DNA of 64,000 bases from Piscinibacter gummiphilus. GTDB lineage: Bacteria > Pseudomonadota > Gammaproteobacteria > Burkholderiales > Burkholderiaceae_C. Location of the stretch: the NCBI RefSeq assembly GCF_032681285.1, contig NZ_CP136336.1, positions 2,777,001 to 2,841,000 on the forward strand, written 5' to 3'. The position numbers and the translations under genes are program-made. The notes under the pieces are model-generated. The model was not told the DNA's origin, searched no databases, and saw only the letters and a program-made list of their open reading frames with translations. Positions 1 to 64,000 of this stretch are shown piece after piece. The first letter of the stretch is position 1. Every line of letters starts with the position of its first letter.

Positions 1-885
1 TTCGGACGCCTGATGCCGGCATCGTGGTTGGCGTACCAAGCGCGCCACCCAGTGGTGAACGCGTTCCTTTCCGGTGTGTTGGCGGTGGCCGTTGCATCGC
101 CGTGCACCGCGCCTTTCATGGGGGCGGCACTTGGCTTTGCCGTCACATTGCCAACGCTGCAAGCCACCGCAATCTTTGCCGTCTTGGGGCTTGGGATGGC
201 AACGCCCTATCTGCTCGCCGCTTGGACCCCCGCAGCGGCGAGACTGCTGCCGCGACCTGGTGCCTGGATGGACACGCTGCAGCGACTACTGGCGTTCCCA
301 ATGCTCGCAACCGTCGTGTGGCTGCTTTGGGTGTTGGGAACACAGACCGGGCTCGATGCAGTCATCGCCACCCTGTCGCTGTTGGTGGCGACGAGCCTGT
401 TGGGTTGGGCAACGAGTCTGCGTGGTACCGCGCGCGCCGTCATCGGACTGCTGGCCATGGCCGTCTTCGCGGCCACGTCCGCGCTGGCCTTGCGAGAGAT
501 CCGAGCGGGCTCGGTCGGTCACCCTGCGGCCAGTCTTGTCGCCGGCTGGGAGCCATGGCACGCTGGCAAGGTCGATTCGATCTTGTCTCAGGGCAAGCCG
601 GTGTTTGTCGATTTCACGGCTTCTTGGTGTGTGACTTGCCAGTACAACAAGAAGTCCACACTGTCCGATCCCGCCGTCTTGGCGTCGTTTCGAGAGAGGA
701 ACGTGGTACTGCTGCGGGCAGACTGGACAAGGCGCGATGCGAGCATCACGGCAGCTCTGGCCAGCTTTGGCAGAACCGGCGTTCCCCTGTACGTGCTCTA
801 CGCACCTGGAAAGGACCCGCAGGTGCTGTCGGAAGTTCTCACCGACACTGAGTTGATGTCCGCGCTCTCGGGCTTGTCCAAATGA
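1..885 (+). CDS. DsbD/ScsB-like thiol:disulfide interchange protein, C-terminal part
   Basis: The reading frame is open from the first base, so the N-terminus lies outside the window. The visible part has several membrane segments, including the SPCTAPFMGAALG stretch typical of DsbD transmembrane domains, then a C-terminal thioredoxin domain (from about residue 195 of the visible part) with the active site SWCVTCQ. DsbD-family proteins pass electrons from cytoplasmic thioredoxin across the inner membrane to periplasmic reductases. The stop overlaps the start of the following TlpA-like gene by four bases, so the two are probably translated together and the TlpA-like protein is the likely electron acceptor. 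The family assignment is firm; the exact periplasmic partner is inferred. Confidence 0.85.
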   Translation, partial: FGRLMPASWLAYQARHPVVNAFLSGVLAVAVASPCTAPFMGAALGFAVTLPTLQATAIFAVLGLGMATPYLLAAWTPAAARLLPRPGAWMDTLQRLLAFPMLATVVWLLWVLGTQTGLDAVIATLSLLVATSLLGWATSLRGTARAVIGLLAMAVFAATSALALREIRAGSVGHPAASLVAGWEPWHAGKVDSILSQGKPVFVDFTASWCVTCQYNKKSTLSDPAVLASFRERNVVLLRADWTRRDASITAALASFGRTGVPLYVLYAPGKDPQVLSEVLTDTELMSALSGLSK

Positions 886-1406
886 AGCGGTACCTCCTTC
901 CCCTTCTCGTCTTCCTGGTGATGGCCGGTTTCCTCGCGGCGGGCTTGCAGCTCAATCCGCGTAAAGTGCCTTCGCCGCTCGTCAACAAACCAGCGCCCGC
1001 GTTCGACCTGCCGCAATTGCATGAGCCGGCATTGCGGGTCACCGCGCAAGAGATGAAGGGGCAGGTCTGGGTGCTGAATGTCTTTGCGTCGTGGTGCACA
1101 CCGTGCCTCGAAGAGCACCCCTACGTGATGCAACTTGCCAAACAGCCAGGCATTGCGGTGGTCGGACTTAGCTACAAGGACCAGCCCGAGGCTGCCAAGC
1201 GTTGGCTGCGCAAGCACGGTGATCCCTATACCAAGATCGCCGTTGACTCGGATGGCCGCGTCGGTATCCACTATGGCGTGTACGGCGTGCCTGAGACCTA
1301 CCTGATCGACAAGCAGGGCGTGATCCGCCACAAGCAAATCGGTCCGATCACGCCGCGGGAGCTGAAGGACACCATCCTGCCCATGTTGGCCGATCTCAAC
1401 GGGTGA
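882..1406 (+). CDS. TlpA/DsbE-like periplasmic thioredoxin
   Basis: This 174-residue protein has one N-terminal membrane anchor or signal (residues about 4-24) followed by a thioredoxin fold with the motif FASWCTPC. A cis-proline-type loop, YGVPETYLID, lies near residue 135 as in DsbE/CcmG and TlpA. Such proteins reduce periplasmic disulfides or apocytochrome c using electrons from DsbD. The ATGA overlap with the upstream gene supports translational coupling. It ends 25 bases before the convergent uppP stop. DsbE and TlpA cannot be told apart here, since no cytochrome maturation genes are visible. Confidence 0.85.
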   Translation: MKRYLLPLLVFLVMAGFLAAGLQLNPRKVPSPLVNKPAPAFDLPQLHEPALRVTAQEMKGQVWVLNVFASWCTPCLEEHPYVMQLAKQPGIAVVGLSYKDQPEAAKRWLRKHGDPYTKIAVDSDGRVGIHYGVYGVPETYLIDKQGVIRHKQIGPITPRELKDTILPMLADLNG

Positions 1407-1431
1407 GTCGGCCCGAGCGGTCGCGTCGAGT

Positions 1432-2277
1432 TCAGGCCGGCCAGGCGATCCAGCCCGCCTCGGAGGTCAAGAGGATCAACGAACCAAAAACGATTCGGTA
1501 CCAGCCGAATGGGCTGAAGTCGTGCGTCGACACATAGCGTATGAGCCAGCGGATGCAAACGAGTGCACTGACAAATGCCAAGACGGTACCGGTGGCGAAC
1601 AGAGGGGCGTCCTCGACCCTCAGTGCATTGCGGTGGTGCCACATCGAATAGCCCGCCGCTGCAAACAGGGTTGGAATGCCAAGGTAGAAGCTGAACTCCG
1701 TGGCCACCTGCCTGGGCAAGCCGAGCATCATCGAACCGATGATCGTGGCACCCGAGCGACTGGTACCGGGAACCAGCGCTGCACATTGGACCAGCCCGAT
1801 GCGCAACGCGTCTTTCGCGGTCAGATCTTCCACGGAGCGGATGTCGGGGCGCCGGGGAGTGCTAGAGAGGCGCCGCCGATGCGAACGTTCCACCACCAGG
1901 ATCACAACGCCGCCCACGAGGAACGCTGACGCCACCGTGGCCGGGTTGAACAGGTGGCTCTTGATAAGCGAGCCGAACAGCAGGCCCGAAATGGCCGCCG
2001 GTATGAAGGCAATCAACAGATTGAGAACGAACCGGCGACGCACTGGATGGGAAGCAAAGCCCAAGGCGGTGGCGAGCAGTTGCGCGCGGTAGTGCCAGAC
2101 AACAGCGAGCATTGCGCCGGCTTGAATGGTGATTTCGAACACCTGCACTGCGTGGTGATCAAAAGCTAACAACGATGAGGCCAGGATCAGGTGCCCGGTT
2201 GAAGAAATGGGAAGAAATTCGGTGAACCCTTCCACGACACCAAGCACAGCGGCCTGCGAGAGCAACAACAAATCCAT
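1432..2277 (-). CDS. uppP: Undecaprenyl-diphosphatase (UppP/BacA; PbrB-like)
   Basis: The 281-residue polytopic membrane protein starts MDLLLLSQAAVLGVVEGFTE and contains the family motifs EGFTEFLPISSTGH and PGTSRSGATI. The family dephosphorylates undecaprenyl diphosphate to recycle the cell-wall lipid carrier. I chose the ATG at 2277 because it matches the family N-terminus and has a GAGAGG ribosome site; the frame stays open upstream but that part has no family likeness. It is last in an operon with a metal ATPase, lspA and an AraC regulator. In the Cupriavidus pbr operon, pbrB is exactly such a phosphatase, thought to supply inorganic phosphate for periplasmic lead precipitation. That role is inferred here from context. 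Confidence 0.9.
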   Translation of the reverse strand: MDLLLLSQAAVLGVVEGFTEFLPISSTGHLILASSLLAFDHHAVQVFEITIQAGAMLAVVWHYRAQLLATALGFASHPVRRRFVLNLLIAFIPAAISGLLFGSLIKSHLFNPATVASAFLVGGVVILVVERSHRRRLSSTPRRPDIRSVEDLTAKDALRIGLVQCAALVPGTSRSGATIIGSMMLGLPRQVATEFSFYLGIPTLFAAAGYSMWHHRNALRVEDAPLFATGTVLAFVSALVCIRWLIRYVSTHDFSPFGWYRIVFGSLILLTSEAGWIAWPA

Positions 2278-2294
2278 GATGATGCTGCCTCTCT

Positions 2295-3059
2295 TCAGGG
2301 GGTGCCGCTGAGCGGAAGGCCGTCGGCCGTGAGCGTTGGGTTGAGGCGATCGTCGCAAACGATGCGTGCTCCGCGCAGTAATGCCGGCCGCACGCCGAAC
2401 GTGGCGATGAAGGTGCGTGTCAGGTGTGCGCTGTCGGCGAAGCCGGCCAGGTGAGCGGCTGCGGTCAGTGTCGACCCGTCGGCGAGCACGCGAACCGCGC
2501 GCTGCAACCGCAACCAGCGCACATAGGCTCGAAACGACAGCCCCGACACCTCCGCGAACCAATGCATGAAGCGTGAAGGGGACAGGCCAACCGCTTTGGC
2601 TGCGTCGTTTGCTCGCAGCGTGCCATCCAGCCCCGCTTCCATCCAGCTGAGAACACCTTCCCATCGGGGAGTGGCGAAGTGCGCTGGAAGCTGCGCAGTC
2701 GGCAACGGCTCGCCTTGCAGCCACGCATGCAACTGGTTCTCGAGATGAGTGGCTTGCATCGTGGTGATGGGAGACACATCCGGCCGAAGCCCCATGGAGG
2801 GCGCTCCCGCGGGTTCCTCAAACACCATCCGCACCGGCCGCTGTGCTGACAGCTTGTGAGGAATGCCGGCTCCGATGGCGTGGCCAGATGCCTCCATCGC
2901 ACCCCAGGCGCCCTCTAGCAGCAGTGTGCCGTGTTCGCACCACGCGAGCTGCGTTGCTTGGTGCCGGTGCGGCCGGCCGGGTTCGAGCGGACCCGCATAG
3001 ACGGCCCAGCCGCGGCCGATGATCAGCAATGGCCGGCTGGATGTGACCAGTTCATCCAT
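2295..3059 (-). CDS. AraC-family transcriptional regulator
   Basis: The 254-residue protein has an N-terminal cupin-like sensor (HRHQATQLAWCEHGTLLLEG, about residues 30-50) and a C-terminal double helix-turn-helix with the typical AHLAGFADSAHLTRTFIATFG pattern split across its second half. The start MDELVTSS at 3059 overlaps the lspA stop by eight bases, favouring coupled translation; the open frame upstream duplicates lspA sequence in another frame. An AraC regulator between lspA and uppP is not part of the classical pbr operon, so this is an odd insertion. It may autoregulate the operon or respond to envelope stress; no ligand can be deduced. Confidence 0.85.
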   Translation of the reverse strand: MDELVTSSRPLLIIGRGWAVYAGPLEPGRPHRHQATQLAWCEHGTLLLEGAWGAMEASGHAIGAGIPHKLSAQRPVRMVFEEPAGAPSMGLRPDVSPITTMQATHLENQLHAWLQGEPLPTAQLPAHFATPRWEGVLSWMEAGLDGTLRANDAAKAVGLSPSRFMHWFAEVSGLSFRAYVRWLRLQRAVRVLADGSTLTAAAHLAGFADSAHLTRTFIATFGVRPALLRGARIVCDDRLNPTLTADGLPLSGTP

Positions 3060-3555
3060 TGGCGTCGTGCAGCGGCGTTTTGCCAAAGAACGCGTGGGCG
3101 ACCATCGATGCGGCGCCGAGGGTGATGCCAACATCGGCCATGTTGAAGGCCGGCCAGTGATGCGGGCCCCAGTGCACGTCGATCCAGTCCACCACGGCGC
3201 CGCGCACGATCCGGTCGAACATGTTGGCCAAAGCACCGCCGAGGATCAGGCCGAAGCAGATTCGCTCCGTGCGCGGCGTTCCGGCACGCCGGATCATGAA
3301 GACCAGAAAGATCGATACCACGAACGCGATGACGATGAAGAAGATCCGCTGCCAACCGCCGGCGTCGTGAAGAAAGCTGAATGCCGCGCCGCGGTTGAGC
3401 ACATGCACGATGTTGAGTATCGGCAACCATTCGATGGCCGTGCCGTACTCGACCCAGGCAACGATGACCGACTTGGAGACCATGTCGATCGACAACACCA
3501 ACGCCGCCAGCATGAAACCCAGGCGAACGCCGCGCTCAGCCGGCATGGTCACCAT
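3052..3555 (-). CDS. lspA: Lipoprotein signal peptidase (LspA; PbrC-like)
   Basis: The protein has about 167 residues and four membrane segments. It contains the catalytic aspartate regions LNRGAAFSFL, GALANMFDR and VDWIDVHWGPHHWPAFNMAD, as in aspartic peptidases that cut prolipoprotein signal peptides. The start could be 3555 (MVTMPAERG) or 3546 (MPAERG); either overlaps the upstream ATPase gene, whose stop is at 3536. The position directly after a P-type metal ATPase and near uppP matches pbrC of lead-resistance operons, so it is likely an accessory copy that is induced by metal rather than the housekeeping enzyme. Confidence 0.9.
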   Translation of the reverse strand: MVTMPAERGVRLGFMLAALVLSIDMVSKSVIVAWVEYGTAIEWLPILNIVHVLNRGAAFSFLHDAGGWQRIFFIVIAFVVSIFLVFMIRRAGTPRTERICFGLILGGALANMFDRIVRGAVVDWIDVHWGPHHWPAFNMADVGITLGAASMVAHAFFGKTPLHDANG

Positions 3556-6529
3556 CGCGGGGCGCCGGGCGGCCCAACAGACGCAGTCCATTGAAGACGA
3601 CGACGAGACTTGCTCCCATGTCCGCCAGGATGGCCATCCAAAGGCTGGCGTAACCGGCGAAAGCGAGTCCCATGAAGATCGCCTTCGTGCCAATCGCGAA
3701 AGCGATGTTGGCTTTGAGCACGCCGCCCACCCGGCGCGACATCGCGATGAACTCGGGCAGCTTGCGCAAGTCGTCCTGCATCAGCGCCACGTCCGCTGTC
3801 TCGATTGCGGTGTCGGTGCCGGCTGCCCCCATGGCGAACCCGATGTTCGACTTGGCCAGTGCGGGTGCGTCATTGACACCGTCGCCCACCATGCCAACCG
3901 GACCCTGGGCGGCCAGTTTTTCGATCGCCGCCAGTTTGTCGTGCGGCAGCAGGTCGCCGCGAGCGTCGGTGATCCCAACCTGTGCAGCGACGGCTTCAGC
4001 CGTCTTGCGGTTGTCGCCGGTCAGCATCACAGGTTCCACCCCGAGTCGTTTCAGCTGGGCGATGGCCTCCTTGCTGCTGTCGCGCACCGTGTCGGCGACC
4101 GCCAGGACGGCCAGCGCCTGCTGGTCGGTAGCGAGCACTACTGCCGTCTTGGCTTGGCTTTCCAGCTTGTCGAGCAGCGCACGCACCGCTTCCGAGGCCA
4201 CACCCAACTCGACCGCCAGACGCTGATTGCCGATGTAGTAGCGTTGGCCGTCGATGTCGCCCTTGACGCCACGACCTGCCAACGCCTCGAAATTCTGGAC
4301 GGGCGCATGCGGTTCGTTTCCATACCCCGCCACGATGGCGGTGGCCACTGGATGCTCCGACAGCGCATCCAGGCTCGCGGCGATGCGCAGTACCTGCGCC
4401 TGCGTCAGTGATGCCAATGGCACCGTGTCGGTCAGCGCCGGTCGACCGTGGGTCAGCGTACCGGTCTTGTCGAGGGCCACCGCACGAAGGAGACGTCCCT
4501 GTTCGAGGTAGAGGCCACCCTTGACCAGGATGCCGCGGCGAGCCGCCGCGGCCAAGCCGCTGACCACGGTCACCGGTGTGGAGATGACCAACGCGCAGGG
4601 ACAGGCGATCACCAGCATCACCAGCGCTTTGTACGCCCAGTCGAACCACGCGCCGCCAAAGAAGAGTGGCGGGATGACGGCGATGGCCATCGCCAGTGCA
4701 AATACGGCAGGGGTGTAGACGCTCGCAAAGCGATCGACGAAGCGTTGGGTCGGCGCGCGTTGGCCCTGCGCTTCCTGCACCGAGCGCGCAATGCGGTCGA
4801 GCGTGGTCTCACCCTTGCGCGAGCGCACCTCGAACTCCAGCGTCCCGCGCTCGTTGATCGTGCCCGCAAAAACAGTGTCGCCGCTTTTCTTCTCGACCGG
4901 CATGCTCTCGCCGGTGATGGGCGCCTGGTTCACCGAGGACGCCCCTGATGCAACCACACCATCGAGCGCGATGCGTTCGCCCGGACGCACGCGAACCATT
5001 GCGCCGAGGGGGACCGACTCTGCCTGGACCTCTTCCCACCGCCCGTCGGCTTGCCGCACAAGCGCCGTCTCTGGCGCCAGATCCATCAGCTTGCGTATGG
5101 CGTTGCGCGCTCGATCCAGGCTCAACGCCTCGATCATTTCTGCGATACCGAACAACCAGATCACCACCGCAGCCTCTGGCCATTGGCCGATCAGCGCAGC
5201 GCCAATGACGGCGATCGTCATCAGCAAGTTCATGTTCAGCGACAGTGTGCGCAGGGCGATCCATCCCTTCTTCAAGGTCTCCAGGCCGCCCAGCGCAATG
5301 GCAGCCAGGGCGGCGGAGACCACCGGCAGCGACGATTCGCCCAGGCCAGAGAACGCCATGACCTCCGCGCCGATCGCAAGCACCCCGGCAGCCGCCATGC
5401 GCGCCCACCGAGCTTTCGAGATGCCGGTCCCAAATTCGCTGGTGACTGCAGGTGCTGGCCGATGACTGTCCTGCAGGACTGGCGACATGCCCAGTCGTTC
5501 TATCGCTGCGGCGATCGGAGCCTGGTCCGGCAGCGTGTGGCTGACGGTCAGCCGGCGGCCGATCAGGTCGAAATGCAATGCGCTGACGCCAGGCATGTTC
5601 TCCAGCGCTTTGCGCAGCAATGCTTCCTCGGTCGGGCAGTCCATCTTCTCGATGAGGTACACCGCCTGTCCGTTCGGACTCGATCCCGCCTCCCGTTCGA
5701 CAGTCGCCTGCATCCCGATCTCGCGCAAGGCGTCAAGAATGGGCGCCGGATCGCCAAGTCGGTGCTGCACGCCCAGGCGGCGATGGATCAGGTTGAATTC
5801 GAGCCGGTCCACCCCGGTCACCTTAGCAAGGTGTTTGCGGATCAGTGCTTCCTCGGTCGGGCAGTCCATGTTCGTGATGACGAACTGGGTCGTGTTGCCG
5901 CTGGCTGCCGGCGCGAATGATGGCTCGGGTTTGCCGCACGGACCACAGCCGGCCTGCACGTCGCACGCCGGTGCTGCAGCCTCGGCTTGGTCCGCCAAGC
6001 GGGCGTGCATGCCGATCGCGTGCAGGTGCTCGAGGATGGGTTGAGCCGAGGGCAAAGTGTGCTGGACGGACAAGCGGCGAGCTGGGAGGTCGAACGCCAG
6101 CGTGCTCACGTCGGGTAGCACTCCAAGCTTTTCCCGGATTGCAGCCTCTTCGTTGCGGCAGTCCATGTTCGGAATCGTGAAGACGTCCGTCGACGGCACT
6201 GGCGTTGCGCCGCAACCGCCAGAAGAACAAGCGGAGGAACCGCAGGAGCTCGGCGCAGCGACAGCCACTTCCAGGGCGGCCTCCATCCCGATCTCGGTCA
6301 ATGCGCTCAGCAGCGACTGGGGCGTTGCCAGCGAATGCTCGATCGTCAAGCGTCGTTGCGGGAGATCAAAGGCCAACGACCGGACCTCGGGCACTTCGGC
6401 AAGCCGGGCGCGGATGGCCGCCTCCTCGTGGCGGCAGTCCATGTTAGGGATCCGAAACGCGGTGGACGTGCTGTCGGAGCCTGTGGCGCTCTTGAGCGCA
6501 CCGGTCGCATGAGACTGATCGAATTTCAT
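3536..6529 (-). CDS. P-type heavy-metal ATPase with four N-terminal MDCxxEE domains (PbrA/CadA/ZntA type)
   Basis: The 997-residue efflux ATPase has four tandem N-terminal metal-binding-like domains with cysteines near residues 32, 124, 223 and 298. Each carries MDCxxEE instead of the usual GMxCxxC; MDCPTEE is characteristic of PbrA-like Pb/Zn/Cd pumps. Cysteine-rich linkers lie near residues 96-106 and 189-198. The catalytic part shows TGES, the ion-pathway motif CPC (about residue 643), the phosphorylation site DKTGT (about 685) and GDGVNDAPAL. I start it at 6529 (MKFDQS), because an upstream ATG at 6556 lies inside the promoter's -10 element. It probably exports Pb, Cd or Zn across the inner membrane. 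Four such domains is an unusually high number. Confidence 0.92.
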   Translation of the reverse strand: MKFDQSHATGALKSATGSDSTSTAFRIPNMDCRHEEAAIRARLAEVPEVRSLAFDLPQRRLTIEHSLATPQSLLSALTEIGMEAALEVAVAAPSSCGSSACSSGGCGATPVPSTDVFTIPNMDCRNEEAAIREKLGVLPDVSTLAFDLPARRLSVQHTLPSAQPILEHLHAIGMHARLADQAEAAAPACDVQAGCGPCGKPEPSFAPAASGNTTQFVITNMDCPTEEALIRKHLAKVTGVDRLEFNLIHRRLGVQHRLGDPAPILDALREIGMQATVEREAGSSPNGQAVYLIEKMDCPTEEALLRKALENMPGVSALHFDLIGRRLTVSHTLPDQAPIAAAIERLGMSPVLQDSHRPAPAVTSEFGTGISKARWARMAAAGVLAIGAEVMAFSGLGESSLPVVSAALAAIALGGLETLKKGWIALRTLSLNMNLLMTIAVIGAALIGQWPEAAVVIWLFGIAEMIEALSLDRARNAIRKLMDLAPETALVRQADGRWEEVQAESVPLGAMVRVRPGERIALDGVVASGASSVNQAPITGESMPVEKKSGDTVFAGTINERGTLEFEVRSRKGETTLDRIARSVQEAQGQRAPTQRFVDRFASVYTPAVFALAMAIAVIPPLFFGGAWFDWAYKALVMLVIACPCALVISTPVTVVSGLAAAARRGILVKGGLYLEQGRLLRAVALDKTGTLTHGRPALTDTVPLASLTQAQVLRIAASLDALSEHPVATAIVAGYGNEPHAPVQNFEALAGRGVKGDIDGQRYYIGNQRLAVELGVASEAVRALLDKLESQAKTAVVLATDQQALAVLAVADTVRDSSKEAIAQLKRLGVEPVMLTGDNRKTAEAVAAQVGITDARGDLLPHDKLAAIEKLAAQGPVGMVGDGVNDAPALAKSNIGFAMGAAGTDTAIETADVALMQDDLRKLPEFIAMSRRVGGVLKANIAFAIGTKAIFMGLAFAGYASLWMAILADMGASLVVVFNGLRLLGRPAPRDGDHAG

Positions 6530-6554
6530 TATTTGCCCGTTCCTGTTTTGCAGC

Positions 6555-6585
6555 ATTGCACACCCTGAAGTGGGTACGGAGTCAA
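6555..6585 (-). promoter_or_regulatory. MerR-type promoter of the metal ATPase operon
   Basis: On the minus strand a TTGACT -35 element (6580-6585) and a TGCAAT -10 element (6555-6560) are separated by exactly 19 bases. This overlong spacing is the hallmark of promoters activated by MerR-family metal sensors. The spacer holds an imperfect dyad (ACTCCGTAC / CTTCAGGGT). The -35 element overlaps the stop of the CDF gene, so the ATPase can be transcribed separately. Confidence 0.75.
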
Positions 6586-7220
6586 GCCACATCTTTGTGT
6601 TGAGCAGCCTTCTCATCCGCTTCGGCTGCTTCAGCCAGGATCTCCCTGCCGCCGTTGGCTGCGACCCCCGAAACCACCACACCCAGCACCAAGTCCGGCA
6701 GGTTCGACCCCCAAAACATCACAAGCGCGCCGGACAGGACGATGGCTAGGTTCACGATCGAGTCGTTGCCCGTGAAGATCGCGGACGCCTTGAAATTGAC
6801 GTCCTCCCCACGGTGGTGCTTCAAGAGCCGCAGACAGACGATGTTCAGCCCCGCATTGACGGCGGCCATGGCCATCATGGCAGGCCCAATGGGCGGTTCA
6901 CCCCCGAAAAACCGGCGTAGCACCTCCACCAGCAGCAGCAACGCCAGGCCGATGAGCAGCCAGCCGGAGAGCCGGGCGGCACGGACCTTGATCGCCGGCG
7001 ACCGGCCCACGGCATAGAGGCTGACACCGTAGACGGATGCGTCGGCCAGATTGTCGAGCGCCGCACCAATGAGTGCGGTTGAAGATGCCCACACGCCAAC
7101 ACCCACGCCCGCTAGGCATTGCCCGAGATTGATCAACAAGACGAGCGTCAGGATCCGACGGTCAGCCGCTTGGCTTGCGTCCAGGTGGTGTGCTTCGTTG
7201 TCGGCGCAGTTGTCGCTCAT
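6582..7220 (-). CDS. Short cation diffusion facilitator-type metal transporter
   Basis: This 212-residue protein has about six membrane segments. It carries DNLADASVYG in the second segment and GNDSIVNLAIV in the fifth, the positions where CDF transporters bind metal. The family usually exceeds 280 residues because of a C-terminal cytoplasmic domain; here the protein ends soon after the last membrane segment, with a charged tail. It likely exports a divalent metal, together with the adjacent ATPase. It has its own MerR-type promoter upstream. The HxxxD signature of classical CDF proteins is replaced by NDxxxN, so the metal specificity is uncertain. Confidence 0.8.
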   Translation of the reverse strand: MSDNCADNEAHHLDASQAADRRILTLVLLINLGQCLAGVGVGVWASSTALIGAALDNLADASVYGVSLYAVGRSPAIKVRAARLSGWLLIGLALLLLVEVLRRFFGGEPPIGPAMMAMAAVNAGLNIVCLRLLKHHRGEDVNFKASAIFTGNDSIVNLAIVLSGALVMFWGSNLPDLVLGVVVSGVAANGGREILAEAAEADEKAAQHKDVA

Positions 7221-7266
7221 GGCACGTCCTTCTGATGGTCACACCGCGATGGTGTGTACCCGAAGG

Positions 7267-7297
7267 ATTGCAAGCCCTGTACTCGGTACAGAGTCAA
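7267..7297 (-). promoter_or_regulatory. MerR-type promoter of the CDF transporter gene
   Basis: The minus strand has TTGACT (7292-7297) and TGCAAT (7267-7272) with a 19-base spacer. The spacer contains a perfect dyad, CTGTAC-CGA-GTACAG, as expected for a MerR-family dimer. The -35 and -10 elements are identical to those of the ATPase promoter at 6555-6585, so both are probably controlled by one sensor. No cognate merR gene lies next to this operon. Confidence 0.8.
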
Positions 7298-7380
7298 GGC
7301 ATTGGCGAATAGCCCGTTTGTTCAAGCGTGCTTGGACTGGTTTCGAAACACTCCCAGCGAACAGTCGACAAGGAGTTCTC

Positions 7381-8238
7381 GTGGCAATACGTTCCCTGGT
7401 CCGTTGGGGCGCCTACCCAGCCGTCATGGCCCTGGCGGTCCTCGGTGTGGCACTCGCACCGTCGAAAAGCATTCCGCTTGCGTGGCTCGCCGGCGTCGTG
7501 GCGTGCGGCTTGTTGGCGGTGGCTTTGCTTGAACGCGCAGTGCCCTTCGATCTCCAATGGCAGGTGGCGGACTCGGATTTCGCGGCAGACGTCATCCATG
7601 CGTTTGTGAACCTGGCCGTGATGCACGCTGCTGTCCTCGGTTTCGTACTGCTGCGATCAACGGCTGGCTGGGAGGGCTTGTGGTGGCCAAGCGACTGGCC
7701 CTTCATTGCCCAGGTGTTCCTCGCGGGGCTGCCGTTGGACCTGTCGCTGTATGTCGTTCATCGCATGAGCCACCGCTACGGTGTTCTTTGGCGCCTGCAC
7801 AGCATCCATCACTCGTCGCGGCGGCTCTACTGGCTCAATGGAGAGCGCCGGCACCCGTTGCACGCCGCCTTGATGGCAGGCCCGGGCTTGGTCGTTCTCG
7901 GCATGCTGGGTACCCCGGCCGAAGTGGTGGGGGGGTGGTTTGCGATTCTCGGTGTTCATCTCGCCTTTCAGCACGCCAATGTGGACTACCGCGTTGGTCC
8001 TCTGCGCCATCTGCTCGGTGTTGCGGAACTCCACCGGTGGCACCACCGAGAGAGGTTCGAGGACGCTCAGGTGAATTTCGGCGAGTTCTGGCTTGTCTGG
8101 GATCGCCTCTTTGGAACCTTCTATCAGCCATCATCTTCTCTTGGTCGAGTCGGCATCGAGGGCGATCCGGTTCCTCACGGCTATGGTCAACAGCTGCGTT
8201 ACCCCTTTCTCGCGGACCACGAAATCCGGCGGAAATGA
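7381..8238 (+). CDS. Sterol desaturase / fatty acid hydroxylase family protein
   Basis: The 285-residue integral membrane protein has the three histidine clusters of the non-haem di-iron hydroxylase family: HRMSHR, HSIHH and HRWHH, plus a further H in FQHANVD. Members hydroxylate or desaturate lipids. I chose the GTG at 7381 because an AAGGAG ribosome site sits five bases upstream (7370-7375); the open frame before it is not protein-like. It is transcribed away from the metal operon and shares its upstream region. The substrate cannot be inferred. Homologues are common in accessory metal islands, though its connection to metal resistance is unclear. Confidence 0.85.
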   Translation: MAIRSLVRWGAYPAVMALAVLGVALAPSKSIPLAWLAGVVACGLLAVALLERAVPFDLQWQVADSDFAADVIHAFVNLAVMHAAVLGFVLLRSTAGWEGLWWPSDWPFIAQVFLAGLPLDLSLYVVHRMSHRYGVLWRLHSIHHSSRRLYWLNGERRHPLHAALMAGPGLVVLGMLGTPAEVVGGWFAILGVHLAFQHANVDYRVGPLRHLLGVAELHRWHHRERFEDAQVNFGEFWLVWDRLFGTFYQPSSSLGRVGIEGDPVPHGYGQQLRYPFLADHEIRRK

Positions 8239-8339
8239 AATCGGGTGCGGAGGCTCACGAGCTGCGGCGAGGCGCCTGTAACGTGAAGTCCACGCTTCGC
8301 TGATCGTCAGGCGCGACACGCCTCCGGTGTGCATCCAGA

Positions 8340-8470
8340 ATGGTGGGCATGGGGCATGGGACCATTGACGACTACCTGCAGGCTGCAGATCGCGAAAGCA
8401 CACTGCGCAGCTATGCCGCCTGCATTCGCCACTTCGAGCAAGAATGGAAGGGGCTGCTGCCGGCATCGCG
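8340..8470 (+). pseudogene. N-terminal remnant of a site-specific integrase
   Basis: The translation GTIDDYLQAADRESTLRSYA and the following ACIRHFEQEWKGLLPAS look like the SAM-like N-terminal domain of phage-type integrases. The likeness ends at about 8470, after which the frame carries arginine-rich shadow sequence and runs into the convergent GDCCVxC gene. All catalytic residues are missing. It probably marks a deletion boundary where the cysteine-rich metal cassette was joined to an older integrase. Confidence 0.6.
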
Positions 8471-8511
8471 GCTGCGTCCGAGAAGCCACCGCAGGCGACA
8501 CAACCTAGCGC

Positions 8512-8736
8512 TCACGCAGGTTTGCAGCAGGTGGTTTGGTTGCTTTGCATAGGAGGGCACTTGCGAGTCCCGAAGGAGCAGAAGACGCAGCAATCGCCGG
8601 GCTTGGGCGTCAGTAGCGTCTTGCAGGACTCGCACTCATAGAACCACACGCACGCGTCGACGGGCATCGCCTCATCCTTGGCATGACCGCAGTGGGGACA
8701 CGTCAGCCTGCTCTGCAGTTCTTTCATTTCGCTCAT
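8512..8736 (-). CDS. GDCCVxC-motif small zinc-ribbon-like protein
   Basis: The 74-residue cysteine-rich protein contains CPHCGHAKDEAMPVDAC, ECESC and GDCCVFC. The last is the signature of the GDCCVxC (seleno)protein family, in which cysteine or selenocysteine occurs at the equivalent sites. The function is unknown, but the family is repeatedly found beside MerR regulators and MerT-like membrane proteins. It is the last gene of a four-gene leftward operon. The start is either 8736 or 8727; the AGGA site fits 8727 better (spacing about 10) than 8736. Confidence 0.75.
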   Translation of the reverse strand: MSEMKELQSRLTCPHCGHAKDEAMPVDACVWFYECESCKTLLTPKPGDCCVFCSFGTRKCPPMQSNQTTCCKPA

Positions 8737-8754
8737 TTCCTGAGAGACAGTAGG

Positions 8755-9207
8755 TCAGCAGCACTTAGGACTTTGAACGACTCTCGCGTTTTCCGCCGGG
8801 ACGGCCAGGTCCTCGAGGATGGTGCAGTCGACCGCTGGGCCGCCAGCACATGCGGCCTCGCAGCTGCATACGAATGCGCTCAGGCTCGCTTCCAGCGCCC
8901 TGAGTTCATCCAGCTTGCGACGCACCTGTTCCAAATGCGTGGCAGCGATGTCACGAACCTCCACGCACGGCCTCTCGGGTTGGTCGACCAGGCAAACGAG
9001 GTCACGCACCTGGTCAATGGAGAAGCCGAAGTCTCGGCACCGTCTGATGAAGACGAGGCGCGTGACTGTCGCCTCGTCGTAGCTTCGCTGTCCGGCGTCC
9101 GTCCGCTTCGCCGGGGGCAGCAAGCCGATTTCCTCGTAGTACCGAACGGTCGGTACCGTTGCGCCCGTACGCCGCGCGACCAAGCCGATGGATAGATTTG
9201 CGCTCAT
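8755..9207 (-). CDS. MerR-family metal-sensing regulator
   Basis: The 150-residue protein begins MSANLSIGLVARRTGATVPT and has the MerR winged-helix pattern with VRYYEEIGLLPP, a dimerising coiled coil, and a C-terminal cysteine-rich loop (CSCEAACAGGPAVDC) that would bind a soft or divalent metal. An in-frame GTG six bases upstream is an alternative start. It sits inside the operon it probably controls, whose promoter lies at 9888-9918 with a MerR-type 19-base spacer. The metal is not determinable; the pattern is closer to Cd/Pb/Zn sensors than to MerR itself. Confidence 0.85.
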   Translation of the reverse strand: MSANLSIGLVARRTGATVPTVRYYEEIGLLPPAKRTDAGQRSYDEATVTRLVFIRRCRDFGFSIDQVRDLVCLVDQPERPCVEVRDIAATHLEQVRRKLDELRALEASLSAFVCSCEAACAGGPAVDCTILEDLAVPAENARVVQSPKCC

Positions 9208-9222
9208 GACCACATGTTAGGG

Positions 9223-9582
9223 TCAGCCACAGGCGCCTGGTGCGCAACCGCAGCGCCTTGACGGCACTGCCCGCGGTAAGAATTGGTCGAACAGCCAGCG
9301 GGCGTCCCGTTCCAGCCCTTCAGGCGCCCGGATGGTCAGCGCGACGGTGGCTGGCCCACCTTCGAGGTTGAACTCGAGGAAGCTGCAGCAGTCCTGTTCC
9401 CCGGCAACGATGCGTTCCAGTTGTGCCTTGGCGTCATGCTGGTACGTCAGGCGAAGGGCACGCTCGCTCAGGTGGTGCGAGATCAGGTGTTGCTCGGTGA
9501 CCTGTCGAATCCACGCCAGGCGCTCCGACAGCGCAGCCGTTGGCAAGGTGCATGCGAGGGGTGCGTCAGGCGCTGCGCGCAT
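9223..9582 (-). CDS. Small cysteine-containing protein of a MerR-linked cassette
   Basis: The 119-residue protein starts MRAAPDAPLACTLPTAALSE at 9582, with AAGGAG six bases upstream, and overlaps the preceding membrane gene by 17 bases. Notable features are a conserved-looking GEQDCCSFLEF segment near residue 57 and a C-terminal CGCAPGACG. No membrane segment or signal peptide is seen, so it is probably cytoplasmic. The paired cysteines suggest metal or thiol chemistry, such as receiving a metal from the MerT-like neighbour, but this is inference. I recognise the arrangement rather than an assigned function. Confidence 0.7.
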   Translation of the reverse strand: MRAAPDAPLACTLPTAALSERLAWIRQVTEQHLISHHLSERALRLTYQHDAKAQLERIVAGEQDCCSFLEFNLEGGPATVALTIRAPEGLERDARWLFDQFLPRAVPSRRCGCAPGACG

Positions 9583-9847
9583 TGCAAGCTCCTTCACAGC
9601 TGGAGGTATTGGCGGTTTGGCGTTGGCTTCGGCGCTTCCACCAAATGAACCCGCCGCCCACAGCAGCCAGGCCAAGCAAGATGGCTCCTGGCACCGCGAA
9701 TTCATCGGCGCACGCCAGCAACGCAGAACCCGCGGCCGCGAGGGTGCCGGTGCCCACGGTTAGCGCTGCGGCCCCACCAAGAAGTGGGACTGCGCAGCAG
9801 GCGGCACAGGCCGCGCCAACGCCCAAAACTGCTTTCCAAGGTCTCAT
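9566..9847 (-). CDS. MerT-like small membrane protein with CxxCC motif
   Basis: The 93-residue protein has two to three hydrophobic segments. The first ends in GAACAACCAVPLLGG; a cysteine pair next to a proline in the first helix is the feature used by MerT-type mercuric transporters. The C-terminus carries a further SSCEGAC. The start at 9847 has GGAGA seven bases upstream. It is the first gene of the four-gene MerR cassette. It may move a soft metal or a thiol-bound compound across the inner membrane; overall similarity to true MerT is limited to topology and the cysteine motif. Confidence 0.7.
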   Translation of the reverse strand: MRPWKAVLGVGAACAACCAVPLLGGAAALTVGTGTLAAAGSALLACADEFAVPGAILLGLAAVGGGFIWWKRRSQRQTANTSSCEGACNARSA

Positions 9848-9887
9848 CGCCAAGTCTCCGATGCTTGGGCACAACGCCCACACCAAG

Positions 9888-9918
9888 ACGGTAGGACCTC
9901 AAGTGGCTTGAGGGTCAA
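9888..9918 (-). promoter_or_regulatory. MerR-type promoter/operator of the cysteine-rich cassette
   Basis: On the minus strand TTGACC (9913-9918) and TACCGT (9888-9893) are 19 bases apart. The spacer with its edge holds a perfect dyad, CCTCAAG-CCA-CTTGAGG. The half-site differs from the CTGTAC type at 7267-7297, so the local MerR protein probably does not control the ATPase/CDF operon. Confidence 0.8.
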
Positions 9919-9941
9919 GCGCTCGACCGAAAATCGCTTCC

Positions 9942-10277
9942 ATGGACCTGCTCAAGACCTTCCTTCTGTTCGTGGCTACGGCTGTCGCGGAAATCGTGGG
10001 GTGCTACCTGCCTTACCTGTGGCTCAAACAAGGCAAACCGGTGTGGCTGCTTGTTCCGGCTGCAGGAAGCCTGGCGCTGTTTGCCTGGCTACTGTCGTTG
10101 CACCCGACCGCCACCGGGCGTGTCTATGCTGCCTACGGAGGCGTCTATATAGGCGTTGCGGTTCTATGGCTCATGGTGGTCGACAAGGTTCGACCGACAA
10201 CCACGGATTGGCTGGGCGTTGCCGTCAGCCTCGCTGGCATGGCCATCATCATGTTTGGCCAGCGGCCGGCCGAATAA
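9942..10277 (+). CDS. YnfA-family small membrane protein
   Basis: The 111-residue protein has four predicted membrane segments and matches the YnfA (UPF0060) pattern: [25 protein letters not shown] and a final segment ending MFGQRP. YnfA proteins are SMR-like putative drug or cation transporters. It is divergent from the MerR cassette; only 23 bases separate its start from the -35 element of that promoter. Linkage to metal or organomercurial cassettes is common, but its role here is not shown. Confidence 0.88.
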
Positions 10278-10371
10278 CCAAAAGCTCATGTGCACAGGCG
10301 AACCCCACTTCAAACTTCCAGCACTCGTCTGAACCTCATCATCCATCGCCGCTCTACCAGCGGCGGACTCG

Positions 10372-11565
10372 TCAGCCCGCCGGCGGCGACATAGAGGCTT
10401 CCGGCTCCCAGTTGACTCGGTGACCGGCGTTTGTTGCGTCATGTCGCGCGTCATCTTCCGAATGCACGTAGATGCTCGTTGTGGCCAGGTTGGCGTGCCC
10501 GAGGTTGTCGCGCACCGCCTTCAAGTCGACCGAGTCGCTCTGGTGGCTGCCAGCCGTGTGGCGCAGCCAGTGCGTGGAGGCGCGCTCGATGTGCGCGGCG
10601 GCGGCTTCATGCTCCGGTCCGCGAACCCGCAGGCGGGTGGCGGTCTGGCGTACAACGTCCTTGACGATCTCGTGCACGGCGCTGCGTGCCAATGCCTTTG
10701 GCTCGCCGATAAGGGAGCGCAACAACGGAGAGTCGTCGCCGGCCGTCGGTAGATCTGAGAGCCCGCAGCTGCGGCGGTAGCGAATCAGTTCAGCCATCAG
10801 TTCGTCGGTGGCAGGCACCAGCCGCGTCTTGCCGCCTTTTCCGGTCACCTCGAGCCACCAGCGTTGCCGGCCATCGGGGCTGCGCCGGCTGAAGAAGCCA
10901 ATCATCGTGGTGAGGCAGGCCTCGGAGACCCGCAGCCCACCGATGTACAGAAGCGAGAACAGCCAGCGCGTGCGGGCGGCACGCGCGGCGTCGCGCTCTG
11001 AATCGGTGGGCATGCCACTGATGGTGGTCTTGACCTCATGCCAGTGCTCGTGCGGCAGGAAGCGGCTCATGCGGGCGGCGCGGGGCGCAGCCTTGCGACG
11101 GCTGAGTGCCAAAGGGTTACCAGCGAGATAGCCGGCCTCGACGAGCCAGTTGAAAAGGCCGTTGAGGATCGAAAGCGCTTGGCGCTGCGATCCTGGGCTC
11201 AGCGGCCCGGCGAACGGCCGCCACAAGGGCGATGACCTCGGCTGGCGAGCTCCGGCAGCCATCACCCAACGCTCAGCCGGCTGGGGGTTGGCCAGAAAGC
11301 GCTGGTACACGAGCAGATCTTCGTGACTGAGATCTGACAGCGCCCGCCCGTGCTGGACCACGCACCAAAGCAACAAGCGTTCGGACTCTTTGCGGTAGTT
11401 CGCCAGCGTTGCCGGTGAGTCGGCGAAACGCGCCAGCCAACTTAGGACCGCCGAGCGATCGTCGGCCGCAGCGATTTGGCTTCTACCTCGTGCGCGATTG
11501 GCGCCGCTGGCCCCCGAGAGGGTGCAAGGTACTTGGAGACTGTCCAAGGTGACGAGGTCAGACAC
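10372..11565 (-). CDS. Tyrosine recombinase (TnpS-like)
   Basis: The 397-residue integrase-family protein has a SAM-like N-terminal domain (about residues 40-170) and a catalytic domain with the full set of residues: Arg in GGLRVSE, Lys in GKGGK, HWLRHTAGS, GHAN and the nucleophile in SIYVHSEDD. It is divergent from a KfrA-like coiled-coil gene, with palindromes between them. This layout is that of tnpS/tnpT in Tn4651-type transposons, where they resolve cointegrates. No Tn3-type transposase is in the window, so this may be a remnant or an independent module. It shares the unusual segment WRPF-x-G-x-LS with two other recombinase-like proteins in the window. Confidence 0.88.
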   Translation of the reverse strand: MSDLVTLDSLQVPCTLSGASGANRARGRSQIAAADDRSAVLSWLARFADSPATLANYRKESERLLLWCVVQHGRALSDLSHEDLLVYQRFLANPQPAERWVMAAGARQPRSSPLWRPFAGPLSPGSQRQALSILNGLFNWLVEAGYLAGNPLALSRRKAAPRAARMSRFLPHEHWHEVKTTISGMPTDSERDAARAARTRWLFSLLYIGGLRVSEACLTTMIGFFSRRSPDGRQRWWLEVTGKGGKTRLVPATDELMAELIRYRRSCGLSDLPTAGDDSPLLRSLIGEPKALARSAVHEIVKDVVRQTATRLRVRGPEHEAAAAHIERASTHWLRHTAGSHQSDSVDLKAVRDNLGHANLATTSIYVHSEDDARHDATNAGHRVNWEPEASMSPPAG

Positions 11566-11596
11566 GAGCGGCGTTTGGAAGCGGCGGCGTAGACAT

Positions 11597-11670
11597 TATG
11601 GACATTAGAGTACTTATGTCCATAGATTCGCCGGAAGTGTTAGATAGTCAACGTAATACGTCGTACTATC
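11597..11670. promoter_or_regulatory. Palindromes between recombinase and KfrA-like gene (operator or recombination core)
   Basis: TATGGACAT (11597-11605) and ATGTCCATA (11616-11624) form a perfect nine-base inverted repeat with a ten-base spacer. A second dyad, GATAGT (11643-11648) / ACTATC (11665-11670), flanks ACGTAATACGT. Both lie in the 110-base gap between divergent genes, where a recombinase core site and the binding site of a KfrA-like protein are expected. Confidence 0.65.
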
Positions 11671-11675
11671 AACCA

Positions 11676-12695
11676 ATGAGCACCGAGAACGAGATCCTGG
11701 CCGAAGTCGAGTCGCTGAAGGCGCGTTTCAGCGAAACGAAATCGCTCTACCGCGAGGTCTGTGCGCTGCTGTTCTTCCGGTACGGCATCACGCCCACGAC
11801 CAATAAGCTCTACCAGTACGTGCGCAAGGGCACGATGAGCACCCCGGCGGAAGCGCTGAGCAAGTTCTGGGATGAGCTTCGCCGCAAGGCGCGAGTGGAG
11901 ATCGACCATCCCGATCTGCCCGAGGAGCTCAAGGCGACGGCCGCCGAGGCGATCGCCGGCATCTGGCACCACGCCATCGCGACCGCCCGAGGCGAACTGG
12001 AAGTCCTTCGGATCGAAGCTCGCGCGGAACTGGACGAGGCGAAGCGAGAACTTCAGGAGGCCAACGCGGCGGTCGAAGAGGAGCGGGCACGAAACGAGGA
12101 ACTTGCATCTTCCATGCGTACCGCCAACGAGACGGCGCAATCGGCACGCACCGAGCTTGAGGCCGAGCGCCGTGCACACACGGGAACCGCGGCACGGCTG
12201 CAGGAGGTCCAAGCCCAGCTCGGCCAAGCCCGTGAGCAGCAGCAGCGCCTTCAGGACGGCTTCAGCGCGGAGTTGGCTAAGGTGCGCGACGCTGTGACCC
12301 AGGCCGACCAGAGGGCTGCGGCGGCCGAGCGCCGCGCTCTGATGGAAGTGGAACAGGAGCGACAGGCGCGTGCCAAAGCCGACAAGCTAGCAGAGGCATT
12401 GCGCGGCCAAGTGGCGATGCTGGAAGCACAGGAGCGCCGCGAGGGTCTGGCACACGCTGAGGCCGTGGCCCGCCTCCAAGCGCAGGTCGACTCGCTCAGT
12501 TCAGCGGCCCAGCACCAGGGCGCGACGAACGAATCGTTGGAAATCCAAGTCGCGCAGTTGCGTGACCAGCTCCAGGCGAGCCAGCAGGAGACAACCCGGT
12601 ACCGAGCCGAAGCCGAGACCGTTCAGGCGCTACTGAACCGGCTTACGCCAAGTTCGGCCCCCAAGGCGCCACGTCAGAAGCGGACGACGCCGTAG
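11676..12695 (+). CDS. KfrA-like coiled-coil DNA-binding protein (TnpT-like)
   Basis: The 339-residue protein has an N-terminal KfrA-type DNA-binding domain (about residues 1-95; GITPTTNKLYQYVRKGTMST) followed by a long Glu/Arg/Ala-rich coiled coil to near the C-terminus. KfrA proteins bind palindromes in their own promoter; TnpT, the accessory factor of TnpS recombinase, has the same build. I chose the ATG at 11676 (MSTENEILAE), because the longer frame would start inside the palindrome. Divergent pairing with a tyrosine recombinase supports a role in site-specific recombination or segregation. Confidence 0.82.
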   Translation: MSTENEILAEVESLKARFSETKSLYREVCALLFFRYGITPTTNKLYQYVRKGTMSTPAEALSKFWDELRRKARVEIDHPDLPEELKATAAEAIAGIWHHAIATARGELEVLRIEARAELDEAKRELQEANAAVEEERARNEELASSMRTANETAQSARTELEAERRAHTGTAARLQEVQAQLGQAREQQQRLQDGFSAELAKVRDAVTQADQRAAAAERRALMEVEQERQARAKADKLAEALRGQVAMLEAQERREGLAHAEAVARLQAQVDSLSSAAQHQGATNESLEIQVAQLRDQLQASQQETTRYRAEAETVQALLNRLTPSSAPKAPRQKRTTP

Positions 12696-12818
12696 TAAAG
12701 GCTGCGGGTAGTACCGACCGAGTTCGACAGGCAGATCTGGCTGACCGCTGTCCGAAGCAAGCCTGCCGCCGTCACGCCTATCGATTCAGCACGTCGAAGC
12801 CGGACTCGCGCTGCTGGA

Positions 12819-13658
12819 TCAGCTTCCGACCTCACCCTCTGGCTTCTTGGACTTCGTGGACGTGCGCTTGCGCGCCGAGGTGGTCTTGGCCGCGGTACCG
12901 GCGCCGGGTTCCTTCGGCCCTCCCTGTTGCTTCAAGAGGACCTCTGTCGACAAAATGAGTTGGCGCCCGTAGGTTCTGGCAGCGTCCCAGACCGCATCTT
13001 GACGGACGGCCAATAGCATGTAGGCAGCGTGACCTGCCGCGACGATCAACACCACGATGATGCGTTTGCCTTCTGCGGATCGCAGATCCCAGGCCGAGTA
13101 CCAAAGCATCGCGGTGCAGATGACCACCACGCCGAGGTTCAACAGAAGTGCCAGCCATTTGACGCCGAGCAGATTGCGGCGGAAGCCGTAGGTCACGTTC
13201 TCGCCGAACAGCAGCGCAAATTTCTTCGTGTCGCGGGTTTGCTCACGTAGCCAGACGCCGCATTGGTCATAGAACGAATCAGCTGCACCAACGTCCGCTT
13301 GCTCCGCTTCAAGGCCGGGAACGGGCTTGCCAAGTTTGGCGGCCAAAAAAGTCCGATAACGTTCCTTGGACCCTTGGTCGATCGTCGGGTCGCTGTACCG
13401 GAACATGGTGACTGAAGGCATGCCACCTTTCGAGGCGTACAACTTGCGCTCCACAGCCCGTCCTCGTTCTCTTGCGAAGTCCGCGATGGCGAAGAGAAGG
13501 ACCACCAACGCCAAAGTTGCAACCGTGTTGGACAGCTCGAGTGACTTCCAGGAAATCAGCATTGCGATGGCGGCCAGGGCGGGCGAGGCGGCAATGCTGG
13601 CGGGAAAAAGCCTGGCGCGCATTGAGTAGGCGTCGAAGACCTTGAGCATGCTGATCAT
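12819..13658 (-). CDS. Predicted four-helix membrane protein linked to MBL hydrolase
   Basis: The 279-residue protein has two pairs of hydrophobic segments (about residues 17-62 and 165-225) separated by a soluble region with FRYSDPTIDQGSKERYRTFL and DTKKFALLFGENVTYGFRRN. The tail is Lys/Ser/Thr-rich. Its start overlaps the MBL gene stop by four bases (ATGA), so the pair is one operon. Four-helix membrane proteins with such hairpins (S-4TM and SLATT types) are proposed pore-forming effectors of bacterial conflict systems. I infer that role from architecture only; no confident family match is made. Confidence 0.7.
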   Translation of the reverse strand: MISMLKVFDAYSMRARLFPASIAASPALAAIAMLISWKSLELSNTVATLALVVLLFAIADFARERGRAVERKLYASKGGMPSVTMFRYSDPTIDQGSKERYRTFLAAKLGKPVPGLEAEQADVGAADSFYDQCGVWLREQTRDTKKFALLFGENVTYGFRRNLLGVKWLALLLNLGVVVICTAMLWYSAWDLRSAEGKRIIVVLIVAAGHAAYMLLAVRQDAVWDAARTYGRQLILSTEVLLKQQGGPKEPGAGTAAKTTSARKRTSTKSKKPEGEVGS

Positions 13659-14725
13659 GGCGCTTCGACCTTCACCGCGAACTCTTCCGGCACCGCTGGC
13701 CTCATCTGGTCGTGTCCCTTGCCCTTGTAGTGAGAGATCCAGCCGTTCTTGTTGGTGTACACCTTGTAGCCCCGACGAATAAAGGCGTTTTTCACTTGTC
13801 CGCGCGGATAGTCGTGTTTGCCAGCTCCGATGGAACAGAAGGAGACGCCAACGACGGTGCCTTCAGCCTTGCGGGGTCCGAGCCATCGATCGAGCACCTC
13901 GGGGGTGACGTTGTGTCGGCTCCCGTGATGGGGCATCTGCACAAAGCGCGGACGATTCAGGCCGAGTTCGGCTGCGTAGTCCGCCGCTTCTTCCAGACCC
14001 TGCGGGCCGACATCAGCGGTTAGCAGCACGTGATCGTCTGGCGCAAGCTCAGCGTATTGCACGACGCAGCTTTCATTTGACGCCGACGTCGGTGGCTGCG
14101 GGTTACTGGAAAGTGTCTCGACGCTCCAGTTCTCTTCCAACCATTTCTTGGCGGCCTCGACGAGCGCTTTGAAAATGCCTGAACGCTGTATGCCGGCATC
14201 CTCAGTCCGGTACGAGGTGGGTGTTTTCTCGAAATCTGGAATCAGTTCTACGTAGCGCTTGCGCGACGGCGCAAGGACCCTGAACTTGCCGATCTGAGCT
14301 CCCTGGAAAACCTCGTGGATCTGCGCTCCCTTCTTGAGTGCGATTTCTTCCAACTCGACAAGGTAGGGATGCCGCTCCTTAATGTCCGCAATCAATCCCT
14401 CCAGGGTGAAGTTCCCATGGAAGTGGTGGAGGACCTCGTGCGCGTACAGCCAAGGACGGTTCATCCACAGGTGGTTGACCCTAAAGTGTTCCAGCACGCC
14501 CACCAGCCCGCAGGCGTGGTCGTTGTCTGCATGCGAAAGCACCATGTGGTCGATGAAGTAGCCCGGATAGTGCTTCTCGATGTGCTCGATGATGGTGTCG
14601 GCTGTGTCAATTCGGCCGCCGTCGACGACATGAAGCGTATTTCGAGTGGTTTCATCGCCATACCGGACGACGATGGCGTCGCCATAACTCTCCCCGACCG
14701 GCAGGAAGTCGACTTCGTAAGACAT
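13655..14725 (-). CDS. ComEC-like MBL-fold hydrolase
   Basis: The 356-residue protein is a metallo-beta-lactamase-fold enzyme of the ComEC/Rec2 C-terminal type. It shows VVDGGR near residue 33, the zinc motif SHADNDHACG (about 65), LLTADVG and the later MPHHGSRHN. There is no membrane or competence domain, so this is a stand-alone soluble hydrolase. I chose MSYEVDFLPVGESYGD at 14725. It may act on nucleic acid or a nucleotide. Its tight coupling to a downstream four-helix membrane protein suggests a sensor or enzyme plus effector unit. The substrate is unknown. Confidence 0.82.
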   Translation of the reverse strand: MSYEVDFLPVGESYGDAIVVRYGDETTRNTLHVVDGGRIDTADTIIEHIEKHYPGYFIDHMVLSHADNDHACGLVGVLEHFRVNHLWMNRPWLYAHEVLHHFHGNFTLEGLIADIKERHPYLVELEEIALKKGAQIHEVFQGAQIGKFRVLAPSRKRYVELIPDFEKTPTSYRTEDAGIQRSGIFKALVEAAKKWLEENWSVETLSSNPQPPTSASNESCVVQYAELAPDDHVLLTADVGPQGLEEAADYAAELGLNRPRFVQMPHHGSRHNVTPEVLDRWLGPRKAEGTVVGVSFCSIGAGKHDYPRGQVKNAFIRRGYKVYTNKNGWISHYKGKGHDQMRPAVPEEFAVKVEAP

Positions 14726-14956
14726 GTGCGCTCCCAGATGAACGCTCACGGCCTCGAGGGCTGAGAGCGGCGGCACCAAATGTTTGTGGTGGAATGTGCC
14801 GCGTAGGTAATAAGTCAGGAGCTTATGGCGCAGATGCGGTTCGCAACGTCGGAGCCTTCTCAAACTTCGGGCATCTACTACCCCTCGCTCAAGGGAAGGC
14901 CTCGGTGCCACCGGGCATCCGAGTACACTTGTTGCACCGGTCACACAGGAGAAAGC

Positions 14957-15112
14957 ATGAAGCCAACCTCACGCATTCCCGCGGTCCGCGAAGCAGCAAA
15001 GGCGGCCACTGGCCACTTGCAGTACTACCAAACCATGATGCAGCAAGCGAAGACGTCCAGTCAGCCGCTGCCGCGTCAGCCGGCGCCGCCGGCGAACGGC
15101 AACAAGAAGTAG
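14957..15112 (+). CDS. Small protein of 51 residues
   Basis: An ATG at 14957 (MKPTSRIPAVREAAKAATGH) has AGGAGA just upstream and the gene is followed within 20 bases by a strong terminator, so a short independent transcript is likely. The N-terminal two thirds could form an amphipathic helix with QYYQTMMQQA; the end is proline-rich and finishes NGNKK. There are no cysteines or membrane segments. I do not recognise it. A longer in-frame start at 14825 is less likely because it lacks a ribosome site. Confidence 0.6.
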   Translation: MKPTSRIPAVREAAKAATGHLQYYQTMMQQAKTSSQPLPRQPAPPANGNKK

Positions 15113-15128
15113 GACCAAGCACAAGAAC

Positions 15129-15158
15129 GAGCCACCCCCGAGGGTGGCTCTTTTTTTT
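15129..15158 (+). terminator. Rho-independent terminator
   Basis: GAGCCACCC (15129-15137) and GGGTGGCTC (15142-15150) form a perfect nine-base stem with a CCGA loop, followed by eight T residues. It ends the small gene at 14957-15112. Confidence 0.9.
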
Positions 15159-15197
15159 GGAGGGGCAATGCTCTAGACGAAGCCTGATTCCGCGCGA

Positions 15198-16576
15198 GTG
15201 GTGCCAGAAGAGGGCCGAAACTCTACCGGGGGGCGAACGCCGTTCAGACAGGACTTCGGACGGCTGCTGCACTCACCCTGCTTTCGTCGCCTTCAAGGAA
15301 AGACTCAGCTCTTCCCAACCCACGAGTCGGACTTTTTCCGCAACCGACTCACCCACTCGTTGGAGGTGGCGCAGGTGGCCAAGGCCATCGCATTGCACAT
15401 CAACGCGACGGTCGCTGAGTTTGAAGACGATCCCATTGACACCGACTTGGTCGAAATGGCGGCCCTCGCCCACGACCTCGGCCACCCCCGTTCGGGCACA
15501 ACGGTGAGGAGGCCCTGGACGATTGCATGAAGCCTTGCGGAGGTTTCGAAGGGAACGCACAGACACTTCGGCTGCTGGCGCGAATCGAGAAGAAGACCTT
15601 CCGCGGGAGCGATCCTCACGACAGTCAGGGCACGTATTGCGGCATCGGTCAGGATGGCACCGACTACCGCGCTGGGCTGAACCTGACGTTCAGAAGCCTG
15701 GCCGCGGTCCTGAAGTACGACAGGCCGATTCCGTCATGGCGACAGACGGGCGACAAGCTGGCGAAGGGCTACTACCAGTCTGAAGCGCCGCTGGTCGACG
15801 AAATCAAGCGAATGGTCGGCGCGCCGCCCGCAGAGGTGCCGTTCAAGACCATCGAGTGCCAGATCATGGACTTGGCCGACGACATCGCCTATTCGACGTA
15901 CGACCTCGAGGACGCCATGAAAGGCGGCTTCACACACCCGCTGGCGGTGAGAGCCAGTCTGTCGAGCAACCCGGAACTCGTGGGGCGCGTCTATGCCAAG
16001 GTGGTCGACGCCGTTCCGGACACCACGGAGGCCGAGGTGTTCGCCACGCTTCAGCATCTCTTCGATCTGAGCGGAAACGGTGACGGAACACCATCCGGCG
16101 ATCCCGCGGCCGACGCGCTCTACGCGTATCACCAGTCCACGTTGCTGGCGTCACAAGGCAAGCTGCGCGTCGGATTCACATCGCATCTGGTGGGAGACTT
16201 CATCAACGGCATTCGCGTTCGACCACGCGCTGGCCGCGCCAGGAAGTTCTCAGCGGTGGAGCTCGAGCGGGGGATCTTGTTGCAGATCGAATCCTTGAAG
16301 CACCTCAACTACCAGACGATGATCATGTCGCCGCGCTTGAAGGTGGTGGAGAACCGCGGCTACGACCTGGTGTGCGAGATCTTCAACAGCCTCAGCAAGC
16401 CGGATGGGCATCACCTCCTTCCGGAGGACTACCGGCTCATGTACCACCGAGCCGCCAACGACGCGGATCGGCAGCGGTTGTTGTGCGACTTCATCGCGGG
16501 CATGACCGATCGATACGCCGCCGAGTTTCACAGCCGAATCTCCGGCACCGGAGCCTCGATCTTCAAACCGCTTTGA
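15198..16576 (+). pseudogene. dGTP triphosphohydrolase-like HD protein, split by a one-base frameshift
   Basis: The two halves together form a Dgt-family protein of about 459 residues. The first half has [20 protein letters not shown] and the HD motifs LTHSLEVAQ and AHDLGHP; the second continues GGFEGNAQTLRLL through DLADDIAYSTYDLED. The frame breaks in a run of five C residues at 15485-15489. Six would restore [20 protein letters not shown], exactly the family sequence. Dgt enzymes cut dGTP to deoxyguanosine and triphosphate, and relatives starve phages of dNTPs. The break is a real mutation, phase variation in the C tract, or a sequencing error. The start is a GTG, as an in-frame stop lies at 15174. 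Confidence 0.85.
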
Positions 16577-16614
16577 GTGGCGCCGCACCGGAGCCACTGG
16601 CGAACGAAGTTAGG

Positions 16615-16662
16615 CTATCGATAGGTATTTCCTAATTGACGCCATCGTCAGCTTTGACGATG
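16615..16662. promoter_or_regulatory. Palindromes upstream of the adenine methylase gene
   Basis: CTATCGATAG (16615-16624) is a perfect ten-base palindrome, and CATCGTCA (16643-16650) / TGACGATG (16655-16662) is a perfect eight-base stem ten bases before the methylase ATG. TTAGG (16610-16614) and CCTAA (16631-16635) flank the first. They could be operators or a translation-limiting hairpin. Confidence 0.5.
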
Positions 16663-16672
16663 CTGCCGGCGC

Positions 16673-17353
16673 ATGAGCTACCCCGGCGGCAAGGGCGGAC
16701 TGTTTCGCCAACTGATCAACCTCATTCCGGTGCACTCGACCTACATCGAGAGCCACCTGGGCCATGGGGCCGTTCTGCGGCACAAAGCGCCCGCGGCCCG
16801 AAGCTTTGGCGTGGAAGTGGACGCTGCAGTGATCGAGCGCTGGGCAGGGGCATCGCTCCCCGGCTTGGAGCTCATCCAGCAAGACGCCACCTGCTTCCTG
16901 AGGTCGTTCCCCTTTGTCGGCGACGAATTTGTCTACGCTGACCCGCCGTACCTCCCAGCCTCACGACGGCGCAGTCGCGTCTACCGCCACGAACTTGATG
17001 AGCGAGCCCACAGCGAACTGCTCGATGTGCTCGATGCCATCCCGGCCAAGGTCATGTTGTCGGGTTATGGCTCGCCGCTCTACGACCAACGTTTAGCCCA
17101 CTGGAAACGGATCGAGTTCGACGTCGGCAGCCATGGCCTGCGCCACCGCGAAGTGCTCTGGCTGAACTACGAACCGCCGGCCGTTCCCTGTGACTTGCGC
17201 TTCATCGGCTCGACGTTCCGAGAACGCCAGCGCATCCGGCGCAAGCAGGAGCGCATGCAGGCCAAGATCCGCGATTTGCCCGCCTCGGAGCGCGCGCTCT
17301 TGATGCAGTGGCTGTCCGCCACCTATGGCGCAGGCGAGGGCAGTGCTGCATGA
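16673..17353 (+). CDS. D12-class N6-adenine DNA methyltransferase
   Basis: The 226-residue protein carries MSYPGGKGGLF at the N-terminus (AdoMet-binding PGGK) and the catalytic ADPPYLP at about residue 90, as in Dam/M.DpnII-type adenine methylases. It is shorter than most family members (about 270-290 residues) and has a compact target-recognition region plus a basic C-terminal tail (FRERQRIRRKQERMQAK). No restriction enzyme gene is beside it. It overlaps the following glycosylase gene by four bases (ATGA). In this setting it may mark self DNA in a system handling base modification, which is inference. Confidence 0.85.
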   Translation: MSYPGGKGGLFRQLINLIPVHSTYIESHLGHGAVLRHKAPAARSFGVEVDAAVIERWAGASLPGLELIQQDATCFLRSFPFVGDEFVYADPPYLPASRRRSRVYRHELDERAHSELLDVLDAIPAKVMLSGYGSPLYDQRLAHWKRIEFDVGSHGLRHREVLWLNYEPPAVPCDLRFIGSTFRERQRIRRKQERMQAKIRDLPASERALLMQWLSATYGAGEGSAA

Positions 17354-18135
17354 ACGCCTCCGTTACCCGCTACCCGATCCTGCGGCAGCGCCAGATCTTC
17401 GAAATCGAGCTGCCATCACCGCAAATCGAAGTGCTGCCAGGGGTGCCTTGCGGTCGACCGGAGGAGTTCCTGTCGCCTGCCTACTGGGCCTATCAGGCCA
17501 GCGCGGCGGAAGAGTTGTGGGACGACGGGCACGGGCTGCAGGCCGACGCGTCGCTTTGGCAGCAGATTGCCTTCTGCCTGCTGGGAGGCCATGGCATCAC
17601 CTTCGAGATGAATCGAATGGCGTTCGAGCACCTGATTGCCAGTGGCGTTTTCGGCAGCGGGGAAGTTCGTGCAGAAGACATCGAGGCCCTGCTGCTCGAG
17701 CCGCTGCAGGTCGAAGGGAAGGCTCGTCGGTATCGGTTCCCGCGCGTCAAAGCCAGGTTCCTGGCCGACGCTTATCGACGGCTGAACTCCGTGGCCAGTC
17801 CGGCCGAGCCGCGCGAGCTGCGGGACTGGCTACTCGGCTTCAAAGGGATCGGCCCGAAGACCGCGTCCTGGATCGTTCGCAACCACCTGGGCAGCGACGA
17901 CGTCGCGATCCTCGACATCCATGTGCTGCGCGCGGGTCGGCTGATGGGGCTCTTCACGGCCGAAGACGATGTGGTGCGGCACTACGCATCGATGGAAAAC
18001 CGTTTCCTGCGGCTGGCCCGCGGCTTGGGCGTCAAGGCCTCGCAACTGGACATCGTGATGTGGCGCCAGATGCGGCGCTCGCCCACAGCCGTTCGAGCAG
18101 CATGCGAGCGGGCCGGGATCGCCTTCAACGACTAG
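17350..18135 (+). CDS. OGG1-like HhH-GPD DNA glycosylase
   Basis: The 261-residue protein has the helix-hairpin-helix GFKGIGPKTASW (about residues 162-173), with the catalytic lysine in GPKTAS, and the catalytic aspartate in ILDIHVLR (about 188). These define bifunctional 8-oxoguanine-type glycosylase/lyases. The N-terminal half (LPSPQIEVLPGVPCGRPEEF) is typical of the shorter bacterial OGG group. It would excise a damaged or modified purine from DNA. OGG-type genes are known ancillary parts of type IV CBASS loci, together with QueC. Here its 3' end overlaps the convergent QueC-like gene by 11 bases. Confidence 0.85.
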   Translation: MNASVTRYPILRQRQIFEIELPSPQIEVLPGVPCGRPEEFLSPAYWAYQASAAEELWDDGHGLQADASLWQQIAFCLLGGHGITFEMNRMAFEHLIASGVFGSGEVRAEDIEALLLEPLQVEGKARRYRFPRVKARFLADAYRRLNSVASPAEPRELRDWLLGFKGIGPKTASWIVRNHLGSDDVAILDIHVLRAGRLMGLFTAEDDVVRHYASMENRFLRLARGLGVKASQLDIVMWRQMRRSPTAVRAACERAGIAFND

Positions 18136-18730
18136 CCTGCAAGTCCATCAGGCCGAGCGCATTTAGGACGTCGAGGCGCTTGACGCAGCCTCGACAGGTG
18201 CCGCAGGCCAAGTGCGACACCTGGCAGGAATGGGACCACATCAAAATCTCGGGCGGCACGCCGGATGTTCTGACCAGTGCCTCCGTGCTCATGGCCTGCG
18301 CCGGCGCGGTGATGCGCGGTGCGTATTCCTGAGCGGCCACCAGCTGGTTGATCGACGCATAGAACGTTGGTGTCCCGTCGGCATGGAGCTCGTCGCCGGC
18401 CACGGTGCCAAGCATCAGTTCATCGGCTTGGCTGTTCACCAGGCGCATCAGCGCGAGGGTGATGAGCAACTGGTTGCGGAACGGCCACCACTCGGGCGAC
18501 GGGCCGTCCAGTACCGGCCGGTCATCGACTAGCGAACCCCGCCCCAAGGCGGAGCAGTCGACCGTGATGACTTCCTGCTGCATGCCGAGCGCCTTGCAGA
18601 CTTCAGCCGCCGCGGTCAGCTCGGCGCGCGCTGGACGTTGCCCATAGTCTATGGTCACGGCAATCTGAGGCCGCAGCCAGTAGGCGAGGGTGATCGAATC
18701 CAGGCCGCCCGAGAGCAGGATGGCTTTCAT
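18125..18730 (-). CDS. QueC-like 7-cyano-7-deazaguanine synthase homologue
   Basis: The 201-residue protein has the PP-loop SGGLDS at residues 7-12 and a C-terminal zinc cluster, HSCQVSHLACGTCRGC, as in QueC. QueC converts 7-carboxy-7-deazaguanine to preQ0. It lacks neighbours for the rest of queuosine synthesis (queD, queE, folE), so it is more likely a defence-type QueC paralogue, as used in Qat systems and type IV CBASS. Its start overlaps the upstream PfkB-NDT stop by four bases. It converges on the OGG-like gene. Confidence 0.85.
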   Translation of the reverse strand: MKAILLSGGLDSITLAYWLRPQIAVTIDYGQRPARAELTAAAEVCKALGMQQEVITVDCSALGRGSLVDDRPVLDGPSPEWWPFRNQLLITLALMRLVNSQADELMLGTVAGDELHADGTPTFYASINQLVAAQEYAPRITAPAQAMSTEALVRTSGVPPEILMWSHSCQVSHLACGTCRGCVKRLDVLNALGLMDLQASR

Positions 18731-19947
18731 GTGCAGGCGGTTCCATAGGCCGCCCAGGCGGTCATGTACACCGCCGTCGCAAAGTCGGCCGTGACCTCCG
18801 CGCCGGAGCCACCGAGCATGGTCAGGTCACCGTCGTGGCCCGAGCGTGCAAAGCACACGACGGGCTTGCCGCTGCGGGTGGCGTATCCGATCTCGAAGAG
18901 GGTCCCCGGGTCGAGGTCTTCCAGCATCGCCACCATCACGTCGGCCTCGTTGAGCCCCTTCAGGTCCAGCTCCACGATCTCCTCTTTCGACCGACCGATT
19001 CCGACCTCGTGAAATGGCGAAAACACATCAAGGCCCACGTGGCCGAGTTCCCGCCTGGCTTCTTCGATCAGCCAACGCTGTGCCATGGTAAAGAAGGGGC
19101 CTGCGAGGTAGACCCGCGGCCGTGGTGCTAGCGGACGTCGAAGCGTCACCGGCACGAGCGCGGCCGCTTCGGTGGCCATGATGTCCTGGGTCGGAAAGCT
19201 CATCGAGCTGCAATAGAGGGCCGTGGCCCGCGACGCGAAGTCCGCGGCTTCCGGTGCCGGTCGACCTTGGGCCATCCAGGCCTGAGCGAAGGCGGCGGTG
19301 AACACGTCGCCCGATCCGATGGGGAAGACGGACGCGGTGCGATAGCTGGGGATGACGTTCAAGTGGCCGTCGGACACGACCCAGGCGCCGGCGGCGCCCG
19401 CCTTCACCACGGCCACTTTGGCGACCTTGCCCAGGTGGACAGCGCAAGCCTCAGGTCCAAACTGCGCCGTCAGCTGTTCGGCCTCGCCCAGGTTGCACAC
19501 CACGGCCAACTCCTCGGCCCGAGATCCGTTGGCCGCGAACTGCGCCGGCGACACCGGGGTTTGCGGGTCGTACACGCACTGCCGGGCTTCCACGACGGCG
19601 TCACCCTCCAACATGCCGAAACGGATGACCTGGTCGCCCTTCACGTGGATGTGCCGGGTCGGATCTTCCAGGGGCTCGAAGGAGGGCACGTACTGCACCG
19701 GTGTGAGGGCGTGGAAATACTCGAACAACACTTCCGGTGCGCCTGTAGTGCAAAGCGCCTCGAAACCGAAGGCATCGGCCAGCGCCTTGCGACGGGAGGT
19801 GCTCGCCGCGTCCGCGAAGGTATGCAGGCGCGCTGGCACGCCCAGAGTTGCCAGGACGGCTGCAGCCCGGCCGCCGGACCCGAAGAACTGATGCCAGGCG
19901 GGATAGTGGCAAAGCTCTTCGTATGTTCCCCCAGCGACCTCGATCAC
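18727..19947 (-). CDS. PfkB-family kinase fused to nucleoside 2-deoxyribosyltransferase
   Basis: The 406-residue protein joins two enzymes. Residues 1 to about 265 form a PfkB/ribokinase fold with an N-terminal GSGGRAA and the anion-hole motif GSGDVFTAAFA near residue 210. Residues about 275-406 form a nucleoside deoxyribosyltransferase with VYLAGPFF, ELDLKGLNEADV and the catalytic-glutamate region GTLFEIGYA. The first could phosphorylate a nucleoside, the second exchange or remove its base. The GTG start at 19947 overlaps the upstream stop by four bases. The fusion suggests one route acting on a (deoxy)nucleoside, possibly a signal or modified nucleotide. Confidence 0.85.
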   Translation of the reverse strand: MIEVAGGTYEELCHYPAWHQFFGSGGRAAAVLATLGVPARLHTFADAASTSRRKALADAFGFEALCTTGAPEVLFEYFHALTPVQYVPSFEPLEDPTRHIHVKGDQVIRFGMLEGDAVVEARQCVYDPQTPVSPAQFAANGSRAEELAVVCNLGEAEQLTAQFGPEACAVHLGKVAKVAVVKAGAAGAWVVSDGHLNVIPSYRTASVFPIGSGDVFTAAFAQAWMAQGRPAPEAADFASRATALYCSSMSFPTQDIMATEAAALVPVTLRRPLAPRPRVYLAGPFFTMAQRWLIEEARRELGHVGLDVFSPFHEVGIGRSKEEIVELDLKGLNEADVMVAMLEDLDPGTLFEIGYATRSGKPVVCFARSGHDGDLTMLGGSGAEVTADFATAVYMTAWAAYGTACT

Positions 19948-20285
19948 GACGTCGGCTTTCCTGACTGCACCCAGATGACGCAGCGCGCACCGCTGATCTC
20001 GGTCACAACGCCGAAGAAGGGGTACCCCTTCTTCATGCAGTCGATGAGCTTGTCGAGGTCGTTTGCGAACAGGGTCCCAAGGAGCGCCCCGCGGAGCTTG
20101 ACCTCGACGATGTCACGATTCCCGTGGCTGACCAGTTCCAAGGTAACGACGGACTCTTCCTTCACGAAGGCCATCGCTCTGGGCTGTTGCGAGGCCAGCA
20201 AGCCGTCGATGTTGACCGCCTCGCAATTGTTGAACTGGTCAGCGTTGCCCCCGCCACCGGGCCGGCTACCCTTGTTTTTTCCCAT
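19944..20285 (-). CDS. Uncharacterised 113-residue protein, first gene of the PfkB-NDT/QueC operon
   Basis: The protein starts MGKNKGSRPGGGGNADQFNN and is followed by a compact alpha/beta region with VVTLELVSHGNRDIVEVKLRG (read in two parts) and CMKKGYPFFGVVTEISGARCVIWV. There is no membrane segment. The AAAGGGGAG ribosome site supports 20285 as the start. It is coupled to the PfkB-NDT gene by a four-base overlap. I do not recognise the family; its fixed position in the operon makes it a candidate regulator, sensor or immunity-type component of this unit. Confidence 0.7.
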   Translation of the reverse strand: MGKNKGSRPGGGGNADQFNNCEAVNIDGLLASQQPRAMAFVKEESVVTLELVSHGNRDIVEVKLRGALLGTLFANDLDKLIDCMKKGYPFFGVVTEISGARCVIWVQSGKPTS

Positions 20286-20584
20286 GGGCTCCCCTTTGCG
20301 CATCAAGTATGAAGCTGATGCCATCCAGGCTGCAAGGCAGCCACGCCATGTGCCGAAACAAGCGTACGGATGCGCTGCGCGAACCGCCGTCGGTTGCGCC
20401 GGGCTGCTGCGAAGTTAGCCACTTCGGCGCCAACCTGACACAAGGTTCACCAGTGGCCGAACAGTGTGGGCGATCGACGGTCAACCAAGTGGCACGAGGC
20501 TCCGCCTAGCCGAGGCGTGATGCAAGGTCTAAAACTCGCATCAAGCGCGCGGCCTGAAGCCTGAGCTGAGGCCTGCCGGAATAG

Positions 20585-20600
20585 CTGTATATTTATACAG
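20585..20600. promoter_or_regulatory. LexA-like SOS box upstream of ietAS
   Basis: CTGTATATTTATACAG is a perfect palindrome and fits the LexA consensus CTGT-N8-ACAG of beta- and gamma-proteobacteria, with the usual AT-rich centre. It lies 79 bases before the ATPase start on the plus strand and 300 bases from the divergent operon. It implies DNA-damage control of the ietAS-like genes. Confidence 0.75.
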
Positions 20601-20678
20601 ACTATTCGGGCTGATGGTTCCCAATCCCGCGCTTTCGTCATAAACTTCGTCAATTCTTGAGCCGCTGGCTCCAATGGA

Positions 20679-21839
20679 ATGGATGACGGAAGTACCGCAG
20701 TGACACAAGATTTTGACGAGATTTCATCAGACTTCGCCACATTGGCGCGCCTGGCATCTGCCCAGTCGTACGAAGACGTGCGCCTGTTGCTCGCTCGGTT
20801 GGTGCGCAAGTACCGAAGCCAGCATCCACAGCTCGCCGCACAACTCGACCAGAGCCTGAAAGCCACCCAAACGCGGGCGGCGGGCGCCTCGCCTTTGCGC
20901 CGTGAACTCACCGCTCCACCTGCGCATGCAGGAGACGCCCGACTTGAGCTGATCAAGGTCTTCGACGATCTCGGCGGCATGGAGCCGCCTCTTCTGCCGG
21001 CACAGCTGATGCAGCAGATCGAGGCCATCGTGCTGGAGCGCAAGCAACGCGATGCACTGCTCGCCCGGGGCATTTCGCCCACCCGATCCGCCATCCTCGT
21101 CGGGGAGCCCGGCTTGGGCAAGACACTCTCGGCGCGCTGGATCGCCCATCAGCTGAACAAGCCTCTTTGGGTGCTAGATCTCACCGCGGTCATGAGTAGC
21201 CTGCTGGGCAAGACCGGCAGCAATCTTCGCGCTGCACTGGACCACGCAAAAGCAAGCTCTGCTGTCCTGTTGTTGGACGAAGTCGACGCGATCGCTAAGC
21301 GACGCAGCGATGAATCCGACATCGGTGAACTCAAGCGCCTGGTCACCGTGATCCTGCAGGAGGTCGACCAATGGCCGGACACCGGCTTGCTCCTAGCTGC
21401 CACCAACCATCCCGAGCTGGTGGACCCGGCACTGTGGCGTCGCTTTGACGCCGTGTTGACCTTCACGGCACCGGAGGCGGCCACCACCGCCGTGGCGATT
21501 CGTCGGTACCTTGGCCAGGACCTACATGACCTCGAGTCCTGGGTGGAAACGCTTGCCGCCGGGTTGCAGGGCAAGTCCCTGTCGGACGTAGAGCGCACTG
21601 TTGCGTCCCTTCGACGCGCCCACGCGCTGAACCACACGCCACTCGAGGCCCTGGTACGCCAAGCAGTGGGCGAGGGCGCCGGCGAGCTCAGCAAAGCGCA
21701 GCGCCTCGAGCTCGCCGTGCAAATGGCCCGCACGGGGCAGCACACCCACCAGGAAATCAGCCGGCTGACCGGTGTGGCGCGCGACACGATTCGAAAGCAT
21801 GCCGGGCCGTCGCCGCGGCGGGGAAGGGGGATGAAATAA
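20679..21839 (+). CDS. ietA: AAA ATPase of an IetAS-type pair (IetA-like)
   Basis: The 386-residue protein has an N-terminal helical region, then an AAA core with Walker A GEPGLGKT (about residue 141), Walker B LLLDEVDAI (about 197), sensor-1 ATNHPE and an arginine-finger region DPALWRRFD. A C-terminal helix-turn-helix-like end (HQEISRLTGVARDTIRKH) suggests DNA binding. It abuts the subtilase gene directly. AAA ATPase plus S8 peptidase is the composition of the IetAS phage-defence system. The start is ATG 20679; a GTG at 20700 with GGAAG upstream is possible. A LexA box upstream suggests SOS control. Confidence 0.82.
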   Translation: MDDGSTAVTQDFDEISSDFATLARLASAQSYEDVRLLLARLVRKYRSQHPQLAAQLDQSLKATQTRAAGASPLRRELTAPPAHAGDARLELIKVFDDLGGMEPPLLPAQLMQQIEAIVLERKQRDALLARGISPTRSAILVGEPGLGKTLSARWIAHQLNKPLWVLDLTAVMSSLLGKTGSNLRAALDHAKASSAVLLLDEVDAIAKRRSDESDIGELKRLVTVILQEVDQWPDTGLLLAATNHPELVDPALWRRFDAVLTFTAPEAATTAVAIRRYLGQDLHDLESWVETLAAGLQGKSLSDVERTVASLRRAHALNHTPLEALVRQAVGEGAGELSKAQRLELAVQMARTGQHTHQEISRLTGVARDTIRKHAGPSPRRGRGMK

Positions 21840-24071
21840 ATGGCTACCCGCTACATCATCGCCAAAGGTGAGTTGCTGACCTATCCGATCGGAGCGCCAA
21901 AGAAGGAGCCGGGTGAGAAGAACCACCCGTACACGCTCGCACAGGCGAAGGCAGCGCTGTTGCCCCAGATCGATGAGGCGACGCATGAGTTCGATCGCTT
22001 GCCGCCGCAGGCATGCCCAGGCGACATCGCAGTGGCGTTGGTGACGTTGCACCCGGCCTACCTTGCCAAGTCATATTTCCCAAGGCAGTTGCTGCAAACG
22101 GCGGGGCTTGAGTCGCTCGGCAGTCGCAGCGAGCGCATCCGACCGCGCCGAGTCACGCGCGCCAATGCACCGCCCGAGGCCGATACCACGCAGCTGTTTG
22201 TGGCAGGGCGTCGCTCGGCCATGCGCGCGTTCCGTGATTTCGCCGCGCACTTGACGGAGGGTTCGCGCGAGGCGGCGGAGTTTGCGCAGATCGAAGATTT
22301 TCAGGCGCTCACAGCGGACAACCGCGTCCGAGGCGCGGCCGACCTTGAACGCATTCCGAGCCGTCAAGGCGTGTTCGAGGTCGGGCTGCACGTGCCGTCG
22401 GTGGCAACCACGGATCGACTGCGTGAGGTGTTTGCCGCGTTCGCCAAGACCTGTGGCTTCGAGCTCAACCCGCACTTCCGCTTCGACGCCGGCAGGCTGC
22501 TGTTCGTGCCGGTCGAAGGCGACGCTGATCGGCTGCAAGAGCTCGCGCAGTTCTCTCTGATGCGTGTGGTGCGCCCAATGCCCAAGCTGCGCGCGGCTCG
22601 ACCGATGCTGCGCACGAGCCCCGTGGCCGTACCGTTTCGGCTGCCCGAGGGCGATGTCCTCAGTCGCGAGCCACGGGTCGCCGTCTTGGATGGTGGGCTG
22701 CCGCAAACGCACATCCTCGACCGCTTCGTGCGGCGCTATTTCGAAGCCGACGAGGATGCTGATCCGGTCGACGAGTACCTGGCCCACGGCTTGGGCGTGA
22801 CGTCCGCCTTGCTGTTCGGGCCGATTCCACCCGGTGGCCAGGCACCCCGGCCCTTTGCCGCGGTCGACCACCACCGTGTGCTCGACTCGGTGTCGGACAC
22901 CGAGGACCCCTACGACCTGTACCGCACCCTCGGTCACATCGAAACCATCCTGATTTCGCGCACCTACCAGTTCGTCAACCTCAGCATGGGTCCTGACCTG
23001 TGCGTGGAAGATCACGAGGTGCACGCCTGGACGGCCGTGATCGACGAGATCTTGAGCGACGGCAACACGCTTCTGAGCGTGGCCGTGGGCAACAATGGCA
23101 CCGCCGATGCGGCGGCCAGGCTCAACCGCATCCAGGTGCCCGCCGACTCGGTGAATGCGCTCGCTGTCGGGGCTGCTGACCGCAGCAGCGCCGGCTGGGA
23201 ACGTGCCGACTACAGCGCCATTGGTCCGGGTCGCAGCCCGGGGCGACGCAAACCCGATGTCGTCGCGTTTGGGGGATCAGGGCACGAATACTTCCACGTG
23301 GTTGCCCCCGGAGCCCGCCCTGATTTGTCGGCGACGCTCGGCACGAGCTTCGCGGCGCCCCTGGCATTGCGAGCCGCCGTGGGCATCCGCGCAGTGCTCG
23401 GCAGTGACCTCTTTCCGCTGACGACGAAGGCGCTCCTGATCCACGGCTGCGAGGCGAGCGTTTTCGACGGGACCGAATCCGTCGGCTGGGGCAAAGTGCC
23501 CACCGACGTGATGGACCTGATCACAAGCGACGATGGCGCCGCCCGGATCATCTACCAAGGCGAGCTGCGCCCAGGAAAATTTCTTCGAATGCCGGTTCCG
23601 TTGCCTCTCGCGCCGCTGGCAGGAATGGTGACGCTCACCGCGACGTTCTGCTACGCCTGCCCCGTGGACCCGCAAGATGCCAGTGCGTACACGAAAGCCG
23701 GACTGGCAATCACCTTCCGCCCGCATGCGGACAAGCGCAAGGACGGTGCGGCCCACGCCAACACCTACAGCTTCTTCCCGTCCAACGAGTGGCGGACCGA
23801 GGCGGAGCAGCGGGCCGACCTGAACAAATGGGAAACCGTGCTTCACTCGTCCCACACATTCCGCGGCTCGAGCTTGAAGGGGTCGGTGTTCGACGTCCAC
23901 TACAACGCCAGAGACTCAGGCGCGCCTGCCACCGGCGCAGAACGCATTCCGTATGCGCTGGTGATCACCGTACATGCGCCTCGCCATCTCGACCTTCACC
24001 AGCAGATCCTCCAGGCCCATGCAGTGCTGGAAACGCTGCAACCGGCCGTCAATTTGCAACTCGACACCTGA
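21840..24071 (+). CDS. ietS: Subtilisin-like S8 peptidase (IetS-like)
   Basis: The 743-residue protein carries the S8 catalytic triad: Asp in VAVLDGGLP (about residue 282), His in AHGLGVTS (about 315) and Ser in LGTSFAAP (about 503). There is no signal peptide, so it acts inside the cell. The first 270 residues are a non-catalytic region and the C-terminal 200 resemble a beta-rich domain. It starts one codon after the ATPase stop. In IetAS systems the peptidase is thought to be switched on by phage or incompatible DNA; the target is unknown. Confidence 0.85.
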   Translation: MATRYIIAKGELLTYPIGAPKKEPGEKNHPYTLAQAKAALLPQIDEATHEFDRLPPQACPGDIAVALVTLHPAYLAKSYFPRQLLQTAGLESLGSRSERIRPRRVTRANAPPEADTTQLFVAGRRSAMRAFRDFAAHLTEGSREAAEFAQIEDFQALTADNRVRGAADLERIPSRQGVFEVGLHVPSVATTDRLREVFAAFAKTCGFELNPHFRFDAGRLLFVPVEGDADRLQELAQFSLMRVVRPMPKLRAARPMLRTSPVAVPFRLPEGDVLSREPRVAVLDGGLPQTHILDRFVRRYFEADEDADPVDEYLAHGLGVTSALLFGPIPPGGQAPRPFAAVDHHRVLDSVSDTEDPYDLYRTLGHIETILISRTYQFVNLSMGPDLCVEDHEVHAWTAVIDEILSDGNTLLSVAVGNNGTADAAARLNRIQVPADSVNALAVGAADRSSAGWERADYSAIGPGRSPGRRKPDVVAFGGSGHEYFHVVAPGARPDLSATLGTSFAAPLALRAAVGIRAVLGSDLFPLTTKALLIHGCEASVFDGTESVGWGKVPTDVMDLITSDDGAARIIYQGELRPGKFLRMPVPLPLAPLAGMVTLTATFCYACPVDPQDASAYTKAGLAITFRPHADKRKDGAAHANTYSFFPSNEWRTEAEQRADLNKWETVLHSSHTFRGSSLKGSVFDVHYNARDSGAPATGAERIPYALVITVHAPRHLDLHQQILQAHAVLETLQPAVNLQLDT

Positions 24072-24094
24072 GGTTGCCAAAAGCCAGCTCACAC

Positions 24095-25864
24095 ATGTTC
24101 GATGTTTCTGCTCTGACACCTGAAAGCATTTCAAGCCTGGACCTGGAGCGCCGTCTTGACGGTGTCGCGGCAAGGGAGTGCCATGCATACGCTATGGCGC
24201 TGACAAAGGCGCTGGACGAAGAGAACGATGAGGCGATCAAGTCCACGTTGCGCTTCGTGGTGCAAGTGCTGTCAATGGCGTTTCGGCCGTGGTCACCCAA
24301 TGAGCCCTTCGGCGCGCTGTGGGAAATCGACGACCATCGGTCAATGATCCCGACGGATCTCCCGAAGGAGTGGCTGAAGTCTCTGACGCCGTGGGCTCTT
24401 GCACTGAACGACGCCGAGCTGCGTAGCCGCTTCCTCGACGTGATCTGGCTCCAGGCGCGCGACTTCAAGGCCGCTCAAGCTGCAATCGGCGCCTACGTTG
24501 AAGCTGCAGGACAACTCGGCGACGCGGAGGTTTCCGACGTCCTGGTCGCGCAGCGGTACGAGCGCGCGCTCCGCCTGGCAACCAGCCTTGGGCGAGGAGC
24601 CCTCGCGGAACGCGCGCAGGTTCTTCAAGCCGTCGACGCACTGCTGCTCAGCCCCGTACCGCCACATCAGCATGTGCTCTGGAAGTTGGTGCCGTTTCTC
24701 TTGGACAGCGGGCATGGGGAACCTGCGAGCTACGCCGCCGTGGCCGAAGGACTTGCCGCCCGACACCACAAAGAGGGGAAGTTCTGGATCGCCAAAGACC
24801 TGCACGAGCTCGCCGCGCGTTGCTACCAGGCGGCGAACGACGAGGTCAACCGAGAGTCCCAAAATCGTCTGGCTGCCGAGTCGTTGGTCAGTGAAGCAGA
24901 GGCCGCGCATCAACAAGGCAGAGGCGCTGCCGCGGCAAGCTCGATCCTCTCGCAAGCCGTGAACATGCTGCGTCAGGCAGGAGGCGGAAGAGACCGGATC
25001 GATGCTCTTCATAGCCGAGTGCTTGAACTGCAGAAGTCGTCGGTGGACGAGCTTCAGGGGTTTCGGGTCGAGCAAGACGCTTCGCAGCATGTTCAACGAG
25101 CCCTCGCGGCGATCGATGGCAAACCGATGCGCGACGCCATCATCACATTCGCGTTGATGAGCAAGCCGCCTTTGGTAACCGACCTGATATCAGCGGTCCA
25201 CGAGAGGGCGAAAAAGGAAGTGCTGGGCTCGCTGGCGCCCATGGACATCATCAATGCCAGGGGTCAGGTCGTTGCGAAGCTACCCGCCCTCGAACCGGCA
25301 TCCACAAACATCGAAGACGCGGGCTTGAGGGGACGGGTCTTCAGGCTGGCTGGCGAGCGCAGGAGCATGCTGGTTCAGGTTGTGATCAATCCGGTTCGGC
25401 GCCGAGTCGTGGAGCTACATGCCCCGACCCCACAGGACCTCCTCGCTCTGGTTTCGGCAAGCCCCTGGGTCCCTTCCGATCACACGAGCACCGTCGTGCG
25501 CGCCTTGATCGCTGGCTTCTATCTGGACATGGAAGTGGCCGCGACGCTCGTACCGATCCAGATAGAAGCTTTGGTGCGGCACGTTGTGAAGGCCCAAGGC
25601 GGTGCAACGACCATGCTGGACGCCGAACGCATTCAGCAGGAGAAGCCCTTGGGTCCACTTTTGGAAATGCCTGAGGCCGTCAAAGCGTTCGGTCAAGCCG
25701 GAATACTGGAGATGCAAGACCTACTGACGGAGGCGATAGGAAGCAACCTGCGCAACGAGGCCTCGCACGGCCTTTTGACTGACGAAGGGTGCTATTCGAC
25801 CCAGCCTCTCTATGCGTGGTGGCTGTTGCTGCGCTATGCGTTGTTGCCCGGGCTTTTGCCTTGA
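24095..25864 (+). CDS. DUF4209-like protein with C-terminal HEPN-type RNxxxH motif
   Basis: The 589-residue, mainly alpha-helical protein ends in a region with NLRNEASHGLL at about residue 550, followed by aromatic helices. The RNxxxH signature matches the catalytic motif of HEPN ribonucleases and the end of DUF4209 proteins. The middle part (residues 100-330) looks like helical repeats. The ATG at 24095 begins 23 bases after the subtilase stop on the same strand; a longer open frame upstream overlaps ietS and is rejected. It could be an extra effector of the ietAS locus or an independent defence gene. Confidence 0.65.
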   Translation: MFDVSALTPESISSLDLERRLDGVAARECHAYAMALTKALDEENDEAIKSTLRFVVQVLSMAFRPWSPNEPFGALWEIDDHRSMIPTDLPKEWLKSLTPWALALNDAELRSRFLDVIWLQARDFKAAQAAIGAYVEAAGQLGDAEVSDVLVAQRYERALRLATSLGRGALAERAQVLQAVDALLLSPVPPHQHVLWKLVPFLLDSGHGEPASYAAVAEGLAARHHKEGKFWIAKDLHELAARCYQAANDEVNRESQNRLAAESLVSEAEAAHQQGRGAAAASSILSQAVNMLRQAGGGRDRIDALHSRVLELQKSSVDELQGFRVEQDASQHVQRALAAIDGKPMRDAIITFALMSKPPLVTDLISAVHERAKKEVLGSLAPMDIINARGQVVAKLPALEPASTNIEDAGLRGRVFRLAGERRSMLVQVVINPVRRRVVELHAPTPQDLLALVSASPWVPSDHTSTVVRALIAGFYLDMEVAATLVPIQIEALVRHVVKAQGGATTMLDAERIQQEKPLGPLLEMPEAVKAFGQAGILEMQDLLTEAIGSNLRNEASHGLLTDEGCYSTQPLYAWWLLLRYALLPGLLP

Positions 25865-26067
25865 CTGCTCGAACATTTGGTGCAACAGGATAGTGTGGAC
25901 GCTCCAAACTTCTAGCTGGCTCCAGCACTGCCTTATTGCAGCGCGTGACCTCGCGCCTCATCCCGACTACGTACATGTTGAAGTCACGCAACGGCCGGGA
26001 GGAAGTCATTCATCGGTTGCTTGCGGGCAACTAGACTGACTTGATCGTTGAGCGGAGGAGAGCAGAG

Positions 26068-26739
26068 ATGGATGCGGCAATATCGAAGGGGAGTTGGCGT
26101 GGCCTGCGTGCGGGCATATGCGCCGTTGTTGGTCTATTGCTCGTTTGGTCGGTGGCGTCAGCACTCGTGGGAAACAGCCTCGACAAGCCGGCGCAGCAGG
26201 TTGTTTTTCAAGCGGCCGCCGTGCTGATCCTCTTGTCCCTGCACCACTACTTCAACAGCGACACGCCGATTAGCTCAACCGGCGCGTTAGGCAGGGCAGG
26301 GCGCATCGCCACGGCTGGAAGTCTCGGTGTCATCGCGATCCACGTCGTTGCATTCGCACATGCAATGTTTTTTGATGTGCCGGTAGAGCCCAAGATGATG
26401 GAGATCCGTGCCACCGAAGGCATTGGAGCTTGGTCTCGCTTGCTTCTGTCTGCCGTTGTGCTCGCACCAATTTGGGAAGAGCTCTTCTTTCGTCGCTTCC
26501 TACTGGAATTGTTTCCTGTGCAGAGAAGTTGGCTTTGGGCGGCCTTTGGCGGGCTGGCGACCGCAGCCGCGTTCGCCGCCTTTCATTATTCGTACATGTA
26601 CCCTTCAACGTTTGTGTTGCTTGGCGTACTTGGATTGATATTTGCTTGGGTGCGAATTCGCAGCGGCACTCTATGGGCGCCCATACTTCTCCACGCCGTG
26701 GCGGCGGTGACCGGCCTCCTACTCAACTTGCTGCGATAG
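26068..26739 (+). CDS. CPBP-family intramembrane protease
   Basis: The 223-residue protein has about six membrane segments. It has the CPBP (Abi/Rce1-like) motifs EELFFRR (about residue 142), FHYSY (about 174) and a final LLHAVAA, the Glu and His residues of these glutamate-type intramembrane peptidases. The ATG at 26068 has GGAGGAG upstream; an in-frame TTG at 26041 is less likely. In bacteria, such proteins are linked to bacteriocin self-immunity and membrane-protein processing. No peptide gene is seen beside it. Confidence 0.8.
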   Translation: MDAAISKGSWRGLRAGICAVVGLLLVWSVASALVGNSLDKPAQQVVFQAAAVLILLSLHHYFNSDTPISSTGALGRAGRIATAGSLGVIAIHVVAFAHAMFFDVPVEPKMMEIRATEGIGAWSRLLLSAVVLAPIWEELFFRRFLLELFPVQRSWLWAAFGGLATAAAFAAFHYSYMYPSTFVLLGVLGLIFAWVRIRSGTLWAPILLHAVAAVTGLLLNLLR

Positions 26740-26920
26740 ACCCAGTGTCGGCCGTCCGAATAGCTTGAGGAAAAGCAGTCCGGGACGGATGCGCCGATTG
26801 ATTTTTGGCCTAGCGCCGGGATCTGGCAGCGGCGATGGGTCTGACGACGAACGCAGAGCAATGTGAGCCTGATCCAGACCCACCCCCGTTTCCATCAACC
26901 AACCATAGCTGGCATCCACC

Positions 26921-27130
26921 ATGGACCTGAAGAAGCAAACCCCTCAGCAAGCGGGCAAGGAGCTTGTGCACGCGGTTCGTCAAGCCGCCGGTGGACAGGG
27001 CGGCGACGTGATGGTTACTGCTGCAATCAATAGGCTAGAAACTTTCGTTCGGATCAGCGTCGAAGCCATCGAGGAACTGCAGCAAGAGCTTTCCAGGCTA
27101 CGCGAAGAGGTCAGGCGCTCGAAGATGTAG
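26921..27130 (+). CDS. Small coiled-coil protein of 69 residues
   Basis: MDLKKQTPQQAGKELVHAVR begins a short, highly charged protein whose second half (EAIEELQQELSRLREEVRR) is a clear heptad coiled coil. No ribosome site is obvious upstream, which lowers confidence, but codon use in the frame is normal for the window. The function is unknown; it might act as an oligomerising or DNA-binding accessory protein. Confidence 0.5.
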   Translation: MDLKKQTPQQAGKELVHAVRQAAGGQGGDVMVTAAINRLETFVRISVEAIEELQQELSRLREEVRRSKM

Positions 27131-27433
27131 TGAGGCACTGATCCTTCGCCATTTGGCTCGCTCGCCTTGACACTTCAGTTCCGGGTCTGCCAAGCCTCGA
27201 TCTCACTCTGCTCGCCGCGGCAGGAATTTCGCGGACATCTGGTCCGGGGCGGCTGCCCATTGACGCCTCAGGGGCACAGAGCTGACACTGACAGCGTGGA
27301 TCGCGAAGAAGAAGAGCCAATGCAGTTGGCCGAATAGCATTCCAAGCAGCACGAAGCTGCGCCCATCCATCTCACCAGGTCACGAGGCACAGAGGTGTCT
27401 TCGTGGATGTTCATGGGCGATAGGAGTGCTTCC
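27131..27433. other. Intergenic, no gene seen
   Basis: The 303 bases between two small plus-strand genes hold no convincing reading frame, RNA gene or repeat. A ribosome site for the next gene (AGGAG) is at its right end. Confidence 0.5.
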
Positions 27434-27712
27434 ATGGCAATCAACTTCGATGGTGCCCCGCTGCAGGTGCTGAACGCGGCGGAGGAATTCCGGCAGGTAC
27501 TGAACCTGCTTCGAACCCTTGACCTACGGGATAAGACACGCGACCGTCTCGATGCGAGGTCCCGGTTGCTGTCCGAGCGGCTGCACTCGTTCGGGATTGA
27601 CTCGAACCACCTGTTGCACGACCGGGAATGGGCACGCCGGCCAGTCGCGGGCGCAACCTTCTGGTCGCTCGGGAGTGAATCCCAGCCGCGTGGCAAGATG
27701 TTTCCGGGTTAG
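27434..27712 (+). CDS. Uncharacterised 92-residue protein
   Basis: The ATG at 27434 has AGGAG seven bases upstream and opens a frame beginning MAINFDGAPLQVLNAAEEFR. The product is helical and charged, with RDKTRDRLDARSRLLSERLH in the middle and a basic C-terminus. No known motif is recognised. It lies between two other small orphan genes, in a stretch that looks like accumulated insertions. Confidence 0.55.
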   Translation: MAINFDGAPLQVLNAAEEFRQVLNLLRTLDLRDKTRDRLDARSRLLSERLHSFGIDSNHLLHDREWARRPVAGATFWSLGSESQPRGKMFPG

Positions 27713-27743
27713 GCGGAACGCCATTCGTGGCCGAGGCCTGCGA

Positions 27744-28034
27744 TCAGTTCTGATTCTTGCGACACAGGCAGTAGATGAACTTCTGAACGGTGCCAAACGG
27801 CGTGTGGTGCTCTTCACGTTCCTGCTCAAGTAGCGTGAACGGAGCACCGAACTGCGCATGAAGTCCGTCGGCGCTGTAGCGCATCACGGGCAGGCCACTG
27901 CATTTCTCTGGGCCATCCTCGGCGAACGTCGCCACGATGACGTGACCGCCTGGCTTGACCGCACGCAGCACCGCTTGGACGTAGGCTTCACGCTCTTCGG
28001 AGGTTGTCAGGAAATGGAACACCGCACCGTTCAC
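27744..28034 (-). pseudogene. C-terminal fragment of a SAM-dependent methyltransferase
   Basis: The frame gives AVFHFLTTSEEREAYVQAVL, then RAVKPGGHVIVATFAEDGPE and a normal family C-terminus. This is the second half of a class I methyltransferase; the AdoMet-binding half (about 110 residues) is missing. The likeness starts abruptly at about 28028, where full-length relatives read WHDRAVFHFL. It is a truncation made by insertion or deletion at that point. Confidence 0.7.
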
Positions 28035-28160
28035 ACGTCGTCATGTCGACAACGCCAAGTGACGCGCACACGAGCCCTCCAAGCCAAGCTGAAGTGTGCA
28101 CCCGTCGTGCTGGCGCGTGTTGCCTCGGCGGATCGACGCCGCTTTAGGCACTAGCCCGGT

Positions 28161-28532
28161 TTAGTCGGTGCGGAATCGGCCACCTGCCATGCTCATGGAC
28201 TGCATGAATCTGGCCATGTTGTCGTCGCCCTGCTTACGGAGATCGAGGTATCTTGCAATCTCGACATGTGCTTTGGCGAGCGCACTTTCGGCGCGAGAAC
28301 GGGAAACCATGATGGACAGCTCAGCCAAACTATTCACCAATGCCGCCGGACACCGAACTTCGTCGTCGAACGCGAGCATGCCAATGTCCAAGGGATTGGC
28401 GCCACGAAGTCTCGCGACCAGGGAAACGGCACTGTTCAATGCCTCATCACTGCCTTGATCGACGGCCACGACGTGGAAGCCTGGTGCGCTGACGTAAAGC
28501 AGTCCGGAATCCGGGTCACGATGCGGGTCCAT
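28161..28532 (-). CDS. Uncharacterised 123-residue protein
   Basis: The ATG at 28532 (MDPHRDPDSGLLYVSAPGFH) has AAGGAT upstream. The product is soluble, with a beta-rich N-terminal half (GFHVVAVDQGSDEALNSAVS) and a helical end rich in Met (ARFMQSMSMAGGRF). I recognise no family. It lies between the methyltransferase fragment and the Fur-type regulator, all on the minus strand. Confidence 0.5.
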   Translation of the reverse strand: MDPHRDPDSGLLYVSAPGFHVVAVDQGSDEALNSAVSLVARLRGANPLDIGMLAFDDEVRCPAALVNSLAELSIMVSRSRAESALAKAHVEIARYLDLRKQGDDNMARFMQSMSMAGGRFRTD

Positions 28533-28673
28533 GGGCTGATCCTTTACGCACTTCGATGCGCTCGTCGCTCGCTGGCGGAAGAGAAAAAGGGGCTTGATGG
28601 CCCGCTTCACGCGCGGTGCTGCCGTTGAACTCTTTGAACAATCGCTGGAGCGCGATTCCCACTCACTGAACGC

Positions 28674-29201
28674 CTAGCGAGAAGCGCCAGTGTTTCGACG
28701 TACCGTGGCAGTCCGAATGCCTTGCAGCCGGAAATGTGACTGCAGATCGCCTGGGAAGTCCCTTGAGTTCTTCTTCCGGCCCGGCTTGCATTGCGAGCAC
28801 AGGCCATGCAGGGTCACCTCATGGCTTTCCACGCTGTGCTGCCGGACCTTCGAGACATCCAGCTTGCACTCCTTCAGAACATAGGCTCGCTGGCACGATC
28901 TGCACAGAAAGTAGTGCCTGGGTCCGATGCGTGGCGCCTCGTAGCGCGCGACCTGACCGGGCAACATCACAAGGTCTATTTCGCCCGCTTCGAGCAAGAG
29001 CTTGAGCGTGCGGTAGACCGTCGAAATGCCGAGTTCGGGCACGTCCCGCTGTGCCTCGTCCAGGATCTCGTGAGGGTTGAGGGGGCGTCCAGCTGATTCG
29101 ATCGCCATGCGGATAGCTCCGCGCTGACGTGTCGACCGCTCTTTGTGAAGGGCAGGGGAGATGGGCGTGTTCACGCCTTCATTGTCGCCGTGATCCGTCA
29201 A
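28674..29201 (-). CDS. Fur-family metalloregulator
   Basis: The 175-residue protein has a winged helix (ISTVYRTLKLLLEAGEI) and the Fur C-terminal metal region: HYFLCRSCQRAYVLKEC, ESHEVTLHGLCSQC. The two CxxC pairs would hold structural zinc as in Zur and PerR. An additional basic tail of about 30 residues after the last CxxC is longer than usual and may come from a junction. The N-terminus extends about 25 residues before the winged helix. The regulated genes and metal are unknown. Confidence 0.82.
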   Translation of the reverse strand: MTDHGDNEGVNTPISPALHKERSTRQRGAIRMAIESAGRPLNPHEILDEAQRDVPELGISTVYRTLKLLLEAGEIDLVMLPGQVARYEAPRIGPRHYFLCRSCQRAYVLKECKLDVSKVRQHSVESHEVTLHGLCSQCKPGRKKNSRDFPGDLQSHFRLQGIRTATVRRNTGASR

Positions 29202-29741
29202 GTGCCCGCAGACGGGACTAAGCGATCAATTGCAGCAGCACGTCTCGCAAATGCAACGAGATTTGCGACACAACAGGGCGACTGAAGACTACTTTGGACC
29301 TAAAACGCCGACTGGCATTGACAGCGCTGTGCGCGCGCCTGTTTACTGGCAATCCACTCTAGCAACCAGTGAGGCTTTAGCGCTGAAACAAACCGGGTAA
29401 AGAGGAAGGCCGTTAGCGCGACCCCCTCTTTATTGACCCCGAATCGCCCCTTTTCGCAAAGAACGATGTGTGCAGATTAGGCGTCGCCCGACGCCGTGTC
29501 AACACAGCGGAGGGAGTCCTCCGCCCAAAGTTTACGAAATCGTAAGTTTCGCGCCACGTTGAGAACATTGCATCTCAGCGAACGCGAGAACACATGGTGC
29601 CAAAAGCGTCATGGGCCCTGTTCGCTCACGCGATGCATTACATGCGCCGCGGCGAACGGCATAAAAATTTGCATGAAGCACATCGAGGGTTTGGTCACCC
29701 CGGTTTGACAGCGCGACTCCTCCTTTCATTCGAGGATCGCA
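29202..29741. other. Intergenic region before the transposition operon; likely holds its left end
   Basis: The 540 bases have no convincing gene. They contain a short palindrome, GGCGTCG-CC-CGACGCC, an inverted pair CGCAAAT (29251-29257) / ATTTGCG, and the repeated motif ACTGGCA near 29311 and 29345, with ACTGGTT on the other strand near 29364. These could be transposase-binding sites, but I could not find a matching right end. The start of the first operon gene has GAGGATCG upstream. Confidence 0.4.
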
Positions 29742-30509
29742 ATGTCGAAGAAATCTCCCACGAAGTCGGCTGAGGCAAAGGCCGAAGCCAGAAGCTCGGA
29801 GAAGCAAGCGCGTCTAGGCACCCAGATGCGCGGAAGGCTCGCCGAAGCCTACGATGCCCGCGGACATTCCCGAGGGACGCTGAACTATCACTACAGCCCC
29901 AAGTGCCGACGTGACGTCGTGCTGATGGGGCATGCCGAGCTTGGCCACTTCCTCACGGTCGAGTACAACGCGCGGATCGTCGAGGTGGACTATGCCCCGC
30001 GGGACAAGGTCAAGGGAATCGCCGGCGATGAGCTGGGCGAGTTTATTCACGCGAGCATCAAGCTGCGTGATGGCACTAAGGTGTGGCGCCACATAAGCGC
30101 AGAGAACCCCGGTGACAAGCACGACGTCATCGAAGCGAACCTCAATCGCCTGATCGCCCACAAGACGCATCCCGACCTGCCGGATCGCTACGAGAAGTGG
30201 ATATGGGAAGAGAACCGGCTCAAGCCGCAACTCATCCACAACAGCTTGCGAATGGTGTCGTGGCTCGCGCAAGCGAGGGAATGGCCGCTCCTCGAAGAGT
30301 CCAAGAAGATTCTGGCGCTGGTGGCCGCCAACGGGGAGATAGCAGCAAGCGATGTGATGGCCCTCGACTCCTCCCCAGCCCAGGCCCTTTATTTGGCTGC
30401 GATGAGCAAGCTGGTCTTGAGCGGTCAATTGGACAGCGACCTCACTCATCTGCCTCTGTCGCCCATTTCGCGCCTGTACAAGCTGGAAGGAGTCCGGCAT
30501 GAGCAATAG
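29742..30509 (+). CDS. TnsA-like protein of the transposition operon
   Basis: The 255-residue protein has a basic N-terminus and then SPKCRRDVVLMGHAELGHFL, VEYNARIVEVDYAPR and IKLRDGTKVWRHI. The order of a Glu in a helix, a hydrophobic strand and charged strands recalls TnsA-type PD-(D/E)XK endonucleases, which cut the 5' ends of Tn7. The last third is helical and could bind TnsC. Its place ahead of a TnsB-like gene fits TnsA. I cannot place all catalytic residues, so nuclease activity is uncertain. It overlaps the next gene by 11 bases. Confidence 0.6.
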   Translation: MSKKSPTKSAEAKAEARSSEKQARLGTQMRGRLAEAYDARGHSRGTLNYHYSPKCRRDVVLMGHAELGHFLTVEYNARIVEVDYAPRDKVKGIAGDELGEFIHASIKLRDGTKVWRHISAENPGDKHDVIEANLNRLIAHKTHPDLPDRYEKWIWEENRLKPQLIHNSLRMVSWLAQAREWPLLEESKKILALVAANGEIAASDVMALDSSPAQALYLAAMSKLVLSGQLDSDLTHLPLSPISRLYKLEGVRHEQ

Positions 30510-30942
30510 CCGCATGAGCCGCCGCGCCACCTCCTTCAAGAGGATCCCGCTCGCCTCGAGGGATCAAAGCACGTGGCTAGCCGCCGACGAGATCCAAATC
30601 AGCGATAAGGACAAGGACCGCTTCCAGCGGTTCGTGCCGGCGATTCGCCATTACCTGGACACCGGCAAGCTGGCAGAGAGCGCCGAGCTGGCCGACTGCA
30701 CCCGACAGACTCTCCTGGACCAGGTCGCGCGTTGCGTCACGCTCAGACCCGACGGCAAGCCGTATGGGTGGGCCGGACTGATCGCAAACCTCAGCGTGTC
30801 AACTGAAGAGCGACGGGAGCCGACGTCAGTGCCGAACGGGGATGCAAACAAGGCAGGCGCCGGCGCCTTCCAGAAGTTTCTGCAAGAGCACCCCAAGCTA
30901 CGCGAGGTACTCCTCGAGCTGATTCGCAAGGGCGGCAAATGA
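30499..30942 (+). CDS. Stand-alone duplicate of the transposase N-terminal domain
   Basis: This 147-residue protein is nearly the same as residues 1-147 of the downstream transposase: both contain FKRIPLA, QISDKDKDRF or QISDEDKDRF, RFVPAIRHYLDTGKL, TLRPDGKPYGWAGLIANL and a lysine-rich end. At DNA level the two copies lie exactly 440 bases apart with high identity. It starts at 30499 (AAGGAG upstream) and its stop overlaps the transposase ATG (ATGA). Without the DDE domain it can probably only bind the transposon ends, so it may regulate transposition or occupy end sites. Confidence 0.8.
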   Translation: MSNSRMSRRATSFKRIPLASRDQSTWLAADEIQISDKDKDRFQRFVPAIRHYLDTGKLAESAELADCTRQTLLDQVARCVTLRPDGKPYGWAGLIANLSVSTEERREPTSVPNGDANKAGAGAFQKFLQEHPKLREVLLELIRKGGK

Positions 30943-31378
30943 GCAGCGGCTGCCCTAAACGCGGTACCACCAGCTTCAAGAGGATCCCGCTTGCCTTGAA
31001 GGATCACAGCACGTGGGAAGCGGCCGACAAGATCCAAATCAGCGATGAGGACAAGGACCGCTTCTGGCGGTTCGTGCCGGCGATTCGCCACTATCTGGAC
31101 ACCGGCAAGCTGGTAGAGAGCGCGAAGCTTGCCGACTGTGCCCGACAGACTCTTCTGGACCAGGTGACGCGGTGCGTCACGCTCAGACCCGATGGCAAGC
31201 CGTATGGGTGGGCTGGGCTGATCGCGAACCTCCGCGTGTCCACCTACACGCGACGCGCGCCGCTGCCAGTACCAAACGGCGACGCGAACAAGGGAGGTGC
31301 CGGCGCCTTCGAGAAGTTTCTGCAGGAGCACCCCAAGCTTCGCGAGGCACTTCACGATCTCATTCGCAAGGGTGGCGG
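30525..31378 (+). repeat. 440-base tandem duplication within the transposition operon
   Basis: 30525-30938 and 30965-31378 are aligned copies at a constant offset of 440 bases, with no visible indels over about 410 bases. Differences are scattered substitutions. The first copy codes for the free domain, the second for the transposase N-terminus. The offset is not a multiple of three, so the two copies are read in different frames from separate starts. Confidence 0.85.
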
Positions 31379-32906
31379 CAGCGGCAGTGCGATCCCCTCC
31401 AAGCCGTCCTTCAAGGGCGTCGCTGCAGCGTTCCTCAAGCTTTGCTACACCATCGGCCACCTCACGGACAACGACTATCCGCTCAACTTCCCGGACAAGG
31501 CTCGCCAGTCTGTACGGCGATACGCCCGCAAGTTCCTGGCGCTCGACACCAAGGCGATCAGGGCCTGGTACGGAGAAACCGCAGCGGCCCAGCTGTCGTT
31601 GCAAACCGGCCATCACTCATTCGACTTCTTCTCGACCGTCTTCGACGTGGTCGGTGCCGACGCGCACAAGTTCGACTGTGTCGGCGTGTTGATGCTGCAG
31701 GGTCCCGTCGGACCACAGATCGTGCCCATCAAGCGCATCTGGTTCTACCCGGTCGTCGAACGCAAAAGCACGGCAGTCTGCGGCTACACCGTGTCCATCA
31801 CCACGGAGATCTCCTCGGCGGTGGTGGAGGAGGCCGTTGTTGCCTGTTCCACTCGGTGGACGCCCAGGGCGATCCGCATCAAGGGGCTCAAATACATCGA
31901 CGGAGCGGGTTTTCCGGTGGGCACGATCGAGGGCCTCACCGCGGTTCGCCCGTCCGTCGTGGTGTTCGACAACGCCGCGGTGCACTTCAGCACCCGAGTC
32001 ACCGAGCGTATGCGCCGCTCGCTCGGTTGCATGGTCAGCTTCGGCGGTGTGGGCTCTTGGTGGAACAACGGCTTTGTCGAGCGCCTGTTCGGTAGTTTGG
32101 AGGCGCTTGGCATTCAGGCCTTGCCGTTTGGGACGGGCACCGGCCCGGGCGACCCCATGCGCAAGGATGCGGCCGCCCAGGCGATCAAGCACAAGGCGAC
32201 TTGGGAGGAGTTGCTCGACTTCTTCGATGTGGCGGTCGCCAACTACAACGCCACGCCCAAGGCTTCGCTCGGCCATCAATCGCCGCTGGACGTCATCCGG
32301 CGTCACATGGAGACCCATCAGTGCCTTCCCCGCACAGCGCCGCCTGTCTCAGCCTTGTCGCCGGCACTCGGCATCACGGTGGAAAACCTGCGCGTGGCAG
32401 GGCGCCTCAAGCGCGGTAGCGCCGCCGGGGTGTACATCCAGATCGATCATGTGAAATACACGAACGACAACCTGAAGCGCCGCTTCGAGCTCGTCGGTCA
32501 GCACTGCAGCGTGCACATCCCCGAGAAGGACATGCGCACGGTGACGGCGTTTGCGCCTGACGGACAGTGCCTTGGCACCCTCACGGTGCTCGACAAGCGA
32601 TGGGCGCAAACCCCGCACAGCCGCGACTTGCGGCGCACCATCATGCGGCTGGTCCATGCAGGCGAAATCCCGCTGGACGTGCAGTGCTACGTCTCGACCT
32701 ACATGGAGCACCTGGCCGCGAAGGCCGCCGACGAGGCCCGCAGCCGGCCCAAGAGCGTCTCGCCGTCCGCCACGAAGCTGGCCGACACGGCTCGCCAGAC
32801 CGGTGCGCCGCTCCCAGCGTTGCCAGCCCCAGCGCCTTCCACGCGCCCGCTGGACCGCGCCACGCGCGCCTCGCTACCCGGCTATATCAAGCCTCCGGCT
32901 TGGTGA
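30939..32906 (+). CDS. DDE transposase, TnsB/TniA-like
   Basis: The 655-residue protein has an N-terminal DNA-binding region, a retroviral-integrase-type core and a C-terminal basic beta domain. The likely DDE residues are Asp in HKFDCVG (about residue 245), Asp in VVFDNAAVHF (about 344) and Glu in GFVERLFGSLE (about 379). This is the strand-transfer subunit of Tn7/Mu-like transposition. Its first 147 residues are duplicated in the upstream gene. The stop overlaps a GTG start of the ATPase gene (GTGA). Confidence 0.88.
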   Translation: MSSGCPKRGTTSFKRIPLALKDHSTWEAADKIQISDEDKDRFWRFVPAIRHYLDTGKLVESAKLADCARQTLLDQVTRCVTLRPDGKPYGWAGLIANLRVSTYTRRAPLPVPNGDANKGGAGAFEKFLQEHPKLREALHDLIRKGGGSGSAIPSKPSFKGVAAAFLKLCYTIGHLTDNDYPLNFPDKARQSVRRYARKFLALDTKAIRAWYGETAAAQLSLQTGHHSFDFFSTVFDVVGADAHKFDCVGVLMLQGPVGPQIVPIKRIWFYPVVERKSTAVCGYTVSITTEISSAVVEEAVVACSTRWTPRAIRIKGLKYIDGAGFPVGTIEGLTAVRPSVVVFDNAAVHFSTRVTERMRRSLGCMVSFGGVGSWWNNGFVERLFGSLEALGIQALPFGTGTGPGDPMRKDAAAQAIKHKATWEELLDFFDVAVANYNATPKASLGHQSPLDVIRRHMETHQCLPRTAPPVSALSPALGITVENLRVAGRLKRGSAAGVYIQIDHVKYTNDNLKRRFELVGQHCSVHIPEKDMRTVTAFAPDGQCLGTLTVLDKRWAQTPHSRDLRRTIMRLVHAGEIPLDVQCYVSTYMEHLAAKAADEARSRPKSVSPSATKLADTARQTGAPLPALPAPAPSTRPLDRATRASLPGYIKPPAW

Positions 32907-34045
32907 ACTCGACTCAACCCCACCTGATCCACATGACCTCCAAGCAATCCGCACACCCCGCCATGACCGACGCCAACGTGCCCGATTCCGACACCGCTGA
33001 TCTCGATTACGTCCAGTCCACACCCTCGACAGAACCCAAGACGCAAGGCCCGTCCCGTGCGTCGCTGCGTAAGTCCGCCCTTGATGAAGGGCCTGAGCGC
33101 GACCGCTGGTACGCCAAGCACCCCTTCACCAACAACGAACTGCAAATCGCAACACCACAGGTCAAAGCGGTCTACGACAGGATCGTCACCGCGATCATTC
33201 ACCGAACGCCTGGGACGGTGTTCGTCGGCGAATGGCGAGCCGGCAAGACTTTCGCTACCGAGATGGTTGTGAGACAGCTGGCCAACACGTTCCCGGAGCT
33301 TCCCACCGGCCTGGTGGTGGCGCGAGGCTCAAAGACGCCGTCCCGCGGAGGATGGACGACGATGGTCCTTAATGGGCTCAAGCACGCCGGCTCCGGTTCC
33401 GGCCGGGTCGCCAAGCTCGAGGATCGGCTCGTGAAGACGCTGGCAGCAATGGCCAAGCGCACCGATAGCAAAGCCTTCCTGCTTTTCATCGATGAGGGGC
33501 AGGAATGGCATGAGGAGGAATACGCCTACCTGCGTGATGCGATCAACCTCCTGCGCTCCGATGAACATATCACCCTCATCACCGTCATCTTTGCCTCCGA
33601 GGCCATCCAGGCCGTGAAGGACAAGTTCCTGTCCGACCGCCGCGGGGACCTTGTCATGCGATTCATGCGCACCTTGAACCGCTTCGACGGAATTTCGTCG
33701 GAAGCCGAAATGGCGGAGATCTTCGCGGCGCTCGACGATCCGTTGAAGCACAGCTTTCCTGAAGGAAGCGGGCTTGCCACCTCGGAGTTCTACGCACCAG
33801 GGCCGTTTCGCGATGGCTGGCGACTGGCGCACCATGCCAAGATCGCTTGGGGTGCTTTCTCGTCGGTGGCATCACGCCATCGCAAGACCGTGACGAGCCT
33901 GGGCATGACCTGGGTCATGGCTGCGGTTCAGCACGTGCTCTTCACCGCTGCCGCAGACCCGCAACGACTGCTGACCCATGCCGAAGAGCTTTGGGCGGCG
34001 GGCGTGCACCTGTCGGAGTTCGAAGACTTTGTGCTGGTCAGCTGA
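32903..34045 (+). CDS. Transposition ATPase, TnsC/TniB-like
   Basis: The 380-residue AAA protein has Walker A VGEWRAGKTFAT (about residue 108) and Walker B FLLFIDEGQEWHEEEYAYL (about 195). This is the pattern of TniB/TnsC regulators, which link TniQ-marked targets to the transposase. I chose GTG 32903 because it overlaps the transposase stop; ATG 32933 is an alternative giving 370 residues. Residues 1-60 are Ser/Thr/Pro-rich and probably disordered. Confidence 0.85.
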   Translation: MNSTQPHLIHMTSKQSAHPAMTDANVPDSDTADLDYVQSTPSTEPKTQGPSRASLRKSALDEGPERDRWYAKHPFTNNELQIATPQVKAVYDRIVTAIIHRTPGTVFVGEWRAGKTFATEMVVRQLANTFPELPTGLVVARGSKTPSRGGWTTMVLNGLKHAGSGSGRVAKLEDRLVKTLAAMAKRTDSKAFLLFIDEGQEWHEEEYAYLRDAINLLRSDEHITLITVIFASEAIQAVKDKFLSDRRGDLVMRFMRTLNRFDGISSEAEMAEIFAALDDPLKHSFPEGSGLATSEFYAPGPFRDGWRLAHHAKIAWGAFSSVASRHRKTVTSLGMTWVMAAVQHVLFTAAADPQRLLTHAEELWAAGVHLSEFEDFVLVS

Positions 34046-34058
34046 GGGAGCCGCGAAG

Positions 34059-35612
34059 ATGGACCTACCTCTTCAAGACGGCGCGGCATCGGCCTTCGGC
34101 GGGCGCATTGAGCGCAAGGGCCCAAACGGTCAGCCTGGCGCCTTGTTCACCCCTCTCGAATCGGGCCTCGTCGGCTGCGAGCGATGGACGCATGCGCTGG
34201 AAGGGCCCTTTACCCGCCTAGCCAAGCTCACGCTGATCAACGTGATGCCTCCGTCCGAACTTTGCCCGCTGCTCTTCGGGCGGCGCCTTCGAACCAGCCA
34301 TGCGCGGCGTGTGCACGGCAACAGCCTGCTGGACACCTCCTGGGTCGCCCACAACGCACCGCCGATTGGCATGTCATTGGTGGAAGCTTCGCTCGATCGC
34401 GCGACGGCCAAGTGGTATCAGCATGTCGCATCCGACCAGCGTCTGCGGTTCTGTCAGGAATGCGCAGACGTGGGCTTCCAGAGCGCCCTGCATCAGATCG
34501 ACGCACTGGAGTGTTGCCCGCTGCATGGAAGCCGGCTCCTCGACGCCTGCCGTCAATGTGCGGCACCCACCCCTCGCTACGCGCTCACGCCAGAGGGCTT
34601 CGAGCGTCCCATGTGCTGCAACACCTGTGGTCGGCCGTACGGCAAGGCCTGGGAATGGGGGCTGAACCTGGAACGGTGCTCGTCTCCGATCGACGATGGG
34701 CCGTTTCGCGCGCTGTGGTCACAGCTGCAGCGATGCGACAACTTGGATATCAGCTGGCCCGAGGTCAGCCGCTGGCACCAAGATCCACGTTCGCCGGAGC
34801 CGGAGCGTGACTTGCGTGCGGCTGTGTTCCTCACCCTCTCTCAGCTGGCTCCAGCCGGCGATGAATCGTCGGCACCGAGCGTGGGTCAACCGTCAACGTG
34901 TCCACCTGTCGAGGTGCGTCACTACCCGTGCGAACTCCCGAACCCGAGGGAAGAGTACATCTCGCCTGAGGACGTGCAGGAGCGCGTCGCCGTCTACAAG
35001 TCGATTCGCCGTCGATTCACCCGTTTGCATGGTCTGCATCACGAGCTGGAGACGCTCGATCCATCCAAGACGTTCTACAGCGACTGGAACACCGACGCGA
35101 AGGTCCCCGTCACGAGTGCATCTCCGGCGGAGCTTCATGCTCTGGTGCTATGGCGGCATCGCTTCGAAGAACAGTTCGTCGCGGAAGCGCTTGAGCGGAG
35201 CTGGAGATCCCTCGATCGTGCGAAGAGCAGTTTGAAACTGCGCAAACGTTTGCTTTGCTGGCCCTTGGATTGGCGAGTTGATGCGCGCACTTGGGGTCAC
35301 TTCGTGCATGCGTGCCTGGTGGAGGACCTGTGGACGGCTCGGCGCTGGCAAGCCTGCACGTCGTCCCTCGGCGACCCGCTCTCCAGTGCCACAGCCCGAG
35401 ACGATGCGGCGAAGGCACGTCGTGCGACGTATCTCGAGCACTTCACGACCTGGCAGGCACGCATGAGCATCAAGCTGCAAGCCTGGCCTCAAAGCGTCAC
35501 GCACCTGCTCTTGCGGCCGGAACACAACTCCGAGTGCAGCGGCGATCTTCGGCTGGTGGTGGCGCGAGTGATCCGAAACGAACGGGAGGTCGAGGCCGAT
35601 GAAGCCGTCTAA
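34059..35612 (+). CDS. TniQ-family target-selection protein
   Basis: The 517-residue protein has a TniQ-type N-terminal region with paired zinc-binding cysteines: CQECADVGFQ, CCPLHGSRLLDACRQC and CCNTCGRPYG. The rest is helical, with a long C-terminal part of unknown type. TniQ/TnsD proteins recognise the target site and recruit the ATPase. The starting ATG at 34059 has GAGGGAG upstream. It overlaps the next gene by 14 bases. It is longer than Tn402 TniQ (about 400 residues), closer to TnsD size, so it may read a specific DNA site. Confidence 0.8.
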   Translation: MDLPLQDGAASAFGGRIERKGPNGQPGALFTPLESGLVGCERWTHALEGPFTRLAKLTLINVMPPSELCPLLFGRRLRTSHARRVHGNSLLDTSWVAHNAPPIGMSLVEASLDRATAKWYQHVASDQRLRFCQECADVGFQSALHQIDALECCPLHGSRLLDACRQCAAPTPRYALTPEGFERPMCCNTCGRPYGKAWEWGLNLERCSSPIDDGPFRALWSQLQRCDNLDISWPEVSRWHQDPRSPEPERDLRAAVFLTLSQLAPAGDESSAPSVGQPSTCPPVEVRHYPCELPNPREEYISPEDVQERVAVYKSIRRRFTRLHGLHHELETLDPSKTFYSDWNTDAKVPVTSASPAELHALVLWRHRFEEQFVAEALERSWRSLDRAKSSLKLRKRLLCWPLDWRVDARTWGHFVHACLVEDLWTARRWQACTSSLGDPLSSATARDDAAKARRATYLEHFTTWQARMSIKLQAWPQSVTHLLLRPEHNSECSGDLRLVVARVIRNEREVEADEAV

Positions 35613-36834
35613 AACTCCAACTCCCGATCCGGAGGCGGCCGAACAACTGAAGAAGTGGACCGGCATCGCGCCGCTCGAGCGCTTCGTCTTCCCACCGGGC
35701 CTGGACGGTCGCAATGGCAAGTACCGCTGCGAAGAGCCATGCCGTGTCACCGTGCAGACCGATCTCGAGGCGATCGAGCAATGGATCCACCATGACACGG
35801 AAAGCCTCGCGACGATCAAGGGCCGCCGCTCCGCAGCGGAGAAGCTGCTCAACTGGTCAGTGTTCCAGATGAAGAAGCCCGTCTCCTCGCTCGAGCGCTA
35901 CGAGCTAGACGAGTTCGCCCGCTTCCTGTTAGCGCCGATTCCCTACGCCACCTGGGTGACCAGGCTGTCGCCTGAGCGCAGCTCGTCCGACTGGCGCCCG
36001 TTCAGGGGACCCCTGAGCATTCCGAGCCTCTACGCCACGATGGCCCATGTGGCATCGCTCGCGTCCTGGATGCGGTTACAGCGTTATGCCGACCTCCTTG
36101 TGGGCAGCTACTGGGACGACCGGAACTACCGCATTGCGGGCTCCGCCTCGAAAGCGCAACGCTCTCAGGTGAGAGAGTCGGCAGAACCCATCACGCTCGA
36201 TGAATGGGTCTGGGTACGGCGAGCCATGGCAGAGATGGATGAGCGTCCTGACGGTTTGAGAGGCCGCCTGGTGGTCGAATTGCTGTACTACGGCGGGCTC
36301 TTCGTGCAGGAACTGATTGAACTCGATGAGGCCGATGTGGAGCAGCCAAGTCGAGTCTGCCCGTGCTGGTACTTGAATGTCTGCGGACGGAGTAACGCGC
36401 GTGGCGGTTCGATGTTCTTCTTGCCGCCTCCTCTGGCCCAAACCTTGGAAGCGTGGCTCAAGGCCAAGCAGAAAACCGTCGGTCGCCGCCTCTTCGTCGA
36501 GCTCGGGTTGAGCAAGGATGGCGCGTCGCTGGTCGGGTGCACAGCCGACGAAGCACTGCGGCATGCCCGCGCCGTCTTGCGCCTCGCCTCTCGCAAGGCT
36601 CTGGACGCGGGCAAGACAAGCGTCGGTCGCTTGTTGCAAGAACGCACGGTGCCGTCTTTCAGGCTTGCCTTCGAGCGTCACTGTCGTCGCGCGCCGGAAG
36701 ACTATCAAGCGTGGAAGCTGACAAGCAATCTCGGGTACCAGACTGACTTGTTGGGCGCGATGAACCTGACGTACAAGCGGCGCAGCCTCTGGGACTGGTC
36801 GCTGGCGGAGCACTTGTGGGCGCCTTTGCCCTGA
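35599..36834 (+). CDS. Degenerate tyrosine-recombinase-like protein of the transposition operon
   Basis: The 411-residue protein aligns by eye with the two real tyrosine recombinases of the window: SSDWRPFRGPLSIPSLY corresponds to SSPLWRPFAGPLSPGSQ and APDWRPFQGELSPRSV. The catalytic positions are changed: the Arg motif GLRVSE reads GGLFVQE, the HxLRH motif reads SFRLAFERH, and the nucleophile region is replaced by MNLTYKRRSL. It is probably unable to cut DNA in the usual way and may now act as a DNA-binding or targeting protein. It overlaps tniQ, so it belongs to the element. Confidence 0.75.
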   Translation: MKPSKTPTPDPEAAEQLKKWTGIAPLERFVFPPGLDGRNGKYRCEEPCRVTVQTDLEAIEQWIHHDTESLATIKGRRSAAEKLLNWSVFQMKKPVSSLERYELDEFARFLLAPIPYATWVTRLSPERSSSDWRPFRGPLSIPSLYATMAHVASLASWMRLQRYADLLVGSYWDDRNYRIAGSASKAQRSQVRESAEPITLDEWVWVRRAMAEMDERPDGLRGRLVVELLYYGGLFVQELIELDEADVEQPSRVCPCWYLNVCGRSNARGGSMFFLPPPLAQTLEAWLKAKQKTVGRRLFVELGLSKDGASLVGCTADEALRHARAVLRLASRKALDAGKTSVGRLLQERTVPSFRLAFERHCRRAPEDYQAWKLTSNLGYQTDLLGAMNLTYKRRSLWDWSLAEHLWAPLP

Positions 36835-36844
36835 TGGGCGTCGT

Positions 36845-37861
36845 ATGGGGCGACCGAAGGGCTTCAGCGAGATCTCGGCAGACGGCGCACGCTTTTGTGA
36901 TCGCGAGCGCCCGATGTGGGGAGGGGGCGGGTCGGCCGAGCGTGCGATGCACCACGTGTACCACGCTCTGCAGCGACACATCAGCCGCCACGTGGTGCCG
37001 CAGGCGAACGCCCGGATCGCCAGGCTCATCGCGCTGCAGGACCCCAGCGCGTTAGGGCAGCAGATCGCAAAGTGCCAGAAAGATCGGCTCGCCTGGGCGT
37101 TTCTCCTGTGGTTGTGCTCGATAGAGCCCAACGTCTTGCAACGTCGTTGGGGCAAGCGTGCCGGTCTTCCACAGCGCGGCAGCTTCGCCAGGCAGTCCAT
37201 CCACCTGGACTTTGGTCAATTGCTGCACCACCTGCCCGTCAGCATCGACCGCGAAGCGAAGTCGAAGGGGCAGGCCCAGTGGCTCCAGTGGCACGCCGCC
37301 GAGACGGTCCTGCTCGATCTATGGGGAAGGGCGGTCAGCGCCGCAGAAGACATGGCGGCATGTGGGTTTGCCACCAGGGAATCGCGCATCGAGGCGGACC
37401 CACCGATCCTGAGAGGGCAGGTGAGGGCAGACGGCTCTGCCACGTTTCGCAGGCCCACTGGCTCCGTGCCGGGGAGGTTGCCGCCCGCACCACGCTCGAG
37501 CAAACATGTGCGTCGGGAGCGGCAGGCGAAGAAACAGTCGGGCCGGTCCGACTCCCTCAAAGCCGTCGCTCGCGGCCCCTGCCTCAGATTCTCTTGGGAG
37601 AACGGGTGGCAAGTCATGGACGCCGCAAAGCCACACCGTGGTTTGGATAGTCAGGACATTCGACGGTTTCGCTTGTTCGAGAAGGGCAGACCGCACGCCT
37701 ACCTGATCAGGACCGCAGAGGGGTTTGTCGGTCGGCTTGCTGCGCCGAGCATAGAAGTGGTCGACACGACCGCCTGGAAGGCAATAGACCTGCTGCGGAC
37801 GGCCTACCGCCGGCACTGTGAGCAGTTTGCACCGCGCCAGGCGGAGACCGCCTCGCGATGA
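36845..37861 (+). CDS. Uncharacterised last protein of the transposition operon
   Basis: The 338-residue protein begins MGRPKGFSEISADGARFCDR, ten bases after the recombinase-like gene. It has a helical first half (QQIAKCQKDRLAWAFLLWLC) and a basic, proline-rich linker (about residues 215-245, RRERQAKKQSGRSD). The C-terminus has mixed strands. No membrane segment is seen. I do not recognise it. Tight spacing suggests that it takes part in transposition or target choice, for example as a DNA-binding subunit. Confidence 0.65.
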   Translation: MGRPKGFSEISADGARFCDRERPMWGGGGSAERAMHHVYHALQRHISRHVVPQANARIARLIALQDPSALGQQIAKCQKDRLAWAFLLWLCSIEPNVLQRRWGKRAGLPQRGSFARQSIHLDFGQLLHHLPVSIDREAKSKGQAQWLQWHAAETVLLDLWGRAVSAAEDMAACGFATRESRIEADPPILRGQVRADGSATFRRPTGSVPGRLPPAPRSSKHVRRERQAKKQSGRSDSLKAVARGPCLRFSWENGWQVMDAAKPHRGLDSQDIRRFRLFEKGRPHAYLIRTAEGFVGRLAAPSIEVVDTTAWKAIDLLRTAYRRHCEQFAPRQAETASR

Positions 37862-37907
37862 TGTTCAGCTGTGTCGACTTGAGATGGAGCGGCTGGTCCG
37901 CACCGAG

Positions 37908-38669
37908 CTACGACGAAGCCGCATCGCCCTGGAAAGCCTGCCAGAGCGAGCTGGTGGTGAACCACTGGGGAAGTTCGTCGCTATGCAGCGTCAGCTCCTC
38001 ACCATCCGTGATCTCGGCAAGCCAGACGTGGCGATCCCCCGAGTTGTCGAAGATGTAGGCACGGTTCGTGGCGGCCACAGCGTCTTCCAAGAGTGCGATC
38101 GACTCGTAGTAGCGCTTCCTGATCTTCTCCTCACACACCGGGTGCCCGTCCAGTTCCACCCGTTGCTTGACCCGAGCCACATTGATAGCCGGATCGTCTG
38201 TCGCGATGAAGTAGAGGTAGGTTCTATAGCCGGACGCTTGAGCCTTGCGCAAGAGCTCTACCTTGCTCGCATGAGACATCACGCTTTCGAAGGTGAACGT
38301 CATCCGCAGCTCGAGCAGTTCTTGGCGAATGAAATCCGTCGTGGCGGCTGGGAGGTATGAGTTGACCTTCCCGGGGTCCACGAACAAGGTGGTTCCCTCC
38401 ACCTTGATCGCGCCCTCCAAGGCTTGCAGCCGTGCAGCGTTCATCAAAGGGGAAGCTTGAAGACTTGGCCACCAGCGTTTGGCCTGTTCCTCGCCGAGCT
38501 GATACCTTGCAAGGTCATATGAGCCGGTGCGCTTCCAAGCTCGCTCCAGGTCATCTGCGTTGACGTAGACGCCCAGTTGACTCCGGGTCAGTACTTCGAC
38601 CACAGTGCTTTTGCCGGAGCCGTTCGGCCCAGCAAATAGCCGCAAGCGCGGCTGATCAGGAGACGTCAC
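37908..38669 (-). CDS. Zeta-toxin-like kinase
   Basis: The 253-residue protein has a Walker A motif GPNGSGKST near the N-terminus, NADDLERAW and FTFESVMSH, as in zeta toxins (UDP-N-acetylglucosamine kinases) and related P-loop kinases. It lies downstream of a short gene with which it overlaps by four bases (GTGA, GTG start at 38669), the typical antitoxin-toxin layout. It would poison cell-wall synthesis when freed. It is convergent with the transposition operon, and may be cargo of that element that stabilises it. Confidence 0.8.
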   Translation of the reverse strand: MTSPDQPRLRLFAGPNGSGKSTVVEVLTRSQLGVYVNADDLERAWKRTGSYDLARYQLGEEQAKRWWPSLQASPLMNAARLQALEGAIKVEGTTLFVDPGKVNSYLPAATTDFIRQELLELRMTFTFESVMSHASKVELLRKAQASGYRTYLYFIATDDPAINVARVKQRVELDGHPVCEEKIRKRYYESIALLEDAVAATNRAYIFDNSGDRHVWLAEITDGEELTLHSDELPQWFTTSSLWQAFQGDAASS

Positions 38670-38902
38670 TTGGCTCGGCGCTTGAGCACCAAGCCCTTCT
38701 TGACCAAGGTCGGCTTAGGCAAGGGCGCGAGGGTCCGAACAGTCCCATCGGCGCTGGCTTCGACGATTTGCCCATTCAGGCTTCGCACAACCTTTCCAAG
38801 GCGATTCATGGCTCGGTTATGCGCGTGCCAACCAGCCTCTGCAGCTACCTTCGGGATGTCGTCGCCAGACATCTTGGACTCGCTGAACTCGGGGTACTTC
38901 AT
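38666..38902 (-). CDS. Putative antitoxin of the zeta-like toxin
   Basis: The 78-residue protein starts MKYPEFSESKMSGDDIPKVA at 38902 with AGGGAG upstream and ends in a lysine/arginine-rich tail (VKKGLVLKRRAK). Size, position before the kinase gene and four-base overlap fit an antitoxin; no known epsilon-type sequence is visible, so the family assignment is by context. A perfect palindrome lies about 50 bases upstream and may be its operator. Confidence 0.65.
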   Translation of the reverse strand: MKYPEFSESKMSGDDIPKVAAEAGWHAHNRAMNRLGKVVRSLNGQIVEASADGTVRTLAPLPKPTLVKKGLVLKRRAK

Positions 38903-38951
38903 AAGCTCCCTTTCAGGAGGGCTCGCCGGAAAACCCGGACGATAGCGAACG

Positions 38952-38971
38952 AACATTAGCGGACTAATGTT
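38952..38971. promoter_or_regulatory. Palindromic operator candidate of the toxin-antitoxin pair
   Basis: AACATTAG (38952-38959) and CTAATGTT (38964-38971) form a perfect eight-base inverted repeat with a CGGA centre, 50 bases upstream of the antitoxin start. Autoregulation through such a site is usual for toxin-antitoxin operons. Confidence 0.6.
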
Positions 38972-38989
38972 AACCAGTATTCGTAACAA

Positions 38990-40222
38990 GTGTTGCGTTG
39001 ACGGAATTCGCCCATGTACGAACTAGTGGGCTCCACAAGGGCTAGGCGTACGGGGTACCCGTGAATCGGTTCGGGCTGCCCAAAAAAGACAGCGGCTCGT
39101 ATGACATTGCAAGGTGATGGCTAGCCTGAACCTTGTGCAGCTGATCCTGGACTACCTAACTGATCAGAAGCTTGCGACCGGAGTAGTCATCCGGGACATC
39201 ATCCTGCGACTTCGATGGCGCTCGGAGCCTCGTTGCGACGCAAAGGAGCGACCCAAAAAAACTGCGTGCCGTTTGCGCAGTGCATAGATAGGATCTGCTC
39301 TTAGCAGACGTGCATCTGTGGTTCAGTTGGTTGGTTAGGCCGTAGCGAAGCAGGATTCAAGTCAGAAGTCTGGTCCGCCCGACCCAGGCACAAGAGTCCG
39401 ACTCATGGTTCATGCGACAACACTGGGCGACCGGGGTGCAAGCTCAAATGCAGAGAAGGTGCGTGCGATCACAAAACAGCGACCAACGAAAAGTCTGGAA
39501 GTTGTTGTCGCAAATCGGCTCAAACGTTATGGAGCTTTATGTCGTCCAACTTCCTGGTTTGAGCCGCCGAGGGGTGGGCGGCATCACGCAGGAGTGGGCA
39601 AGCCACGCTCCGTACCTGTTCGAACTTCGCTTCTCGTACTTTACATAATATACATTGTCGCGCTATCGGATGTGGTTAGAACCCGGAACGCGGGCTGGCT
39701 CTGGGTGCCGCACAGAAATGTGTTTCCACCCTGACAGCAAATCTGTTGCAAACCGTCGATTTCGGGCTCGGTGGTCGCTGCTGCAACGGAATCTCCGCCA
39801 ACGCGAATGCCTCGTTGCGGCAAACCCGTTGTCTAGCTGCCCGGCTCCGTGATGAAGAACTCCCACAGCTACGGCTACCGATAGTCGTGAGTTGAGCAGC
39901 CTACACACATGGCGATCATCGACTCTACAATTCCGCAAACCCGCCCTAGTTGTGCCATTGAGTTGGTGTCGGCCTGGGAAGAAAAGGCCTCCACATCCCT
40001 GGAGGCCTTTTCGCTTCCTAATGGGTGACGCACGCAAGACCCGTTGCGAGCCCGCGCAACAGCGCCCATGGCTTCGCCTACTCGCCTGGCCGACTTGATC
40101 ACCTACGCGCGTCTAGAACCTTGAGGCGCTCCGTGCCTGCATGACACACCAGGCGATGCTGAGGAGTGCATTTGAGCGTAATGCGCTGGATGGCAGTGCG
40201 GCAATCAGGTAGCCTTAGTGCC
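38990..40222. other. Long region without a convincing gene
   Basis: About 1.2 kb with lower GC and no reading frame that looks like protein. It holds an inverted repeat, CGGCTCAAAC (39516-39525) / GTTTGAGCCG (39557-39566), and a strong bidirectional terminator at 39982-40011 with no gene that obviously needs it. It may contain the right end of the transposon, a small RNA, or debris from earlier insertions. Confidence 0.45.
39982..40011. terminator. Strong bidirectional Rho-independent terminator
   Basis: AAAAGGCCTCCA (39982-39993) and TGGAGGCCTTTT (40000-40011) form a perfect 12-base stem with a six-base loop; the A and T tracts make it work in both directions. No annotated gene ends at it, so it may end a small RNA starting in 39840-39980. 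Confidence 0.85.
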
Positions 40223-40429
40223 ATGGACTTGAATGTGACGCTGGCTTTAGCGGGCTTACTCAGCCCAAACAAGCTCAATCTGAGTCAGCAGGAAGAGTAT
40301 CTGGACCAAGTCGAGGCCCGCTTGCTCTTACCCAGCCCACTGGAAGAAGCGTTCTTCGCCGAGCGCCGACGCCGTGGTGTGGGGGTCGGAATGGACGACG
40401 ACGGTCGAATCGTTTTCCAGCATGCATAG
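40223..40429 (+). CDS. Small protein of 68 residues
   Basis: An ATG at 40223 opens MDLNVTLALAGLLSPNKLNL, followed by QQEEYLDQVEARLLLPSPLE and a basic AERRRRG stretch. It looks soluble and helical. No family is recognised. It is followed eight bases later by another tiny frame, so the two may be cotranscribed. Confidence 0.45.
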   Translation: MDLNVTLALAGLLSPNKLNLSQQEEYLDQVEARLLLPSPLEEAFFAERRRRGVGVGMDDDGRIVFQHA

Positions 40430-40437
40430 GCCGCGCT

Positions 40438-40578
40438 ATGCATTTCCTTCGGCAGTTGCTCGAAGAGTTCCGTGTGGCAGCGGCGGAGGCGCCCTACATC
40501 TTTATCGCGCCGCCGCTTGGAGCGTTGGCCGGGATACGCGCTGAGTACGCAAGGTTGTACAGCAGGCGTCCAAACTGA
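40438..40578 (+). CDS. Very small protein of 46 residues
   Basis: The ATG at 40438 begins MHFLRQLLEEFRVAAAEAPY and is followed by a hydrophobic, proline-containing stretch (IFIAPPLGALAGIRAEY) before a short basic end. The hydrophobic middle could be a single membrane helix, so a small toxin-like or membrane peptide is possible. It directly follows the 68-residue gene. This is a tentative call. Confidence 0.35.
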   Translation: MHFLRQLLEEFRVAAAEAPYIFIAPPLGALAGIRAEYARLYSRRPN

Positions 40579-40844
40579 CCCGCCCCGGCACGCGCCGGCG
40601 CAGACATTCTGCGCGTAGCCGACTAGCTGCCGAACCCATCGGTTCGATTAGGTGCGGCGGGCTCAACTCCTCTGACCATTGGACGAACCATCACTGCCGG
40701 CTAGGTGCGCACTTGAACAACTGCTGATCTGCCGCATATAACAAGTTAGCGTCCCGGCAAGCCAGAACGCCTCAAGCACGACGCTCCCTGTGTAGTACTC
40801 ATGGGTGTGCCGAATCATCAGTCTCCTTAGCAGGAGGTTCACCC

Positions 40845-41426
40845 ATGGAGGTGACACTCAGAGAAATTCATGGGCCGTGGGACGCCGGCTGGGTGCTTGA
40901 CAAGCACATGATCAAGAGCACATTTCTTGGCCACGACGCGTTCGGGAATCCGCAGTTTGAAAACCTTCGCACCGAGGCCGGGGAAGCAACCTACCAGCTG
41001 AAATACCGGAGCGACTGGAGCCAAGCCAAGCCGCTGGCTCAGGCTGTGGCCGACAACATTTGCCCGAAGCTCCAGAGCATCGGCTTCATCGTGCCGATGC
41101 CTGCGTCGCGGTCGCGCAGCCGGCAGCCGGTTACCGAGGTTGCGAAGGAATTGGGCGGGCTGCTGAATGCTCCGATGTTTGACGGAATTCTTCTCAAGGC
41201 GCCAAACGGCAAATCACTGAAGGACTTGGCCACGAAGGCTGAGAAAGTTGAGGCGATTGGCAAAAGTCTGAGCGTTAAGGATCAAATCACCAACGATGGC
41301 TCTTGGAACGTCCTCTTGATCGACGACCTGTACGACAGCGGGGCTTCTATGGAGGCGGCATGTAAAGTGCTGCGTGGATACCCAAAGGTGCGGAAAATCT
41401 ACGTGGCCGCGCTCACCTGGAAATAG
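40845..41426 (+). CDS. ComF-like phosphoribosyltransferase
   Basis: The 193-residue protein has the PRPP-binding motif NVLLIDDLYDSGASM (about residue 156) and the region FIVPMPASRSRSRQP, both as in ComF-type type I phosphoribosyltransferases. The N-terminus lacks the ComF zinc finger. The start at 40845 has AGGAGG seven bases upstream. It is followed five bases later by a SLOG-family gene. PRTase-SLOG pairing recalls ComF-DprA and suggests nucleotide handling, possibly of a signal. Confidence 0.78.
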   Translation: MEVTLREIHGPWDAGWVLDKHMIKSTFLGHDAFGNPQFENLRTEAGEATYQLKYRSDWSQAKPLAQAVADNICPKLQSIGFIVPMPASRSRSRQPVTEVAKELGGLLNAPMFDGILLKAPNGKSLKDLATKAEKVEAIGKSLSVKDQITNDGSWNVLLIDDLYDSGASMEAACKVLRGYPKVRKIYVAALTWK

Positions 41427-41430
41427 CTGA

Positions 41431-41997
41431 ATGACAACGAAAGTCTTCATTGCCGGTTCGATGAACATCAAGCACCTGGACCCTAAGGTGAAGGAGCGCA
41501 TCGACAACATCGTGTCCCAGGACTTTGAAGTGGTCGTAGGTGATGCCGATGGTGCTGATACATCTATCCAGTGGCACTTATTCAACCTCGGCAAAGCTAA
41601 GACTACTGTGTTTTGCAGCGGACACCGTCCGCGCAATAACGTGGGCGAATGGCCTGTGGAGTCCGTCGAGACAAAGCATGCAGAGGGTTCACGAGCGTTC
41701 TTCACCGCCAAGGATCTACGCATGGCGGAGATTGCCGATTTCGGGCTGATGATTTGGGATGCGAAGAGCACCGGGACTCTCAACAACGTCATTGAGCTAT
41801 TGAGCCGCAAGAAAAAGTCGGTCGTGTTCGTCAACAAGGCCAAAGCCTTCAAGAACGTGGGCACGGTCGAACAGCTCGAAGAGTTGCTAGGCCTAATGTC
41901 CCCTCACGCTAAGCAAAAGGCAGACGAGAAAATCCGACTCTCCGAACGTATCGAGGCGATCAAGCACGACCAGTCGCAGGGCCAGATGTTCGCGTAG
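41431..41997 (+). CDS. SLOG/YspA-like nucleotide-binding protein
   Basis: The 188-residue protein starts MTTKVFIAGSMNIKHL and has the Rossmann-like pattern IAGS ... VVVGDADGADTSIQ (about residue 36), LMIWDAKSTGT and a charged helical C-terminus. This is the SLOG fold (DprA/LOG/TIR-like superfamily), whose members bind or hydrolyse nucleotide derivatives. It forms a tight pair with the phosphoribosyltransferase. SLOG proteins often act as sensors or effectors in nucleotide-based immunity; here that is an inference. Confidence 0.7.
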   Translation: MTTKVFIAGSMNIKHLDPKVKERIDNIVSQDFEVVVGDADGADTSIQWHLFNLGKAKTTVFCSGHRPRNNVGEWPVESVETKHAEGSRAFFTAKDLRMAEIADFGLMIWDAKSTGTLNNVIELLSRKKKSVVFVNKAKAFKNVGTVEQLEELLGLMSPHAKQKADEKIRLSERIEAIKHDQSQGQMFA

Positions 41998-42353
41998 CCT
42001 CCGTTAGGCGCCCGCCCCGCCTCGAACGACAGACGCGTCCGACTGGTTACTGACTTTGCCGTTGAGTTTCTCGTGGCGCTTCGTTGGGCTCGCGCTTCCG
42101 ATACCCGCACTTTGCGATCTTGATTCACAAGTGCGAGATTGCCCGCGGTCAACGCATCGACGCCACGTCGAATCGCATATGGCTGCTGCTCAAGTCGTTC
42201 TTGCGGGTCGATTTAATGCCCTTAGACGGCGCCAGCATCGAAGACGTCTTCATTGCGCAAGAGCCCCGTTCCTCCTCAAAGTTATGCTTACGCCCAGACG
42301 CTAGCTCCCATGATGAAGGGCGAGCGCAATTGGATCGGAGGAGCGGACACATC
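41998..42353. other. Intergenic, possible upstream extension of the kinase gene
   Basis: The 356 bases hold no firm gene. A frame continuous with the kinase opens at 42084 (MGSRFRYPHFAILIH), but it has no ribosome site and the kinase-proximal part looks untranslated. I take it as leader DNA. Confidence 0.4.
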
Positions 42354-43667
42354 ATGAGCGATTGGCAGACGGAATGGATGGCGTTGGACCCCACCCAAAA
42401 GTCGCTTGCGGGCGGTCAAGGCTCCGTGATCCAAGTTCGTCACAAGCATGACGGACGAGTCGGCGCTCTTAAGCGGATGCATGACCAGCACCAGACGTCG
42501 ACTGAGCGTCGGTATCGAATGCAGCAAGAAGTCAACGCCCTGCTCGCGCTGGATGGAAGAGGCGCTCCCAGGGTTTTCGCCAGCAATGCCGACCAGTGGC
42601 AGGACAAGGCCGTCCCGCTCTGGGCAGTCATGGACTGGATCCCGGGCCCCAACTTGCAGAATCACATCAACCAGCACGGCTCCTTGGCACTTGACGAGGC
42701 CATCCGAATCACTGAGCAGTTGCTCCTGGTGGTTAGCGAGTGCCACAAGCTGCAGATCCATCATCGTGACGTGAAGCCCGACAACGTCGTTCTGCGGGAC
42801 GACGATCGCCAACCGATCCTGGTCGATTTCGGCATGTCATGGACCCGTCCGCTCGATGATGAGGAGCCTGACTTCCGAACGCAACTGGACCAGGAGCTCG
42901 GCAACCGCTTCTTGAGGTTGCCGGAACACGCTGCCGGCCGCCACACGCATGACAACGTCTCGGATATCACGATGGTGGTCGGCTTGTTGTTCTTCCTGCT
43001 GACCAAGTCCGCACCCCGCGTGTTGCAGGACTCCCAAGGGCGCATGCCGCATGAAGTCGCCGAAGAACGCTTCGGTGCGCTCAGGGAGGATCCTCGGTGG
43101 CCGCGGTTGCGGCGCCTGTTTGGTGTGGGCTTTCAATTGGTGGCAGAGCATCGCTTCCAGACCGCGCAATCGGCCCTGGACCGGCTGCGAGACCTGAGCC
43201 CCCCGGCCCAATTAGGTGCAGACGACGATTGGCGACGTGAAATGGAGCTCATCGAGGACATGCGCAATTCCGAGCTTGGCCGAAGCATCGAAGCCCGCAA
43301 GGCGCTCATCCTGACGGCCAGCCAACGCTTCCTCACGTCATTGCAGCTCAAGCTCCACGGCACCGGCTTCGTCACAGGTGGGGGCGGCCCCAATCTGGTG
43401 GAAGGCAACCGAGCGGCGGTGCTTGATTTCTTCATCGTTCCTAACGGGGCTTCTCTGCCCACGGTGCGGTATGCACATCGGGTCGAATCCAAGGACGCAG
43501 GGGTTGTGGCCATCGTGACCATCGAAGACGAGTTGCCGGACCTCTACTACACCGGCCCCGTGGCAGACGCCGAGACTTTGCAGGAAGCCGCCGAAAAGAA
43601 GGTCCCTCAAGTCCTGGGGAAGCTGATCTCGAAGATGAGAGTCAAGCTGGCCGGTTTCTATACCTGA
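42354..43667 (+). CDS. Serine/threonine protein kinase with unknown C-terminal domain
   Basis: The 437-residue protein has a Hanks-type kinase domain: glycine-rich GGQGSVIQV, the Lys in GALKRM, HRDVKPDN (about residue 138), DFGMSW (about 158) and a degenerate APE region. Residues about 290-437 are an extra domain with no membrane segment (FVTGGGGPNLVEGNRAAVLD). The ATG at 42354 has GGAGGAG upstream. Soluble kinases of this kind are found in phage-defence loci. It directly precedes a broken nucleotidyltransferase, so it may belong to the same former locus. Confidence 0.85.
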   Translation: MSDWQTEWMALDPTQKSLAGGQGSVIQVRHKHDGRVGALKRMHDQHQTSTERRYRMQQEVNALLALDGRGAPRVFASNADQWQDKAVPLWAVMDWIPGPNLQNHINQHGSLALDEAIRITEQLLLVVSECHKLQIHHRDVKPDNVVLRDDDRQPILVDFGMSWTRPLDDEEPDFRTQLDQELGNRFLRLPEHAAGRHTHDNVSDITMVVGLLFFLLTKSAPRVLQDSQGRMPHEVAEERFGALREDPRWPRLRRLFGVGFQLVAEHRFQTAQSALDRLRDLSPPAQLGADDDWRREMELIEDMRNSELGRSIEARKALILTASQRFLTSLQLKLHGTGFVTGGGGPNLVEGNRAAVLDFFIVPNGASLPTVRYAHRVESKDAGVVAIVTIEDELPDLYYTGPVADAETLQEAAEKKVPQVLGKLISKMRVKLAGFYT

Positions 43668-43907
43668 CAGCGGCACCATCTGTTTGCAGGCCAAGTGGCG
43701 GACCAGTTCCAGCTCGGTTGTTCCACGCGAGGCACCATTCTTCAGCGCTCGATGGACGAACACTCGGACATCAACTACATGGTGGTGTTCTCGTGCAGCC
43801 ACTTCGCTCAGAAAAGCTACCTCGTCCGACTGCGACATCATGTTCGACCAGATACCCTGCCCCACTGTGGTCCGGCTGCCGCTCCCGATGGGCATGGCGG
43901 CTGACAA
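43668..43907 (+). pseudogene. Remnant of a CD-NTase-like nucleotidyltransferase
   Basis: The frame immediately after the kinase stop reads QVADQFQLGCSTRGTI and then LQRSMDEHSDINYMVVF, followed by QKSYLVRLRHHV. This is the active-site region of CBASS-type nucleotidyltransferases, normally GS...RGT...DxDxMVVF; here one metal-binding Asp is Asn (DIN). About 70 residues remain; the later part seems frameshifted (CPTVVR in another frame) and the rest of the enzyme is absent. It is evidence for a lost cyclic-oligonucleotide signalling gene. Confidence 0.65.
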
Positions 43908-43925
43908 GCCAAGGGGCCCTGCGCC

Positions 43926-43965
43926 GGTTGACAAAATGTGAAAATTGCAGGAAAGTTGGTTGACA
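43926..43965 (+). promoter_or_regulatory. Direct repeat of GGTTGACA before the XRE-linked operon
   Basis: GGTTGACA occurs at 43926-43933 and 43958-43965, 32 bases apart (about three helical turns), just upstream of the gene at 43992. Both contain a consensus TTGACA -35 element, though no good -10 follows either. They may be tandem promoters or regulator sites. Confidence 0.45.
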
Positions 43966-43991
43966 GATTCGACTTTTTGCAAGGATCGCCA

Positions 43992-44594
43992 ATGCTCGCC
44001 ACCTCCTCGTCTCATTACTACGCTGAGCTTTCTGACGAGGCGCTGCGTGTGGTTGCTGTGGCCCTCCTTGACATGCGCTACGCGACGCTCAGCGAGATGC
44101 ACTCCCCCTACGACGACAACTACACCCGCGAGAGCACTGTGTTCGGCCGCTCGCGCAACATGCTGATCGAGCTGGCGACAAGCCGCAAGTACTCGTGGAT
44201 GACTTTGGCGCACGCCGGGCTGGACGTGACGTTCAACATCGGGCGAGTGCCCTGCCGCTTCTTCCGGGATGATCCTGAAGATCCCGAAAAGGCTGGGTTC
44301 TTCCGCCGCAACCTCAGCGACAGCTTGTTCGCCGAAGATGAGGCTGCTCCAGTGATGTGGCGCTTCGTGGTCGAGAAAGCCATGACGGCCGACGACGAGG
44401 ACCGCGTCCACTTCGTTGGGTATAACGTGTTCCAAGAGAAAGTGGCGCAGTGGATGTACCGGCCCTCGACACCCACGTTGCACAGCGTCGACCGCGAAGT
44501 GCCGCCGGCCGTCATCCTGCAGCCCGCCTTGGTCAAGTTGCGCGATGAGTCGGTGGAAGAAGAGGATCAACAGCAAGTCGGGAATGAGCGCTGA
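43992..44594 (+). CDS. Uncharacterised partner of the XRE-ImmA/IrrE protein
   Basis: The 200-residue protein starts MLATSSSHYYAELSDEALRV with AAGGA upstream. It is acidic, with conserved-looking aromatic residues (RYATLSEMHSPYDDNYTRES, FNIGRVPCRFFRDD). No membrane segment or known catalytic motif is seen. It ends six bases before the ATG of the XRE-ImmA/IrrE gene, so they form a pair. Such small partners of ImmA/IrrE peptidases are often toxins or repressors that the peptidase acts on; that is an inference. Confidence 0.65.
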   Translation: MLATSSSHYYAELSDEALRVVAVALLDMRYATLSEMHSPYDDNYTRESTVFGRSRNMLIELATSRKYSWMTLAHAGLDVTFNIGRVPCRFFRDDPEDPEKAGFFRRNLSDSLFAEDEAAPVMWRFVVEKAMTADDEDRVHFVGYNVFQEKVAQWMYRPSTPTLHSVDREVPPAVILQPALVKLRDESVEEEDQQQVGNER

Positions 44595-44600
44595 TTGGGC

Positions 44601-45692
44601 ATGGAGACTGGATTCAATGGGGCGCAGCTGCGCCTGGCCCGCGTATTCAATGGATTTTCGCTGGATGACGTCGCCGAGCGTGTCGGGCGGACCCGGCAAT
44701 ACCTGCATAAGCTCGAGATCAACAATGGGGAGCCCACAGCCGAGCTGAGGGAGCACTTGGCGGATGCGTTGCGTGTCAACGTCGCGTTCTTCTACCAACC
44801 CCGCGCCGAAGTTTCTGAAGAGCAGTTCCACTTTAGAAAGCTCTTTACGACGCGGGCAATGGTTAAGCAAATGACCTTGGCCCGCGCTGAGCTGTTTGGC
44901 CGGTTGGTGAACTACCTAGACACCTTGCTGTCCCTGCCCAAGGTCAACATTCCAACTGTTGAGGCCAAGAGTCAGGACGACATTGAACGTGCCGCCGAGC
45001 ATTGTCGGCAGCACTGGAGTCTCGGCCTTGGTCCCATTGAGAACATGACACGCCTGGCGGAGAACGTTGGCGCGATGGTGACGAGCTTCCAGGGCATCTC
45101 CACCGAGGTCGACGCCTTGTCGGTGGCACTACGCCGGCCCGTGATCGTGCGCAACGAGGCCAAGCAAAGCGCTTGTCGCCAGCGTTTCGACGTGGCCCAT
45201 GAGGTCGGCCATTTCGTACTCCATGGCGGGCGCCCTACCGGAGATCGGGCCACAGAAACCGAGGCGAATCGCTTCGGCAGTGCTTTCCTGGTGCCGCGCA
45301 CCATGATGGCCAAGCTCTTTCCTCGATCGCGTGGCAGCCGCCTCGATTGGGTGGGCCTGCGCGACTTCAAGATGACCTGGAAGATCAGCAAGGCGGCCGC
45401 GCTCTACCGTGCCCATCAACTGGACCTTATCAGCGAAGACCAGTTCCGCACTGGGATGATCACCTTGCGCCGCACCGGCGAGGCCACCGGCGAACGGGAA
45501 GACGCCTTGATTCCACGGGAGGAGGCCGATCTCCTGCGAAGGTCGCTCGAGTTGCTGGCAGAGCGCAAGCAACTCTACGGAAATGAAATCGCCGCAGCGC
45601 TCAAGATTCATGAGAGCACTCTTGCCGACCTGATTGGCTTCAAACCGCCAGCTCGCCCCGGCCACGGCGGCCCTTCCCTTCGCCTGGTGTAG
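44601..45692 (+). CDS. XRE-family regulator with ImmA/IrrE metallopeptidase domain
   Basis: The 363-residue protein has an N-terminal XRE helix-turn-helix (ARVFNGFSLDDVAERVGRTR, about residues 11-65) and a DUF955 peptidase domain with zinc motif HEVGH (about residue 199) and downstream Glu in TETEANRFGSAFLVP. These proteins cleave or bind repressor-like partners after a stress signal and also act as toxin-antitoxin regulators. The ATG at 44601 is used; a TTG at 44595 is possible. Confidence 0.85.
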   Translation: METGFNGAQLRLARVFNGFSLDDVAERVGRTRQYLHKLEINNGEPTAELREHLADALRVNVAFFYQPRAEVSEEQFHFRKLFTTRAMVKQMTLARAELFGRLVNYLDTLLSLPKVNIPTVEAKSQDDIERAAEHCRQHWSLGLGPIENMTRLAENVGAMVTSFQGISTEVDALSVALRRPVIVRNEAKQSACRQRFDVAHEVGHFVLHGGRPTGDRATETEANRFGSAFLVPRTMMAKLFPRSRGSRLDWVGLRDFKMTWKISKAAALYRAHQLDLISEDQFRTGMITLRRTGEATGEREDALIPREEADLLRRSLELLAERKQLYGNEIAAALKIHESTLADLIGFKPPARPGHGGPSLRLV

Positions 45693-45722
45693 TAGCTAGG
45701 CTCAATTCCAACAAGAGCGCCT

Positions 45723-46040
45723 ATGAACGCACCCGTTGATACGAAGTCCGCTGTCACGCAAGAACTCCACCGCATCGAGGAGGATTGCATCCACTCCGGC
45801 AAAGCACATTTCAACGCTGCGGCCCGCTGGGCAGCGTTGCACTACTGGCTAGGCATACCCTCGGTGATGTTCTCTGCTGTGGCGGGTGCGGCGTTCCTCA
45901 AGAGCGAGCCCCTCACTCGATGGCGCAACGAGAAGATCCACCGCGCCAAAGACATCCTTGAGCAGACCCGCGATTACGAAAGCTCCGGACACGCCGCATT
46001 GGCCGAACGCGAGATCGAGAAGCTGATACCGGAGTTCTGA
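45723..46040 (+). CDS. SLATT-like small membrane protein, probably internally deleted
   Basis: The 105-residue protein has an N-terminal soluble helix and one membrane segment: HFNAAARWAALHYWLGIPSV, then MFSAVAGAAFLKSE. This closely follows the first part of SLATT-domain effectors, which normally have a second membrane segment and about 150-200 residues. Here the sequence passes straight to RWRNEKIHRAKDILEQ, so the second helix is missing. SLATT proteins are pore-forming effectors of CBASS-like systems. With the nucleotidyltransferase remnant 2 kb upstream, it may be another leftover of one system. Confidence 0.6.
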   Translation: MNAPVDTKSAVTQELHRIEEDCIHSGKAHFNAAARWAALHYWLGIPSVMFSAVAGAAFLKSEPLTRWRNEKIHRAKDILEQTRDYESSGHAALAEREIEKLIPEF

Positions 46041-46171
46041 CGATTCAGAACCGTGTGGACGGAGTGACGTCACGAGATGCTCAAGCGCTGGGGCACCGAC
46101 GAACTAGTCGTTGGTGACGTTCGCTGAAGCGCTTTGTTGTATTTCATCGATGAAGTGGGAGAAAGCGTCAA

Positions 46172-49100
46172 ATGAGTCTCGCCGGAACTCGTTCGGATCA
46201 AGGCGACGCGTACCAGACCCAGGTTGCAATCTCCTGGGCCATATCCATGCTGAACGACCAGAACATCGTGGCATTGGAGGTGAACTCGACTGCGATCGAC
46301 GGCGGTGAGCCCGTCCAAGTCGATGACGTTGTTGTGCGTCACGCAAATGGGCCAACGATCTATTGTCAATGCAAGAAGAACGTACAAGAGTTCAAGGCAT
46401 GGACAGCCGCGTCGCTCAGCGATGAACTCAAGAAGGCGCTGTCTCTGCTTCGATCCATTCCAAGCGCGCTCATCCACTTTTACTCACGTTCTCCGTTCGG
46501 TGAGTTGGCCAAGCTCCGCGACTATGCGGATACGCAGCCAAATCCGGCAGCCTATTCGATGTCGTTGTCGGATGAGTTGCGAAAGGTGCATCTTTATGTG
46601 CTCGGTCTCGATTCCGCTGCCACTGAAGAGAAGGTTTTTAAGTTGCTGAGGCAGACCACCTTTCATCATTCGCCTGACTTCTCGACTCTAGAGGCTGAAC
46701 AACTTGAGCGACTGCGGCCTCTAGTCACGTCGGCTCAGACTGTTCATGCCAGTCTCTGGAGTGCGATCGATCGCCTAGGCGCCAAGCTACCAGCTGTTTC
46801 GACCTATGCGTCAGAGGCTCAACACTCGATCGATCGACCTCAGCTCCTGAAGTTGGTTCAAGATGCTGGATCGGTGATTGCGCCTATGCGCTCCCTGCAG
46901 GAAGCCATGGCGCCGCTGCAGTTGCTGTCCAGCGTCGGGCGGGCCTGGAAAAGAGACGTCGGTGGCGCTCGCCTGACCAGGTCGGCAACGTCTCAGGTTC
47001 AAGCGGCACTCGGCGGCGCCACCCGGTCGATTCTGCTAACCGGGGGCCCAGGTACTGGGAAGTCCTGCGTCCTTCTCGATCTTCTCGATGCGGCCGAATC
47101 GGACGGATCATGCTTCTGCGTTTACATGCAGTCCCGAAGCTTCGCAGAGTGCCGCACGGCACAGGATCGACAGTCGGCTGGGTGGCCCGCCGACGTCGTC
47201 GGATCGATTGCTCGCGTCGCCGAAACCAAACCCGTGTTGGTGCTGATGGACTCTCTCGACGTGCTCTCAGTCGCGCGAGAGCACCAAGCACTCAATTTCT
47301 TTCTGTCACTAGTAGATCGCCTTGTGGAGTTGAACGGGGTTACCGTCGTGGCCACGGTCAGGACCTTCGACGCCGCGTACGACGCACGCCTCGCGACACG
47401 CAACTGGGATCTAAAGATCAGCCTTAGCGATCTCGATTGGACGATAGATGTCGCTCCACTGGTTCGCTCCTGGGGCATAGACGTGGATTCGCTGGTTGCC
47501 GAAGCTCGCGTACTTCTGTGCAATCCAAGACACCTCGCTCTGTTCAAAGATTTGGTGGAACGGGGGACTGTTCCAGTCGAAAAGACACACTTCGCACTGA
47601 CAAGGAAGTACCTCGAGGTGGTCGTTCGGCAAGACCCGGCGCTGGGCGACGCGGCGCTCCGGTCTCTCGAAGAGTTGGCAGCGCAGATGCTGCGCCGTCG
47701 TTCTCTCGCCGTGGCGCCCGTTCGCGCGAACCTGGACCGAAAGGTGGAAGCCGGACTGCTTAGCGTCGGCGTTGTCCAACTGACAGGGCGCGGAACACTA
47801 GAGTTCACGCATCAAACGTTGCTTGATGTCCTGGCGATCGGCTCGTGGGAGCGGACAGGTCGAGGTTTGCAGGAGTTCGTCGCATCGCTTCCAGCAGTTC
47901 CCTTCGTCCGACCGACGATTCGAGCGTACGTTTTGACCATCGCAGCTATTGATCGGAAGGAACTTAGGACACACGTCAGAGGCATCGCGAGCGCAAACGT
48001 CCCTCATCACCTGAGCCGCCTGGTCGTCGAAACGTATGCCGACCTAGAACCGGAAGATGAGGACTGGCCGATGGTGCGCTGGCTGTTGCAAAAGCCGAGT
48101 CTCTTCCTCGCACTGTTCGGCAAGGCCAACACGTTGTTGTGGCATCACTTTTGGTTCAAGTATTTGGCACCACTAGCGTGGCAAGACCGGGATGGATCTC
48201 GCCTGATTCATCTTGCGCATCGGGCTGAATCTCACATGTTGTCAGATGGCGATCGAATCCTAGCCTTTTGGCTTCGGGTGCTGGAGACCGATTGGATTGA
48301 TCGTTCGCACTTCGCGATGTGGGTTGCCTACAAGATCGGCGAGTACAGAGGGCCACCAAGGAATGGGATCGGTCCGTTGGTGTTGAAGCTCGTGCAATGG
48401 CCAAAGATGGACCATGACTCGGTCGGCGCTGCTGTCATGAACGCCGTGAATCTTGGATGTGTGTCGGACGACGTTTTGTGGCAGTACATCGCAGGCTCGG
48501 TAGACGAGGACGCTGTGACGAGCTATGGCATTGACAATGCGCTTCGCTGCGACAGTCATACCTTCGGGGACGATCAGTTGGCCAATCGGATGAGAGCGTC
48601 CGATGACTTGCTGAACCTCGCAATCACAACGGTCGAGGAGTGGCGACGATCGATGGAAGCACGTTACCGCTCCGAATCGGCTTGGGAGCAAGGGCAGTTG
48701 CGCTCTACAAGTTATGAGACCGATCACAGGGAAGGCCCCCTCCACATCTCCAATGATGACCTGCTCTTCCGGGCGATTGAAGCTGGGGTGTTAGAGCGCG
48801 CCAGGGAGAAAGCCCCATGGTGGCAAACAAACAAGAAGCGCCTCGCTGAAAGTAGAGAGGGAGCAATGCGCTTCTGGGTGGTGGAAGCCCTCACGGTGAA
48901 TCCACTACTCGACCTGGAAATGGCAGCGGAACTGGCCTCGCAAGCGTCGATGTTGGATTCGATGCTCTCGCACGAAATGGGCGAAATGATCCGCGTGAAA
49001 TCACCGCACTGGAGCGTGGAACAACTCGAGCGTATCCACGCGGCCATCAATGCGATAGAGATCCCGCAAGACCACCGTGACCACTACCGAGCGCAACGGT

Positions 49101-50758
49101 GCCGGCTGATCAAAGCCATGCCCAGCTGCTATCGATCGCCAGATCTTCAGGCGGAACTGGACCAGGTCGAAGAGAGGCTTGGAACCGTCCACATAAAGCC
49201 CGATATTCACTCGTCCGGCGGCTGGGTCACGCCTCCATTTGGGATGGAACGCTTTCTTGAGGCCGATGACGAAGACGTAATTCGCCTGCTCAAGCACTAC
49301 CAAGAAGGCAAGGCGAGGGACTGGGGGGACTTCGTCGGCGGTAGCGAACACGTGGGCTACCAACTCGCTGACGCGGCCTCCCGTGCCCCGACCCGCTTTC
49401 TCAATTTACTTCGCGACCGTTGGCCGGAGATCCCCGACCGATTCAGGTCCCCCATCGTTGATGGCTGCTCCAGCCACCTCGGCCGGCGCTCGGGTGTCCT
49501 TCAGGACCCGGGCGGGACTTGGCGAACCGACGACACGACCGGAACAGACGTTCTCTCCGCCGCCCTGTTGGACGAGCTCGAGCGACACCCTTGCTTCTGG
49601 GAGGCTTGCCGATCAAAGGCCAAAGCTCTCGAAGCGCTTTCGTACTGCATCGACCTCGCGCTGGCGCCAAGAGTCGCGTTCCAGTTAATGGCGTTCCGAA
49701 GTGGCGACGCAGAGTTCAAGCACAAAGACCCAGTGGTGGCTGGGCTTAACTCGAAGACGGGCGAAGCGGCCTCCGCGGCAGCAGCGTTGCTGATCCGGCT
49801 CCTTGATGAGGGAAATGAGGTTCCGCCGCTGTTGCTTTCTGCACTTCGTGCATTTAGTGGGCTCGAGGATTCTGGACCGCGAGCAATGATTCTTCGCCGC
49901 CTGGCATACATCATCCACAAAGACAGGCCGCTCGGACTGGATCTGTTCGAGCGATGTATGACGCAAGCTTCCCCAGCTCTTTGGAAGGTTGCGGAGCCGT
50001 GCCTCTATCACTCGTATCACGCTCACTTTGAGTGGGTAGCACCCTCTCTCAAGCGGCTTCTCTTGTCTGCCTCAAGCGAATCAGACGACGCGTCCGAACA
50101 GCCTGGCGCTGACCGCCAAGAAAAGGATCCGAAAGCGATGGCGACATGGAGTCGCATCTCTGCGCTCTCGTCCCTTACCGGCCATATCGAACTCAGGTCC
50201 TTTATTGAAACCTTGAGGCGGCTGAACGATGTAGCGGCCTGGCGTGGAGCCGTGGGAGTCTGGAGTTGCAATATGAATATCGTGCAGCATGAAGCTGCCT
50301 GCGTGGAAGGCATTGTGGCAGCCCTATCGACTGAGAGCACTCCTCCGAGCGTAGTGACGGAGATCGATCAAATCTTCGATCTCAAACAGGGGCGACTGGC
50401 CGTTCCAGACAAGCTGATCGAACTCTTGTTCCGCAAACTTGGCGAAAGCAAGAGTAGTGGCGGCCACTACTTCGCTCACGACTTTGGTGGGTGGCTGGAA
50501 TCAACCGCGTTGGCGAACCCCGAAGCTGCACTCTCTGCGTTTGAGCATTTGATGCGCTACTTGGAAGGCAGCGGGCGCGCGTTGTACGACCGCGGCCACG
50601 CTGTACGCGCACTAACGTCTCTGTACCGAGAGGCGGAAGAACGCGAGCTGGAAGATGGCGGGAGTCTGCTAACCCGCGTAGCTTCGTTGCAAGACCGGCT
50701 GTCTCGCTCGATCAGTGACAACTTGGACAAGTGGCTAAATGCAGCGGAGCGGCCATAA
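46172..50758 (+). CDS. Large STAND-type NTPase with N-terminal nuclease-like domain (Avs-like)
   Basis: The 1,528-residue protein has three parts. Residues 1-150 resemble a PD-(D/E)XK/DUF4297-type nuclease (VQVDDVVV then IYCQCKKN, giving D...QxK). Residues about 270-480 form a P-loop NTPase with Walker A TGGPGTGKS (about 292) and Walker B VLVLMDSLDVL (about 356). The remaining 1,000 residues are helical, repeat-like sensor. This is the plan of antiviral STAND (Avs/AVAST) proteins, which recognise phage proteins and then degrade DNA. The start at 46172 has GGGAGAAAG upstream. Which phage protein it recognises cannot be deduced. Confidence 0.75.
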   Translation: MSLAGTRSDQGDAYQTQVAISWAISMLNDQNIVALEVNSTAIDGGEPVQVDDVVVRHANGPTIYCQCKKNVQEFKAWTAASLSDELKKALSLLRSIPSALIHFYSRSPFGELAKLRDYADTQPNPAAYSMSLSDELRKVHLYVLGLDSAATEEKVFKLLRQTTFHHSPDFSTLEAEQLERLRPLVTSAQTVHASLWSAIDRLGAKLPAVSTYASEAQHSIDRPQLLKLVQDAGSVIAPMRSLQEAMAPLQLLSSVGRAWKRDVGGARLTRSATSQVQAALGGATRSILLTGGPGTGKSCVLLDLLDAAESDGSCFCVYMQSRSFAECRTAQDRQSAGWPADVVGSIARVAETKPVLVLMDSLDVLSVAREHQALNFFLSLVDRLVELNGVTVVATVRTFDAAYDARLATRNWDLKISLSDLDWTIDVAPLVRSWGIDVDSLVAEARVLLCNPRHLALFKDLVERGTVPVEKTHFALTRKYLEVVVRQDPALGDAALRSLEELAAQMLRRRSLAVAPVRANLDRKVEAGLLSVGVVQLTGRGTLEFTHQTLLDVLAIGSWERTGRGLQEFVASLPAVPFVRPTIRAYVLTIAAIDRKELRTHVRGIASANVPHHLSRLVVETYADLEPEDEDWPMVRWLLQKPSLFLALFGKANTLLWHHFWFKYLAPLAWQDRDGSRLIHLAHRAESHMLSDGDRILAFWLRVLETDWIDRSHFAMWVAYKIGEYRGPPRNGIGPLVLKLVQWPKMDHDSVGAAVMNAVNLGCVSDDVLWQYIAGSVDEDAVTSYGIDNALRCDSHTFGDDQLANRMRASDDLLNLAITTVEEWRRSMEARYRSESAWEQGQLRSTSYETDHREGPLHISNDDLLFRAIEAGVLERAREKAPWWQTNKKRLAESREGAMRFWVVEALTVNPLLDLEMAAELASQASMLDSMLSHEMGEMIRVKSPHWSVEQLERIHAAINAIEIPQDHRDHYRAQRCRLIKAMPSCYRSPDLQAELDQVEERLGTVHIKPDIHSSGGWVTPPFGMERFLEADDEDVIRLLKHYQEGKARDWGDFVGGSEHVGYQLADAASRAPTRFLNLLRDRWPEIPDRFRSPIVDGCSSHLGRRSGVLQDPGGTWRTDDTTGTDVLSAALLDELERHPCFWEACRSKAKALEALSYCIDLALAPRVAFQLMAFRSGDAEFKHKDPVVAGLNSKTGEAASAAAALLIRLLDEGNEVPPLLLSALRAFSGLEDSGPRAMILRRLAYIIHKDRPLGLDLFERCMTQASPALWKVAEPCLYHSYHAHFEWVAPSLKRLLLSASSESDDASEQPGADRQEKDPKAMATWSRISALSSLTGHIELRSFIETLRRLNDVAAWRGAVGVWSCNMNIVQHEAACVEGIVAALSTESTPPSVVTEIDQIFDLKQGRLAVPDKLIELLFRKLGESKSSGGHYFAHDFGGWLESTALANPEAALSAFEHLMRYLEGSGRALYDRGHAVRALTSLYREAEERELEDGGSLLTRVASLQDRLSRSISDNLDKWLNAAERP

Positions 50759-50781
50759 AACCATTCCGCACAAACGCATAG

Positions 50782-52473
50782 CTAGGGCCTTCTCCAAAAC
50801 GCCTCGCGCATCTGCCTTGCCCGCCGTGCCTTGTCCGTGTGCAGGTAACCCGACGTCGTACTGATGGACGCGTGGCGCAGGTTCTCCTGCACTGTTTTCA
50901 GGTCAACTCCGAGCTCCAGCGCATGCGTCGCGTGCGTGTGGCGCAGCCAATGTGGCGTCGCCTCTCGAAGCTTGTGCGCCGCTGTTGCGTTCACTGGTTC
51001 CAGCCGATCCGCGGCGAAGAGGAAGAACCGCTCCAGCAGCGCCCGCAGCCGCCCCGTGCTGATGCCAATCTCCGGCTGCTGCAGGCTCGGGATTAGCGGC
51101 GTACAGGGGTTCCACCGGCTGCGGGTGGCCGGCAGGCCTCGCTGCACCAGATAGCGCTCGAGCGCACCCATGGCGGAGATGGGCACGGCAACATCGCCCA
51201 CCCGGCCCCCCTTCCCCACCACCTGAATCCAATCGTCGCCGGCGTCGTCGCGTTGGATCTTGCCCAGGCAGGACTCCGCGAACTCGTGCGGCCGCAGTCC
51301 TGTGTCGCGCCAGAAGTCCAGGGTAAAGCGAAGCCGCTGCGCCGCTGGGCTTGTCCACCCCGACTCGTACTCGAGGCCATCGGCAGTGCCCCGGAGCAGC
51401 GCCCATTCGTGCTGCGTGAAGACGTGTGAGGCCTCCACCGCCGGTCGTCGGTTTGCACCTCGCACCTTGAGGCCGGCAAAGGGATTAGCAAGCAGGTAGC
51501 GCTGCTCAATGAGCCATCGGAACATTGCCCCGATCACCGACAGCGCGTAGGCCACCGACCGTGGAGACAGCTCGCCCTGGAAGGGCCTCCAGTCCGGCGC
51601 AGACCGAGGCCTGGCCGGTCCCACCCAGCGTGATGTGGGGGTAGGTTTGCGCAGGAACTGCCGGTAGGCCACGGCGTCTTCGGTCGTCAGCGACGACAGT
51701 GCCCTACCCTGCTCGAGGATCGCCCAGAGAATCAACCGCTCGGCCTCCTTGCGGTACGCACGCCGCGTGGCGTCCGAGTCCTGCAGGCCGAGCCAGGTCT
51801 GGACGGCCTCGTAGTCGTTGTCCGCGCGCAGGGTGCAGGTCTGGCGTGGGGCGCGGAAGGCGCCGTGCGTGCCGTCCACGTCGGCCGGTACCACCAGCTC
51901 TTCCCACGGCCGCGCTTGGCCGGGCTGCTGCTCGACCAGGGCGCGCGCGCGTTCGGTGAGGTCTGGATGCTGTGCGAAAAAGAGCTCGATCCTGGCCGCC
52001 TGCACGGCGCCCAGGCCGTCGATGGCTACCCACCAACGCCGCCTACGCGGCACCCGGACCGTCAGGTCGGCCAAGGTTCGGATGGCGTGCCGGTGCAGTG
52101 CCGTGACCGCTCTCGTCGGGAACCAACGCGCCACGTCGTCGGTGATCGTGGGCTGGGCCAGCGGCAGGTGGCGGATTGCGTTAACGGCGGCGTTCACCGC
52201 CTTCCTGCGCGCGAATCGTTCTGCCGGCGCGTGCAGGAAGACCTCTTCCAGCTCCTCGCGTCCGCGGGACCTAGCGTACTGGGCCAGCTGGCGGCGGACG
52301 GCCGTCAGCATGGCGCGCGACGACTGCCCGGTAGCTTTTTTCTCGCCGAGGTAGCGCTCGACGACCTGCCTTGCCGGCAACCCCGCATACCAAGCGCGCA
52401 GCGCGGCCAGCTCGTCCGCGCTCGGGAAGCTAGAGACGTTGTGGCTGGAAGCCGGGACTGGAGCGTTTCTCAT
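50782..52473 (-). CDS. Tyrosine recombinase/integrase with long N-terminal extension
   Basis: The 563-residue protein has an unusual 170-residue N-terminal region (ADELAALRAWYAGLPARQVV; typical of large Burkholderiales integrases), then a SAM-like domain and a complete catalytic domain: DTGLRPHEFAE, VGKGGRVGD, HWLRHTHATHALELG and the nucleophile in SGYLHTDKARR. Its C-terminal 400 residues resemble the recombinase at 10372-11565. It is convergent with the Avs-like gene. It is the likely integrase of a mobile unit covering part of this island; no attachment site was recognised. Confidence 0.88.
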   Translation of the reverse strand: MRNAPVPASSHNVSSFPSADELAALRAWYAGLPARQVVERYLGEKKATGQSSRAMLTAVRRQLAQYARSRGREELEEVFLHAPAERFARRKAVNAAVNAIRHLPLAQPTITDDVARWFPTRAVTALHRHAIRTLADLTVRVPRRRRWWVAIDGLGAVQAARIELFFAQHPDLTERARALVEQQPGQARPWEELVVPADVDGTHGAFRAPRQTCTLRADNDYEAVQTWLGLQDSDATRRAYRKEAERLILWAILEQGRALSSLTTEDAVAYRQFLRKPTPTSRWVGPARPRSAPDWRPFQGELSPRSVAYALSVIGAMFRWLIEQRYLLANPFAGLKVRGANRRPAVEASHVFTQHEWALLRGTADGLEYESGWTSPAAQRLRFTLDFWRDTGLRPHEFAESCLGKIQRDDAGDDWIQVVGKGGRVGDVAVPISAMGALERYLVQRGLPATRSRWNPCTPLIPSLQQPEIGISTGRLRALLERFFLFAADRLEPVNATAAHKLREATPHWLRHTHATHALELGVDLKTVQENLRHASISTTSGYLHTDKARRARQMREAFWRRP

Positions 52474-52504
52474 GGCCCCAGTTTAGACAGTCGAGCTATC
52501 TATT

Positions 52505-52524
52505 GCGATAAGAATAGTTATCGC
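52505..52524. promoter_or_regulatory. Palindrome upstream of the second tyrosine recombinase
   Basis: GCGATAA (52505-52511) and TTATCGC (52518-52524) form a perfect seven-base inverted repeat with a six-base centre, 32 bases upstream of the recombinase start. It may be an operator or a recombination core. Confidence 0.5.
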
Positions 52525-52587
52525 TATAGCCATGTTTGAATGAACACCGCCAACCCGATTGGCCCGCCATTCGCTCACCGAACTGGC

Positions 52588-53452
52588 CTAGTCCGACATC
52601 GCCCGCAGCTTGGCACCACCGTCGACTGTCGAAGAAATTGTTTGCACACGGCGGTCCACCTGCGCCGAGAACGGCGTCACTTGCTCGAATAGTCTGGCCA
52701 CCTTACCGGGAATGAATCTCGTCAGCGTCGCGTTGATGTAGCTGTCGCCGCCACGGCGTTGTTGACGAACGTAGAAGCGCTGCGGCGTGATCAGGTCAAG
52801 GTGATGCTTGGCGCGGGTCATGGCCACGTACAACAGTCGCCGCTCCTCTTCGATGTCTTCTTCTCGATCGGTCGCCATGTCAGACGGCATGCAACCATCG
52901 ACAACGTTGAGCACGTAGACGGCGTTTTACCCCTGGCCTTTGGCGGAATGGATGGTCGAAAGAATGAGGTAGTCCTCATCAAGGTGCGGAGCGCCCGATT
53001 CGTCACTGCTGGCCTTGGGCCGCGCAAAAGCGCGCGCTGCACCGTCAACCTCTAAGGCCTGCCGCAATGATGTCAGTTCGGCCCGAGCAGCAGCGGTTGG
53101 AAACGTCAGGTCGCAGCCGCCAAGAGCAGTTGACCAAGGCGCGGACCGCAGCCGGATGAGGGCCGACCGGCTCATAACGAAAGTGAACCAGTAGTTCGCG
53201 GAATCCAGGGTCGAAGTGGGCTTTACGGCGGATGCCGTCACTAGGGCCGGTGCTGGTCGCCGATGTTCGCCGAGGGGGCGATCTGAAGTAGTGCCGCAAG
53301 GATGCGTGCGACCGGCAAGCAATACGGTGCAGTTCTGCGCGCCCGGTAGGCGTGGCTACAGCTGACCCAACTGAGCATGCCGCTGGCTGCTGGCCTTCCG
53401 CCGTTGCGTCGACTGGTGGCGGTGTCCCGCCGCTCCTGTCAATAGGCCACAT
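52588..53452 (-). pseudogene. C-terminal part of a UvrD/Rep-type helicase, decayed
   Basis: The minus strand carries helicase motif remnants: DEDYLILSTIHSAKGQ, then after a break at about 52925-52930 VLNVVDGCMPSDM, EEERRLLYVAMTRAKH and a normal C-terminus. At the break, the expected QEWKAVYV reads QG-stop with the frame shifted. More upstream pieces occur in other frames. The ATPase N-terminal half is absent. It is a dead UvrD-like gene, probably from an older island. Confidence 0.75.
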
Positions 53453-53878
53453 CGATCCGTCGTTGCTACCGGCTGTGACGAAGCACAGTTGGATCGAGGC
53501 GCACCCGGTAGGCTAGGCAAATCAAAGACTTAGGATCGAGGCGAACCTAACACCTCTGCTTCCGGCGTCCGATGACTTCAGGCAGTGATGCTGTTCCAGA
53601 GCGCTGATTTCATCGTCATTGGCTGTCAGCGATCCAACTCTGCGCGCTACTGGCTATGAACGTACCGCCGTTGCTGTCGCGATCACAACGAAACGGCGTT
53701 CCTTACGCTGCGTACACAACGCTACAACATTGCTGTCAAGCCACCTCTACGCCACCGCTCCGACCGCCTGCAACGCACACAGTGGGTCCTACGTTGACCA
53801 ACAACGGGCCCGTCTGCTGGCAGCTCAATTTGCACTAGTCTTGCGCCATCGCCAATCCCACGCCAGATAGGAGCGCGG
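53453..53878. other. Intergenic, no gene seen
   Basis: The 426 bases between two pseudogenes have no good reading frame. GGATCGAGGCG occurs twice as a direct repeat, at 53491-53501 and 53533-53543. Composition is less coding-like than in its neighbours. Confidence 0.45.
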
Positions 53879-54340
53879 ATGTCCGCCAACAAGCATGAGT
53901 TACTGGCCAGCATGACCAACCTGGCCTTGGCTGAGGTCGCGAAGGCGTTGGGCCTGAGTCAAGACGCTGTCCTGCAGGCCGAGAGCGAAACGGCGAACTG
54001 TTTTCGGTCGTGTGGCCAGATCGGGACCACGCAAGCGAGTACCCCTGGTTCCAGACCTGGCCGGAGCTTCGAGGGGACGCGGGATCTGCTACCTCACCAC
54101 TTGCGCGAGTGCTGCGAGCCCTTGGTGCGCCAGTGACCAACGGTTCATCGCTCTATGGGTTCTTCTGTTCGACCAATGACCTGCTGGGTGACAGCACCCC
54201 AGTTGAGGTGCTGGCGGGTCGGGTCACTGCAAAGCGAACGTTGGACCCCGAGGCGCTCGAGCTGGTCAATTCGCTTCCCGAGCGCCGGCTCGACCGTTTT
54301 GGCTGCGGCCGGGGCGTACGCAGCCGACCTCGCTGCCTAA
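53879..54340 (+). pseudogene. Frameshifted antitoxin-like (MbcA/ParS-type) gene
   Basis: Three frames join into one protein of about 150 residues: NLALAEVAKALGLSQDAVLQ in the first, FSVVWPDRDHASEYPWFQTW and TNDLLGDSTPVEVLAGRVTA in the second, and VLAAAGAYAADLAA in the third. The breaks are near 53990 and 54290. The LLGDxTPVEVL segment recalls the toxin-binding domain of MbcA/ParS-type antitoxins, though the match is weak. No toxin gene is adjacent. A strong hairpin terminator follows. Confidence 0.55.
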
Positions 54341-54461
54341 ACTGGATGCTGGCGCCCTGCTCTGCTTGCTGTTTCGCGCACATCGTTCCCTGTCCTTCCA
54401 CCTGGTCATACGGGCTGATCACAACGCGCCGCCATTGCATCCGTTTGAGCCGTCGACGACC

Positions 54462-54500
54462 CGGCCCGTGGCATGTACTCGCCACGGGCCGTCTTTCTTC
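54462..54500 (+). terminator. Rho-independent terminator-like hairpin
   Basis: CGGCCCGTGGC (54462-54472) and GCCACGGGCCG (54481-54491) form a perfect 11-base stem with an eight-base loop, followed by TCTTTCTTC. It lies after the decayed antitoxin-like gene. Confidence 0.75.
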
Positions 54501-54579
54501 TCGGCCGCGTCCCCTCGACTGCCATCAGCTCCTCTGGGACGTATCGAGTTCCGCCAGATTGAGACCTTCCACCTCTAGC

Positions 54580-57500
54580 TCAAGGCCCCCAATTCGCCGC
54601 AATGACGGGCACCAAAGTCTCCTGATAGTTCGAAGGTAGTGTGGTTTGCCCGGCAGCAGGCGGCGCGAATGAGGCCATGGCATTCACTAGATCCTGTACC
54701 TTCGAGTCGAGCAGAGTCAGACCGTCAGAAGACTTGAACTGCTCGACATGGTATTGGTTGCCAAGGTACCAGTTCTGCACCGTCAGCTTGTCCGTCGTGC
54801 CGATGATGCTGACCTCCAGATTGTTGCTAACCCTGCGAAACCAAAGTCGGTCGGCGGATACCGCGTCGAGCATTTGCACCACGTCCGTGTTCCCAGCGGT
54901 TGCATCAACGTCCGTGATGACGTCTGAACCGCCACCTAAGCCGAAGCGATAAGTGTCGCTGCCAATCCCGCCATCCATGGTGTCGTTGCCTTCGCCACCA
55001 TCAAGGATGTCATTTCCATTGCGACCATAGAGAAAATCGTTGCCCGCGAGGCCGGTTAGTACGTCATCAGAGACATAGCCGGTGATGGTGTCAACGCCAG
55101 CTGTGCCTTGCAGCACCATGGTCTTGACCGTGGCCACGTCCCAGCTGGTCCCGTCTTCGAAGCGGATCTGCTCCAGGGCATAGCCCTGCGTGCCGAAGCC
55201 ATCGTTGTTGAAGTAGTTCGAGATGATGACCTGGTCGGTGGTGCCGTTGATCCGCACGACCAGGTTGTCGCCGCTGCGGGTGAGCGTGACGTCGCTGGCC
55301 AGCACGCCGGCCTTGAACTGCAGCACGTCTTGCTTGCCCACCGTGGGGTCAGCGTACCCGCTGTAGCCGTCGGAGCGGTTGCTGATCGTGTCCTGCCCGT
55401 CGCCACGGCCGAACAGGTAGGTGTCGCTGCCGTAACCGCCCACGAGGGTGTCGTTGCCAGCACCACCGTCGAGCACGTCGTTGCCACCGTTGCCGCCGTA
55501 CATGCCGTCGCCGTACAGGTTGTCGTTGCCCGCCCCACCCATGAGCGTGTCGGCACCAACCCCGCCGGTCAGCGTGTCAGCACCTTCACCACCCAGCAGC
55601 ACGTCGTTGCCGTTCTCGCCATTGAGCGTGTCGGCGCCGTCACCACCGTCCAGCGTGTCGTTGCCGTCACGGCCGTACAGCGTGTCATTGCCGGCCAGAC
55701 CCGCAATGGTGTCGTCGGTGGCATAGCCGGTGATGGTGTCAACGCCAGCTGTGCCTTGCAGCACCATGGTCTTGACCGTGGCCACGTCCCAGCTGGTCCC
55801 GTCTTCGAAGCGGATCTGCTCCAGGGCATAGCCCTGCGTGCCGAAGCCATCGTTGTTGAAGTAGTTCGAGATGATGACCTGGTCGGTGGTGCCGTTGATC
55901 CGCACGACCAGGTTGTCGCCGCTGCGGGTGAGCGTGACGTCGCTGGCCAGCACGCCGGCCTTGAACTGCAGCACGTCTTGCTTGCCCACCGTGGGGTCAG
56001 CGTACCCGCTGTAGCCGTCGGAGCGGTTGCTGATCGTGTCCTGCCCGTCGCCACGGCCGAACAGGTAGGTGTCGCTGCCGTAACCGCCCACGAGGGTGTC
56101 GTTGCCAGCACCACCGTCGAGCACGTCGTTGCCACCGTTGCCGCCGTACATGCCGTCGCCGTACAGGTTGTCGTTGCCCGCCCCACCCATGAGCGTGTCG
56201 GCACCAACCCCGCCGGTCAGCGTGTCAGCACCTTCACCACCCAGCAGCACGTCGTTGCCGTTCTCGCCATTGAGCGTGTCGGCGCCGTCACCACCGTCCA
56301 GCGTGTCGTTGCCGTCACGGCCGTACAGCGTGTCATTGCCGGCCAGACCCGCAATGGTGTCGTCGGTGGCATAGCCGGTGATGGTGTCAACGCCAGCTGT
56401 GCCTTGCAGCACCATGGTCTTGACCGTGGCCACGTCCCAGCTGGTCCCGTCTTCGAAGCGGATCTGCTCCAGGGCATAGCCCTGCGTGCCGAAGCCATCG
56501 TTGTTGAAGTAGTTCGAGATGATGACCTGGTCGGTGGTGCCGTTGATCCGCACGACCAGGTTGTCGCCGCTGCGGGTGAGCGTGACGTCGCTGGCCAGCA
56601 CGCCGGCCTTGAACTGCAACACGTCTTGCTTGCCCACCGTGGGGTCAGCGTACCCGCTGTAGCCGTCGGAGCGGTTGCTGATCGTGTCCTGCCCGTCGCC
56701 ACGGCCGAACAGGTAGGTGTCGCTGCCGTAACCGCCCACGAGGGTGTCGTTGCCAGCACCACCGTCGAGCACGTCGTTGCCACCGTTGCCGCCGTACATG
56801 CCGTCGCCGTACAGGTTGTCGTTGCCCGCCCCACCCATGAGCGTGTCGGCACCAACCCCGCCGGTCAGCGTGTCAGCACCTTCACCACCCAGCAGCACGT
56901 CGTTGCCGTTCTCGCCATTGAGCGTGTCGGCGCCGTCACCACCGTCCAGCGTGTCGTTGCCGTCACGGCCGTACAGCGTGTCATTGCCGGCCAGACCCGC
57001 AATGGTGTCGTCGGTGGCATAGCCGGTGATGGTGTCAACGCCAGCTGTGCCTTGCAGCACCATGGTCTTGACCGTGGCCACGTCCCAGCTGGTCCCGTCT
57101 TCGAAGCGGATCTGCTCCAGGGCATAGCCCTGCGTGCCGAAGCCATCGTTGTTGAAGTAGTTCGAGATGATGACCTGGTCGGTGGTGCCGTTGATCCGCA
57201 CGACCAGGTTGTCGCCGCTGCGGGTGAGCGTGACGTCGCTGGCCAGCACGCCGGCCTTGAACTGCAGCACGTCTTGCTTGCCCACGGTGGGGTCGACACT
57301 GCCTCCCCATGCATCGGCGTAGTTGCTGATCGTGTCTTGCCCGTCGCCCCGACCGAACAGGTAGGTGTCGCTGCCGAAGCCACCGACAAGGGTGTCGTTG
57401 CCGGCGCCTCCGTCGAGCACGTCGTTGCCACCATTGCCTCCGTACATGCCGTCGCCGTACAGGTTGTCGTTGCCAGCCCCACCCATGAGCGTGTCGGCAC

Positions 57501-60500
57501 CAACCCCGCCGGTCAGCGTGTCAGCACCTTCACCACCCAGCAGCACGTCGTTGCCGTTCTCGCCGTTGAGCGTGTCGGCGCCGTCACCACCGTCCAGCGT
57601 GTCGTTGCCGTCACGGCCGTACAGCGTGTCGTTGCCACCCAGACCTATCAACACATCGTCTGTGGCATAGCCAATGAGAGTGTCGTTTCCCGCCGTGGCT
57701 TGCATCATCGCTTTGACCGTGGCCACGTTCCAACTGGTCCCGTCTTCGAAGCGGATCTGCTCCACGGCGTAGCCTTGCGCGCTGACGCCGTCTCCGACGA
57801 AGTAGCTGGAGATCGTGACCTGGTCGGTGGTGCCGTTGATCCGCACGACCAGGTTGTCGCCGCTGCGGGTGAGCGTGACGTCGCTGGCCAGCACGCCGGA
57901 CTTGAACTGCAACACGTCTTGCTTGCCCACCGTGGGATCGGCACTGCCGCCCCATGCATCGGCGTAGTTGCTGATCGTGTCTTGCCCGTCGCCCCGACCG
58001 AACAGGTAGGTGTCGCTGCCGAAGCCGCCCACGAGGGTGTCGTTGCCAGCACCACCGTCGAGCACGTCGTTGCCACCGTTGCCGCCGTACATGCCGTCGC
58101 CGTACAGGTTGTCGTTGCCCGCCCCACCCATGAGCGTGTCGGCACCAACCCCGCCGGTCAGCGTGTCAGCACCTTCACCACCCAGCAGCACGTCGTTGCC
58201 GTTCTCGCCATTGAGCGTGTCGGCGCCGTCACCACCGTCCAGCGTGTCGTTGCCGTCACGGCCGTACAGCGTGTCATTGCCGGCCAGACCCGCAATGGTG
58301 TCGTCGGTGGCATAGCCGGTGATGGTGTCAACGCCAGCTGTGCCTTGCAGCACCATGGTCTTGACCGTGGCCACGTCCCAGCTGGTCCCGTCTTCGAAGC
58401 GGATCTGCTCCAGGGCATAGCCCTGCGTGCCGAAGCCATCGTTGTTGAAGTAGTTCGAGATGATGACCTGGTCGGTGGTGCCGTTGATCCGCACGACCAG
58501 GTTGTCGCCGCTGCGGGTGAGCGTGACGTCGCTGGCCAGCACGCCGGCCTTGAACTGCAACACGTCTTGCTTGCCCACCGTGGGGTCAGCGTACCCGCTG
58601 TAGCCGTCGGAGCGGTTGCTGATCGTGTCCTGCCCGTCGCCACGGCCGAACAGGTAGGTGTCGCTGCCGTAACCGCCCACGAGGGTGTCGTTGCCAGCAC
58701 CACCGTCGAGCACGTCGTTGCCACCGTTGCCGCCGTACATGCCGTCGCCGTACAGGTTGTCGTTGCCCGCCCCACCCATGAGCGTGTCGGCACCAACCCC
58801 GCCGGTCAGCGTGTCAGCACCTTCACCACCCAGCAGCACGTCGTTGCCGTTCTCGCCATTGAGCGTGTCGGCGCCGTCACCACCGTCCAGCGTGTCGTTG
58901 CCGTCACGGCCGTACAGCGTGTCATTGCCGGCCAGACCCGCAATGGTGTCGTCGGTGGCATAGCCGGTGATGGTGTCAACGCCAGCTGTGCCTTGCAGCA
59001 CCATGGTCTTGACCGTGGCCACGTCCCAGCTGGTCCCGTCTTCGAAGCGGATCTGCTCCAGGGCATAGCCCTGCGTGCCGAAGCCATCGTTGTTGAAGTA
59101 GTTCGAGATGATGACCTGGTCGGTGGTGCCGTTGATCCGCACGACCAGGTTGTCGCCGCTGCGGGTGAGCGTGACGTCGCTGGCCAGCACGCCGGCCTTG
59201 AACTGCAGCACGTCTTGCTTGCCCACGGTGGGGTCGACACTGCCTCCCCATGCATCGGCGTAGTTGCTGATCGTGTCTTGCCCGTCGCCCCGACCGAACA
59301 GGTAGGTGTCGCTGCCGAAGCCACCGACAAGGGTGTCGTTGCCGGCGCCTCCGTCGAGCACGTCGTTGCCACCATTGCCTCCGTACATGCCGTCGCCGTA
59401 CAGGTTGTCGTTGCCAGCCCCACCCATGAGCGTGTCGGCACCAACCCCGCCGGTCAGCGTGTCAGCGCCTTCCCCGCCCAGAAGAACGTCGTTGCCGTTC
59501 TCGCCGTTGAGCGTGTCGTTGCCGTCGCCTCCATCGAGCAGATCGTCACCCGATTTAGCACTAAAAACGTTTGAGCTAGCGTCACCAAAATAGATATCGG
59601 CGCGGCTACTGCCGACGGAGACTGCCGGGCTATATAGATCAAGTGACAGAAGCTCTGCGCGGAGTGCGGATTCCGCACCCAAAGAATCAACCCATGAACG
59701 CAACAGCCCGACAGCATCGAACCCAGTAAGTTCAAGGGCTCCGTTCGCATACTTCGTTAGTTCAATCAGATCAATCAGCGCCTTGCGCTCATCAGCCAAT
59801 TTTTGGTCATCAAGCTTCCCGCTTAGAGTCGAGGTGTCGAAGTGCAGTCCCGCTTGGTCAACAACAGGAGTGATGCAGTCGAGGTATGGTTTAAGGCGCG
59901 TCTGAAGTACCAATGCCTCATAAACTGAACTCGTGAGCGCCTCATACGCTTGGTTAATCGAATGGATCTGTTGCGTAGCAAGCGTGATCCACCAATTGAC
60001 CTGAAGTCCCGGTGCCAACATGCCGCCACCGCCGCCTCCTCCACCGCCGGACGATGAACTGGCGCTTCCCCCTCCGGTCCCCTGCGTCGCCGTAAAGTTG
60101 ATAAAGCGTTGGCCATTGAACGCCTCCAAAATCGCGAGCCTGCGAAAGACCTCCAGCCCCGCATCGTTTAACACCTTCGCGGATTGCTGACCTGCCTGAA
60201 TGTACGTGTAGTACTCATTGCCCTCCAGACCGATGCCAACGCCCTGGGTATACGACGTCGGGCTCATCGTTTCATAGAAGATCGGGTCAACCGTGGAGTA
60301 GCGATACGTGGCACTGCTGCTCGTTTGGGATACCAAAGTCGCTTGCACGGCTCTATGCCAACGGTCATCAAAGCGCCCGCTCGTCTTTGCCCATAGTTCA
60401 ACTAGGGCGTCAACTTCGGCAAGTTGCTCGTCACGACTGCTTGCAGCCGAGTACTGCGCGACCTTGCTTGCAAAGCTGGCGGCCGCCGTGGTGCTTAGGC

Positions 60501-61710
60501 TCATTGCCTCGCGCAGGTCTCGAAGCCATCCAGAGCCCTGCATTTGGGCAGCCGTTCGCGCCTGGGTGGTCAAGGGAATGACATCCCCAAACTCCCTATA
60601 AAACGGGTTGTCGGCTAGGTTCAAATTGCTCGCAGTTAGATCAACACTGTCTATCTCTGTGATGCTCCCGTCGGCGCGGGAAACTGTGGCTTGGCCCGTC
60701 ACCGTGTTCCCATTGTTGAGATTGATGGTCGTCGTGGTCGCTGTCAGGGCGATCGATGTGATGCCCTGCTCTGCCAATGAAATCAGTTCGCTAGTTTGGC
60801 TTATGCCGTCTTGGTTGATGTCTCGCCACAGTCTGACGTTGACGAACTCCGCGTCTCGCTCGTCAAAGACTCCGTCGCCGAAGCCTGCAGAACCTGCACT
60901 GCCATCACCTATGTCCAGCGCCCGCAACGCCTCAAAGCCGCTTGTGGCATTGCGTGAGAACGTTGTCGGCTGTGTACTTCCTGGCAGTGTCTCCGTAACC
61001 GAAATTTGTGTGTCTGCGCCGAAAAGCTCCCGGCCACTGTCGATCGTGCCGTTGCCGTTGCGGTCAAGCACTAGCCAGGCATCGTCGCCCTGGAGCCAAC
61101 CGGTACCCGTCTTGATGCCGTCGGCGTTGTGGTCGAAAAGGATCGGAGCGCCGGACGCGGAAATGCCCACTGTTTCAATCCCGTCCCCATCCAAATCGAT
61201 GGCCAATGGATCCCGTCGGGGCGGTGTTAGCGCCTGTTGCCAGTTGCCGTTTACCGATGGATCAATCTCCGCACCAGGCCACGGCATGCCAGTGGCTGGG
61301 TCTCCCGCAATCGGAAAATCTATACCGTCGCGGAAGCGATCCCAAAAGGCCGGGTCTGTAATCATGTCTCGAATGCCCGGGTCCGAGAGAGCACCAGCCG
61401 TTATTGCAACAGCAGTCATCCCCAGGACGACCGGTAAGCTCACCGTAGCACCAACGGCCATTCCCGCAAGAGACATCGCGGTGATAATTTTTGAGGCTAG
61501 ATCTAAACAGCGCGCGTCAATTTGCACGGTGCCGCCGTCGCCGAAGGGCACGAGTCTTGGCTCTCCACCCAGTGCAGATGCAGAAAGTAGCGCATTAATA
61601 ACAGCGTTCGGTAGCACGACGGCGGGCCCGACGATCGGGGCGGCCACGGCAACCAATAAGCCGTTTCCGGCAGTAACTACCGAAACGCTTCCAGAATCAT
61701 ATATGGACAT
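54580..61710 (-). CDS. Giant RTX protein with tandem calcium-binding repeats, type I secretion substrate
   Basis: The 2,376-residue protein has a hydrophobic N-terminal region (residues about 15-130), calcium-binding loops of EF-hand type (DLDGDGIETV, DHNADGIKTG, LDRNGNGTIDSGRELFG, about 190-235) and a low-complexity Ser/Gly stretch near 550. From about 712 to 2,211 there are seven 216-residue repeats, each with RTX nonapeptides (GGxGxDxL) and a haemolysin-related module (ASDVTLTRSGDNLVVRINGT). A C-terminal part with more RTX motifs would carry the secretion signal. The start has AGGTGAT upstream. It is probably exported by the HlyB/HlyD genes beside it; toxin or adhesin cannot be decided. 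Confidence 0.88.
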   Translation of the reverse strand: MSIYDSGSVSVVTAGNGLLVAVAAPIVGPAVVLPNAVINALLSASALGGEPRLVPFGDGGTVQIDARCLDLASKIITAMSLAGMAVGATVSLPVVLGMTAVAITAGALSDPGIRDMITDPAFWDRFRDGIDFPIAGDPATGMPWPGAEIDPSVNGNWQQALTPPRRDPLAIDLDGDGIETVGISASGAPILFDHNADGIKTGTGWLQGDDAWLVLDRNGNGTIDSGRELFGADTQISVTETLPGSTQPTTFSRNATSGFEALRALDIGDGSAGSAGFGDGVFDERDAEFVNVRLWRDINQDGISQTSELISLAEQGITSIALTATTTTINLNNGNTVTGQATVSRADGSITEIDSVDLTASNLNLADNPFYREFGDVIPLTTQARTAAQMQGSGWLRDLREAMSLSTTAAASFASKVAQYSAASSRDEQLAEVDALVELWAKTSGRFDDRWHRAVQATLVSQTSSSATYRYSTVDPIFYETMSPTSYTQGVGIGLEGNEYYTYIQAGQQSAKVLNDAGLEVFRRLAILEAFNGQRFINFTATQGTGGGSASSSSGGGGGGGGGMLAPGLQVNWWITLATQQIHSINQAYEALTSSVYEALVLQTRLKPYLDCITPVVDQAGLHFDTSTLSGKLDDQKLADERKALIDLIELTKYANGALELTGFDAVGLLRSWVDSLGAESALRAELLSLDLYSPAVSVGSSRADIYFGDASSNVFSAKSGDDLLDGGDGNDTLNGENGNDVLLGGEGADTLTGGVGADTLMGGAGNDNLYGDGMYGGNGGNDVLDGGAGNDTLVGGFGSDTYLFGRGDGQDTISNYADAWGGSVDPTVGKQDVLQFKAGVLASDVTLTRSGDNLVVRINGTTDQVIISNYFNNDGFGTQGYALEQIRFEDGTSWDVATVKTMVLQGTAGVDTITGYATDDTIAGLAGNDTLYGRDGNDTLDGGDGADTLNGENGNDVLLGGEGADTLTGGVGADTLMGGAGNDNLYGDGMYGGNGGNDVLDGGAGNDTLVGGYGSDTYLFGRGDGQDTISNRSDGYSGYADPTVGKQDVLQFKAGVLASDVTLTRSGDNLVVRINGTTDQVIISNYFNNDGFGTQGYALEQIRFEDGTSWDVATVKTMVLQGTAGVDTITGYATDDTIAGLAGNDTLYGRDGNDTLDGGDGADTLNGENGNDVLLGGEGADTLTGGVGADTLMGGAGNDNLYGDGMYGGNGGNDVLDGGAGNDTLVGGFGSDTYLFGRGDGQDTISNYADAWGGSADPTVGKQDVLQFKSGVLASDVTLTRSGDNLVVRINGTTDQVTISSYFVGDGVSAQGYAVEQIRFEDGTSWNVATVKAMMQATAGNDTLIGYATDDVLIGLGGNDTLYGRDGNDTLDGGDGADTLNGENGNDVLLGGEGADTLTGGVGADTLMGGAGNDNLYGDGMYGGNGGNDVLDGGAGNDTLVGGFGSDTYLFGRGDGQDTISNYADAWGGSVDPTVGKQDVLQFKAGVLASDVTLTRSGDNLVVRINGTTDQVIISNYFNNDGFGTQGYALEQIRFEDGTSWDVATVKTMVLQGTAGVDTITGYATDDTIAGLAGNDTLYGRDGNDTLDGGDGADTLNGENGNDVLLGGEGADTLTGGVGADTLMGGAGNDNLYGDGMYGGNGGNDVLDGGAGNDTLVGGYGSDTYLFGRGDGQDTISNRSDGYSGYADPTVGKQDVLQFKAGVLASDVTLTRSGDNLVVRINGTTDQVIISNYFNNDGFGTQGYALEQIRFEDGTSWDVATVKTMVLQGTAGVDTITGYATDDTIAGLAGNDTLYGRDGNDTLDGGDGADTLNGENGNDVLLGGEGADTLTGGVGADTLMGGAGNDNLYGDGMYGGNGGNDVLDGGAGNDTLVGGYGSDTYLFGRGDGQDTISNRSDGYSGYADPTVGKQDVLQFKAGVLASDVTLTRSGDNLVVRINGTTDQVIISNYFNNDGFGTQGYALEQIRFEDGTSWDVATVKTMVLQGTAGVDTITGYATDDTIAGLAGNDTLYGRDGNDTLDGGDGADTLNGENGNDVLLGGEGADTLTGGVGADTLMGGAGNDNLYGDGMYGGNGGNDVLDGGAGNDTLVGGYGSDTYLFGRGDGQDTISNRSDGYSGYADPTVGKQDVLQFKAGVLASDVTLTRSGDNLVVRINGTTDQVIISNYFNNDGFGTQGYALEQIRFEDGTSWDVATVKTMVLQGTAGVDTITGYVSDDVLTGLAGNDFLYGRNGNDILDGGEGNDTMDGGIGSDTYRFGLGGGSDVITDVDATAGNTDVVQMLDAVSADRLWFRRVSNNLEVSIIGTTDKLTVQNWYLGNQYHVEQFKSSDGLTLLDSKVQDLVNAMASFAPPAAGQTTLPSNYQETLVPVIAANWGP
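55077..59575 (-). repeat. Seven-copy 648-base tandem repeat array in the RTX gene
   Basis: Units begin near 55077, 55725, 56373, 57021, 57669, 58314 and 58962, with spacing 648 bases except one of 645. They are almost identical. Two variants exist: A (NYADAWGGS in the linker) and B (NRSDGYSGYA). In protein order they read A, B, A', A, B, B, B. Units 2 and 5 share a silent GCAACACG variant where other B units have GCAGCACG, so an A-B block was duplicated. One unit (57669-58313) is distinct at its C-terminal half (VTISSYFVGDGVSAQGYAVE). Confidence 0.9.
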
Positions 61711-61717
61711 AGATCAC

Positions 61718-61978
61718 CTAGATTTTTAGGAGCCAGAACAAGAAAATCACCAGCCAAACGAAAGTCAAGGCAGAAATTGCTCTCCACCGATATATCGAAG
61801 CTCTGTAAGCGAATCGATCGACGAGCCGCGCAAGTGCTGCGACGATCCCTTTCTTGGTCGCCAGCCTTTGTTGATACTTTTCGTGCACTATCGTTAGTTC
61901 TTCTCGTGGCGGATAAAGAAACGAAACGGAGACAGCACAGAATATGACCACAAGCAATACAAAGAGCAGTACCGGCAT
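61718..61978 (-). CDS. Small membrane protein of 86 residues between secretion genes and RTX gene
   Basis: The protein has an N-terminal membrane segment (MPVLLFVLLVVIFCAVSV), a basic middle (about residues 25-65) and a C-terminal segment (ISALTFVWLVIFLFWLLKI), giving a two-helix hairpin. It lies directly upstream of the RTX gene and after HlyD in the leftward operon. Such a position is where an immunity protein or small secretion accessory would be expected if the RTX protein kills neighbours. That function is inferred from place and topology alone. Confidence 0.65.
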   Translation of the reverse strand: MPVLLFVLLVVIFCAVSVSFLYPPREELTIVHEKYQQRLATKKGIVAALARLVDRFAYRASIYRWRAISALTFVWLVIFLFWLLKI

Positions 61979-62007
61979 ATTAAAAAACTCCCCAAGGTAA
62001 TTGGGTT

Positions 62008-63453
62008 TTATCTTTCTCCAAGACTCTCGCTCACGGTCCTTTGCAGCGGACTCAACAAATAGTCGAACACGCTTCTTCGACCGGTTTTGATCTCCGCAGT
62101 GAGATTCATTCCAGGGCTTAGATGGATGCGCTTCCCGTCCACGAGGATGTCGTTGTCCCTGAGCGTCAGCGTGGCCGGGAAGATGGCGCCGCGCTTTTCG
62201 TCGTTCACCGCGTCAGCAGTGACGCTGTACACGTTCGCTTCGACCGTACCGTAGCGCGTGAAGGGGAAGGTTTCGAGCTTAATCGCCGCGATCTGCCCCG
62301 GATTGACGAAGCCGATGTCCTTGTTGTCGATCACCACCTCGGCGGTCACCTGTGCGTCCTTGGGCACGATGACCATCAGCACCTGGGCCTCGGTGACCAC
62401 GCCACCCTCGGTGTGCACCGCCACCTGCTGAACCGTGCCGGCCACTGGGGCGGTGAGCTGCGTCAGCCGGGTGCGCTGCTCGGTCTTGCTGCGCTCTTGG
62501 GTCAGCTGGATGCGCTTGGTGCTGGCCTGGGCCTGGCGGTCATTGAGGGTGCGCTGGGTTTCGGCGAGGTAGGCGCTTCTGGCGTTGTCGCTCTCGGTCA
62601 GCGCGGCCTGAGCTTCGGCCAGGCGGGCTTTCTGGGTGGCGAGGTCACGCTCCTGTTCGATGCGCTCGCGGGTGCGGTCTTGCCGGGCGTGGTCGGAGAT
62701 GAAGCCTTCGCTGGTCAGGCGCTTGAAGTCGGCTTCGCGCTGCTGGGCCAGCGGCAGTGTGGCGTCGAGCTTGGCGATGGTTTCCTGGACGGTGGCGATC
62801 TCGGCTTGGCGCCGTGCGTGTTCGGCCCCCAGCTTGGCGAGCTTGGCGTTGATGTCCTGCCATTCGGCTTGCAGCTGGGCCTGGTCGCGGCCGCTGGCGC
62901 CTTTCATGACGGGCGCGTGGCCCGCCTTGAGCGCTGCCAGCAGCGCCGTCGTCCGATCCTCTTCGGAGGCCGCGGAGGCAAGTTGCTCTTGCACGCTGGC
63001 ACCGTCAGCAGCAGCCATGGTCGGGTCCAACTCCACCAGCACCTGGCCGGCTTTCACGAGATCGCCGTCCTTGACCAGCACGCGCTTGACGACACTTCGC
63101 TCCAGGGGCTGCAGCGTCTTGGTGCGGTTGCTGACGACGATGCGGCCGGGGGCCACGGCCACGATGTCGACTTGGCCGAAGATGGACCAGACGAGGGCGA
63201 TCAGGAAGAGCGCACAGATGACCCAAGCCACGCGCCGCGGTGCGGGGTGAGCGGGGGTCTCCTGCAGGCTTAAAGCGGCTGGCAGGAAGGCGGCCTCGTC
63301 GGCCATACGCCTGGGGCCGGTCATCTCATGCCGCAAGGCCCAGGCGGCTTGCAGCACGGCCTTGTAGCGGGCGAGCAGTTCGAAGGCTGGGTGGCGCGGT
63401 AGTGGCGCGGCTTCGTTGGCAGCTTCGCTGGCGACGTGGTGGGCGGCGCTCAT
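62008..63453 (-). CDS. HlyD-family type I secretion adaptor
   Basis: The 481-residue membrane fusion protein has a cytoplasmic N-terminus, one membrane segment (about residues 74-95), a barrel-sandwich lipoyl-like part ([20 protein letters not shown]) and a long coiled coil from about 150 to 330. The C-terminal [20 protein letters not shown] is the family's end motif. It bridges the inner-membrane ABC transporter to a TolC-type outer-membrane channel (not in the window). The start overlaps the ABC gene stop by four bases. Confidence 0.92.
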
Positions 63454-64000
63454 GGCTGGCTTCCGGCCTGCATGGCCCAGAGGTGGGCGTAGAGGCCCTT
63501 CGGGTTCTTGAGCAGCTCATCGTGGGAGCCTTGCTCGACGATGCGTCCCTTGTCCATGGCGATGATGCGGTGGGCCTGGCGAACGCTGCTTAGGCGGTGG
63601 GCGATGATGATCACGGTGCGGCCCTGGCAGATGCCAGCCATGTTGCGCTGGAGGATGGCTTCGCTCTCGTAGTCGAGGGCGCTGGTAGCTTCATCCAGGA
63701 TGAGCACTCGGGGGTTAGTGAAGAGCGCTCTGGCGATCGCGATGCGCTGGCGCTGCCCGCCGGAGAGGCTGCTGCCCTGCTCGCCGACGATGGTGTCGTA
63801 CCCCTCGGGCAGCTCGCTCACGAAGTCATGCGCCCCAGCTAGCGTGGCGGCGTGCATCACGGCTTCGATGGGGGCTGCCGGGTCGGTGATGGCGATGTTC
63901 TCGCGCACGCTGCGGTTGAAGAGCAGGTTCTCCTGCAGCACGACGCCGATCTGCCTTCTGAGCTGGGCGGCATCGATCAGGCTGATGTCGATGCCGTCGA
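63450..64000 (-). CDS. HlyB-type ABC exporter, C-terminal ATPase part
   Basis: The frame runs off the right end of the window. The visible 183 residues are the nucleotide-binding domain: Q-loop [13 protein letters not shown] signature [15 protein letters not shown], Walker [13 protein letters not shown] and the H-loop AHRLSS. The pattern is of type I secretion exporters (HlyB/PrtD). It would power export of the RTX protein. The Walker A motif, membrane domain and N-terminal peptidase-like domain lie outside the window. Confidence 0.92.

Follow-up and report, generated by a model that had tools for sequence, protein, structure and literature searches.

In type IV CBASS, the QueC-family ligase Cap9 joins a base to the N-terminus of the CD-NTase, and this protein-nucleobase conjugation, reported in 2025, was proposed for Qat in 2026 (Wassarman 2025, PMC11996544; Gao 2026, PMC13279940). 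The published partners of QueC-family ligases start with MGGS in type IV CBASS and with MGTS in QatB, and the QatB substitution G2D abolishes Qat defence (PMC13279940). Cluster 4 of PF06508 was read as purine salvage, with PfkB-NDT in ~88% of its operons (Libby 2026, PMC13329287). Among the papers listed, mostly ones open without subscription, none apart from Libby 2026 and Gao 2026 appeared relevant to a combination of QueC with SagB, with HIRAN, or with TIR plus TGT plus Thoeris, of PfkB and NDT with anti-phage, or of CBASS with queuosine and a glycosylase. Biochemistry or a phage test of the system described below was not found in the literature searched.

The locus lies in the window, the whole stretch of 64,000 nucleotides analysed (Piscinibacter gummiphilus, contig NZ_CP136336.1). 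Its core, comprising a small tailed protein, a PfkB-NDT fusion, a QueC-like enzyme and usually an OGG-like protein, is rather likely to be an anti-phage or anti-mobile-element system built on protein-nucleobase conjugation. The module and its flanks were laid out as follows.

13655..14944, minus strand: metallo-beta-lactamase-fold protein, PDC-M48B candidate, outside the module (PADLOC E 1e-99)
15198..15530, plus strand: dGTPase piece 1 (HD domain), frame broken (Pfam HD E 5e-10; dGTPase HMM match)
15527..16576, plus strand: dGTPase piece 2 (PADLOC dGTPase E 3e-60, profile positions 126-380)
16673..17353, plus strand: D12-class DNA adenine methylase, accessory (Pfam PF02086 E 1e-6)
17350..18135, plus strand: OGG-like HhH DNA glycosylase/AP lyase, 261 aa (Pfam PF22175 E 1e-13)
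18125..18135: tail-to-tail overlap of the OGG and QueC genes, 11 bases
18125..18730, minus strand: QueC-like PP-loop ligase, 201 aa, PF06508 'cluster 4' type (Pfam PF06508 E 3e-24)
18727..19947, minus strand: fusion of PfkB-type kinase and nucleoside 2-deoxyribosyltransferase (NDT), 406 aa (PF00294 E 3e-11, PF05014 E 5e-17)
19944..20285, minus strand: small tailed protein, 113 aa, putative conjugation substrate (ORF and SD-like site)
20679..24071, plus strand: IetA and IetS, neighbouring defence system, outside the module (PADLOC IetA E 4e-70, IetS E 3e-39)

Overlaps of 4 bases were found between the methylase and OGG, small protein and PfkB-NDT, and PfkB-NDT and QueC genes, and the 11-base overlap that the first-pass annotation had placed at the operon ends was confirmed. 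Its gene set stood for the methylase, OGG, QueC, PfkB-NDT and small protein, and its remark that no cyclase is visible agreed with the Pfam scan of ten window proteins; the dGTPase, listed there as one gene, was not intact. The dGTPase was in two pieces in different frames, each matching dGTPase or HD profiles. The frame change was placed, by reading the sequence, near a run of five C (~15486-15490), which leaves a broken gene or an assembly error at that spot as the two explanations.

Type IV CBASS, which can also carry OGG, resembles the module in that a QueC-family ligase stands beside a protein whose N-terminal tail is Gly-rich, the window family's best PDB match is Cap9 (narrowly ahead of canonical QueC), and its TGT-like protein has a homologue in a TIR sister class of the module. 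It differs in that no CD-NTase is present here (no SMODS/nucleotidyltransferase match among the ten window proteins scanned), the tail is on another kind of protein, most relatives add a SagB-like oxidase, and PfkB-NDT is found in place of TGT-like Cap10, which was absent from the window proteins scanned. The qatABCD system likewise pairs a ligase with a tailed partner that has a Met-Gly/Ser start and a flexible N-terminus (PMC13279940), but QatC has large N- and C-terminal extensions, compared with 201 aa for the window QueC-like protein, and Thr for the base-binding Tyr/Asp, whereas here the Asp that aligns with the one in YPDC is retained; no QatA ATPase or QatD TatD nuclease match was found in the ten proteins. 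With cluster 4 the locus shares the QueC subfamily, by motifs, and a PfkB-NDT gene in the operon (PMC13329287). The main text of Libby 2026, however, names no OGG, glycosylase, dGTPase, nitroreductase, SagB or TIR, and its cluster-4 passages contain neither a tailed small protein nor a defence role.

The window QueC-like protein matched PADLOC QueC (E 3e-12). Searched against the PDB, the family profile gave Cap9 9nto as best match (E 1e-14, 57.5 bits), then canonical QueC (1e-13, 54.5 bits). SGGxDS, RN and an Asp matching that of YPDC in the alignment are kept in the family; the window protein departs from it at two near-invariant residues (H170 = Q, G136 = Y), and the GSG[DE]L-like loop common to relatives and Cap9 reads GRGSL. 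Its cluster-4 motifs were SGGLDS, YGQRPARAE and C-Q-x5-CxxCxGCxK, with His replaced by Gln; five residues precede the E of YGQ...E by our count, whereas six are printed in Libby 2026. GSGD and FEIGYA motifs were present in PfkB-NDT, the profile of which matched sugar kinase/ribokinase and N-deoxyribosyltransferase in the PDB. A phage origin of PfkB-NDT was rejected after tblastn against 50,697 phage records (13 matched, none over as much as 80% of the query). The OGG-like protein matched NF002305 (E 2e-18, under that model's cut-off), its profile matched N-glycosylase/DNA lyase in the PDB (E 5e-22), and the HhH Lys and Asp were kept in 98/99 sequences.

Around PfkB-NDT, 98 loci with duplicates included held the small protein in 97, QueC in 97, OGG in 91 and the SagB-like gene in 78; deduplication left 82 distinct loci. 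The OGG-like gene adjoined the small/PfkB-NDT/QueC operon in 72/82 (convergent 46, upstream 26) and was absent from 10. The two operons are thus found together in other genomes, the lack of which would have marked them as chance neighbours according to the first-pass annotation, and the operon with OGG forms one conserved module. An adenine methylase was close to 36/82 distinct loci, always with convergent OGG, and a dGTPase was within reach of only 18/82, at varying positions and on either strand; both are accessories. By record names the hosts span several bacterial phyla, one cyanobacterium and haloarchaea, the phylum of some being presumed from the organism name. Full-length matches were found in 6/397 other genomes of the phylum and 1/398 others of the order, and some relatives' loci sit on plasmids.

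The module falls into three classes: that of the window, a sister class that has TIR proteins, and a third whose kinase-NDT is divergent. In the TIR class a ThsB-like TIR protein bears the Gly-rich tail; its neighbour, a TIR-TGT protein, is homologous (E 2e-15) to the TGT-like protein encoded at L164, a locus resembling type IV CBASS. This class has a degenerate NDT half and keeps the remainder.

In the window, the SD-like AAAGGGGAG precedes the ATG at 20285 of the small protein gene. The protein begins MGKNKGSRPGGGGN..., with a Met-small-residue start and a Gly-rich tail, MGKNKGSRPGGGG, which is probably flexible to judge by its composition. Its relatives start with M-[S/T/G]-G followed by a Gly/Ser-rich tail of varying length. 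An M[SGT]G start was found in 71/82 small proteins and 5/556 background ORFs, and M[SGT]G[SGT] in 65/82 and 0/556, where the background was ORFs of at least 250 residues with an ATG start and a Shine-Dalgarno match of at least 4, the module's own long genes retained, and the small proteins were scored more laxly (any start codon, with ATG and a longer match preferred). Six starts were set by hand against the start rule (L130, L131, L034, L062, L105 and L082, the last of which has no candidate start with a clear ribosome site), and the rule gave no start for L048. The codons for Ser-2 differed among relatives (TCT 25, TCA 22, TCC 11, TCG 10, AGY 2). The window tail, MGKNKG, differs from the commonest, MSGSG, and an MGKN start was also seen in L116. 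Gly-rich tails beside QueC were found on the class I core, ThsB-like TIR proteins (MGGGSSG, MGGGGGG) and the CD-NTase of L164 (MGGSGGG); as judged from these sequences, the tail travels with QueC and not with the domain behind it.

That core is possibly HIRAN-like. The class I core aligned to HIRAN with an hhalign probability of 83%, against 0.1-0.8% for 20 column-shuffled controls; tested alone, third-class small proteins reached 21% and archaeal ones 3%. Archaeal L039 was the sole member with HIRAN in Pfam (E 0.011, below the cut-off), and HIRAN was not among the Pfam families listed for 59 small-protein members. The family profile had no match in the PDB, nor was there a usable Pfam family.

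Under the conjugation reading, the small protein would lose Met-1, since residue 2 is small. The QueC-like enzyme would then adenylate a carboxylated base, with 7-carboxy-7-deazaguanine the likeliest candidate, and attach this to the newly freed N-terminus, in the way that Cap9 modifies the type IV CBASS CD-NTase. More tentatively, PfkB-NDT, in the place held by the TGT-like protein in type IV CBASS, may act on the base once conjugated (deoxyribose added by NDT, phosphate by the kinase) or read it, and the possibly HIRAN-like core together with the OGG-like glycosylase may target the activity to DNA. A SagB/azoline-oxidase-like enzyme would modify the junction further in most Ser/Thr-2 members. 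If conjugation holds, the three classes, seen across several bacterial phyla and haloarchaea, would make up one more family of such systems, and a widespread one; a subfamily labelled purine salvage would gain a testable immune role, with a likely substrate and a key residue named.

The SagB-like gene follows QueC in most relatives and matched TIGR03605 (E 2e-14 in L033, 6e-10 and 5e-4 in two other members, all under the curated cut-off); the top PDB matches of its family profile were the azoline oxidases CyaGox (E 2e-14), SagB-type dehydrogenase (2e-14) and BmdC (5e-8). Unlike SagB, CyaGox and BmdC in their settings, it had no cyclodehydratase annotated among its neighbours in the plasmid loci inspected, so that the QueC-like enzyme would need to supply that step, and the window module, of the Gly-2 type, lacks the gene. 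It was present in 63/73 Ser/Thr-2 systems and 0/8 Gly/Cys-2 systems (L072, where the contig ends, was left out of the count). After correction for kinship, in a survey limited to the 80 loci nearest the window, the residue class changed at least 3 times and SagB at least 7. The whole tree gave 3 independent pairs and its well-supported branches 1, too few for the association to reach any significance. The presence of the gene in most Ser/Thr-2 systems suggests that an azole is formed at the junction.

A speculative extension is a new protein modification, in which a DNA-binding protein would carry a deazaguanine-oxazole (or thiazole) hybrid on its N-terminus. QueC makes its nitrile by activating an amide oxygen. 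Here the QueC-like enzyme would join the carboxylated base to Ser/Thr/Cys-2, a second ATP-dependent half-reaction would activate the amide oxygen, and side-chain attack would give an azoline. The SagB-like enzyme would oxidise this to the azole, after which PfkB-NDT would make a protein-borne deoxynucleotide of the base; Gly-2 systems without SagB, such as that of the window, would stop at the amide. Such chemistry may connect QueC with the azoles of peptide natural products.

The tail might instead be a mere flexible linker, with the QueC-like enzyme and PfkB-NDT making a free modified base or nucleoside, OGG acting on DNA that bears it and the small protein sensing DNA ends. PfkB-NDT and OGG are indeed nucleoside and DNA-base enzymes, and a HIRAN-like core would suit such a sensor. 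However, nothing would require a linker to conserve its first residues, which are kept here (M[SGT]G in 71/82) while the length behind them varies; TIR and CD-NTase proteins encoded next to QueC bear similar tails, and the effect of G2D in QatB (PMC13279940) also speaks against it, so we regard this account as unlikely. The free-base role for QueC in the first-pass annotation is weakened likewise: the tailed small protein, with the precedent of type IV CBASS and the proposal for Qat, makes conjugation appear the better reading. A metabolic operon for purine/deazapurine salvage, as Libby 2026 suggests for cluster 4, would suit the nucleobase enzymes QueC and PfkB-NDT, the latter so frequent (~88%) in cluster-4 operons (PMC13329287), and a nearby VUT-family gene in the Roseivivax locus L035 is annotated 'queuosine salvage'. 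It is nonetheless quite improbable: the module is rare and patchy (the 6/397 and 1/398 above), its loci sit on plasmids and beside defence genes, and salvage does not account for a glycosylase of the AP-lyase type, an azoline-oxidase-like enzyme or a TIR class.

Every enzyme family needed for the pathway first proposed, in which dGTPase yields deoxyguanosine, NDT swaps the base, PfkB phosphorylates and OGG excises modified bases, is present in the window. It was rejected as highly improbable, because the dGTPase is near only 18/82 loci, varies in place and strand, and is frame-broken here; it also leaves the tailed protein without a role, and the TIR class has a degenerate NDT half but keeps the remainder. 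That two unrelated operons merely met in a defence island, which does hold several unrelated systems, is hardly conceivable and was rejected, the OGG gene accompanying the operon in 72/82 distinct loci in two conserved layouts.

Supply of the base was assessed in host genomes. Canonical QueC was over the family cut-off in 43/50; in the seven without it, QueE was over the cut-off in G805, likely in G791 and not settled in five. In the window's own genome canonical QueC was present and profile models gave no convincing QueE. With these gaps, 7-carboxy-7-deazaguanine may be lacking in some hosts. TGT was over the cut-off in 9/10 host genomes tried.

The window copy is in a defence island, between the PDC-M48B candidate and IetAS, with PDC-S39, PD-T4-6 and RmrA matches beyond. 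Among ten hand-picked neighbour proteins of relatives, 3 had strong defence matches (GajA, ThsB, HEC-05), 4 weak and 3 none. This position, and the neighbours of some relatives, make a defence role likely; the suggestion of an undescribed defence system is upheld to that extent, and its dGTP chemistry is not.

The module region (15198-20285 of the window) comprises six genes:

15198-15530 and 15527-16576, + strand, dGTPase, in two frame-shifted pieces
16673-17353, + strand, D12 adenine methylase
17350-18135, + strand, OGG-like glycosylase
18125-18730, - strand, QueC-like enzyme
18727-19947, - strand, PfkB-NDT fusion
19944-20285, - strand, small protein, 113 aa

The two-operon gene map of the first-pass annotation was correct, including the 11-base tail-to-tail overlap seen in the window, apart from the dGTPase (15198-16576), whose reading frame is split into two. 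The break lies near a five-C run (~15486-15490) and reflects either a pseudogene or an assembly error.

Searches for the PfkB-NDT fusion gave full-length relatives in 6 of 397 further genomes from the phylum and in 1 of 398 further genomes from the order, and 37 of 72,556 plasmid records carried a relative at ≥80% coverage. At E 0.001, 103 of 398 phylum genomes had at least a partial match, those not full-length being kinase or NDT only in part. When one genome was scanned for each of 84,980 species, a relative was encoded in 257 stretches, some of which may be NDT alone, as the scan patterns sit in the NDT half. The survey is tilted to close kin, because the 80 stretches nearest the window were retained. 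Among 98 loci, a set that keeps duplicates and counts both the window and L001, the window's own copy, profiles built in this analysis detected PfkB-NDT in 98, the small protein and QueC in 97 each, OGG in 91, a SagB-like gene in 78, the methylase in 42 and the dGTPase in 22. A second set of 108 loci was reduced to 103 with a scorable small protein (excluding L048, for which the start rule gave none, and four loci of the TIR class, sister to the window's class I) and then to 82 clusters. The check proposed earlier, that the two operons occur together in other genomes, was run on these: OGG lay beside the operon in 72/82 clusters (convergent downstream in 46, same-strand upstream in 26, absent in 10), and its occurrence in two layouts shows that the linkage is real. 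The methylase was present in 36/82 clusters, every one of convergent layout, and the dGTPase, previously placed in the pathway, in 18/82 at scattered positions; both are accessory genes.

Small-protein starts were picked solely from ribosome-site match and start codon. M[SGT]G opened 71 of 82 small proteins and M[SGT]G[SGT] 65 of 82, compared with 5 and 0 of 556 background ORFs from the same loci, for which the start rules differed somewhat. Ser-2 is encoded by all four TCN codons, plus AGY twice, and Gly-3 by all four codons, therefore conservation is at the amino-acid level. A Gly/Ser-rich stretch of varying length follows, then a core of ~80 residues. The window protein begins MGKNKGSRPGGGG, and that of L116 (Verrucomicrobia) MGKNRH. 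By profile comparison, the core appears to resemble HIRAN domains (hhalign 83%; 20 column-shuffled controls, 0.1-0.8%), with only 21% for third-class proteins (those beside a divergent kinase-NDT) and 3% for archaeal small proteins; one archaeal protein matched Pfam HIRAN at E 0.011, under the cut-off, and a PDB search with the small-protein family profile gave no match. In haloarchaeal loci (L039, L130, L131) the core occurs in two copies and tails are longer; the L039 tail is very acidic, and L130 begins MCGGG (Cys-2).

Most probably the module is another type of QueC-based protein-nucleobase conjugation system: the kind is known, the substrate and partners are new, and the chemistry possibly so. 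According to Gao 2026 (PMC13279940), type IV CBASS CD-NTases begin MGGS and the QueC homologue Cap9 attaches a 7-deazaguanine base to Gly-2, a reaction reported by Wassarman 2025 (PMC11996544); for QatB, the partner of QatC, the MGTS start is essential and modification was proposed there, not demonstrated. Cap9 was the top PDB match of the window's QueC subfamily profile (9nto, E 1.2e-14, two stretches), with canonical QueC slightly behind (E 1e-13, 1e-10). In that alignment Cap9 and the subfamily share a GSG[DE]L-like loop, GRGSL in the window, and a conserved residue (D118 in 109/111) corresponds to the Asp of the base-binding YPDC motif; Gao 2026 (PMC13279940) states that QatC has lost the Tyr/Asp pair. 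Counted against conjugation are the assignment of this QueC cluster to purine salvage by Libby 2026 (PMC13329287), the 7 of 50 host genomes without QueC above the family cut-off (QueE assignment settled for at most two of the seven), and departures of the window copy, namely an unusual tail, a missing SagB and a QueC without two near-invariant residues. The searchable literature yielded no paper describing a reaction carried out by the module or protection against phage.

Loci L132-L134, on rhizobial plasmids, and L128 carry, in order, a divergent PfkB-NDT with a degenerate NDT half, a protein with a TIR domain, OGG, QueC and, last, a ThsB-like TIR protein beginning MGGGSSG or MGGGGGG (with a second ATG ahead in L128). 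In L132 and L133, the two scanned, the protein after PfkB-NDT was TIR + TGT and the last one ThsB_TIR; the TGT match was over the cut-off in L132 (E 1e-9) and under it in L133 (E 6e-5). The TIR class brings a known type of immune domain, and L132:7246-10395 and L133:7195-10358 (TIR-TGT, OGG, QueC, Gly-tailed ThsB-like TIR) form a candidate QueC-equipped Thoeris-like system. The TGT part is homologous to a TGT-like protein of L164 (BLASTP E 2e-15), itself without a Pfam match; L164 has a QueC and a cyclase annotated as CBASS and was on that basis taken for a type IV CBASS locus; its CD-NTase begins MGGSGGG. The third class was located as follows:

L163:4661-7285, third-class locus
L165:3970-6951, third-class locus
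L166:3277-6267, third-class locus

Here the tailed protein begins MGSSGSG or MGSTGSG, its core is related to that of the window small protein (hhalign 90%), and a kinase-NDT of ~443 aa and QueC are present; a putative HhH glycosylase was read from a motif, Pfam giving no match. As class I/III cores, TIR and CD-NTase all bear the tail beside QueC, the tail goes with QueC, not with the domain.

The gene after QueC, annotated nitroreductase, dehydrogenase or hypothetical in most relatives, matches the SagB family peptide dehydrogenase model TIGR03605 (E 2e-14 at best, under its cut-off), with top PDB matches to CyaGox, a SagB-type dehydrogenase, and BmdC. It was present in 63/73 systems with Ser/Thr-2 and 0/8 with Gly-2 or Cys-2 (six starts hand-reassigned, one locus dropped); ten Ser-2 systems were without it. 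The association is suggestive only, because independent tree changes are few (residue class, at least 3; 3 independent pairs, too few to test). A base amide on Ser-2 might be converted to an azoline and then an azole. The catalytic residues of the other enzymes were largely kept: PfkB GxGD in 112/114, the NDT Glu of FExGYA in 107/114 (exceptions include the TIR class), and the OGG HhH Lys + Asp in 98/99, the OGG also matching solved N-glycosylase/DNA lyases.

The module is real and widespread, and probably immune. Defence matches in the window were IetAS, PDC-M48B, PDC-S39, PD-T4-6 and RmrA. Among ten hand-picked neighbours of relatives, three proteins matched strongly (GajA in L033, ThsB in L137, HEC-05 in L039), four weakly and three not at all. 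Annotated adenylate/guanylate cyclase domain proteins, an annotation that is not CD-NTase, lie near two relatives (L039:1227-1775, L040:10742-11938). IetA + IetS directly adjoin the module and a PDC-S39 candidate (23999-25864) comes next, together spanning 20679-25864; 42084-45692 encodes a PD-T4-6-like kinase (E 3e-134) and an RmrA-like protein (E 8e-154). A tyrosine integrase and KfrA-like protein (10372-12695) border the island on one side, which may point to a mobile element. At 54580-61710 (- strand) lies a 2376-aa ORF, where repeated 212-aa open frames suggest a long, internally repetitive protein.
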